DNA of 41,513 bases from Pseudomonas sp. (GTDB lineage: Bacteria; Pseudomonadota; Gammaproteobacteria; Pseudomonadales; Pseudomonadaceae). The DNA is taken from the NCBI RefSeq assembly GCF_026224925.1, contig NZ_JAMFRV010000327.1:1-41513 (forward strand), written 5' to 3'. Position numbers and translations under genes: made by a program. Below the pieces are notes generated by a model. That model saw nothing but the letters and a program-made list of their open reading frames with translations, made no database searches and had not been told where the DNA came from. Positions 1-41,513 of the stretch are shown piece by piece; within the stretch, counting starts at the first letter, position 1, and each line of letters opens with the position of its first letter.

Positions 1-1499
1 ACAAGAGCAAAAAGTACAGCTGGAATTTCTTGTCCGCACCGCAAAAAAACCTTAACGGCCGCACGCTGCATACCCCTCGGGGCAAGGCGCTTGGCGGTTC
101 CAGCTCGATGAACAGCATGATCTACATTCGCGGACACGCCAGTGACTACGATCGCTGGGCCCAAGCCGGTTGCGTTGGCTGGGACTGGAACAGCGTGTTG
201 CCATACTTCAAAAAATCCGAAAACAACCGCATCGGCCAAGACCCGCGTCTGCACGGCACCGGGGGCGAGTTGTACGTCGATGTTGCCCGCGACCCCAACC
301 CGGTCTCGAGCCTGTTCATCAAAGCGGCAGAACGTGTAGGGCTCAAGCGCAACGACGATTTCAACGGTGATTACCTGGAAGGTTGTGGCATTTACAACCT
401 TACGCAAAAAGATGCCAAACGCCTGTCCAGCTACCGCGCGTTTGTGGCGCCTGTGCTTGATCGCCCCAACCTCACCGTAATCACCGACTGTTCGGTGAAG
501 TCGTTGATACTCGAACAGCGTGTTGCCAAGGGCGTGATCGTTCAGGTGCAAGGCAAGCAACAATCGCTGACGGCGCGCCGCGAGGTGATTCTTTGCGCGG
601 GTTCGTTCGGCAGCCCGCAACTGCTACTGGCCTCCGGGATAGGCCCGGCAAGCGAACTGGAGAAGGCAGGGGTCAAGGTTCAGCACGACCTTCCCGGCGT
701 GGGTAAAAACTTGCAGGATCACCTCGATGGTTTGATCACAGTGCGCTCCAAAAGCCCGCTCACACTGGGGTTTTCCCTCGGTTCACTGCCGAGCATTTTG
801 ATGTCGCCGTTGCGTTATATATTCAACAAAAAGGGTTGGTTGACGACCAATTATGTCGAAGCAGGTGGCTTTGCTCGAACGCCGCTGGCAAGCACCCTAC
901 CCGATGTGCAGATGCACTTTGTACCCGGCTATCGCAGCCACCGCGGACGTCTATTTGAATGGGGTCACGGCTACGCGGTACACACCTGCGTCCTGCGACC
1001 GAAAAGCATCGGCGAACTGCGACTTGAGCGCGGCGGCCAGTTGGTTATCGACTTCAACTTCATGTCCGACCCAGCCGACGCTGCGGTGTTGATCGAGGGT
1101 TTGAAACTGACCCGCCGAATACTCGCGGACAAGCAGTTCGACGCCATTCGTGGCGAAGAGATGCTGCCAGGCAAAGCCGTGCAGACCGATGAGCAATGGA
1201 TGACGTACCTGCGTGAATACGCCGCCACGGTGTTCCATCCGGTGGGCACCTGCAAAATGGGCACCGACGCCATGAGCGTGGTCGACCTGGACCTGAAGGT
1301 GCACGGCGTGCGGGGTTTGCGAGTGGTTGACGCGTCAATCATGCCCACCCTGATCAGCGGCAACACCAATGCCCCCTGCATCATGATCGGTGAAAAAGCG
1401 GCTGATTTGATACTGCATGGCAATAGCACTATTCACGCTGAAACCACACCATCTGTAGGAACCAACTTGTTGGCGAAAGGCTTCACGCGGTCTGCCTGA
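1..1499 (+). CDS. GMC family oxidoreductase (choline/alcohol dehydrogenase-like), 5' end outside window
   Basis: Frame is open to the window edge (KSKKYSWNFLSAPQKNLNGRTLHTPRGKALGGSSSMNSMIYIRG); GMC motifs GSFGSPQLLLASGIGP, HPVGTCKMG, VVDASIMPTLISGNTNAPCIMIGEKAADLI. Confidence 0.93.
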   Translation, partial: KSKKYSWNFLSAPQKNLNGRTLHTPRGKALGGSSSMNSMIYIRGHASDYDRWAQAGCVGWDWNSVLPYFKKSENNRIGQDPRLHGTGGELYVDVARDPNPVSSLFIKAAERVGLKRNDDFNGDYLEGCGIYNLTQKDAKRLSSYRAFVAPVLDRPNLTVITDCSVKSLILEQRVAKGVIVQVQGKQQSLTARREVILCAGSFGSPQLLLASGIGPASELEKAGVKVQHDLPGVGKNLQDHLDGLITVRSKSPLTLGFSLGSLPSILMSPLRYIFNKKGWLTTNYVEAGGFARTPLASTLPDVQMHFVPGYRSHRGRLFEWGHGYAVHTCVLRPKSIGELRLERGGQLVIDFNFMSDPADAAVLIEGLKLTRRILADKQFDAIRGEEMLPGKAVQTDEQWMTYLREYAATVFHPVGTCKMGTDAMSVVDLDLKVHGVRGLRVVDASIMPTLISGNTNAPCIMIGEKAADLILHGNSTIHAETTPSVGTNLLAKGFTRSA

Positions 1500-1537
1500 T
1501 AAACCGCGCCGCCTGCTTCCCGATATAGGTCCCACAG
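1454..1537. repeat. REPIN-like inverted REP pair overlapping the 3' end of the GMC oxidoreductase gene
   Basis: ctgtaggaaccaacttgttggcgaaag ... gcttcccgatataggtcccacag; the inner part resembles the reverse complement of the element at 4812-4901 (gcaggcggc-cggttta). Confidence 0.7.
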
Positions 1538-1564
1538 GGATTCAGGTGATACACAGGCGCACTT

Positions 1565-1606
1565 GATCCAGATCTTGATCTTGATCTTGATCTTGATGTA
1601 GATCTT
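1565..1606. repeat. Tandem hexamer repeat (gatctt)n
   Basis: gatcca gatctt gatctt gatctt gatctt gatgta gatctt read directly. Confidence 0.9.
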
Positions 1607-1730
1607 GGCTCGCAAAAAAAGCAGGCCGAAGGCCTCCATTACATGCCCCGTAAAACCATAGAGGCCGAGCGAAGCGAGGGAAGTTGAGCGAAGCGAGACC
1701 CATGGTGGGGCAAGCGTTTTGGCGGGACCT

Positions 1731-1792
1731 TTTTGGCGTTTGAAAAAGGTTCCTCGCTGTAAGAGCGAAACCATACTTCCAGCAACCAAAAA
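1731..1792. repeat. Direct repeat copy A (62 nt)
   Basis: ttttggcgtttgaaaaaggttcctcgctgtaagagcgaaaccata..ccagcaaccaaaaa; near-identical to 1882-1943. Confidence 0.88.
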
Positions 1793-1881
1793 TAATGAAT
1801 ACACAGCCCAAAACCCAACGCCAACACACAACACGCCCTTGACCCTAACCCCTAAACCAGCAGAACCGCAGGGCCTTCATT

Positions 1882-1943
1882 TTTTGGCGTCTGAAAAAGG
1901 TTCCTCGCTGTAAGAGCGAAACCATAAGACCAGCAACCAAAAA
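1882..1943. repeat. Direct repeat copy B (62 nt)
   Basis: ttttggcgtctgaaaaaggttcctcgctgtaagagcgaaaccata..ccagcaaccaaaaa; near-identical to 1731-1792. Confidence 0.88.
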
Positions 1944-2184
1944 CGCCGGATATACACGCCAACCTCAGCGCCAACCCAACGTGCTTGCACCCCAATCACA
2001 GCCCATTTTTTTCCTCGCTAGCGACGACAAATTTACTAATTTTCCTACCCCCCGACATCAGCCAAGATCAAGCCTGCCACACAGAGGCAAAAGGTCCGTC
2101 AGAGACCGCACGTATTAGTTTTTGGCGCTACGCCCCACTGCCCCGAAATAGTCGAAATAAAAACCATCATTCCGGGAGTGTTAA

Positions 2185-3171
2185 ATGATCAAGTCTTTCG
2201 TATCGCGCTGCATGCGTCCCTTGGCCCTGACCGCAATCGCTGCCGGCATGGCCAGCGCTGCCCAGGCAGGCACGCTCTCCATCGGCCATACCACGTGGGT
2301 CGGTTACGGCACGTTGTACCTGGCCAAGGACCTTGGCTATTTCAAGGACAACGGTTTGACGGTTGAATTGCCAACCATCGAAGAAGCATCCATGTACATG
2401 GCAGCACAAGCGTCGAGCAAGTTGTCGGGCTCGGCCTCCACCCTGGATGAAATCCTCAAGTACCGTCCGCAGTTCTGCTTCAAGGCCGTCGCGGCCCTTG
2501 ATGAAAGCTATGGCGGCGACGGCGTGCTGGTGGGCAAAGACGTCAACAGCCTGCAAGACCTCAAAGGCAAGTCGGTGGCCGTCAACGAGGGTTCGGTATC
2601 GCAGTTCTGGCTCGCCTACCTGCTGAAGAACGCAGGCATGAAGATGAGCGACCTGACCATTCAGAACATGACCGCCGACGATGCAGCCACTGCGTTCATC
2701 GCCGGCCGTGTTCCTGCGGCAGTTACCTGGGAACCGCATCTGTCAGCCGTACGTAACAAGAAACAAGGCAAAGTGCTGGTCGACAGCAGCAGCACACCCG
2801 GCGTAATCGTCGATGTTGTGGCACTCAACTGCGATGTCATCGAGAAACAACCGGATGACGTCAAAGCCTTGGTAGCGGGTCTGTACAAGGCCGTCCAGTA
2901 CACCAAGGACCACCCAAACGAAGCCTACGCGATCATGGCCAAAGGTGTCGGTGGTTATCTGGCTGACCCGGCCGAACTGGCTGCTGCGGCCAAGGGCGTA
3001 CGCTTCTATGACCAGGCGATGAGCGAAAAACTGCTGGGCTCCAACGGCAGCACCGGCGACGCCACCAACGTCATCAAGTTGGCGAATCAAACGGCCACAG
3101 AACTGCAAGGCAAACCGTATAACGTCAGCTATGCAGATCTGATCGACAACCGTTTCATCAGCCCGAAATAG
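2185..3171 (+). CDS. ABC transporter substrate-binding protein (NitT/TauT/SsuA-like)
   Basis: Signal peptide then LSIGHTTWVGYGTLYLAKDLGYFKDNGLTVELP; followed directly by permease and ATPase genes. Confidence 0.92.
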   Translation: MIKSFVSRCMRPLALTAIAAGMASAAQAGTLSIGHTTWVGYGTLYLAKDLGYFKDNGLTVELPTIEEASMYMAAQASSKLSGSASTLDEILKYRPQFCFKAVAALDESYGGDGVLVGKDVNSLQDLKGKSVAVNEGSVSQFWLAYLLKNAGMKMSDLTIQNMTADDAATAFIAGRVPAAVTWEPHLSAVRNKKQGKVLVDSSSTPGVIVDVVALNCDVIEKQPDDVKALVAGLYKAVQYTKDHPNEAYAIMAKGVGGYLADPAELAAAAKGVRFYDQAMSEKLLGSNGSTGDATNVIKLANQTATELQGKPYNVSYADLIDNRFISPK

Positions 3172-3180
3172 GAGCCGGCT

Positions 3181-3984
3181 ATGTCCAAGCGTAACTCATG
3201 GCTGAACCGTTGCATCACCCCGAAAACCAGCTTGCCGATGCAGGTGATCTGGAGCGCCAGTGCCCTGGCCTGGATTCTGCTCATCGGGCTGTGGGCGGGC
3301 TTGTCCTATGGCGGTCTGGTGGCTGCGATGTTCCTGCCTACTCCCGGGCAAGTACTGGACGCCGCCATTCGTCTCAGCCGTGACGGCACCTTGGGCGTGC
3401 ATGTCTGGGCCAGTCTGGAAGTGGTGATGGTCGGGTTCGTGATCTCTTCGGTGGTCGCGGTCCCGTTGGGCTTGTTGATGGGCAGCTTTCGAGTGGTTCA
3501 AGCGTTTCTCGAGCCGCTGGTCAACTTCATCCGCTACCTGCCCGTCACCTCGTTCGTGCCGCTGTTCATTTTGTGGATTGGCATCGGACTGGAACAACGG
3601 GTATCGGTCATCATTTTCGGGGTGTTTTTCCAGCAAGTGGTGATGATCGCCGACGTGTCGAAGGGTATCTCCAAAGACCTGATCAACGCGTCGTACACCT
3701 TGGGTTCCAGCCGTCGGGATGCGGTGATCCACGTCATCGCCCCGGCTTCGTTGCCCGGCGTGCTGGACACATTGCGGGTCACCATGGGTTGGGCCTGGAC
3801 ATACCTGGTCGTCGCCGAACTGGTGGCCGCATCAAGCGGCCTGGGCTACCTCAGCCTCAAGGCCATGCGTGGCTTTCAGGTCGACGTTATTTTCCTGGCC
3901 ATCGCCGTCATTGGCCTGCTGGGTCTGATCACCGATCAACTCTTTAGATTTCTTCGTTTGAAGGTGGCCGCATGGGCTCAGTAA
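3181..3984 (+). CDS. ABC transporter permease (NitT/TauT type)
   Basis: Hydrophobic; VAVPLGLLMGSFRVVQAFLEPLVNFIRYLPVTSFVPLFILWIGIG; SLPGVLDTLRVTMGWAWTYLVVAELVAA. Confidence 0.93.
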   Translation: MSKRNSWLNRCITPKTSLPMQVIWSASALAWILLIGLWAGLSYGGLVAAMFLPTPGQVLDAAIRLSRDGTLGVHVWASLEVVMVGFVISSVVAVPLGLLMGSFRVVQAFLEPLVNFIRYLPVTSFVPLFILWIGIGLEQRVSVIIFGVFFQQVVMIADVSKGISKDLINASYTLGSSRRDAVIHVIAPASLPGVLDTLRVTMGWAWTYLVVAELVAASSGLGYLSLKAMRGFQVDVIFLAIAVIGLLGLITDQLFRFLRLKVAAWAQ

Positions 3985-4805
3985 ACGCAACTTCCCAAAG
4001 GCTCGCCACCCCCGTCAGCGTGGCGCCAAATGCTCCCCCGCAACTGAAAGTGGACAACGTCAGCTTGCGCTACCAAACCCCGGCTGGCAGTACGTTTACG
4101 GCACTGGAGCAGGTGTCGTTCGAGGTGCCTGACGAGCAGTTCGCGGTATTGGTCGGTCCTTCGGGCTGCGGCAAATCCAGTTTGCTCTACCTCACCGCAG
4201 GCCTTGCCGAACCGACGTCGGGGGAAATCTTCGTCGGCGGCAAACAGGTCGACGGACCCGGAGCCGACCGTGGCATGGTGTTCCAGGGCTACACGCTATT
4301 TCCATGGCTGACCGTACGGCAGAACATCGAGTTCGGACTCAAACGTCGTGGCATGCCATCCAAGGAGCGCAAGGAGGTCGTCGAGTACTACCTCAACGAG
4401 GTCGGCCTGACGCGTTTTGCCGACAACTATTCCAAGCAGTTATCAGGCGGCATGATGCAGCGGGTCGCCATCGCTCGCGCGCTGGCCAACGACCCGAAAA
4501 TACTGCTGATGGATGAGCCTTTCGGTGCGCTGGACAGCCAGACCCGCCTGCAGATGCAACAACTGCTGCTGAAGGTCTGGGAGCACAGCAAGAAGACCGT
4601 CCTGTTCGTGACCCATGACATCGACGAGGCGATCCTGCTGGGTGATCGGATCTTCGTCATGGGCGCCCGTCCGGGACGCATCAAGAAAGTACTGGACGTT
4701 CCCATCGAGCGCCCAAGAAATCTCGACATGGTCATGGACCCGGAATTCATCAGCATGAAGAGGAATATTTTTCATCTGCTGCATGACGGCCCAGAAGAGC
4801 ACTAA
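3972..4805 (+). CDS. ABC transporter ATP-binding protein (NitT/TauT type)
   Basis: Walker A GPSGCGKSS, LSGGMMQRVAIARAL, Walker B ILLMDEPFGALD; overlaps permease 3' end. Confidence 0.95.
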   Translation: MGSVNATSQRLATPVSVAPNAPPQLKVDNVSLRYQTPAGSTFTALEQVSFEVPDEQFAVLVGPSGCGKSSLLYLTAGLAEPTSGEIFVGGKQVDGPGADRGMVFQGYTLFPWLTVRQNIEFGLKRRGMPSKERKEVVEYYLNEVGLTRFADNYSKQLSGGMMQRVAIARALANDPKILLMDEPFGALDSQTRLQMQQLLLKVWEHSKKTVLFVTHDIDEAILLGDRIFVMGARPGRIKKVLDVPIERPRNLDMVMDPEFISMKRNIFHLLHDGPEEH

Positions 4806-4811
4806 AGGCTA

Positions 4812-4901
4812 CTGTGGGACCGAATTCATTCGGGAAGCAGGCGGCTCGGTTTATCTGAAATACCGCGTTGTTTGCCTTCCCGAATGAATTAGCTCCCACA
4901 G
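4812..4901. repeat. REPIN (inverted REP doublet)
   Basis: ctgtgggaccgaattcattcgggaag / cttcccgaatgaattagctcccacag inverted arms. Confidence 0.85.
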
Positions 4902-4918
4902 GTTGAACGCAGACATCC

Positions 4919-4944
4919 CTGTGGGAGCTAATTCATTCGCGAAG
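4919..4944. repeat. REP singlet adjacent to REPIN
   Basis: ctgtgggagctaattcattcgcgaag, same unit as the arms of 4812-4901. Confidence 0.8.
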
Positions 4945-5148
4945 ACGTCAGTCCGTACAACGTTATTTTCAGAGCAAACCCTACCCGGCAATCCGCACCG
5001 CGAGTTTGACCAGACTCAAATCACTGCCCAACGGCGCGCCGTCTTTGTTGATCAGTGGCAGCCCGAGCCACTTTGCACAGGTGTTCAAGCACTGGACCGG
5101 AGTGTCGCCCAGCGGGTATCGGCAAAAGTAGAGCAGATGGCTCTGACC

Positions 5149-6189
5149 TCACCCAAACACGCTGCCCCAACGATCCCGAAATACCTCCCAAACCTCTGGG
5201 TTAATCAAGTGTGGAGGGCGCTCACCCCGCATCATCGCCGCTATCTGATTAGCCGACGAGCGCGCGACATTACGCCGACCACCGTGGGTGACCCCTGCCG
5301 TGTGAAAAGTCGCGACAACGTTGGCGAGTGTCATCAATGGGGCGTCTTGACGAGGCGGCTCGACTTCCCAAACATCGAGCCCGGCGCCGCGTAGATGACC
5401 TTCACTCAATGCGTTGTACAGCGCCGCTTCATCATGGATGCCACCACGGGCTGTAGAAATGAATACAGCCCCCGGCTTCATCGCAGCAAACTGCTCAGCG
5501 CCAATCATATGGTAGGTCGAAGTATTCAACGGGCAATGCAGTGATACAAAATCACTCTGTTGAAGCAGCGCTTCCAACGTTGCCGGTTGGGCACCACGCT
5601 CTCGAATCTGTTCGGGGCTGAGCAGCGGATCATACGCCAACACGGTCAGGCCAAATCCTTGCGCGACCCGTGCCGTGCGGGTACCTATTTCGCCCAGCCC
5701 GATCAGGCCGATCGTACCGCCATAGATCTCATCCCCCATCAGCGCTTCACGGGTAAATCCGCTCTCATGACGCAGCTTGTTGTCTGACTCAACGACACGT
5801 TTGACCACGGCCAGCAGCAACGCAAAGGTATGTTCGGCAACCGAATGCGCATTGGCGCCCGCCTGATTGACCACCGCAATCCCTGCCCGACTGCAGGCCT
5901 CGACATCCACCGTGTCGTAACCGGCACCGCCCGAGGAGATGCACAGAAGGTTGGGGCACTGTTCAATCAACTGTGAGTTGACGAACCACGGCGCCGGCAG
6001 CTCATCTTTTGCCGCCGTAACATGGTAGGCATGGGCTGCTCGCAGCGCTGCCAGGGTGCGGTCATCATCGCCACGGCGAGCTAATACATTCAACGCCAGG
6101 TGCGGGTGAGAAGCGACTACCTCGTCAAACACCGGATTGATCCAGAAATCGAGTCGGCAGACCTGCGCCAAATGGGAGTGTGTGTTCAT
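5149..6189 (-). CDS. D-isomer-specific 2-hydroxyacid dehydrogenase
   Basis: GGTIGLIGLGEIGTRTARVAQGFGLTVLAYDP; MKPGAVFISTARGGIHDEAALYNAL; GLDVWEVEPP. Confidence 0.93.
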   Translation of the reverse strand: MNTHSHLAQVCRLDFWINPVFDEVVASHPHLALNVLARRGDDDRTLAALRAAHAYHVTAAKDELPAPWFVNSQLIEQCPNLLCISSGGAGYDTVDVEACSRAGIAVVNQAGANAHSVAEHTFALLLAVVKRVVESDNKLRHESGFTREALMGDEIYGGTIGLIGLGEIGTRTARVAQGFGLTVLAYDPLLSPEQIRERGAQPATLEALLQQSDFVSLHCPLNTSTYHMIGAEQFAAMKPGAVFISTARGGIHDEAALYNALSEGHLRGAGLDVWEVEPPRQDAPLMTLANVVATFHTAGVTHGGRRNVARSSANQIAAMMRGERPPHLINPEVWEVFRDRWGSVFG

Positions 6190-6228
6190 GGAAATTCTCT
6201 CAACAAAGGTTTCAGAAGACGAACACTG

Positions 6229-7596
6229 TCAGGCCTGAACATGGGCAACCGCTGACGGCTTTTGGTCAGCCTCGACGCTGGCGATGGGATGACTCGGTCT
6301 TGGCTCGATCATGGTCAGTACTACGATAAACGTGAGCAGTGAGCAAAGGCCCAAAAAGCCAAACACATAGTCCCAGTTGTAGGTATCCAGCAATAAGCCG
6401 ACCACGAAGGGTGCGAAGGCGCCGCCGAGGGATCCGCCGGTATTTACGATCGACGCCGCAAAAGGCACCTTGTCTTTGGTCGCAAGGCCCATGGGATAAA
6501 CCAGAAAGGTTGAGTAACCGATGTTCAGCAGGATACCGGCCAACAAAAACACTCCAGCCAACAACGCCGGTTCGCTGGGTGAGTTGAGCAGCACATACAT
6601 CATGACGACGGTAGAAAAGGAAGTAATCAGCATGGCCGGCTTGCGTCGCTTGTCGAAAACACGGTCCGATAGCCATCCGCCCAACAGATTGCCAATGATC
6701 GCACCCACCCAAGGCGCGGCCGCCACCATCCCCATTTTCATCACGGAGTAATGCTTCACGGTGATCAAGTAGGTGGGAATCCAAGTCATGATGGCGTAGG
6801 TAATACCGACCAGCAGGAAGTAGCCCAGCGCACATGCCCACACGTTCCACGACCGCAAAATAGTCTTGTTGTCCGCCAGCGGTTGCACATCGCGGCTGCG
6901 GATGAAGGTATCAATCCAGGAGGGCCCTTTTGACTCGGTTGCCCGTTTCGGCCCGGAGGCGCCTGGGGTTTCCTGGATATAGCTCACCTCTTGCTGCGTG
7001 CAATGACGGCTCTGGGAAGGATCGTCCTTAACCAGCCACCACCACAACGCCGCAATAAAGAAGCCCGGTATGGCAAACAGGTAGAACACCTCGCGCCAAC
7101 CATAAAGGCTGACAATCACGGCACACAGCGGTGGCACGAACGCGGGCGCAACCTTGATCGACGACATGAAGATTCCGGTGGCCAAGCCTTTTTCATGGGC
7201 CGGAAACCACCTATTGATGATCGACACAATACCGATGTTGATTGGGCCTTCAGCCGCGCCGAGAACCGCGCGGGCAACTTTCAGCTGCAACACGCTGGAG
7301 GTAAAACCGATGGCCAGTGTGGACAGCGATGTCAAGATCAGCGACCCCGTCAGAAACTTGCGGATGCCGTAGCGACTGAACAGGTAACCCGCAGGAATCT
7401 GCACCACCGCATAAGTGAGGTAGAACAAGCTGGCCAATGCCCCGATGTCGGTATTGGACAGCGCATATTCCTGTTTAATAAAAGGCACCACCACGCCGAT
7501 GTTGGCACGATCGGCCCCGGCCACCATATAGGCCAGGAAGAACAGCGTAGCGACCACCCACCTGAAGCGGCTGGCTGGCTTTGATTGGTCATTCAT
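6229..7596 (-). CDS. MFS transporter (anion:cation / hexuronate-type)
   Basis: FLAYMVAGADRANIGVVVPFIKQEY; multiple hydrophobic helices; NRWFPAHEKGLATGIF. Confidence 0.9.
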   Translation of the reverse strand: MNDQSKPASRFRWVVATLFFLAYMVAGADRANIGVVVPFIKQEYALSNTDIGALASLFYLTYAVVQIPAGYLFSRYGIRKFLTGSLILTSLSTLAIGFTSSVLQLKVARAVLGAAEGPINIGIVSIINRWFPAHEKGLATGIFMSSIKVAPAFVPPLCAVIVSLYGWREVFYLFAIPGFFIAALWWWLVKDDPSQSRHCTQQEVSYIQETPGASGPKRATESKGPSWIDTFIRSRDVQPLADNKTILRSWNVWACALGYFLLVGITYAIMTWIPTYLITVKHYSVMKMGMVAAAPWVGAIIGNLLGGWLSDRVFDKRRKPAMLITSFSTVVMMYVLLNSPSEPALLAGVFLLAGILLNIGYSTFLVYPMGLATKDKVPFAASIVNTGGSLGGAFAPFVVGLLLDTYNWDYVFGFLGLCSLLTFIVVLTMIEPRPSHPIASVEADQKPSAVAHVQA

Positions 7597-7660
7597 GTTT
7601 TCACCGATGTTATTGAATTTATTTTCGGTAACTTTTTTGCAACTGGATAGGCGTTATGGG

Positions 7661-8326
7661 TCAGTCCAACAGGCCCTTCGCAGCGAGCGCAGATTCCATC
7701 CAGCTTTGCCTGAACTCACCCGTGGCAATCTCTGCCATGACGCGTTGTTCGTGCTCGGCATGCAGCCCGGCAAGCCGAAGAATTTCTTCCGCCTGATCCT
7801 GGGAAAAAGTGACCAGGCCGTCCTCATCACCCACCACAATGTCGCCTGGCGAGATGATCATGCCGCCGATGCTGACCGGGACGTTCACCTCACCGGGGCC
7901 ATCTTTGCGCGGGCCACAATGCACCACGGCACGGGCATACAGCGGAGTATTCTCAAAGGCGACGACATCACGAATTGCGCCATCAACCACGTAACCGACA
8001 CAGCCACGCATATCGGCATAGAGCTTTACCAGCTCGCCGATGACGGCATTATTGGTGTCACCTTGAGCGTCGATGACCAGTACATGACCTGGCTGCAGCA
8101 TGGTCATGGCTTTGTAGACCAGCAGGTTGTCGCCGGGGCGGGTTTTTACGGTAAGCGCGGTGCCCACCAGTTTCCCGGTCTTATTCAACCGTAAAAGGCC
8201 ATGTGCACCAACGTGCCGCCCCATGTTGTCGCTGATATGCGGCGTGACAACGTTAGCGAACGCTTTCACAAGTGAGGCTGCTGCAGGGGCACAGGCGGGA
8301 TTGATTCGAAGACCGGGTAAAGACAT
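7661..8326 (-). CDS. RraA / 4-hydroxy-4-methyl-2-oxoglutarate aldolase family protein
   Basis: GTALTVKTRPGDNLLVYKAMTMLQPGHVLVIDAQGDTNNAVIGELV; GYVVDGAIRDV; PGDIVVGDEDGLVTF. Confidence 0.9.
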   Translation of the reverse strand: MSLPGLRINPACAPAAASLVKAFANVVTPHISDNMGRHVGAHGLLRLNKTGKLVGTALTVKTRPGDNLLVYKAMTMLQPGHVLVIDAQGDTNNAVIGELVKLYADMRGCVGYVVDGAIRDVVAFENTPLYARAVVHCGPRKDGPGEVNVPVSIGGMIISPGDIVVGDEDGLVTFSQDQAEEILRLAGLHAEHEQRVMAEIATGEFRQSWMESALAAKGLLD

Positions 8327-8460
8327 GACGACTCCTGCACCTGAAGATGCTGTTTGTTGTTGTGGCTTGAGCGTGCCCCAAATTATTAGTCCGACGTTTT
8401 AATGAGAGAAAGTGATATTTTACGAACATTGGATATTCTAAAATAAGATGAATTAAGTCG

Positions 8461-9405
8461 ATGGCGACATTCAAGCAACTCGAAGCATTGATCACGGTGG
8501 TGGATCAAGGAACCTTTGAATCAGCGGCTGCCCGCCTGCGCGTCGCTCAATCAGCCATCTCCCGGCAAATCCAGGAGTTGGAAAGCTGGCTCGGATTTGA
8601 GCTGTTTGATCGCTCTGCCCGCACCGCCCGGCTCACACCCAATGCCGGGGATATCGTTGACCAGGCGAGGCAAATTCTGCTCCAGCGAGAAACCGTCAAC
8701 AGTTGTTTGATCAGTAACGACGTACTCAATCGAACGTTGCGACTTGGCATCACCGAACTCAGCGCTTTGACGTGGCTACCGCATCTAGTGAAAGCCGTTG
8801 CGACCCATTACCCGAAGGTACACATCGAACCGGAAATCGACTTGAGCGTGCGGCTGTACGAAATGTTGATTGCGGGGCAACTGGACCTGATAGTTGTTCC
8901 GGACGCCTTCCACTCCAACGGCTTGATCAAGGTTGCCCTGGACACTGTGAACAATGGCTGGTTCTGCGCGCCAGGCCTACTGGATCACACGCGTACATTG
9001 TCGTTGAAAGACGTTAGCCAGCAGACGCTATTGGCCCAAGGAAATCAGTCCGGTTCAGGCCTGTTGATGGGCCAGTGGTTAGCCGAGCACCATGCAGTGC
9101 CCGTCAATTACATCCCCTGCAGCAGCCTGGTGGCGCTGGTGGGGTTAGCGGTCGCGGGTCTTGGCGTGACTTACCTGCCCTACGTCGTCGCCGAACCGTC
9201 CTTGGCCAGTGGACAACTTGTGCAGGCCCGTGTCGAACCGACGCTGCCGGTAACAGCCTACGTAGCACTGGGACGAGCCGATACCTGCAGCCCCTTCCAT
9301 CGACACATCCTCGATCTGATGCTACTGCACTGCAACCTGCAGAAACCCTACGAACGATCATCGCCTGCTCGTTCCCACCAAGGTGCATTCGATGGTCAAC
9401 GTTAA
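8461..9405 (+). CDS. LysR-family transcriptional regulator
   Basis: N-terminal wHTH ATFKQLEALITVVDQGTFESAAARLRVAQSAISRQIQELESWLGFELFDR. Confidence 0.94.
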   Translation: MATFKQLEALITVVDQGTFESAAARLRVAQSAISRQIQELESWLGFELFDRSARTARLTPNAGDIVDQARQILLQRETVNSCLISNDVLNRTLRLGITELSALTWLPHLVKAVATHYPKVHIEPEIDLSVRLYEMLIAGQLDLIVVPDAFHSNGLIKVALDTVNNGWFCAPGLLDHTRTLSLKDVSQQTLLAQGNQSGSGLLMGQWLAEHHAVPVNYIPCSSLVALVGLAVAGLGVTYLPYVVAEPSLASGQLVQARVEPTLPVTAYVALGRADTCSPFHRHILDLMLLHCNLQKPYERSSPARSHQGAFDGQR

Positions 9406-10276
9406 GCAGATCGAAGCGTTCTACTGGACCGTTAAATTAGGCACGCTACAAAGAGCCGCCACCCACCTGTTCATTACTCAGTCTGCAGTGACCAAACGTC
9501 TCCAGGAATTGGAAAAAAATGCGTGTCAGCCGCTGTTTGAAGACAACGGACCAAAAACCCGACTCACCGCCAAAGGCGAAGAATTACTGATTACCTGTGA
9601 AGCGCTGATCGCAGGCTTGGCAGAGCTGCAAACCCTGCGAGGGAAAAACAGGCAGGTGGCGAGAAATGTAAAAATGGGGGTGACCGAACTGGTTACGCTG
9701 ACCTGGTTTTCTTCATTTGTGGCAGGACTTAAAGCCGCTCATCCCGACGTGTCATTGCACCCCGACGTGGACCTGTCAGCCCGCCTGCAGCAAAAGCTGC
9801 TGGATGGAGACCTCGACCTAGTGGTTATTCCAGAAGACTACGTGACCTCAGCGATGACCTCGATCCACTTGCAGTCTATTGAGTTTGCCTGGCTCGCACC
9901 TCCCCATCAGTTTGCAGAAAGCAAAACCCTGTCGCTCAAAGAGCTCGCAACGTGGCCGCTGATTGTTCAAGGGCCGGACTCGGGGATCACCCAGCGCTGC
10001 GAGCAACTGTTCGTCCGCGCGGGTATCGATTTCAATCGGGTGTACGGGAGCAACAGCTTGTTTGCATTGGTTGCATTGATCCGCGCCGGGGTGGGATTGA
10101 GCTGCGTCCCCAGAGCCCTTTTTGCCAAAGACATTGAGCAGCAGGTGCTGCAGGAAGTATCCGTCCAAACCCCTCCACCACCGGTCAACTATCACTTGGC
10201 GATTCTAAAGCATGGGCACAGCGGGCTGACTGGGCAATTGGCAGAACTGTGCCGACTGGCCGTAGAGAACACCTAG
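9392..10276 (+). CDS. LysR-family transcriptional regulator (paralog of preceding gene)
   Basis: KQIEAFYWTVKLGTLQRAATHLFITQSAVTKRLQELEKNACQPLFE; overlaps preceding gene; alternative GTG start at 9383. Confidence 0.92.
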   Translation: MVNVKQIEAFYWTVKLGTLQRAATHLFITQSAVTKRLQELEKNACQPLFEDNGPKTRLTAKGEELLITCEALIAGLAELQTLRGKNRQVARNVKMGVTELVTLTWFSSFVAGLKAAHPDVSLHPDVDLSARLQQKLLDGDLDLVVIPEDYVTSAMTSIHLQSIEFAWLAPPHQFAESKTLSLKELATWPLIVQGPDSGITQRCEQLFVRAGIDFNRVYGSNSLFALVALIRAGVGLSCVPRALFAKDIEQQVLQEVSVQTPPPPVNYHLAILKHGHSGLTGQLAELCRLAVENT

Positions 10277-10348
10277 CGAAAAACGGATGATTTTTTGGAG
10301 CGCCTGATGGGCTAGACCCACACCCAATCAGGCTCTCCCTATGCCCTA

Positions 10349-11623
10349 TCAGAACCGCGGTTTAACCGCTTTCCACTCCGGCTTATAACGCTGCATCTGT
10401 TTCACGTCGTCGCGCTGGCGTATGCCGCAGCTGAGGAATTGGTCGTGCAGCTTGGCCAATTGATCGTGATCCAGCTCAAGGCCCAAACCGGGTGCGCGGG
10501 TGATCCTCACGCAGCCATCGACGATGGGAATCTTGCCGCCTTTGATCACCTCTTCGTCCGGCTCCTGCCATGGGTAATGCGTGTCGCACGCATAATCCAG
10601 ATTAGGTACCGAGGCAGCCAGATGAGTCATTGCCATCAGGCTAATGCCCAAGTGCGAGTTGGAATGCATGGACACGCCGAGACCAAAGGTTTCACACATT
10701 TTGGAGAGCACCTGCGTGTCGCGCAGGCCACCCCAATAGTGGTGATCGGCAAGGACGATTTGCACGCTGTTCAGCGCAACACTGCGACGAAACTCGTCGA
10801 AATCGGTGACCACCATATTGGTCGCCAGCGGCAAGCCGGTGCGCTTGTGCAGCTCGGACATACCCTCCAGACCGGGCGTCGGGTCTTCGTAATACTGCAG
10901 GTCGTCGCCCAGTAACTCAGCCATTCGGATCGATGTTTCCAGCGACCAGTTACCGTTCGGGTCGATGCGTAGCGGGTAGCCGGGGAAGGCTTTTTTCAGC
11001 GCTTTGATGCACGACACTTCGTGTTCAGGTGGCAGCGTACCGGCCTTGAGCTTGATGCTTTTGAAGCCGTAAGCCTCGATCATGCGACGTGCCTGGGCAA
11101 CGATCTGCTCCTCGTTCAGGGCCTCTCCCCAACTGTCCGGCTTATAGGGTGAATCAACATGCTGGGCATACTTGAAGAATAGGTAAGCGCTGAATGGAAC
11201 TTCGTCACGGATGGCACCGCCGAGCAAGTCCACCAACGGCACATTCAGCGAGTGTGCTTGTAGGTCCAGAAACGCCACTTCGAACGCAGAATAAGCGTTG
11301 CTTACCGCTTTACTGGCATGCGAGCCCGGCGCCAGTTCTGCACCGGGAATGCTGGCGGGTTTGTTCGCGGCCACGGTGGCCTGCACGATGGATCGCAGCT
11401 GATTGAGGTTAAACGGGTCCAGACCGATCAGCAGCGGTTGCAGCTGCTGTTGGATCAGCAGCGCCGGAGCATCGCCATAGCTTTCGCCCAAACCGATGTA
11501 GCCGTTGTCGCTTTCAATTTCAATGATCGAGCGTAGCGCAAAGGGTTCGTGGATACCGCTGGCGTTAAGCAGCGGTGGATCACGGAAAGCAATTGGGGTG
11601 ACGGTAACTCGGACGATTTTCAA
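10349..11623 (-). CDS. Enolase-superfamily sugar-acid dehydratase (glucarate dehydratase family)
   Basis: ASGIHEPFALRSIIEIESDNGYIGLGESYG; FKSIKLKAGTLPPEHE; LRIDPNGNWSLETS; YYEDPTPG; MHSNSHLGISLMAMTHLAA. Confidence 0.88.
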   Translation of the reverse strand: MKIVRVTVTPIAFRDPPLLNASGIHEPFALRSIIEIESDNGYIGLGESYGDAPALLIQQQLQPLLIGLDPFNLNQLRSIVQATVAANKPASIPGAELAPGSHASKAVSNAYSAFEVAFLDLQAHSLNVPLVDLLGGAIRDEVPFSAYLFFKYAQHVDSPYKPDSWGEALNEEQIVAQARRMIEAYGFKSIKLKAGTLPPEHEVSCIKALKKAFPGYPLRIDPNGNWSLETSIRMAELLGDDLQYYEDPTPGLEGMSELHKRTGLPLATNMVVTDFDEFRRSVALNSVQIVLADHHYWGGLRDTQVLSKMCETFGLGVSMHSNSHLGISLMAMTHLAASVPNLDYACDTHYPWQEPDEEVIKGGKIPIVDGCVRITRAPGLGLELDHDQLAKLHDQFLSCGIRQRDDVKQMQRYKPEWKAVKPRF

Positions 11624-13071
11624 GAGGTTGCTCCCGTTGGATCAGCATTCAAGGACGTATGACTGATGGATGATTTTTTTGCCAAGGCCTTCACGGGTTT
11701 GCTTATCAAGGCGCTCGGGGTGCCGCCACGAGGTGCCGTGCGGGCGAAAAAGATCACCACCGCCGCGACCAGTGAAGTAATCGCCAGGCCGTACATGCCG
11801 CCTTCGATGGAACCGGTTTTCTGCTCCAGAAAACCGAACGCAGTCGGCGCTACGAATCCGCCAAGGTTGCCGATGGAGTTGATCAAAGCGATCACCGCTG
11901 CCGCGATACGGGCGTCCAGATAGCCCTGCGGAATCGGCCAGAACAACGCCGAGGCCGCCTTGAAGCCAATGGCAGCAAAGCAGATGGCGACGAAGGCGAA
12001 GATCGGCCCGCCAATGGTGGACATGAACATACCGACGGCCGCAACCACCAACGTAACGGCAACCCAGGCTTGCTGGTGTTTCCATTTACCGGCCATGGCA
12101 GCGAAGCCATACATCGCGATGATAGAAATGATCCATGGAATCGAGTTGAAGAGCCCGACCTGGAAGTCACCAAGGTTGCCCATCTTTTTGATCATGCTCG
12201 GCAGCCAGAACGTGGCGCCGTAAATGGTCAGGGCGATGGAAAAGTAGATAAAGCAGAACAGCGCGATTTGCTTGTCGGCCAGCAGCTTGAACATGGACGG
12301 TTTGACCGTCTGCGAGGCTTCACGAGCCTGCTGTTCGTGCTCGATTGCGCCAACCAGTGCGTCCTTTTCTTCCTCGCTCAACCACTTCGCTTGGCGCGGA
12401 TGGGATTGCAGCCAGAACCAGACAAAACCACACAGTATGATGGAGGCGAAACCTTCAATCAGGAACATCCACTGCCAGCCGTGCAGATTGAGGCCGTTGA
12501 CGTGGAGCAGCGCGCCAGATACCGGGCCGGAGATCACGGAAGCAATGGCTGAACCGCTGAGGAAAATCGCCATGGCCTTGCCCCGTTCTGACGAGGGTAG
12601 CCATTGGGTGAAATAATAAATGATGCCAGGGAAAAAACCCGCTTCGGCGGCGCCAAGAATGAAGCGCAACACGTAGAAGCTGGTCTCACCGCGAACAAAG
12701 GCCATGGCCATTGCTGCCACGCCCCAAGTGAGCATGATGCGTGTCAGCCATGCGCGAGCACCGTAGCGTTGCAGCAGCATATTGGAGGGAACTTCGAATA
12801 TCGCGTAACCAATGAAAAACAGCCCGGCGCCCAAGCCATAGGCGGCAGCGCCAATGCCCAGGTCGGTTTCCATGTGGCTGCGCACGAAGCCGATATTGAC
12901 CCGGTCGATGTAATTGACAATGAACATGATGACGAACAGGGGCAACACATGGCGCTTGACCTTGGCCGCTGCGCGAGCGAGGACGGAGGGATCTGGTGGA
13001 CTGTGTAAATGGTTCAAAACGCGACTCCCGATTTGTTTTTTTAGGGACAAACCGATCATGGACGCGCTCAT
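11620..13071 (-). CDS. MFS transporter (ACS-type)
   Basis: MFIVNYIDRVNIGFVRSHMETDLGIGAAAYGLGAGLFFIGYAIFEVPSNMLLQRYGARAWLTRIMLTWG. Confidence 0.92.
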   Translation of the reverse strand: MSASMIGLSLKKQIGSRVLNHLHSPPDPSVLARAAAKVKRHVLPLFVIMFIVNYIDRVNIGFVRSHMETDLGIGAAAYGLGAGLFFIGYAIFEVPSNMLLQRYGARAWLTRIMLTWGVAAMAMAFVRGETSFYVLRFILGAAEAGFFPGIIYYFTQWLPSSERGKAMAIFLSGSAIASVISGPVSGALLHVNGLNLHGWQWMFLIEGFASIILCGFVWFWLQSHPRQAKWLSEEEKDALVGAIEHEQQAREASQTVKPSMFKLLADKQIALFCFIYFSIALTIYGATFWLPSMIKKMGNLGDFQVGLFNSIPWIISIIAMYGFAAMAGKWKHQQAWVAVTLVVAAVGMFMSTIGGPIFAFVAICFAAIGFKAASALFWPIPQGYLDARIAAAVIALINSIGNLGGFVAPTAFGFLEQKTGSIEGGMYGLAITSLVAAVVIFFARTAPRGGTPSALISKPVKALAKKSSISHTSLNADPTGATS

Positions 13072-13100
13072 TGATCCCGTCTAATCTAACTTGGCATTCG

Positions 13101-13123
13101 ATTGATACCTGGATTAGATCAAT
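13101..13123 (+). promoter_or_regulatory. LTTR box candidate: perfect ATTGAT-N11-ATCAAT palindrome overlapping the lysR start codon
   Basis: attgat acctggattag atcaat; ATG at 13122-13124. Confidence 0.6.
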
Positions 13124-14024
13124 GTTCGAACTTACTCAACTGCGCTGCTTTACCACGGTGGCGACAGAACTCAACTTTCGGCGCGCCGCCGAACGGCTGA
13201 ATATGACTCAACCGCCCCTCAGTCGGCAGATTCAATTGCTGGAGCACCATCTGGGGGTCGACCTGTTCACGCGCACCACCCGCAGCGTTGCCTTGACTGC
13301 GGCGGGCCGAGCATTCTTCGTCGAAGCCCAGAATTTGCTGGAGCGCGCCCAGCAAGCGGCGGTCACTGCCCGACGCTTTGCCGAGGGCGATATCGGCACG
13401 GTCAACATCAGCTTTGTCGGCAGTGCAGTGTATGAATTCCTGCCCAAAGTCATCGCTGAGGCACGGCTCAAACAGCCCCATGTCAAAATCGACCTGTCAG
13501 AGATGAACACCTACCAGCAACACGAAGCCCTTCGCGCTCGGCGTATTGATTTGGGCATCGTCCGCGCGCCTTTACTGGAGCCGGGCTACGCCACTGAATG
13601 CTTGGTGCGCGAGCCGTTCGTGTTGGCCGTTCCCAGCCACCACCCACTGGCCAGCGCTGAAAACGTATCGGTCAAAGACCTCGATGCGCAGCCCTTCCTC
13701 ATGTACTCCCACGCAGCCTACCCGCCCTTCAACGAACTGCTGACCGGCATGCTCCGCTCGGCCCGGGTCGCGCCGGAATACGTGCAATGGCTCGGCTCAT
13801 CACTGACCATCCTCGCGTTGGTCAACGCCGGAATGGGGCTAGCCTTGGTCCCGCGTTGCGCTAGCAGTGTCGTGTTCAAAAACGTAGTGTTTCGCGATAT
13901 TGATTTGGGAGAAGGCGTGCAAAGCGAACTGCACTTGATCTGGCACGAAAACAACGACAACCCGGCGTTTGCGATGTTGCTGGAAGGGATTCGACGGGCG
14001 GTGGTTGAGGGCTGGGGGATTTGA
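13122..14024 (+). CDS. LysR-family transcriptional regulator
   Basis: MFELTQLRCFTTVATELNFRRAAERLNMTQPPLSRQIQLLEHHLGVDLFTRTTR; divergent from the MFS gene. Confidence 0.94.
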   Translation: MFELTQLRCFTTVATELNFRRAAERLNMTQPPLSRQIQLLEHHLGVDLFTRTTRSVALTAAGRAFFVEAQNLLERAQQAAVTARRFAEGDIGTVNISFVGSAVYEFLPKVIAEARLKQPHVKIDLSEMNTYQQHEALRARRIDLGIVRAPLLEPGYATECLVREPFVLAVPSHHPLASAENVSVKDLDAQPFLMYSHAAYPPFNELLTGMLRSARVAPEYVQWLGSSLTILALVNAGMGLALVPRCASSVVFKNVVFRDIDLGEGVQSELHLIWHENNDNPAFAMLLEGIRRAVVEGWGI

Positions 14025-14057
14025 AGAACAGTATTCCTGCAGAGAATCGCGCCGCGT

Positions 14058-14207
14058 CCTTCGCAAGCAAGCTTACTCCCACAGGGTATTTGTATGTCTG
14101 AAGCTGTTGTGTGGATTGAATACCGAACATACACCCAAGATAAATTCCAACCCCCACTAATGCCCATGTCGTTCAAAATCCTGTGGGAGTAAGCTTGCTT
14201 GCGAAGG
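14058..14207. repeat. REPIN-like inverted repeat with perfect 27-bp arms
   Basis: ccttcgcaagcaagcttactcccacag (14058-14084) and ctgtgggagtaagcttgcttgcgaagg (14181-14207). Confidence 0.88.
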
Positions 14208-14347
14208 CAATATCATGACCCAAGATATCTCCGTAACGGATGAGGTCTTAAAGCTACGCCATGCTGACGGTGATCTGCCCGACATGCTAAAAGGCACGTC
14301 AGCGACCAACTAATCTGCCGGTGGTGTACTCCAAGGGTAGATCACTG

Positions 14348-14869
14348 ATGAAGGACTTTGATATGACGACGCAAACCGAAACCGCCATCCTCGCCGGCGG
14401 CTGCTTCTGGGGCATGCAGGATTTGCTGCGACGCTACCCCGGCGTGCTATCCACGCGCGTGGGCTACACGGGCGGAGATGTACCCAACGCCACCTACCGC
14501 AATCACGGTACCCACGCAGAAGCGATCGAGATCGTGTTCGATCCGAGCCAGATCAGCTACCGACAAATTTTGGAGTTTTTTTTCCAGATCCACGACCCGT
14601 CCACCAAAAATCGTCAGGGTAACGACTTGGGTTTGAGCTACCGGTCAGCACTCTACTACCTTAACGATGAGCAGAAGCAGATAGCCCAAGACACCGTGGC
14701 CGATGTCGATGCTAGCGACCTTTGGCCGGGTAAGGTGGTCACCGAAATAGAGCCCGCGCGCGAGTTCTGGGAGGCAGAGCCGGAACATCAGGACTATCTG
14801 GAACAATTCCCCAACGGGTACACGTGCCACTTCATTCGACCAAACTGGAAGCTGCCTAAGCGCGCGTGA
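14348..14869 (+). CDS. msrA: Peptide-methionine (S)-S-oxide reductase
   Basis: [79 protein letters not shown]. Confidence 0.95.
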
Positions 14870-15153
14870 AAAGGAGACTGTCATTCTGGGGGGAGCGTGC
14901 GCCCCCCCGGCCAGTACTAACCGACTGATGGAAGGCTAAACCGTCCTAGCCGCTCACTGAGTGCCCTCAGCTGAACTACACTTGCTACCTGCCTTTTCGG
15001 GACCGATCTCCCCTTCCCAAAGGCATTCAAGACCATCGTGCCCTAGGACTGTCTCGCCCCAGGACCACGGTGCTATTGATCTCGCCGCCGCCGAGCGGGC
15101 AGTCACCTTCATCGGCGCCATCGTGCGGCGGCCTCTATCAAGGAGGCAATAAC

Positions 15154-16200
15154 ATGAACGAGGAAAAACTCCACGACTTCATGGGCAAGTTGGTAACGGA
15201 CATGGGCGGCGCAGCGATGCTGGCGAACATGATTCTCGGCGATGAGCTCGGCCTGTATCGGGCCATGGCCGATAGTCAATTCCTGACCCCGGAAGCATTG
15301 GCCAGCAAAACCGACTGCAACCCCCGACTGGTTCGCGAATGGCTCAGCGCCCACGCAGCGTCTGGTTACATGGAACACAGTGACGGAAAGTTTCGCCTGC
15401 CTGAAGAACAGGCGATGACACTCGCAATCGAAGATTCCCCGGTTTATATGGCGGGTGGCGCAGTGGTAGTTGCGGCGCTGTTTCATGACAAGGACAAGCT
15501 GGTTGCAGCCATGCGCGGCGACGGCGCGTTGGCATGGGGCGATCACCATCCTTGCATGTTCAGCGGCACAGAACGGTTCTTCCGACCCGGTTACCGAATG
15601 CATTTGGTGGCCGAATGGTTGCCAGCGCTGGAGGGCGTGGTCGATAAGCTGAAGAACGGCGCCAAGGTAGCTGACATCGGGTGCGGGCACGGCGCCTCGA
15701 CCGTGATTATGGCCCAAGCCTTTCCCGCCTCGCAGTTCGTCGGCTTCGACTATCACGCTCCGTCTATCGACACCGCGAATCAGCGTGCAGAACAAGGCGG
15801 CGTTGGCGATCGGGTACGCTTCAGCCAAGGCACCGCAAAAAATTATCCGGGCAACGACTACGACCTGATCTGTTATTTCGACTGCCTGCACGACATGGGC
15901 GATCCGGTAGGCGCCGCGCGGCATGCCTATCAGTCATTAAAGCCGGACGGCACGGTGCTGTTAGTAGAGCCTTATGCCACGGACCAACTGGACGGAAACG
16001 CCACACCGGTGGGACGGTTGTTCTATGCCGCCTCGACGTTTATCTGCACCCCCAACTCGTTGTCCCAGGAAGTGGGGCTCGGTCTGGGCGCGCAGGCCGG
16101 CGAAGCACGCCTGCGCGATGTACTCAACCAAGCAGGCTTCACCCATGTACGCCGGGCTGCAGAAACACCGTTCAACCTGATATTTGAAGCACGCAAGTAA
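15154..16200 (+). CDS. Class I SAM-dependent methyltransferase with N-terminal winged-helix-like region
   Basis: VADIGCGHGASTVIMAQAFPASQFVGFDYHAPSIDTA; RBS aaggagg upstream of ATG. Confidence 0.88.
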   Translation: MNEEKLHDFMGKLVTDMGGAAMLANMILGDELGLYRAMADSQFLTPEALASKTDCNPRLVREWLSAHAASGYMEHSDGKFRLPEEQAMTLAIEDSPVYMAGGAVVVAALFHDKDKLVAAMRGDGALAWGDHHPCMFSGTERFFRPGYRMHLVAEWLPALEGVVDKLKNGAKVADIGCGHGASTVIMAQAFPASQFVGFDYHAPSIDTANQRAEQGGVGDRVRFSQGTAKNYPGNDYDLICYFDCLHDMGDPVGAARHAYQSLKPDGTVLLVEPYATDQLDGNATPVGRLFYAASTFICTPNSLSQEVGLGLGAQAGEARLRDVLNQAGFTHVRRAAETPFNLIFEARK

Positions 16201-16212
16201 CAACACCACAAC

Positions 16213-16243
16213 GCACAACGCCTCCACGAGGGAGGCGCTGTGC
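16213..16243. terminator. Hairpin between convergent genes
   Basis: gcacaacgcctcc-acgag-ggaggcgctgtgc; 7-bp inner and 4-bp outer stems. Confidence 0.5.
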
Positions 16244-16302
16244 TTTGCGTAACGTTTGCGTAACAACAGGCGAAAGATGAAACGCCTACGCCATCACCCT
16301 CC

Positions 16303-18597
<2,295 letters not shown>

Positions 18598-18866
18598 TCA
18601 TCCGGCTATACGGCCCGTCGAGGCGCCCAGTAGCGATGACTAGCTGATTCTTGGCTTTCTTATCAGATTTAAAACGGGCTGACTTTCGACAGCGCTCCTT
18701 CCAGACTAGCCCTCTCCCTGTAGACTTCTAATAGTAAGAGTCTTTGTACCTGATAGTTACACGCTTTTACCCGCGTGACCAATGCCGTCAGTAATGACTA
18801 CAGACTGCTCTTTTTTTGCATACAGCGTGCTTTCACCCCCCTGTTCTGAAAAGTTACTGGAGCTTC

Positions 18867-19640
18867 ATGATGCGCATTGCTGATCGCTGGTTTGAGACAA
18901 AACGCATCGACGACCGGATTACGCTGCTGTGGGAGCCGCATGTCGCTCGGCTTGACCAATGCAACATGTGGCATGTGCGCGGGCGCGATAGCGATCTTCT
19001 GGTCGATGCCGGTATGGGCATCAGTAGCTTGAAATCAGCGATGGCAGCGCTATTGAACAAACCGCTTATCGTGGTTGCGACCCATAGCCATACGGATCAT
19101 GTCGGCAGCCTGCACGAATTCGAACATCGCCTGGTGCACCCGTTGGAGGCGCATAGTCTGGCCACTCCAGCGACCTATCCAGTGCTGTGCAGTTGTCACT
19201 GGCCTGGCACTTCTCGCGCGAACATTGAGGCGCAAGGTTATGAGGTACCGGACGTCATGATTGATGCCTATCCTCATGAAGGTTTTGACCCGTTCACCTT
19301 TCGCCCGAGGGGTACTCAAGCGACGCGTCTAATTGATGAGGGCGACGTGGTTGACCTAGGCGATACAGCGTTCGAGGTGCTGCATCTGCCCGGTCATTCT
19401 CCCGGCAGCATCGGACTGTGGGAGAAAAATACGGGCACCCTGTTTTCCGGCGATGCCATTTACGATGGGCCGCTGTTGGACAAGATAGGCGGCGCTAACG
19501 TGACCGACTATCAGCGCACGATGCACCGTTTGAAAAATCTGCCCGTTGAAGTGGTGCATGGCGGTCATGATCCGAGCTTTGGTCGAGCGCGGATGCTTGA
19601 GTTGGCTGAGGATTATCTACGGCGTAGTGAGCAAGGCTGA
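18867..19640 (+). CDS. MBL-fold metallo-hydrolase
   Basis: VVATHSHTDHVGSLHEFEHRLVH; LHLPGHSPGSIGLWEKNTGTLFSGDAIYDG. Confidence 0.92.
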   Translation: MMRIADRWFETKRIDDRITLLWEPHVARLDQCNMWHVRGRDSDLLVDAGMGISSLKSAMAALLNKPLIVVATHSHTDHVGSLHEFEHRLVHPLEAHSLATPATYPVLCSCHWPGTSRANIEAQGYEVPDVMIDAYPHEGFDPFTFRPRGTQATRLIDEGDVVDLGDTAFEVLHLPGHSPGSIGLWEKNTGTLFSGDAIYDGPLLDKIGGANVTDYQRTMHRLKNLPVEVVHGGHDPSFGRARMLELAEDYLRRSEQG

Positions 19641-19701
19641 TCATTACCGAGCGCAGAACGAGCTGCGTGATTTCGGCAAGCCAGGTCCTGCTGGTCAAAG
19701 A

Positions 19702-20136
19702 TCAAACGTTTTCATTTTCCGACCGCGTAAACGAGTACCGATCAATATCAGTCCTCAGCTGCCAACCTTGGCTGCGCCAATAGTCAGCAGCGGTCGCGTT
19801 TGTCTTGATCACGTCGAGGTGACACTTCAGTATCCCGTGTTGCTCAAGCGTTGACAGACAGCGTTCTACCAGCGTGTTGGCTATGCCTTGGCGCCGATAT
19901 TGAGGAAGAACAACCAAATGCTGCAAATACCCTCTGCGGCCGTCGTGCCCACACATGACGCAAGCACAGAGAATGCCTGCGACTTCAGCAACGAAGCTCA
20001 TCCCGGGATTTCGTTGCAGGTATTTCGAAGTCGATTCACGAGAGTCAGCATCGCGGAAGGTGACGCCTGGCGTACGTTTCATGAGGTCGATGACCCCATC
20101 GTAATCGTCCATGGTCATAACTCGAATAGTAAGCAT
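19702..20136 (-). CDS. GNAT family N-acetyltransferase
   Basis: LQHLVVLPQYRRQGIANTLVERCLSTLEQHGILKCHLDVIKTNATAADYWRSQGW. Confidence 0.9.
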   Translation of the reverse strand: MLTIRVMTMDDYDGVIDLMKRTPGVTFRDADSRESTSKYLQRNPGMSFVAEVAGILCACVMCGHDGRRGYLQHLVVLPQYRRQGIANTLVERCLSTLEQHGILKCHLDVIKTNATAADYWRSQGWQLRTDIDRYSFTRSENENV

Positions 20137-20190
20137 TGATTGGGCCTGGCGCTTTAACGGTTTGGCTCAGCAGCCTATCAGAAGCGACGC

Positions 20191-20913
20191 CTAAACCAAC
20201 CGCAACCCGCCCCCAATGCCCGGCACAGCACTCTCGCCCAGACGCTCCTGCACAAATGCCTTAGCGTGGCGCGTCATTTGATCGAGTTGGCGGTCGCGCT
20301 TCTTCTCGGCGTCTGTCATCGCTCTTTTGCCGTGTTGCTGCAGCAGGTAGGTGTGGATTTGCCGCACCTCCAACGAGTTATAAATCGGCGCAACATCCAA
20401 CACGGCCAGCAAACTATCGGTGCCATGGTCGTAGGTGTTCATAACCACCTGCGGACCGCGCGCGCCCAACACCTGAAAGCCCAACGATTCGAAATACGGG
20501 ACCTTGGCCACGGTGCACGCCAGGTCAGCGTGAGGGTAACGACCGAGCATCTGATGGAGCATTGCGCGGGCAATGCCCTGACGTCGATGGCTCGCCCGGA
20601 CTGCCATATAGGGCACCGCGCAGGCCTCAGGATCGTCTTTTACCGGCAGGTACAGCAAAAAGCCGACAACGATAGAAGGGTCTTCGTCGTCTAGCGCAAC
20701 GATTAGCTCGACCGGTATGCCCTTGGAACCGTCCAAAGCATCCAGGTAGAGATGAACTTCGAAGCCGATACCGTATTGATACAGGTTGTACAGCGGATTG
20801 CTTGGTGCGATGGCGACCATGCTGATGTCGGTCAGGTAATCCACGACCATCTGCAGAATCTGGCTTTTGATGAGTTCCGGGGGCGGAGTTTGAAACAGGG
20901 TGATCGTGGACAT
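20191..20913 (-). CDS. GNAT family N-acetyltransferase
   Basis: VPYMAVRASHRRQGIARAMLHQMLGRYPHADLACTVAKVPYFESLGFQVLG. Confidence 0.85.
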   Translation of the reverse strand: MSTITLFQTPPPELIKSQILQMVVDYLTDISMVAIAPSNPLYNLYQYGIGFEVHLYLDALDGSKGIPVELIVALDDEDPSIVVGFLLYLPVKDDPEACAVPYMAVRASHRRQGIARAMLHQMLGRYPHADLACTVAKVPYFESLGFQVLGARGPQVVMNTYDHGTDSLLAVLDVAPIYNSLEVRQIHTYLLQQHGKRAMTDAEKKRDRQLDQMTRHAKAFVQERLGESAVPGIGGGLRLV

Positions 20914-21041
20914 CGAGAATCTGGCTCCGAGGGTAGAGGCTTGCCTGCGGATTAAGGTTCGCGCTGGCTGACGTCATCATAACCCGTCTTTGTGCCACTA
21001 CCTCCCGTCATTCCGGCATAAAAACCACAACGGACCTTCAA

Positions 21042-21057
21042 TCAACCATAACGTTGA
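21042..21057. promoter_or_regulatory. Island operator candidate TCAAC-CATAAC-GTTGA (upstream of ribBA)
   Basis: Perfect 5+5 palindrome with 6-nt spacer, shared with other promoters of the island. Confidence 0.65.
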
Positions 21058-21257
21058 CAGGCACAGTTGTAATCAACATAATTCAATTCATTCCGTTCCA
21101 ATGCTGTTCTACGGAAGCTGGCTTCAGCCACAAAACAAATGGTTCGGTTCAAATATCTGCAACTTAAAAAATAATAAACGCCGTGACGGTCCCTTGACCC
21201 TTTTGCTTCTCCAAGGCTCCGCCGCGAAAAGCCCAGCCACACGTTGAGTGTATTGCC

Positions 21258-22397
21258 ATGCAATTAAACAGCAGCGAAGAAATCATTCAGGACATCCGTA
21301 ACGGCAAGATGGTCGTGCTGATTGATGACGAAGACCGCGAAAACGAAGGCGACCTCGTCATGGCAGCCAAATGTGTGACCGCCGAGCACATTAATTTTAT
21401 GGCCAAGCACGCACGTGGCTTGATATGTATGCCGGTGAGTCAAGCCAAGAGTGATCGCCTGGGTCTAGGGCTTATGGTCAAGCACAATGGTTCTAGCCAC
21501 GGAACCAAGTTCACCAATTCGATCGAAGCCGCAACGGGCGTGAGCACTGGGATTTCGGCCGCAGACCGAGCGCACACCATTCAAGTAGCAGCCCGCTCAC
21601 AGGCGATATCGACTGACCTTGTACAACCAGGTCATATTTTCCCGCTGATCGCTGAAACGGGTGGCGTGCTTGTTCGGGCGGGTCATACCGAAGCCGCCTG
21701 CGACCTCGCCCGCTTGGCAGGGTTTGAGGAAAGTGCAGTCATTTGCGAAGTCATGAATGACGACGGCAGCATGGCGCGTCGTCCTGAACTGGAAGTGTTT
21801 GCCCAAGAACATCAATTAAAAATTGGCACCATCGCTGATCTGATTCACTTCAGAGTTGTCAACGAAAGCACGGTAGATGAGATGGGCACCCGTGTGGTCA
21901 ACACTGACGACGGCGAGTTTTCCCTCCACACCTTTCGTGATCGAATAAACGGAAATGTACATTTCGCACTGGTACGTGGCGAGATATTCAAGGAGCAGCC
22001 GACGCTGACCCGAGTCCAGCAAGGCCTTTCGGCCCGGGATTTATTGGGTATTCAAGCTAAAGGCAGCAGCGGCTGGAACATCAATCGTTGCCTGAAACGA
22101 ATCGCCGAAGAAGGCACCGGCGTACTAGTGCTGCTTGCGGCTTCAGAGTCTGCAGAAGACCTGCTGCAAAGTTTGGGCAATGTCGACGAGTCGGTTCAAC
22201 AACGAAACGTTCCAACCCATTACAACTCGCTGATGATCGGAGTTGGCTCGCAAATTCTGCGTTTACTCGGGCTTGGTAAAATGCGCCTGATGGGCAGCCC
22301 ACGAAAGTACCATGCAATATCGGGTTTCGACCTTGAAGTCTTTGACTACGTAAGTCCATCAGGAACCTCTACCCCCTTTGCTCTCGCAACGTCCTGA
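21258..22397 (+). CDS. ribBA: 3,4-dihydroxy-2-butanone-4-phosphate synthase with degenerate GTP cyclohydrolase II-like domain (RibBA-type)
   Basis: VLIDDEDRENEGDLVMAAKCVTAEHINFMAKHARGLICMP; AGHTEAACDLARLAG; the C-terminal domain lacks the Zn-ligand cysteines of GTPCHII. Confidence 0.93.
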   Translation: MQLNSSEEIIQDIRNGKMVVLIDDEDRENEGDLVMAAKCVTAEHINFMAKHARGLICMPVSQAKSDRLGLGLMVKHNGSSHGTKFTNSIEAATGVSTGISAADRAHTIQVAARSQAISTDLVQPGHIFPLIAETGGVLVRAGHTEAACDLARLAGFEESAVICEVMNDDGSMARRPELEVFAQEHQLKIGTIADLIHFRVVNESTVDEMGTRVVNTDDGEFSLHTFRDRINGNVHFALVRGEIFKEQPTLTRVQQGLSARDLLGIQAKGSSGWNINRCLKRIAEEGTGVLVLLAASESAEDLLQSLGNVDESVQQRNVPTHYNSLMIGVGSQILRLLGLGKMRLMGSPRKYHAISGFDLEVFDYVSPSGTSTPFALATS

Positions 22398-22447
22398 TTC
22401 GGGCCATCATTTATGATGTTTCGCCGAGTTAGAAATCGAGGTAAGCA

Positions 22448-23311
22448 ATGAGCATGCAGACGATTCAATACACTGGCTATTCCGACCTGACTTTAGTTGC
22501 CGATATTGGTGGCGATAAGCATAACCCGCCGGTCATTTTGTTACACGGCGGCGGGCAAACTCGTCATTCCTGGCGCCGCTTGGGAAGAACCCTGATTGAC
22601 TCCGGCTATCAGGTTATCAACCTCGACATGAGAGGCCATGGAGACAGCGCTTATTCGCTTGAGGGGGACTATTCACTGGACGCGTTCATTGAAGACCTGA
22701 AAGCGGTTGTCAATACATTGGACCATCCTCCAGTACTCATCGGTGCTTCGTTGGGGGGCGCCGTGTCATTGCTCGCCTGTGGCGAAAGCCTGGCGCTTTG
22801 CGCACGTGCGTTGATATTGGTTGATGTAGTTCCGCGCATGTCTCTGCAAGGCGTCGATAACATAAGGCAGTTCATGGCCAGTACCCTTATAGGCTTTACA
22901 ACGCTGGAAGAAGCTGCCAGCGCTATTGCCAAGTACTCACCAGTGCGCACGAAACCAGCCAGCACCGAAGGGCTATTGAAGGTTCTGAAGCTACGCGCTG
23001 ATGGCCGTTATTACTGGCATTGGGATCCTGCGTTTTTGAATGATGAATCCCGATCTGTATCGGCGCCCTTCACCCATCGGATGGAAACGGCCGCTTCGGC
23101 TATTGGTATTCCGACATTGCTGATCCGCGGAGCTGAAAGTGATGTTGTGACGCAAGACGGAGCGCAATCATTACTCAACCTTATACCTCACGCCCAACTG
23201 CAAGATGTCAGCGGCGCCGGGCATATGGTGGGCGGAGATAAAAATGACCCATTCAACCAAGTCATACTGAATTTTTTGGCAACCGCCCTGCCCGCCCTTG
23301 GTGAGCGTTAA
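22448..23311 (+). CDS. Alpha/beta-fold hydrolase
   Basis: PPVILLHGGGQTRHSWRRLGRTLIDSGYQVINLDMRGHGDSAYS; VLIGASLGGAVSLL; GAGHMVGGD. Confidence 0.93.
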   Translation: MSMQTIQYTGYSDLTLVADIGGDKHNPPVILLHGGGQTRHSWRRLGRTLIDSGYQVINLDMRGHGDSAYSLEGDYSLDAFIEDLKAVVNTLDHPPVLIGASLGGAVSLLACGESLALCARALILVDVVPRMSLQGVDNIRQFMASTLIGFTTLEEAASAIAKYSPVRTKPASTEGLLKVLKLRADGRYYWHWDPAFLNDESRSVSAPFTHRMETAASAIGIPTLLIRGAESDVVTQDGAQSLLNLIPHAQLQDVSGAGHMVGGDKNDPFNQVILNFLATALPALGER

Positions 23312-23390
23312 TAAGACCTACAAAAAGAGCCAGCAACCGCTTGGGTATTCACGTTGCGTGGCCGTCAAAATAACTGACAGGGCCACAACC

Positions 23391-24014
23391 ATGCCTAAAG
23401 TAACTGTAGTGTTGCGCCAGGAAGATCTCGACGCACTTAACCTTGCCGAAAAAACCGTCGTCATTATCAATGTGCTGTCTACGACCTCATTAATTGCGCA
23501 ACGGCTGGCCGACGGAGCAAACGAGGTGCACCTGCTTCGTCCGCATCAATTGCCCGGCCCGTTGCTCGATAACTCGCCACCTATGAACTTGATGCAGGGT
23601 GGTGCATGCGGCACCGCCTTGCGTAAGTCATCCGAAGCGCTTCACGTCTACACCGCCGCCTTGGTGAATGCCCCAGCTGTCGTTCAGCGCATCGCCGCCG
23701 CACATGACTCGCCTATTGTATTGGTCTGCGCGGGCAGTGATGGACAAACCAACTTGCTGGACATATTTACTGCCGGTTATATCTGTTGTGAGCTATTGGC
23801 ACTGGAGCCTCTGCGGTGGCAGTTATCGGACAGCGCAATCGTTGCGCAGGCTGTGCACAACCAGTTCCGCGACTCCCCTTGGGACTGTTTATTATCGAGC
23901 CAGACGGGAAGAGCCTTAGGCGATACCCAGGCGCAGATATCAGCAAAAAACCTCACCCAAATAGGCACCCTTGATGTAGTACCAACGCTAGTGGGCAACT
24001 GCTTGAGGGCTTAG
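23391..24014 (+). CDS. ComB-like (2-phosphosulfolactate phosphatase family) protein
   Basis: VVIINVLSTTSLIAQRLADGANEVHLL; ALVNAPAVVQRI; IVLVCAGSDGQTNLLDIFTAGYICCELL pattern. Confidence 0.68.
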   Translation: MPKVTVVLRQEDLDALNLAEKTVVIINVLSTTSLIAQRLADGANEVHLLRPHQLPGPLLDNSPPMNLMQGGACGTALRKSSEALHVYTAALVNAPAVVQRIAAAHDSPIVLVCAGSDGQTNLLDIFTAGYICCELLALEPLRWQLSDSAIVAQAVHNQFRDSPWDCLLSSQTGRALGDTQAQISAKNLTQIGTLDVVPTLVGNCLRA

Positions 24015-24183
24015 ACGAACTGTCGGTTCATTAGCCCCCCAGGTGATGAGGTCCCAGGGACTGGATCTCTATCCTGCCAAATGAGCCCGGATGGTTCAGG
24101 GATTTCCCTCGACCACCCATTAGGCGCCACAGGTGCGATCATTTCGACCACAGCCATCTTCGAGCGGACCTGACAATCAAATC

Positions 24184-24221
24184 GTTAGACCAAGCCATCC
24201 ATCACGATGACTTGGTCTAAC
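24184..24221. terminator. Hairpin between convergent operons
   Basis: gttagaccaag ... cttggtctaac perfect 11-bp inverted repeat, 16-nt loop. Confidence 0.6.
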
Positions 24222-24256
24222 AGCATGATCAGCTTTCGATGCCCCTTTCCTCAATA

Positions 24257-26728
24257 TCAGACCGGCACATTCCTTCGTGGCTTTTCTAATTCAACCCTCA
24301 GATCCTTTTCCTGAGGCACCGTTGTCTCATCCGGCGGCGATACGTCCTTAGCGGGTTTAAGTAAAAAGGCCGCCAAACTCGGTACAACGACCAGCGCGCC
24401 TACCATGTTCCATAAGAACATGAACGCTAAGAGCACTCCCATATCGGCTTGGTACTTGATGGGTGACCAGATCCATGTCGCAACGGCGACGCAAAGTGTC
24501 ACGCCAATCAACGCGACCACCTTCCCAGTGAACATCAATGCCCGACGATAGGCCTCGCGAACCGAGTGCCCTTGACGTACATGGGACAAATAGACCGTCA
24601 GGAGATACAGCGAATAATCGATCCCGATGCCTACACCCAAGGCTATAACAGGTAACGTCGCAACTTTTACCCCGATGCCCATCAAGACCATCAGCGCTTC
24701 GGCCAACACCGAAGTCACCGCCAATGGAATAACCGCCACCAATACCGCTCGCCAACTGCGGAACGTAATCAGGCACAGGATGATAACCACCGCGTAAACC
24801 AGACCGAGCATCTGATAGTTGGCTTTTGCCACAGTTTGATTGGTCGCAGCCTCTATACCCGCGTTTCCGGCGGCCAATAAAAACTGTCGTTGATCGGTAT
24901 TGTGCTTGGCCGCAAAAGCTTCAACCAGAGTCACCACGCTGGCGAGGGTTGAAGCTTTGTGATCGGTCAGGAACGCGATGATAGGCGCGACGTTGCGTGA
25001 ATCGTTAACCATTTCCGGGCTAGCGGCCGACACATTATTAATAGATTCGTTGATGACTGAAGGATCTCGATTGAGTGTGATCCACTTCGGTGACCCTTCA
25101 AATCCTGCCGAGGTTAAGGGTCTGCCGAGACTAGCAATCGAACTGGTGGTCTGAACACCAGGTAACTCCCGGAGCTGCTGCTCCAAGCGATCCATTTCTA
25201 CGACGTCTTCGAAGTTATCCAGTCGCCCTTTGGGGCTGGTGACAATGACTGCGAACTGGTCGCTGGATAACTCATAGTGGCTGGTGATGTAGCCGTTGTC
25301 CCGGTTGTATTCGGAATCGGCCCGCAACTCTGGCGCTCCGGCATCGAGATCGCCTATTTTCAGTTGATGAGCCAGCAATAACCCGCCCGCGGTTAATACA
25401 GCGGTGCCCAGCAAAACAAAACCCGCGACCCGTGGCTCGGTGAACTTCAGCAACATACCCACTACCGGATGCTCACCCTGCTTGCTCCCCACCGCACGCG
25501 CAGCTGCTTTGGGGCTTACCCCGGTGTAGGACAGCAGGATAGGCAATAGCAACAAGTTAGTGACGGTCAATATTGCAACCCCAATACTGGCCTGTAGCGC
25601 CAAGTCGCGGATCGCTGGGATATCGATGATCGACAGTACCGCGAACCCAACCGCATCGGCCATCAACGCTGTGACACCCGCAAGAAACAGTCGACGGAAC
25701 GTATACCTGGCGGCGACATAGCGGTGTGTCCCGCGGCCTACATCCAGCATGATACCGTTCATTTTCTGTGCCCCGTGCGACACACCAATCGCAAATATCA
25801 TGAACGGTACGAGCATTGAAAATGGGTCCAATACGAACCCAAGCATCTGCATTATTCCTAACTGCCAAACCACCGCGATCAACGAACAGGAGATGACCAA
25901 TGCACTGCTGCGAATACAGCGGGTATAGCAGTAGATAATCGCTGAAACCAGCAGTGCGGCGATCAGAAAGTAACCCATCACCTGCATCAGGCCATGAATG
26001 AGATCTCCCGCCAATTTGGCAAAGCCAATGATATAAATCTTGACGCCTTTTGCTTCGTACTCGTGTTTTAGCGACTCCAACTGACTACGCAATTCTTTAT
26101 AGTCAAGGGCTTTGCCAGTTGCGCCATCACGTTCGAGTAAAGGGATGAAAATCATGCTTGAGCGTTGGTCATTGGCCACCAATGAACCAATGATCCCCGA
26201 GCGATAAATATTCTGACGCAAGCCAGTCAAGCTTTCAGCGGAGCCGTTGTAGGCTTCTGGCATTACCGGGCCGCCATCAAAGCCCTGCTCGGTGATTTCT
26301 GTCCAGCGCACCACTGGCATCCACAGCGATTTCATGAACGATCGATCAACGCCGGGTATCAGGAACAGCTTATCGTTGATGTCGCGCAACGTATCGATGT
26401 AATGAGCGTCGTAAATATCTCCGGTGGGATTTTCGACGACTATCCGCAAGGAGTTTCCTAAACCGCGCAATGATGCAGCGTTGTCCTTGTAGTTTTTGAT
26501 GTACGCGTGAGACTGCGGCATCATCTTGTCAAAGCTTGCATTAACGTCCAGGCGCACAGCAGAAAACATAAGCCCGACCGTCAAAACAAGGCTTACTATG
26601 GTGATGATCAAGCGGTTATTGAAGATCAATCGTTCGAGCTTGTTTCCGGAAAGTGAATCAAAATCCTCCACCCTGCGGATCGCCGGCATTGAGTCGCTGT
26701 TTTCGCTGGAGACTGACATCGTCGGCAT
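24257..26728 (-). CDS. RND/MMPL family transporter
   Basis: 823 aa, two hydrophobic blocks; IALGVGIGIDYSLYLLTVYLSHVRQGHSVREAYRRALMFTGKVVALIGVTLCVA. Confidence 0.93.
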   Translation of the reverse strand: MPTMSVSSENSDSMPAIRRVEDFDSLSGNKLERLIFNNRLIITIVSLVLTVGLMFSAVRLDVNASFDKMMPQSHAYIKNYKDNAASLRGLGNSLRIVVENPTGDIYDAHYIDTLRDINDKLFLIPGVDRSFMKSLWMPVVRWTEITEQGFDGGPVMPEAYNGSAESLTGLRQNIYRSGIIGSLVANDQRSSMIFIPLLERDGATGKALDYKELRSQLESLKHEYEAKGVKIYIIGFAKLAGDLIHGLMQVMGYFLIAALLVSAIIYCYTRCIRSSALVISCSLIAVVWQLGIMQMLGFVLDPFSMLVPFMIFAIGVSHGAQKMNGIMLDVGRGTHRYVAARYTFRRLFLAGVTALMADAVGFAVLSIIDIPAIRDLALQASIGVAILTVTNLLLLPILLSYTGVSPKAAARAVGSKQGEHPVVGMLLKFTEPRVAGFVLLGTAVLTAGGLLLAHQLKIGDLDAGAPELRADSEYNRDNGYITSHYELSSDQFAVIVTSPKGRLDNFEDVVEMDRLEQQLRELPGVQTTSSIASLGRPLTSAGFEGSPKWITLNRDPSVINESINNVSAASPEMVNDSRNVAPIIAFLTDHKASTLASVVTLVEAFAAKHNTDQRQFLLAAGNAGIEAATNQTVAKANYQMLGLVYAVVIILCLITFRSWRAVLVAVIPLAVTSVLAEALMVLMGIGVKVATLPVIALGVGIGIDYSLYLLTVYLSHVRQGHSVREAYRRALMFTGKVVALIGVTLCVAVATWIWSPIKYQADMGVLLAFMFLWNMVGALVVVPSLAAFLLKPAKDVSPPDETTVPQEKDLRVELEKPRRNVPV

Positions 26729-26752
26729 ACCTGTTATTAAAGTTATACGTGA

Positions 26753-27853
26753 TCAATGAGGCACGAGGGCGTCATGCGCTATGCCGCCAAGCCCGGTTGT
26801 AATAACCGACTGATCCTGGTTGGAGACGACTGAGGTAAGGCGCATATATTTATCGGGAGTAATGAGTTTGAAAGTCTTTCCGGACGGGTCACCGACCACC
26901 AACTGCCCGTCATTATTCACCAGGGTAAAGTTGCCTTCGGCATCAATAGCGCCGGCAGTCAGCGTGGAATGCGATGGGCTGTTTTGCGGCTGCCAGTTAA
27001 GTCCTGCATCCAGGCTACGGTAGATGGTACCGCGCAGGCCAAAAGCCAACATAATATGGTCGTTGCCCGTCAACCCGAAGAAGCTACCTGCGTAACCGGT
27101 TTGAATGGGCTCAAAACGGTTTTTATCTGGGTCAAGTTTGAAGACGTACCCTTGCTCCGCAGCGATATAGATGTCCCCACCTATGCCTCGCACGCTGTTC
27201 AAGTGCGCGCCATTGGGGTTATCAATTCGGTCAAGCCACGGAACCCAGTTCTTACCGCCATCCACAGTGGCCGCCAAGTTACCGAACGACCCCACGACGT
27301 AACCCTCCTGTTCGTTTTTAAACCACACATCCAGATAAGGCAGCGATGGTCCAGAGCGGTAGTTCAGATCAACCATCTGCAAGGCATCTGCGGCGGACGT
27401 ATCACCGGTGCTGGCCAATTTGTTGTAATACTCCCGAGCAGCAGCCTCAGCCATACGCCCGTCCGATTGCTTAATCCAAGTCTCCCCACCATCTACGCTG
27501 TGCAAAATGATCCCGTCGTGGCCTACGGCCCACCCTTGAGCTGGGGTCGGAAACTGCACTGCAAGTAAATCGCTTTGCACCGGCACCTTCGCTTGCTTCC
27601 AACCTTTACCCTGATCGTCAGAGTAAATGATCAATCCTCGAAGGCCGACTGCGATCAGCCGATTACCCGCATGCGTAATGCCGATAAGCGGGCGTTGGGC
27701 GGGATTCGATTGAGTAATCGCAGGCGTTACCAGTGGGTCCTCGAATGCATAGGCTTGCCCTACAAATAGGACCAGAAAACACAGCAACAATAGAACCGAA
27801 GCGCCTTTACCTGGACCGGTACTCACTTCCTTCCAATCATTCATGGCACCCAC
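26753..27853 (-). CDS. YCF48-like / BNR-repeat (photosystem II stability factor-like) periplasmic protein
   Basis: GITHAGNRLIAVGLRGLIIYSDDQGKGWKQAKVPVQSDLLAVQFPTPAQGWAVGHDGIILHSVDGGETW. Confidence 0.9.
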   Translation of the reverse strand: MGAMNDWKEVSTGPGKGASVLLLLCFLVLFVGQAYAFEDPLVTPAITQSNPAQRPLIGITHAGNRLIAVGLRGLIIYSDDQGKGWKQAKVPVQSDLLAVQFPTPAQGWAVGHDGIILHSVDGGETWIKQSDGRMAEAAAREYYNKLASTGDTSAADALQMVDLNYRSGPSLPYLDVWFKNEQEGYVVGSFGNLAATVDGGKNWVPWLDRIDNPNGAHLNSVRGIGGDIYIAAEQGYVFKLDPDKNRFEPIQTGYAGSFFGLTGNDHIMLAFGLRGTIYRSLDAGLNWQPQNSPSHSTLTAGAIDAEGNFTLVNNDGQLVVGDPSGKTFKLITPDKYMRLTSVVSNQDQSVITTGLGGIAHDALVPH

Positions 27854-27905
27854 TCTCCCGAAAACGAAGCAGCGGCTTGCGACCGCGGCTTCAATTTTTC
27901 TTCAG

Positions 27906-29324
27906 TTATCTGACACTGCCTGCGAGGGATGCTGGCGTCAGTTTGATTTGGAGGCCATCTGCGCTGGTGTAACTACGATTGAAGTAACCTTCATCGGCGG
28001 CGCCGTAGTTCATGATGAAATAATTGCCCTTGAGCAGATCGTTAAAGCCAACGCTCATGTTGTTGACGCCCCCAACGTCGTAGGTCGGGAAGGTATATAC
28101 AGCTCCGACCCGCCATAGGTTGCCAGCGTCATCGTAAGCATCGCTGGCAACCACGCAGTTGCAGTCTTCTTCAACATAGAAGCGGCGTTTTTTATAAGCA
28201 TGGCGTTCGCCGGCTTTACGATCGGCTTCGACCACCCACACACGGTGTTTCTCGAACCGTACAGCCTCTGGATTCAAATGACTTTTACCGAGTGCATCTT
28301 TTGCCTGGATGTCTTGAGTCAACGGGAAAGAGTTATACGGAATAACCATCTCTTTCTTACCGATTAACTTGAAATCGAAACGGTCCATTCTCCCGACAAA
28401 GCCGGTCAACTCGTCCCAGAACAATGCGCCGCCGTAAGCAGCAATAGGCAGGTCATAAGAGAAGTCTGGCGCGGTCCGGGTCCGCCGCTGACCCGGGGTA
28501 TAGAACCATACCCGTTGGCCGCCGTTATCGGCAGTCGGCAGATAGAAGTTGAGAAAGAACGTGCCTGCCGCCGACGGCGGAGATACTAGGTTGGACGAAA
28601 CACCATAGGTTGCGTCAAAGGTCTTTTTACGCAATTCGCCAGTTTGTTCTGACCATGGACGGGTGAACATTTGATGCGTTGATGGGATATCCGTGACGCT
28701 ACCATTGCTGTCTACGAGAAAAGCTTTGTTCTGCTGGTGCAGCACCGCCGGGCCGACCGTCATCTTGTGGTTCCACATCACCTCATAACCATTCTTCGGG
28801 ATTGGGAAGGGAACGCCTTGGAACGGTAGCCCATCAGCCGCTGCACCTTTGAGGCTGTCACCGGTTTCCTGGCCGGTCATTTCAGCTGTGGTAGCGTTCT
28901 TTTTGGTGTTTTCCACCATCCAGTCCGGTATGCGCATAGTACGATGGGTTGGAAACACGTCTATGCGATAAGTGTCAGGGTACTTCTTCAGCAGCGCCTT
29001 ACTGCCCTCGGTCAACACCGCGTCATATTGCGCCATGTTTTTTGCGGTGACCGAATACAGCGGCTTTTCGCTCTTATACGGATCAATGTAGGTCTGGTTC
29101 TTCTCACGATTGTAACCCGGAACAGTTTGAAGGCCGCCGGTATAAGCTGGGATAGAACCGTCTGCATTCGCACCGGCCTCCGCGCCAAAGCTGGTGAGAG
29201 TGGTACCTATTGCTTTTGCTTCTTCAGGCGTAACTTTTGCAAATACCAGTGGGCACACGCACGTCAATACAAAAGCCCCTGCCAGCAGATTACCAATAGC
29301 TCTGCGCTTAGACATCTTCGTCAC
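27906..29324 (-). CDS. DUF1329 family outer-membrane lipoprotein-sorting-like protein
   Basis: Signal peptide; KVTPEEAKAIGTTLTSFGAEAGANADGSIPAYTGGL; VWVVEADRKAGERHAYKKRRFYVEEDCNCVVASDAYDDAGNLWRV. Confidence 0.92.
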   Translation of the reverse strand: MTKMSKRRAIGNLLAGAFVLTCVCPLVFAKVTPEEAKAIGTTLTSFGAEAGANADGSIPAYTGGLQTVPGYNREKNQTYIDPYKSEKPLYSVTAKNMAQYDAVLTEGSKALLKKYPDTYRIDVFPTHRTMRIPDWMVENTKKNATTAEMTGQETGDSLKGAAADGLPFQGVPFPIPKNGYEVMWNHKMTVGPAVLHQQNKAFLVDSNGSVTDIPSTHQMFTRPWSEQTGELRKKTFDATYGVSSNLVSPPSAAGTFFLNFYLPTADNGGQRVWFYTPGQRRTRTAPDFSYDLPIAAYGGALFWDELTGFVGRMDRFDFKLIGKKEMVIPYNSFPLTQDIQAKDALGKSHLNPEAVRFEKHRVWVVEADRKAGERHAYKKRRFYVEEDCNCVVASDAYDDAGNLWRVGAVYTFPTYDVGGVNNMSVGFNDLLKGNYFIMNYGAADEGYFNRSYTSADGLQIKLTPASLAGSVR

Positions 29325-29335
29325 CTTATTTATTA

Positions 29336-31039
29336 TTAGAACGAGGTTTTATACGACAATGACACCCAACCTTTATCATCCAGGGCATAAGGACCGTTGC
29401 CACCAACATAGCCTTTCTCACCATTAGGGCCAATGGCGCCGGTTCCTAGGTGATCCCAGTCATAGTCCTGGTACTGCAACGTAACCTGGTGAACTTGTTT
29501 ATAATTCGCGCGGATCCCCACGGAGTACACCAGTGATTTTTCTGCATAGAAAGAGCCCGCTGCATACGCCGGGTTACCACTGACACCGTAAGTGCCTGAT
29601 ATCGGCAAACTCAGGTCAATCGAAGGAAAAACTTGTAACCACTGAGGTTCAAACAAGAAGGCCACTGCGGCAGCATCTTTGGTCGCGCAGCCTTGAGCTA
29701 TTCCACCGCCATTACACGCGGAATAACCTTTGCCCATAAACAATTCTTTGTTTTTGGTCACGCTGTCGAGGTGGGTATACGTCACCTCCGCAAGCAGGAT
29801 GCCCGCGTCCCAGAAAGGCGTGGTCCCCAGCTGGGTGAAACTGTTGGCAAGCAAGTTTGTAATATTACCGCGTGCGCCTTCACGGTAAGGCTGGGCAGGG
29901 CCGGTACCAAAGCTCGGTAAGGTAAATGAACTGGCAAGAGCCGTATTGGTACGGTAGTTGGCCTCCATGCCGAAACTGGTGCTGCCAACAGTCGTTTCGT
30001 ACGACAAACCATACAGTTTTACGTTGTCGCCATAGGAAAGATGTACGTCGCCGCCGACGCCAAGCTGCCCTTCCGCCAACGCCCAAGGTTGGGTTTCATC
30101 CAGGCGCCGATAGTAGAACCCGATCGTGCCATTCGCCCATTCAGGGGACCAGGCAGCCTTGACCCCGAAGTTGTTGTTAATGTTCTTCAGGTCATGACTT
30201 TCACCTGCAGAAAATCCAGGACCAAATTGAAACTCTGACGTGTTAGGCCCCTGATAAAGCAAGTCCGAGGGTGCCAGGTAGGTACCGCCTTCTGGATAAC
30301 GGTTTTCTGCGTTTTCCAGAAAGTACTGTCCACTTACAGTCAAGGTAGGTGTCAGCTCTGCAACCAGGTTGGCCTGACCCCGCGGCAAAAAAAGCTCTTT
30401 AACTTCGGAACCCGGTTGGGTGAAGCCCTTGATATAATCGACGGCATGTTGCCCATAAGAAATGCTACTAAAACCAAAGAACAGTGCGTTACCCCACTGC
30501 TGGGTAAATCGACCGAATTTGGCATATACCGGTACATCACTGATTTCAAAGTTCTTGAACACAAACGCATCCAGTAACTCTGCGCCCCTCAACTGGTACT
30601 TCTTTGTGTAAGAGGAATAATGACCGTTGGAGTAGCTGACTCCGTAACCAGGCGCGGGATTGGTTTCAACTTTGTCGTCATAAGCGAAATCTTTCCACCC
30701 TGAGCCCGACAGACGAAAGCCCATGCGATCCTGATACACGCCCTGAAACTCGAACAGCATTTGCAGGCGGTTAGTGACCATGTCACCTTGGTTAAACTTG
30801 TAATCACTTTGCGCATTCGGAATTGAGTTACCGATGTTGTTATCGCGCCCTTCCGCACGCCAGCCCATCGTGTACTGCAGTGTCGTATCAAAATTGACCC
30901 GCCAATCGCTATCACCCGGGTCAAATGTATAAGCGTGAGCCTGTGTGACAAAACACCCCGATGTAGCGATCAACGCAATGGCGGCAGTGAGTTTTTTCGG
31001 TCTGGCGGTGATGTTTTCTTTAATTTTTGTTTTCATCAT
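29336..31039 (-). CDS. DUF1302 family outer-membrane protein (beta-barrel porin-like)
   Basis: Signal peptide, YTFDPGDSDWRVNFDTTLQYTMGWRAEGRDNNIGN, C-terminal aromatic end SYKTSF; ATG at 31039/31036 with gagagga RBS. Confidence 0.9.
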   Translation of the reverse strand: MMKTKIKENITARPKKLTAAIALIATSGCFVTQAHAYTFDPGDSDWRVNFDTTLQYTMGWRAEGRDNNIGNSIPNAQSDYKFNQGDMVTNRLQMLFEFQGVYQDRMGFRLSGSGWKDFAYDDKVETNPAPGYGVSYSNGHYSSYTKKYQLRGAELLDAFVFKNFEISDVPVYAKFGRFTQQWGNALFFGFSSISYGQHAVDYIKGFTQPGSEVKELFLPRGQANLVAELTPTLTVSGQYFLENAENRYPEGGTYLAPSDLLYQGPNTSEFQFGPGFSAGESHDLKNINNNFGVKAAWSPEWANGTIGFYYRRLDETQPWALAEGQLGVGGDVHLSYGDNVKLYGLSYETTVGSTSFGMEANYRTNTALASSFTLPSFGTGPAQPYREGARGNITNLLANSFTQLGTTPFWDAGILLAEVTYTHLDSVTKNKELFMGKGYSACNGGGIAQGCATKDAAAVAFLFEPQWLQVFPSIDLSLPISGTYGVSGNPAYAAGSFYAEKSLVYSVGIRANYKQVHQVTLQYQDYDWDHLGTGAIGPNGEKGYVGGNGPYALDDKGWVSLSYKTSF

Positions 31040-31126
31040 TCCTCTCCAATGGTGCATGAACAGCAAGGTATTGCAGGCAGCAAGCAGCTCCGAATGTTGG
31101 TCATTCGTGGTTGATATCAAGCGCTA

Positions 31127-31142
31127 GTAAACACTTACGTTG
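31127..31142. promoter_or_regulatory. Island operator candidate TAAAC-ACTTAC-GTTGA (9/10) upstream of the DUF1302 operon
   Basis: One mismatch to TCAAC-N6-GTTGA; about 90 nt upstream of the DUF1302 start. Confidence 0.5.
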
Positions 31143-31240
31143 ACAACCTGGACGAATGTATACGAGATAACGTCCCTGCTATCTCTCATCATTTTGATTG
31201 CGATGTACGGTGTTATGAAGGGACGGGCCCGGTCAGCAGG

Positions 31241-32350
31241 TCAGGAAGGTAGTTTTATTCTCGGCGCTACTTCTTTCGCAATCAGTTCCAGCGAATTGAA
31301 CCAAGGCGACGGGTCATCGAAGTAATCGTGAGATTCGACCTGCATCGTGCCCCAGCCACCTGCCGCCTCAAACAAGGTGTTGATTTTGTCAGCAACGGTA
31401 TCCGGCGACCCGACTACAAATACGTTATCGACTAACCATTCGAGGTTTACGTCTGCCGCACTGGCGCCTTTATCTTTGATGAAGCCGTCCATCATCCCGA
31501 AACGCCACCAAATGGGTATCAGGTAACGTTCGAAGCAATAGCCAATGGGGCCTTCCATGACCAGGCGCTTCGCCTCTTTATCGGTGTCGGCCACGAATAC
31601 AGTTTGAGATACCGCATGGTTGGCGCGGCTAGGGGTATAACCCGCTTTATAAGCAGCATCGGAATACATGTCCCAATGGCTCTTGAGCGCATCAAGGCCC
31701 GAGTAAATGGACACTGGTTTAAAACCACGCTCTCCAGCCAAACGCATTGATGGCGAATTGAAACTGAAGCCGGTTACTGCGATATCGGGTGCCTTGCCAC
31801 CCCAAGGGCTAAAGTCTGCCAACATATGCTGCTGGTCTTCGGCGTTGTCAGCATGTGTCTCTTCTGGATAGCCTGCCTTCCAATATTTACCTTCCTGGAA
31901 GAACGGTTCACGCTTCCAGATTTTCTCCATGATATCCAAAGATTCCCGAACCATATCGTTAAGAAATTTGGTGTCTTCACCGCCCTTGATCCCGTGGATA
32001 TAAGACGACTGTGGATAGGCGCCTGCACCGATGCCAAGGAAATAACGGCCTTCGAGAATTTGCGACAGCCAGCCGATCATGATGGCCAGTTTGGCTGGAT
32101 GTTGATGAGGAAGAATGTGCGCCATGGGGGCGAACTTGATTCTGCTTGTCTGGAGTGCTGCCGCAGCGATGATCAGCTCGGGATTGGGAATGTTTTCCCA
32201 GCGTTGCGAGGCGTGTTCGGAAATCATCATTGAGCTAAAGCCGGCTTTGTCAGCTGCGATAGCGCTCTGTACACCCCAATCAAACGTCTGCCGAGCAGTG
32301 CGCTCCGGCTTCATGTAAGGATGGAAAATAAGACCGGTTTCCATAGGCAT
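31241..32350 (-). CDS. LLM-class (luciferase-like) flavin-dependent oxidoreductase
   Basis: METGLIFHPYMKPERTARQTFDWGVQSAIAADKAGFSSMMISEHASQRW; ILEGRYFLGIGAGAYPQ; ATG 32350 with ggagagaa RBS. Confidence 0.93.
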   Translation of the reverse strand: MPMETGLIFHPYMKPERTARQTFDWGVQSAIAADKAGFSSMMISEHASQRWENIPNPELIIAAAALQTSRIKFAPMAHILPHQHPAKLAIMIGWLSQILEGRYFLGIGAGAYPQSSYIHGIKGGEDTKFLNDMVRESLDIMEKIWKREPFFQEGKYWKAGYPEETHADNAEDQQHMLADFSPWGGKAPDIAVTGFSFNSPSMRLAGERGFKPVSIYSGLDALKSHWDMYSDAAYKAGYTPSRANHAVSQTVFVADTDKEAKRLVMEGPIGYCFERYLIPIWWRFGMMDGFIKDKGASAADVNLEWLVDNVFVVGSPDTVADKINTLFEAAGGWGTMQVESHDYFDDPSPWFNSLELIAKEVAPRIKLPS

Positions 32351-32471
32351 GGCGTTTCTCTCCTCTCTCTTTTTTATTTCTATTCTTAAGGTAAAACAGT
32401 CATACGGGCCGTACTCGGATGTCACGCAAAACCACGACTCGCAGTGAATATCCTATACAAATATTGCCAAG

Positions 32472-32487
32472 TCAACAGTAACGTTGA
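32472..32487. promoter_or_regulatory. Island operator candidate TCAAC-AGTAAC-GTTGA upstream of the LLM gene
   Basis: Perfect match to the shared palindrome. Confidence 0.65.
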
Positions 32488-32627
32488 ACAAGCAAAAATT
32501 AATTTTTACGGGCTCTGGTCTCATCAAAAAAAGGCCAGCACACCTCATCTTCCGCGGAGGACCAGCCACCACGAAACGATACAAGTTTTTAATCAACGTT
32601 ATCGTTTAACCAACCGAAAAACAGCGT

Positions 32628-34274
32628 TTATGCTTCTAACACATCGCACAATCGTTGCCTGAGTGCCTGCTTATTGACCTTGGTCGCGGACATGGGCCAG
32701 CTTCCAGCTTCGATGAAATAGACAGCTCGAGGGACTTTGTAGTTGGCTATCTGTCCTTTACAGAAAGCAATCAACTCATCGGCCGTTGCAGTGCAGCCCG
32801 GTTGCAGCTCGACAAACGCCACAGGCACCTCATCCAGTCGTGAGTCGGCTCGCCCTACTACCTCTGCAAGCTTTACCGCAGGATGGCTACAGAGAAAAGC
32901 CTCTACTTCAACCGCCGAGACATTCTCGCCGCCGACCTTCAACATGTCTTTGAGGCGACCGTTGAATACCAGTCCGCCGTCATCGTTGAAACGATAAAGA
33001 TCTCCGGTGTGTAACCAGCCCTGCGCGTCGATGGCTTGGGCGGTTTTTTCGTTATCGCGGTAATAACCAGACATGACACAGTAGCCCCGAACCAAAACTT
33101 CTCCGACCTTGCCGGGCAGAACATCATCGCCTGTGGAAGGGTCAACGATGCGCACATCAATACCCTCTGCAGGCCTGCCATGGCTGATGGCGCGCTGGGC
33201 GAGTGAATCGTCTGGCGAACTCAATGCGAAGATGCCAGACGTCTCGGTCATACCACATGCCTGAATAGCCTCAGCTTGCGGCAATAGTCGTTGCACGCGT
33301 TCTACCAGGGCTGGTGCGGTAATCAAAATAACAGTGCGTAACGCCAACAAGCGTTGTGAGTCGAACGTCGGATGATCCAGCAATGCCTGAACCACCGCCG
33401 GAAACCATGGCCAGATAGTTGTCACCTGCTCATCCATCATGAGTTTCAGCGCGCGACCAGGTTCAAAAAAGGCATCAGTGAGGTAAGTGCCCGCCGCGCC
33501 AATGGTGCCGATAAACGGTGCCAGAGACCCGATATGAAACAGCGGCCCTCCTCCCCACACAACATTCCCGCCCTTGGCCGCAAAACGGCTGCGTGCACGC
33601 TCTACAGAGCCTCGGGTAATAGCTTCATGGGTCAACATGCAGCCTTTGGGATGTGCGGTGGTGCCTGAGGTGTATACGGTCAACGCGATGTCGCACGTGC
33701 GAACACGCCTACGCAAGGCGTCCACACGATCAGGGGATACCTGCGCAATCAATGTGTCGAACTGATCCCGCCCGATAAACCCGGGCCGCTGCTTGCCGCG
33801 TAACAGCACTGCGACGCGTAGATTCGGCGCTTCAGGTAATGACAAATGCGTGGCGTCGGGGGCCACCGACAACGAGGGCAGCGCCGCACAAAACAGCTCG
33901 GTGAAATCAACGTACTCTTGGTCGTCTGCCGTGGTCAGCAATGCCGCGAGATGCGCATTACGGATGATAAAACCAATTTCGGCTGCCTTATGGCGGGCAT
34001 TCAACGGCACGATGACACACCCAAGCAGCGCCGCAGCAAAAAATCCTTCAGTGAATTCGATGCTGTTGGTCGACATGAGCCCGACGTTATCGCCAGGCAT
34101 AACACCCAACGCCAACAGCCCTTGCGCTGTTTTCACTGCGCCCTGCATTAATTGCGAATAGGTGCATCGATGCTCTGGTAGAACCAACGCAAATCGGTCT
34201 GGGTGAAGATGGGCTGCACGCACCAATAAATCCCCGATGGGAGACACCTCACACCACCCGCTGAAAAGCTCCAT
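32628..34274 (-). CDS. AMP-dependent acyl-CoA synthetase/ligase
   Basis: TVYTSGTTAHPKGCMLTHEA; GWLHTGDLYRFNDDGGLVFNGRLKDMLKVGGENVSAVEVEAFL; ATKVNKQALRQRL. Confidence 0.95.
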   Translation of the reverse strand: MELFSGWCEVSPIGDLLVRAAHLHPDRFALVLPEHRCTYSQLMQGAVKTAQGLLALGVMPGDNVGLMSTNSIEFTEGFFAAALLGCVIVPLNARHKAAEIGFIIRNAHLAALLTTADDQEYVDFTELFCAALPSLSVAPDATHLSLPEAPNLRVAVLLRGKQRPGFIGRDQFDTLIAQVSPDRVDALRRRVRTCDIALTVYTSGTTAHPKGCMLTHEAITRGSVERARSRFAAKGGNVVWGGGPLFHIGSLAPFIGTIGAAGTYLTDAFFEPGRALKLMMDEQVTTIWPWFPAVVQALLDHPTFDSQRLLALRTVILITAPALVERVQRLLPQAEAIQACGMTETSGIFALSSPDDSLAQRAISHGRPAEGIDVRIVDPSTGDDVLPGKVGEVLVRGYCVMSGYYRDNEKTAQAIDAQGWLHTGDLYRFNDDGGLVFNGRLKDMLKVGGENVSAVEVEAFLCSHPAVKLAEVVGRADSRLDEVPVAFVELQPGCTATADELIAFCKGQIANYKVPRAVYFIEAGSWPMSATKVNKQALRQRLCDVLEA

Positions 34275-34396
34275 TGCTCTCTCCCCATTTCGATGTCGTC
34301 GTGCGAGTCGAGCCCGCGAAACGTCCTATTTTTTGTTTTAAGAAGGCTGAAAAACACGCACCACTGCTTTTGCGTCAAAGCACCATGTACAACACT

Positions 34397-34528
34397 TTAA
34401 CTAATAGACATGAAATCCGCGCCCGCTTTTGCGCCCCAGATATCCGGCAAGCCTTGACCCGCTGGCACCCGAGCTATGCCGCAGCCCATTACTCCGGCAC
34501 CGATAATGCCAACCTTTTTGATTGCCAT
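34397..34528 (-). pseudogene. Truncated 3-hydroxyacyl-CoA dehydrogenase remnant
   Basis: MAIKKVGIIGAGVMGCGIARVPAGQGLPDIWGAKAGADFMSIS*: NAD-binding GxGxxG N-terminus joined to a possible C-terminal GxGfyDw-like segment; 43 codons. Confidence 0.6.
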
Positions 34529-34531
34529 GAA

Positions 34532-35302
34532 TCACAGCCCACGCCAGACAGGTTTTCGCTTTTCAACAAATGCGTTACGTCCTTCCAGCCGGTCGGCACT
34601 GAACGCATAATTTTCGATCGGCTCATAGCGTGTGCTCAACGCAGTTTCCAGCGAGGATTCAAGTCCTTGCCATGCGGCAGACTTGGCAGCCTGGTTGGCC
34701 AAAGGTGAGGCCAACACCACCTTTTCGGCCCAGCGTGCAGCTGCGGCTTGCAGGTCCGCGAACGGAACCACCTCATTGATCAGCCCGTGTTGCAGCGCAT
34801 CGCTTGCAGGCATGCGCTCGCCGGTAAGAATCATCGCCATGGCAATACGTGGCGGCAATTGACGCATGGTCCTGTGCAGTACACCGCACTCGCCGATGAT
34901 CCCGGCCTTGGTTTCCGGCACTGCAAACAGTGCTGAATCCGCAGCCACAATGATGTCTGCGCACAGTGCCAATTCGAAACCACCGCCCAGAACATAGCCC
35001 TGTACGGCAGCGATCATTGGCTTATTCAACTTCACCAAAGGCCCACCGACCCCCGTCAATCCGCCACCGAGGGCCATGCGCGAGGGCCGCTCGGCACCAC
35101 CACTGACGTCTGCGCCGACACAGAACGCCCTTTCACCTTCTGCAGAAAGCACAACGACCCATATCTCAGGATCACGGTTAATCTCGTGCCAGGCATCATG
35201 TAACGCTTGATCCATCTCGCTGTTGATTGCGTTCAAAGACTTGGGGCGGTTGAGCCGTACGTGGGCGACATGGCCCTCACAAAAAAACTCGATATCTGAC
35301 AT
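34532..35302 (-). CDS. Enoyl-CoA hydratase/isomerase (crotonase) family protein
   Basis: VRLNRPKSLNAINSEMDQAL; FCVGADVSGG; AAVQGYVLGGGFELALCADIIVAADSALFAVPETKAGIIG. Confidence 0.94.
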   Translation of the reverse strand: MSDIEFFCEGHVAHVRLNRPKSLNAINSEMDQALHDAWHEINRDPEIWVVVLSAEGERAFCVGADVSGGAERPSRMALGGGLTGVGGPLVKLNKPMIAAVQGYVLGGGFELALCADIIVAADSALFAVPETKAGIIGECGVLHRTMRQLPPRIAMAMILTGERMPASDALQHGLINEVVPFADLQAAAARWAEKVVLASPLANQAAKSAAWQGLESSLETALSTRYEPIENYAFSADRLEGRNAFVEKRKPVWRGL

Positions 35303-35327
35303 GAGTGCTTCTCTATATAGGTGAGGA

Positions 35328-35807
35328 TCAAGCGCGTCCGATGGGATTCGCTTCTTTAACGTGAAAGTCTTTCGACCCAGCGTTGCACAGCACACGCTTT
35401 TTGAAGCGCCATGCCCCGTCAACCTTCACGACTTCGTCCCGGTACTGCCCCCACACATGGCTGTCGGGCCGCTCGCGGCTGTAGCGGTGCCACGCATACA
35501 CGATCGAACGTACCTGGGCAGTTGCATCGTCGATGAACTCGACTTTGATATTCGACACATGGTGGCTGGTGCCCACGAAATACGTACCGATGCCTTCCAG
35601 CGTTTTGGCGTACGCCTCGCGCCCTACCGCACCGAAGTTAGGCGCATAGCTAATTTCACAGTCTTCTATAAACAGCTCGCTGAGCTCCTGGGGATGGTTC
35701 ATGTCCAGGTGGAAGGCGTAGTCGTAAATCAACGTCTTGATTTCGTCAGCAGCACTTAAGCGAAGCACTTGCGTGTAAAGCTCTTGCAAATCGACTGGCT
35801 CATTCAT
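35328..35807 (-). CDS. SnoaL-like / nuclear transport factor 2 family protein
   Basis: RLSAADEIKTLIYDYAFHLDMNHPQELSELFIEDCEISYAP; VWGQYRDEVVKVDGAWRFKKRVL. Confidence 0.88.
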   Translation of the reverse strand: MNEPVDLQELYTQVLRLSAADEIKTLIYDYAFHLDMNHPQELSELFIEDCEISYAPNFGAVGREAYAKTLEGIGTYFVGTSHHVSNIKVEFIDDATAQVRSIVYAWHRYSRERPDSHVWGQYRDEVVKVDGAWRFKKRVLCNAGSKDFHVKEANPIGRA

Positions 35808-35825
35808 CTTTCAGGCTCTATTTTG

Positions 35826-35841
35826 TCAACACGAAAGTTGA
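35826..35841. promoter_or_regulatory. Island operator candidate TCAAC-ACGAAA-GTTGA
   Basis: Perfect match, about 19 nt upstream of the SnoaL-like start on the minus strand. Confidence 0.65.
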
Positions 35842-35865
35842 TAATAGAATCAGTCAACACCAGCG

Positions 35866-35881
35866 TCAACAGACAGATTGA
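35866..35881. promoter_or_regulatory. Island operator candidate TCAAC-AGACAG-ATTGA (9/10)
   Basis: One mismatch to the shared palindrome. Confidence 0.4.
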
Positions 35882-35887
35882 TCGCTT

Positions 35888-35903
35888 TCAACACATCAGT
35901 TGA
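35888..35903. promoter_or_regulatory. Island operator candidate TCAAC-ACATCA-GTTGA
   Basis: Perfect match to the shared palindrome. Confidence 0.65.
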
Positions 35904-35919
35904 TTTTACTTTCCACAAA

Positions 35920-35935
35920 TCAACATCACCGTTGA
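35920..35935. promoter_or_regulatory. Island operator candidate TCAAC-ATCACC-GTTGA
   Basis: Perfect match, about 60 nt upstream of the second LLM gene. Confidence 0.65.
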
Positions 35936-35994
35936 CATAATCAAAATCAGATCGCATGCTTGCTTTCACAAGCCGCTTTCCCAGGAGAACAATA

Positions 35995-37149
35995 ATGAAA
36001 TTCAACTTGATGCAGACCGGCGTTATTGGCCGCCGCTATGAGATAGAAGCTGGCATGGCCGGGCAGCGGCCCGAGCTTTACCAACGGTTTCTTTCCGAGG
36101 TTAAGGATTACGTTCGCCTTGCGGACGACCTTGGCTACGCAGGCTATTGCCAGCCGGAACATCACCTGCAGATCGAAGGCTTTGAGATTAACAACCACCC
36201 TGGCATGTTTAGCCTGTTCGTCGGCATGCACTCCAAACGCCTCAAAGCAGGAATCATGGGCTACACCCTGCCTACGCATAACCCGGTACGTATTGCCGAA
36301 GAAATTGCCACCCTCGACCATATGTTGCAGGGCCGCTTGTTCGTAGGATTCACCCGGGGTTACCACGCGCGTTGGGTAGATTCATACGCCGCTATTCGCG
36401 GCGTTTCTGCAACCACCGTCGATATGGTCAAGTCCAAGGACGCCATGGACGAGCTCAACCGCGAGATTTTCGAAGAGTCCCTACAAGTCATTAAAAAGGC
36501 TTGGACCAATGACGTGTTCAGCCATAAAGGCAAACATTGGGAGTTCCCGCCAAACGGCGGCTCCGCTGGCCACCCTGCCTACGCTGAGTTTGGCAAAGGC
36601 ATGGACAAGGACGGCATTGTCCGCCAGATCGGCATCGCACCGCTGTGCTATCAAAAACCGCATCCACGCATCTACGGCGGTTTCGCCGGCAGCATGAAAA
36701 CCGTCGACTTCTGGGCACGCGAAGGCGGCAAGCCAATTGTCCTGTCGGGTGACCTGGACTTCTGTGAAGCCCTCTGGAAACGCTATGCGGAGAGTGCCAA
36801 GCAAGCAGGCAATGAAGTCGCACGCGAAGAGGTCGCGGCATGGGGTGGCTTCTTGATGTTGACCAATGACAAAACCAAAGCCCGCGAGCTAATGGCTGAG
36901 CACCAATGGTTTTGGGACAAGTGGTTCATTCCGTTTGGTCAGCGCATGCCCAACGTCCTGATTGGTTCAGCAGACGAGATCGCCGACCGCATCGGTGAGG
37001 CTCATGACCGACTGGGTTTCAATGAGCTGTTCCTGATGTTCGGCCAGGGTCACCTCAACCCAGATCAAAACAACGAAGAACTGGAGAAATTCGCCAGTCT
37101 TGTAGCGCCGCGGTTTGCGACCAAAGGCGCAGACGGCATATTTGCCTGA
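35995..37149 (+). CDS. LLM-class (luciferase-like) flavin-dependent oxidoreductase, second copy
   Basis: MKFNLMQTGVIGRRYEIEAGMAGQRPELYQRFLSEVKDYVRLADDLGYAGYCQPEHH; HMLQGRLFVGFTRGYHARWVDSY; RBS aggag. Confidence 0.94.
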   Translation: MKFNLMQTGVIGRRYEIEAGMAGQRPELYQRFLSEVKDYVRLADDLGYAGYCQPEHHLQIEGFEINNHPGMFSLFVGMHSKRLKAGIMGYTLPTHNPVRIAEEIATLDHMLQGRLFVGFTRGYHARWVDSYAAIRGVSATTVDMVKSKDAMDELNREIFEESLQVIKKAWTNDVFSHKGKHWEFPPNGGSAGHPAYAEFGKGMDKDGIVRQIGIAPLCYQKPHPRIYGGFAGSMKTVDFWAREGGKPIVLSGDLDFCEALWKRYAESAKQAGNEVAREEVAAWGGFLMLTNDKTKARELMAEHQWFWDKWFIPFGQRMPNVLIGSADEIADRIGEAHDRLGFNELFLMFGQGHLNPDQNNEELEKFASLVAPRFATKGADGIFA

Positions 37150-37163
37150 GTGCTCGCTCGCTA

Positions 37164-37187
37164 CCCAGCGCCGCACACGGCGCTGGG
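37164..37187. other. Intercistronic hairpin between LLM and flavin reductase genes
   Basis: cccagcgcc-gcacac-ggcgctggg, perfect 9-bp stem. Confidence 0.7.
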
Positions 37188-37218
37188 CCTACACACTTTG
37201 CCGATTGCAGGATCAGCC

Positions 37219-37770
37219 ATGACCATAAAACAACAGCACGAAGCCATTCAGCCATTGGACCCGAAAAGGTTTCGCCAGGTGCTTGGGCAATATCCTACGG
37301 GCGTCTGCGTGATCACCGCGATACAAGAGGACAACGCACCTGCAGCCATGGTGGTCGGATCCTTTACTTCAGTCTCCCTCGATCCACCCTTGGTTGCGTT
37401 CTTGCCCGACCGAGCGTCTTCAAGCTGGCCAAAAATTCAGGCCGCAGGAAAGTTCTGCGTGAACATTTTAGGGGCTGACCAGGAGGACGTATGCCGACGT
37501 CTCGCGTCCAAAGCTACTGATAAATTCATCGGCACGGTGTATCGACTCTCCCCGCTGGGTTCTCCGATTATTGAGCAAAGCGTCGCGTGGATAGATTGCG
37601 ACATGCAAGCCATTCACGAGGCCGGTGACCATTACATTGTGATTGGCCTGGTCCATGACCTGGAAATCGAACAAGGCGGCCTGCCGCTAGTATTCTTCCA
37701 GGGCAGCTATGGCCAGTTTTCGCCATTGGGGCTAGCCACAGCAAAAGAACGCAGCGCAACCAGCGTCTAA
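37219..37770 (+). CDS. Flavin reductase family protein
   Basis: FRQVLGQYPTGVCVITAIQEDNAPAAMVVGSFTSVSLDPPLVAFLPDRASSSWPKIQAAGKFCVNIL. Confidence 0.94.
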   Translation: MTIKQQHEAIQPLDPKRFRQVLGQYPTGVCVITAIQEDNAPAAMVVGSFTSVSLDPPLVAFLPDRASSSWPKIQAAGKFCVNILGADQEDVCRRLASKATDKFIGTVYRLSPLGSPIIEQSVAWIDCDMQAIHEAGDHYIVIGLVHDLEIEQGGLPLVFFQGSYGQFSPLGLATAKERSATSV

Positions 37771-37797
37771 GGACGACACTCACGCTGAGGTATTGAA

Positions 37798-38580
37798 ATG
37801 ATCGATGAACAAGAAGCGTGTGCATGCCTGAGTGTCAACGGGATGATCGCAACGATTACCCTGAACAAGCCCACAGCTTATAACGCCATTGATACAGACA
37901 TGGCCTTGCGCTTGAAATTGCTCGCATTGGAAGTAGAGGCACGAAAAGACATTCGCGTACTGGTATTAGCCGGTGCAGGTAAATCGTTCTGCGCTGGCGG
38001 TGATCTGGATTTCTTCGTCAGGCATATCGATGATCTCGCCCCACCCATTACTCAACTACTGACCGACCTGAATATCTTTCTGCTGGTTTTGCAGCGGATG
38101 CCAGCGCTAGTGCTGACCAGCGTTCAGGGTGTGGCGGCAGGCGCCGGCTTTTCACTGGCCTTCATGGGGGATTTTTGTATAGCGGCCGATAATGCAAGAC
38201 TGCGTCCGGCTTACATCCAAATAGGTTTGTCACCCGATGCCGGCGGCACGGCGGCCCTGGTTCGCGCTGTAGGTCCACGGCGTGCCATGCAGTTGTTTTT
38301 GGCTGAACAGGAAGTCAGTGCGCAACAAGCAATGCAGTGGGGCATGGTCGCTCGCGTTGTACCGGCTGTAGAACTTAAACAGCAGACAGAAGCCTTCGCC
38401 CTTCGTTTGGCACTGTGGGAACCCAAGGCAGCAGCGGCTACCAAACGACTGATCATGCATTCAGCCGGCACAAAACTGCATATACAACTGGAGGAGGAAT
38501 TAAAAGCAGTGGTCAGTTGCATGGACTCGGAGTCGTTTAAACTCAAACTTCGGCAGTTGCGGCAAAATCGACACAATTGA
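37798..38580 (+). CDS. Enoyl-CoA hydratase/isomerase (crotonase) family protein
   Basis: ATITLNKPTAYNAIDTDMALRL; KSFCAGGDLDFF; GVAAGAGFSLAFMGDFCIAADNARLRPAYIQIGLSPDAGGTAAL. Confidence 0.93.
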   Translation: MIDEQEACACLSVNGMIATITLNKPTAYNAIDTDMALRLKLLALEVEARKDIRVLVLAGAGKSFCAGGDLDFFVRHIDDLAPPITQLLTDLNIFLLVLQRMPALVLTSVQGVAAGAGFSLAFMGDFCIAADNARLRPAYIQIGLSPDAGGTAALVRAVGPRRAMQLFLAEQEVSAQQAMQWGMVARVVPAVELKQQTEAFALRLALWEPKAAAATKRLIMHSAGTKLHIQLEEELKAVVSCMDSESFKLKLRQLRQNRHN

Positions 38581-38590
38581 CCCACCAACT

Positions 38591-38611
38591 ACCGGCTCGC
38601 AACGAGCCGGT
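38591..38611. terminator. Hairpin between convergent ECH and TetR genes
   Basis: accggctc-gcaac-gagccggt, perfect 8-bp stem. Confidence 0.6.
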
Positions 38612-38632
38612 CAGCCTTCAATCCAAACTGTA

Positions 38633-39280
38633 TCAGACACGCATGCCATCGAAAAATATCCGGGAAAACGTGCCCGCGATCTCAGCAGCGCCATATTTTC
38701 CGTCTGGCTTGTGCCAACGATGGGTCCAGTTAAGCATGCCGAATATTGCGTTCGCTGCAAGCACAGGCACGATATCGTCGCGCAGCAATCCTTTGGCGAT
38801 ACCTTGGGTAATCAAGCCCATCGCAGCTTTCTCAAATCGATGGGTCTGCTGTGCCATGTCCTGGGCCCAGTTAGTGCCCTCTTCCGCGACAATATGCATT
38901 TGCTCCTGAATGTACACGTACATGTACGGGTAGCATTCGTCATAGGAAATCATCAGAAGCTCAATGAGCCTCTCGAGCTTCTGCACCGGGTCAAGCGAGC
39001 GCATGCGCAGCAAGCTCTCCACTTCGGCAATATTCTTGTCGACCGAGCTTTTAATCACTTCCTTGAAGAACTCGTCCTTGCTACCGATGTAGTAGTAAAC
39101 ACTCGCACGGTCCAGATTTGCGGCTTTGGCAATATCGTTCAAGGTGGTGGCTTTATAGCCTTTGTCCTTGAACAACATGGCGGCCACTCGAACCAGCTCA
39201 TCGCGCTTGGCTTTGTATTCGACACTGCCGTCGGCCAATGCAGCCTTGCGACGGCGAGAAATGTTGCTTGTATCGGCCAT
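38633..39280 (-). CDS. TetR/AcrR family transcriptional regulator
   Basis: KRDELVRVAAMLFKDKGYKATTLNDIAKAANLDRASVYYYIGSKDEFFKEVI. Confidence 0.95.
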   Translation of the reverse strand: MADTSNISRRRKAALADGSVEYKAKRDELVRVAAMLFKDKGYKATTLNDIAKAANLDRASVYYYIGSKDEFFKEVIKSSVDKNIAEVESLLRMRSLDPVQKLERLIELLMISYDECYPYMYVYIQEQMHIVAEEGTNWAQDMAQQTHRFEKAAMGLITQGIAKGLLRDDIVPVLAANAIFGMLNWTHRWHKPDGKYGAAEIAGTFSRIFFDGMRV

Positions 39281-39414
39281 AAAACCAGATGCTCCCTTGG
39301 TGTGATCCGTCGACAGAGCGAGGTAACACGTTGTTTGGTGCGCCACCCTCTGGCACATGGCGAATATGTTAGCACTGATGGGGCATTCCCTTTAGCTCCG
39401 CGCTATAGGGAGGT

Positions 39415-40278
39415 TTACTGGTCCGGCTTGCGCGTGGTAGTCAGCGGGTTGGTTGATTCCACTCGATAATGCTGCATCGCGGTTTTAAGCCCTACCTCCT
39501 GAATCCATTGTTTGAGTTCAAGCACGGGGGTGGAAAAGTGCAACAAGGTGTCCATTTCCGCAACGCTGGCACTGGCGGCGCGAAAACCCATGGCATCGGC
39601 GGCTTTATTGATCGACAACTTTTTGATCCGCAACACTTCCGGAGCGATCATTGCGATCCTTTCGGCCAAGTCTTCAACGACTGCAATTAATTCATCGGCC
39701 GCCACGCAATGGTTAGCCCAACCCCATTCCACTGCGGTGGGCCCATTAATGCTATTGCCCGGAACAAAGGCGAACTCCTTGGCGCGCTTTGGCCCCACCA
39801 ACGGCACCCAAAGCGGCGCGATATAACCACCCCCGATGGGCACCGTTGGCTCGCTGATACGCACATTGTCCGCAACGATGGTGATATCCGCGTAAACACA
39901 CATCTGCGTCGCGCCTGCGGCACAGTAGCCGTGCACTGCAGCGATGATTGGCTTGGGGTGGTCCCAAATCGCCAGAAAGCGGTTCAGGTTTCGCTGCAAG
40001 CGTTCTCTGTCACTGACCGCATCTTTTGCGCTGGTCAGCTTGCCGACTTGATCAAGATCGAACCCGGCGGAGAACCCACGGCCTTCTCCACGAATGGCGA
40101 TTACTGGTCCACCAGCGGTCTCAAGAAAGCGCAGAGCGTCAGAAAACTCATCAAGCAACTCATTGGATAATGCGTTAGCCTTTTCCGGACGATTGAGAAT
40201 CAACCAGGTCAACGCACCCTTCTGTTCCAAGCGAATAGTTGTGTAAGCGGGGAACGTTACTTGGGTCGACTCAGTCAT
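39415..40278 (-). CDS. Enoyl-CoA hydratase/isomerase (crotonase) family protein
   Basis: LILNRPEKANALSNELLDEFSDALRFLE; GRGFSAGFDLDQ; AAVHGYCAAGATQMCVYADITIVADNVRISEPTVPIGGG. Confidence 0.93.
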   Translation of the reverse strand: MTESTQVTFPAYTTIRLEQKGALTWLILNRPEKANALSNELLDEFSDALRFLETAGGPVIAIRGEGRGFSAGFDLDQVGKLTSAKDAVSDRERLQRNLNRFLAIWDHPKPIIAAVHGYCAAGATQMCVYADITIVADNVRISEPTVPIGGGYIAPLWVPLVGPKRAKEFAFVPGNSINGPTAVEWGWANHCVAADELIAVVEDLAERIAMIAPEVLRIKKLSINKAADAMGFRAASASVAEMDTLLHFSTPVLELKQWIQEVGLKTAMQHYRVESTNPLTTTRKPDQ

Positions 40279-40312
40279 TTTGCTACTCCATCCATATCGT
40301 TCAAAACCTGGG

Positions 40313-41062
40313 TCATTGAGCCAACATACCGGCGTCGACCAGGTATTCACTGCCCGTTATATAAGACGCCTCGTCTGAGGCAAGAAACAGCACCAGGTTG
40401 CTGACTTCTTCTGGCTTTGCAATGCGCCCCAACGGAATTTGCGCCAACGCATCGCCGCCCTGATCATCCGTGGCTTCAACCATCATCGGCGTTTGAATAA
40501 AGCCGGGGTGTACCGAGTTAACCCTTATGTTGCGCGGGCCATACTCGATTGCCGCCGCTTTGGTCATACCGCGGACCGCAAACTTACTGGCTACGTACGC
40601 CAGACTCGGAAAACCGTAGTTGGCGGCCATCCCGGCAATAGATGAGATGTTAACGATAGAGCCGATGCCCGCCTCCAACATCGACGGAATAACCGCCTGC
40701 ATGCCATAGAACACTGCGTGCTGATTAACTGCACAGACGCTGGCGTAATCTTCGGCGCTCAGTTCGACGGTCTGTGCAACAGGGCCAAGAACTCCGGCAT
40801 TGTTCACCAGAATAGTGATGGGACCAAAACGGGCCACGCCCTGGGCCACGACACACGCCCAGCTATGAACATTGGAAACATCCTGTTTAATGAACAGTGC
40901 GTTGTCAGCACCCAGTTCATTCATTAAGGCGACTCCGCGTTCTTCGTTAAGATCAGTGATGACGACTTTCGCACCTTCACGAACGAATCGTTGAGCGTGA
41001 GATGTCCCCATTCCACGCGCAGCACCCGTTATCAAAGCGACTTTATTGAGTAGCCTGCTCAT
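40313..41062 (-). CDS. SDR family oxidoreductase
   Basis: KVALITGAARGMGTSHAQRFVREGAKVVITD; ILVNNAGVLGP; NISSIAGMAANYGFPSLAYVASK; GSEYLVDAGMLAQ. Confidence 0.96.
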   Translation of the reverse strand: MSRLLNKVALITGAARGMGTSHAQRFVREGAKVVITDLNEERGVALMNELGADNALFIKQDVSNVHSWACVVAQGVARFGPITILVNNAGVLGPVAQTVELSAEDYASVCAVNQHAVFYGMQAVIPSMLEAGIGSIVNISSIAGMAANYGFPSLAYVASKFAVRGMTKAAAIEYGPRNIRVNSVHPGFIQTPMMVEATDDQGGDALAQIPLGRIAKPEEVSNLVLFLASDEASYITGSEYLVDAGMLAQ

Positions 41063-41119
41063 CGGACTTCCTTTTTATTGTGGTGATATTGATTCATCGC
41101 CCTGCACTGTCCAAACCCG

Positions 41120-41513
41120 TCAAGGGGCAAGAAAAGTGTCATAGGCATGTACCGTATCCATGTACTCGCGAATTCGTTTGATCTTGCCGTCGGAGAGTTC
41201 AATGGCCATGTGAAGTTGGTTTTTATAAATGCGACCATTGACTAACTCAGCATAACATTGCACTTCCACCGCGACCCGATCACTTTCGGCGATCATGCTG
41301 ATGGGGGTCACAGGCAGGGCACCTTGTTTATAAACGGCGGTAATACCGGACAGCAGCTCACACATTTGTCGACGATCGTAAGTACCCGACAGTCCTTCCA
41401 GACTGCCCGCGACCCACCAACTGAAATCCTCATGAAAAAAAGCAGAAATGGCCTCAAGGTTTCCACTGGAGAAGGCCTTCAGAAAATCACTCACCAGGTG
41501 TTTACTGCTTTCA
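41120..41513 (-). CDS. SnoaL-like / nuclear transport factor 2 family protein, probably 5'-truncated at the window edge
   Basis: FLKAFSSGNLEAISAFFHEDFSWWVAGSLEGLSGTYDRRQMCELLSGI; frame stays open upstream of the GTG at 41494 (ESSKHLVSDF). Confidence 0.82.
   Translation of the reverse strand, partial: ESSKHLVSDFLKAFSSGNLEAISAFFHEDFSWWVAGSLEGLSGTYDRRQMCELLSGITAVYKQGALPVTPISMIAESDRVAVEVQCYAELVNGRIYKNQLHMAIELSDGKIKRIREYMDTVHAYDTFLAP

Follow-up and report, generated by a model that had tools for sequence, protein, structure and literature searches.

The window, by which we mean the whole 41,513-nucleotide stretch of Pseudomonas DNA that we analysed, encodes two luciferase-like monooxygenases (LLM1 and LLM2) together with the genes and operators listed here. 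The operators are copies of the palindrome RTCAAC-N6-GTTGAY.

21041..21058, exact operator ATCAACCATAACGTTGAC, before ribBA
21258..22397, plus strand, ribBA-type flavin biosynthesis gene (PRK14019, 524.7 bits against a cut-off of 513), exact operator upstream at 21041; conserved in related clusters
22448..23311, plus strand, alpha/beta hydrolase, candidate lactone hydrolase (PF00561, 88 bits; 65% in P. typographi)
24257..26728, minus strand, MMPL/RND transporter (PF03176; 80% in P. typographi)
26753..27844, minus strand, YCF48/BNR periplasmic protein (PF14870)
27906..29324, minus strand, DUF1329 protein (PF07044, 361 bits)
29336..31036, minus strand, DUF1302 outer-membrane protein (PF06980, 344 bits)
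31127..31144, operator GTAAACACTTACGTTGAC with one mismatch, before DUF1302
31241..32350, minus strand, LLM1, 369 aa, CamE36 orthologue and predicted oxygenating component of a type II Baeyer-Villiger monooxygenase
32471..32488, operator GTCAACAGTAACGTTGAA with one mismatch, about 120 bp upstream of LLM1
32628..34274, minus strand, AMP-forming acyl-CoA ligase (PF00501, 226 bits), candidate activator of the ring-opened acid
34397..34528, minus strand, remnant of a 3-hydroxyacyl-CoA dehydrogenase gene, its translation beginning MAIKKVGIIGAGVMGCGIARV; 43 codons, then a stop
34532..35302, minus strand, crotonase ECH1 (PF00378, 206 bits; 60-77% in related clusters)
35328..35807, minus strand, SnoaL-like protein (PF13577, 88 bits), conserved in related clusters
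35825..35842, exact operator GTCAACACGAAAGTTGAT, between SnoaL and LLM2
35865-35882 and 35887-35904, two operators with one mismatch each
35919..35936, exact operator ATCAACATCACCGTTGAC, between SnoaL and LLM2, 76 bp upstream of LLM2
35995..37149, plus strand, LLM2, 384 aa, luciferase-like monooxygenase; its family is uncharacterised and recurs in camphor-type clusters
37219..37770, plus strand, flavin reductase, HsaB/FerA-like (PF01613, 140 bits), 70 bp past LLM2, candidate FMNH2 supplier
37798..38580, plus strand, crotonase ECH2 (PF00378, 145 bits), downstream of LLM2 and the reductase
38633..39280, minus strand, TetR-family regulator (PF00440 and PF17932; 83% in P. typographi)
39415..40272, minus strand, crotonase ECH3 (PF00378, 104 bits), conserved in related clusters
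39440, operator copy with one mismatch
40313..41062, minus strand, SDR alcohol dehydrogenase (PF13561, 212 bits; 68-77% in many related clusters)
41120..41494, minus strand, SnoaL_2 protein (PF12680; 48-58% in related clusters)

Both monooxygenases match Bac_luciferase (PF00296) in a Pfam profile search, LLM1 with 119.6 bits and LLM2 with 99.2 against a cut-off of 27.9, and they share 28% identity, so the preliminary description was right to call them divergent. It had also placed operators upstream of each, a flavin reductase after LLM2, and a CoA ligase, crotonases, an SDR and a hydrolase around them; all of these are borne out, the enzymes by Pfam matches, with three crotonases. The natural start of the reductase is probably the ATG at 37219, giving 183 aa as in P. 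typographi, and not 37150. LLM1 is collinear with the DUF1302, DUF1329, YCF48 and MMPL genes on the minus strand, which that description did not mention. Elsewhere in the same genome there are 28 more luciferase-family matches.

Judged by sequence, LLM1 is the orthologue of 3,6-diketocamphane 1,6-monooxygenase (CamE36), and as such a candidate for type II Baeyer-Villiger oxidation in the camphor pathway. Against the CamE36 structure 4UWM it scores 681 bits and aligns with 79.8% identity. All five of the reported active-site positions that we checked are conserved: H10 and S44, assigned in CamE36 to the isoalloxazine, H46 and E52, assigned to the cavity, and A77, the site of the cis bulge (PMC4631483). 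In the tree LLM1 nests with 4UWM in the CamE36 clade, with fork support of 93/99. Its 29% identity to 4UWM sets LLM2 apart, and the tree places it outside the CamE25/CamE36 clade, in a separate sister clade to the diketocamphane monooxygenases (DKCMOs) with support of 93/88 and long branches. LLM2 is a family separate from the characterised DKCMOs and away from the sulfonate and nitrilotriacetate types. The predicted model of LLM2 has the TIM-barrel LLM fold with a mean pLDDT of just 73.5, and a structural search with it put RslO1, 2I7G, 4UWM/5AEC and luciferases on top with similar scores, so Baeyer-Villiger enzymes were not singled out. The proposal of the preliminary description, type II Baeyer-Villiger cleavage of an alicyclic or terpenoid compound followed by CoA-dependent breakdown, gains support from LLM1 and the surrounding regulon.

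The operators extend that regulon beyond the window. With up to two mismatches allowed, the window holds 19 copies of the palindrome, compared with 5.2 +/- 2.1 in shuffles. Only five copies in the 6.88 Mb genome are exact: three belong to the window, and the other two lie 60-175 bp upstream of an operon on a separate contig (C564). Genome-wide the exact copies are no excess by themselves (5 against 8 for a reversed control pattern); it is only their location that is telling. Since exact operators are common to the LLM2/ribBA region and this unlinked P450cam-type operon, hydroxylation and ring cleavage appear to lie in one regulon, and the TetR regulator is the presumed binder of the palindrome. 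In P. typographi a single contig carries the P450 operon together with the cluster of the window, the operon 9 kb from LLM1.

The C564 operon encodes a putidaredoxin reductase, a putidaredoxin, an SDR and a P450. The P450 scores 536 bits against P450cam with 56% identity across the aligned part, and putidaredoxin is the best match of the ferredoxin. It keeps 13 of 15 camphor-contact residues, among them Y96, F87, F98, T101, T185, V295 and D297, with V247L and G248A the changes; a CYP101D2-like enzyme keeps 12 of 15, and the three other P450s of this genome 3-4 of 15. The genes 3' of the P450 encode a 3-hydroxyisobutyryl-CoA hydrolase, an acyl-CoA dehydrogenase and an enoyl-CoA hydratase, and they fit isobutyryl-CoA, reported as an end product of camphor. 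Two marks of a camphor pathway, a co-regulated P450cam-type three-component hydroxylase and a diketocamphane monooxygenase (LLM1), are present. The best match in this genome to the CamD-type zinc dehydrogenase of related clusters has 33% identity and is no close relative, and the 2,5-DKCMO relative of those clusters (LLM3) is absent both here and in P. typographi. Absences in this genome are provisional because the assembly is 94% complete and in 795 contigs. The SDR may replace the CamD-type dehydrogenase. We infer that the substrate is a camphor-type bicyclic monoterpenoid, and a camphor analogue diketone is possible.

We think it quite likely that the window encodes ring cleavage and the CoA steps of a camphor-type catabolic regulon, with the TetR-type protein as its repressor and reactions as follows. 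The P450cam-like three-component system would hydroxylate a bornane-type ketone, and oxidation of the hydroxylated product by an SDR would give a diketone. LLM1 would then cleave the first ring in a type II Baeyer-Villiger reaction that depends on FMNH2. In P. putida the lactone formed from the first ring turns into a cyclopentenone acetic acid by spontaneous opening, and the acyl-CoA ligase, whose relatives (54-71%) adjoin LLM2 in related clusters, would activate this acid. LLM2, fed by the adjoining flavin reductase, would carry out the second Baeyer-Villiger oxidation, which on the CAM plasmid belongs to the FAD enzyme OTEMO (CamG). The hydrolase, crotonases, dehydrogenase and thiolase would break down the opened chain, yielding acetyl-CoA and isobutyryl-CoA, with ribBA providing flavin. 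The role of LLM2 is the most conjectural of these steps.

The distribution of LLM2 bears on that role. We found 53 loci related to it. Pseudomonas, Burkholderiales and sphingomonads carry relatives with 66-95% identity in camphor-type clusters, in the company of the flavin reductase (present in nearly all fully covered clusters), the CoA ligase, crotonases, ribBA and CYP101 P450s. In 50-odd loci it adjoins 2,5- or 3,6-DKCMO-like genes, and in most clusters LLM2 directly precedes the 2,5-DKCMO-like LLM3. None of the 12 gamma- and beta-proteobacterial genomes with LLM2 (this one and 11 others) has an OTEMO orthologue; here the best type I BVMO match has 37% identity. Two of the genomes without an OTEMO orthologue, those of Halopseudomonas xiamenensis and Pseudomonas sp. 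MYb185, encode P450cam (79%), CamE36 (92%), a 363-aa 2,5-DKCMO-like enzyme and a CamD-like dehydrogenase, as well as LLM2 in two copies. Because no OTEMO orthologue was found in any of the 12 genomes, two of them with an otherwise recognisable camphor pathway, we lean slightly towards LLM2 and its reductase performing the second ring opening. The converse arrangement exists on the ES2-1 plasmid, with CamE36 (80%) and OTEMO (73%) and without LLM2. LLM2 was not found on plasmid pNL2, nor a Caenibius-type LLM in two 50 kb stretches of it, and we found no plasmids near-identical to the window. A strict replacement of OTEMO by LLM2 is weakened by the sphingomonads. LLM2 is not a strict alternative because 9 of 24 sphingomonad genomes with LLM2, and also plasmid pSH1, have both, and the CAM plasmid has camG as well as the luciferase-like orf23.

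Some ten sphingomonad genomes or records, and probably the CAM plasmid too (PMC6352141), have LLM2 alongside OTEMO, which speaks for a different job for LLM2 in the same pathway. It could perform an extra diketocamphane-type oxygenation or a later oxygenation of the chain, or be a partner of LLM1 or LLM3, while an unrecognised oxygenase elsewhere opens the second ring. The usual position of LLM2 before LLM3 and its distance from the characterised DKCMOs in the tree fit this as well. However, we noticed no other conserved oxygenase in the OTEMO-less LLM2 clusters, and, as we reconstruct it, the breakdown of the trimethylpimelyl chain into acetyl-CoA and isobutyryl-CoA requires no further one; we consider such a job possible but rather unlikely. 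We give almost no credence to the idea that LLM1 and LLM2 are sulfonate- or F420-type enzymes without Baeyer-Villiger function. Both match the curated models of these types weakly, but all scores are far under the cut-offs, and the cluster has a flavin reductase. Phylogeny against these groups had been set beforehand as one test that could refute the preliminary description, and both proteins fall outside the SsuD/NtaA/RutA groups.

The substrate invites a similar discussion. The natural one could be a different bicyclic monoterpenoid, such as borneol or isoborneol, a bornyl ester or fenchone, with LLM1 a CamE36-like variant. LLM1 is 80% and not over 90% identical to CamE36, the P450 is at 56% with two contacts changed, neither this genome nor P. 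typographi has a close relative of CamD or of 2,5-DKCMO, and the cluster has two SDRs of its own. The source of P. typographi is a spruce bark beetle, with several terpenoids on hand (PMC7564387). Yet the seven P450 contacts named above and every tested active-site position of LLM1 are retained, and borneol would join the same pathway via camphor; we regard a different substrate as a doubtful though real contender. A steroid pathway with a progesterone-type LLM seems very improbable. Clusters for steroids are associated with DUF1302 and DUF1329 genes, and the window has both. The Caenibius LLM is a progesterone Baeyer-Villiger enzyme (PMC12239570), and the best NCBIfam match of the reductase is HsaB, but its 187 bits are under the cut-off of 230. 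We reject this reading on the nesting of LLM1 in the CamE36 clade and on the co-regulated P450, which resembles CYP101 rather than a steroid P450.

As the source of P450cam and of the first biological Baeyer-Villiger oxidation, camphor breakdown serves as a model pathway, and the comparison with it places our favoured camphor-type reading. LLM1 resembles CamE36 (EC 1.14.14.155, PDB 4UWM/5AEC, P. putida CAM plasmid) in identity, in the FMN and cavity residues and in clade. The C564 operon has the P450, putidaredoxin and putidaredoxin reductase of the P450cam (CYP101A1) system, but an SDR stands between ferredoxin and P450 in place of CamD. The LLM3 of related clusters, 46-48% identical to CamE36, resembles CamE25 (2,5-diketocamphane 1,2-monooxygenase) in its 363 aa (gamma and beta genomes), keeping H46 and E52 and losing H10 and S44. 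LLM2 resembles OTEMO/CamG (PDB 3UOV) only in the proposed step, by pathway position; OTEMO belongs to the type I enzymes, which use FAD and NADPH, and has a different fold, whereas LLM2 has the luciferase fold. A precedent for overlap of the two types is the Pdc LLM of Caenibius tardaugens, a type II Baeyer-Villiger enzyme in a catabolic cluster that acts on progesterone, a steroid, and is redundant with a type I BVMO (PMC12239570).

Because only a few type II Baeyer-Villiger enzymes exist and synthesis can make use of them, another conserved family would be of practical value. Reviews report no flavin reductase gene in the published 40.5 kb CAM region (PMC8706424), whereas this cluster includes one; in LLM2 clusters the reductase and a flavin-biosynthesis gene adjoin the oxygenases, and LLM2 is retained while OTEMO comes and goes. 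These clusters therefore bear on the FMNH2 source of the diketocamphane enzymes and on the role of orf23. The sequence of orf23 is presumably that in accession AB771747. A review describes it as an unassigned luciferase-like monooxygenase numbered beside camE25-2 (orf22) (PMC6352141), and by neighbour and family description it matches the LLM2-LLM3 pairs, so orf23 is probably of the LLM2 family. We put at about even the chances of the whole proposal, that LLM2 founds a new type II Baeyer-Villiger family acting on the CoA ester in the second camphor ring opening, replacing or backing up OTEMO, with orf23 as a member. If orf23 is of this family and the family opens the second ring, the textbook camphor pathway had an overlooked oxygenase.

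We believe the window carries part of what appears, from sequence, to be a camphor-type catabolic regulon that combines an orthologue of one known enzyme with one conserved, uncharacterised family of luciferase-like flavin monooxygenases (LLMs). The preliminary description placed two such genes (LLM1 and LLM2), a flavin reductase (FR) and CoA genes here, and those positions are borne out; the FR start is probably the ATG at 37219. It also called the two LLMs divergent, which agrees with their 28% mutual identity, and the repeated element it saw before genes is a real 18-bp palindrome, RTCAAC-N6-GTTGAY, here the operator.

Features of the window
21258-22397, plus strand: ribBA-type gene for flavin biosynthesis, preceded by an exact operator of its own (21041); recurs in related clusters
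23298-24014, plus strand: 2-phosphosulfolactate phosphatase-like gene (PF04029), flanked by the hydrolase and MMPL genes; none was seen in the corresponding part of P. typographi
24257-31036, minus strand: DUF1302-DUF1329-YCF48-MMPL genes, downstream of LLM1
31241-32350, minus strand: LLM1
34397-34528, minus strand: 3-hydroxyacyl-CoA dehydrogenase remnant (43 codons, MAIKKVGIIGAGVMGCGIARV...), directly upstream of the CoA ligase
35995-37149, plus strand: LLM2

LLM1 matches 3,6-diketocamphane 1,6-monooxygenase (CamE36, PDB 4UWM) with 681 bits and 79.8% identity. It keeps all the reported residues: His10 and Ser44, which bind FMN, His46 and Glu52 of the cavity, and Ala77 of the cis bulge (PMC4631483). 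4UWM nests within the clade holding LLM1 in an IQ-TREE tree that took in 17 other LLM proteins of the same genome. On these three observations LLM1 is a CamE36 orthologue. LLM2 is 29% identical to 4UWM and stands in a clade of its own, whose sister group is the diketocamphane enzymes (support 93/88, with long branches), apart from SsuD, NtaA-type and RutA proteins. Its AlphaFold2 model (mean pLDDT 73.5, pTM 0.78) is a luciferase TIM barrel and gives no sharper kinship than that. The genome has 28 further PF00296 matches, many of NtaA/SsuD type, a richness that points to sulfur and xenobiotic scavenging. Two other Pseudomonas genomes (loci L002 in G024 and L105 in G411) hold an LLM 36% identical to LLM1, without LLM2; these form a further, unassigned branch close to the diketocamphane enzymes.

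Scanning 84,980 genomes gave 53 LLM2-related loci. Identity to LLM2 is 81-95% for those of Pseudomonas, Halopseudomonas, Collimonas and Pseudoduganella, sphingomonads reach 66-78%, and Pandoraea terrae has a partial match. Around LLM2 a CoA ligase, two crotonases (ECH1 and ECH3), SnoaL, FR, ribBA, an SDR and TetR recur, as do a CamE36 orthologue and/or a third LLM (LLM3); many clusters add a CYP101 P450 and a zinc dehydrogenase like CamD of the camphor pathway. The operator is present in 49 of 51 LLM2 loci, so its pairing with them is old. The DUF1302-DUF1329-YCF48-MMPL set, possibly for terpenoid uptake or export, occurs in gamma/beta clusters; in those of sphingomonads TonB receptors take its place. 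The window is collinear with a contig of P. typographi CA3A, a strain from the spruce bark beetle Ips typographus (PMC7564387), whose LLM1 and LLM2 are 90% and 94% identical to those here. The same contig of CA3A has P450, SDR, ferredoxin, ferredoxin reductase, crotonase, hydroxyacyl-CoA dehydrogenase and thiolase genes, the dehydrogenase lying intact in the P450 operon region.

Some genomes (Halopseudomonas, Pseudomonas MYb185, four BN/xwS strains) hold near-identical LLM2 copies, paired as L034 (10001-11155)/L032 (10001-11155), L033/L035, L020/L023, L027/L028 and L040/L039. One copy precedes FR and the CoA ligase, the other LLM3. In the first two pairs the copies lie 17 kb apart, and identity stops near the gene ends and 57-65 bp upstream. 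DNA identity of 99.6-100% within genomes, against divergence well over 10% between these species, suggests gene conversion.

The first step, otherwise missing from the window, appears to be encoded on C564, an unlinked contig of the same genome. Its operon comprises a ferredoxin reductase, a putidaredoxin-like ferredoxin, an SDR and a CYP101A-like P450 (536 bits to P450cam). At the 15 camphor-contact positions established for P450cam, this P450 keeps 13 residues, a CYP101D2-like enzyme 12, and the genome's other three P450s 3-4. C564 was picked for its P450, not for the operator, yet its reductase gene is preceded, at a distance of 60-175 bp, by two exact operators. These and three in the window are the only exact copies in 6.88 Mb, where base composition predicts about 1.3. 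Their number alone is not in excess genome-wide (5 against 8 for a reversed control pattern), but all five fall within 57 kb of two contigs, and with up to 2 mismatches the window has 19 copies against 5.2 +/- 2.1 in shuffles. Isobutyryl-CoA pathway-like genes follow the P450 (3-hydroxyisobutyryl-CoA hydrolase, acyl-CoA dehydrogenase, enoyl-CoA hydratase), which fits isobutyryl-CoA, in which camphor breakdown is reported to end (PMC6027186); 1951-8770 of C564 holds the operon and these genes. The P. typographi relative of this operon sits beside ribBA, from which the C564 operon has apparently moved away.

P. putida uses the type I enzyme OTEMO (CamG) for its second Baeyer-Villiger step. With OTEMO as query, an orthologue was found in 0 of 12 gamma/beta LLM2 genomes (best match 44%, usually <40%) and in 9 of 24 sphingomonad ones, as well as on Sphingobium xenophagum plasmid pSH1 (1018 bits), where it belongs to the LLM2 cluster along with a CYP101D2-like P450 (755 bits). 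pSH1 (NZ_CP076558.1) holds two OTEMO-type genes, 31193-32812 and 41642-43276, 80% mutually identical. The telling cases are Halopseudomonas xiamenensis and Pseudomonas MYb185: both have a CamE36 92% identical to the enzyme of the P. putida camphor (CAM) plasmid, a P450cam at 79%, a CamD-like dehydrogenase, LLM3 and two LLM2 copies, and the same search found no OTEMO in either. The reverse occurs on a Novosphingobium ES2-1 plasmid, with CamE36 (80%) and OTEMO (73%) and no LLM2. From this distribution we lean towards LLM2 as the strongest candidate for the second ring-opening step, overlapping OTEMO where both are present. Caenibius offers a precedent for overlap: progesterone oxidation is shared there by a type I BVMO and an LLM (PMC12239570).

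LLM3, not found in the window's genome, resembles the 2,5-isoenzyme CamE25. It is 46-48% identical to 4UWM, keeps His46 and Glu52, and has Thr at position 10 and Gly at 44, as the structure paper describes for that isoenzyme (PMC4631483); its 363 aa in gamma/beta genomes equal the published CamE25 length (PMC8706424). LLM2 directly precedes LLM3 in loci found here, and a review of that plasmid numbers CAM orf23, a luciferase-like monooxygenase whose camphor role it calls 'currently unrecognised', beside orf22, camE25-2 (PMC6352141). From gene order and family description we infer that orf23 is probably an LLM2 protein. The same literature disputes the FMNH2 source for the CAM enzymes because the published CAM region holds no flavin reductase gene; the clusters found here, unlike that region, carry FR and ribBA, joined on pSH1 by riboflavin kinase and dodecin.

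Unlike the classical camphor pathway, the window's genome has no close relatives of CamD, CamE25 or OTEMO. These absences carry some doubt, since completeness is 94% for an assembly of 795 contigs; they are repeated in P. typographi. The SDR adjoining the P450 may replace CamD. Since the enzyme present is of CamE36 type only, the substrate is more likely to be (-)-camphor or a bornane related to it. Camphor-type systems are themselves known; the variant in which LLM2 and its reductase replace OTEMO, or accompany it, is to our knowledge new, and it is testable.
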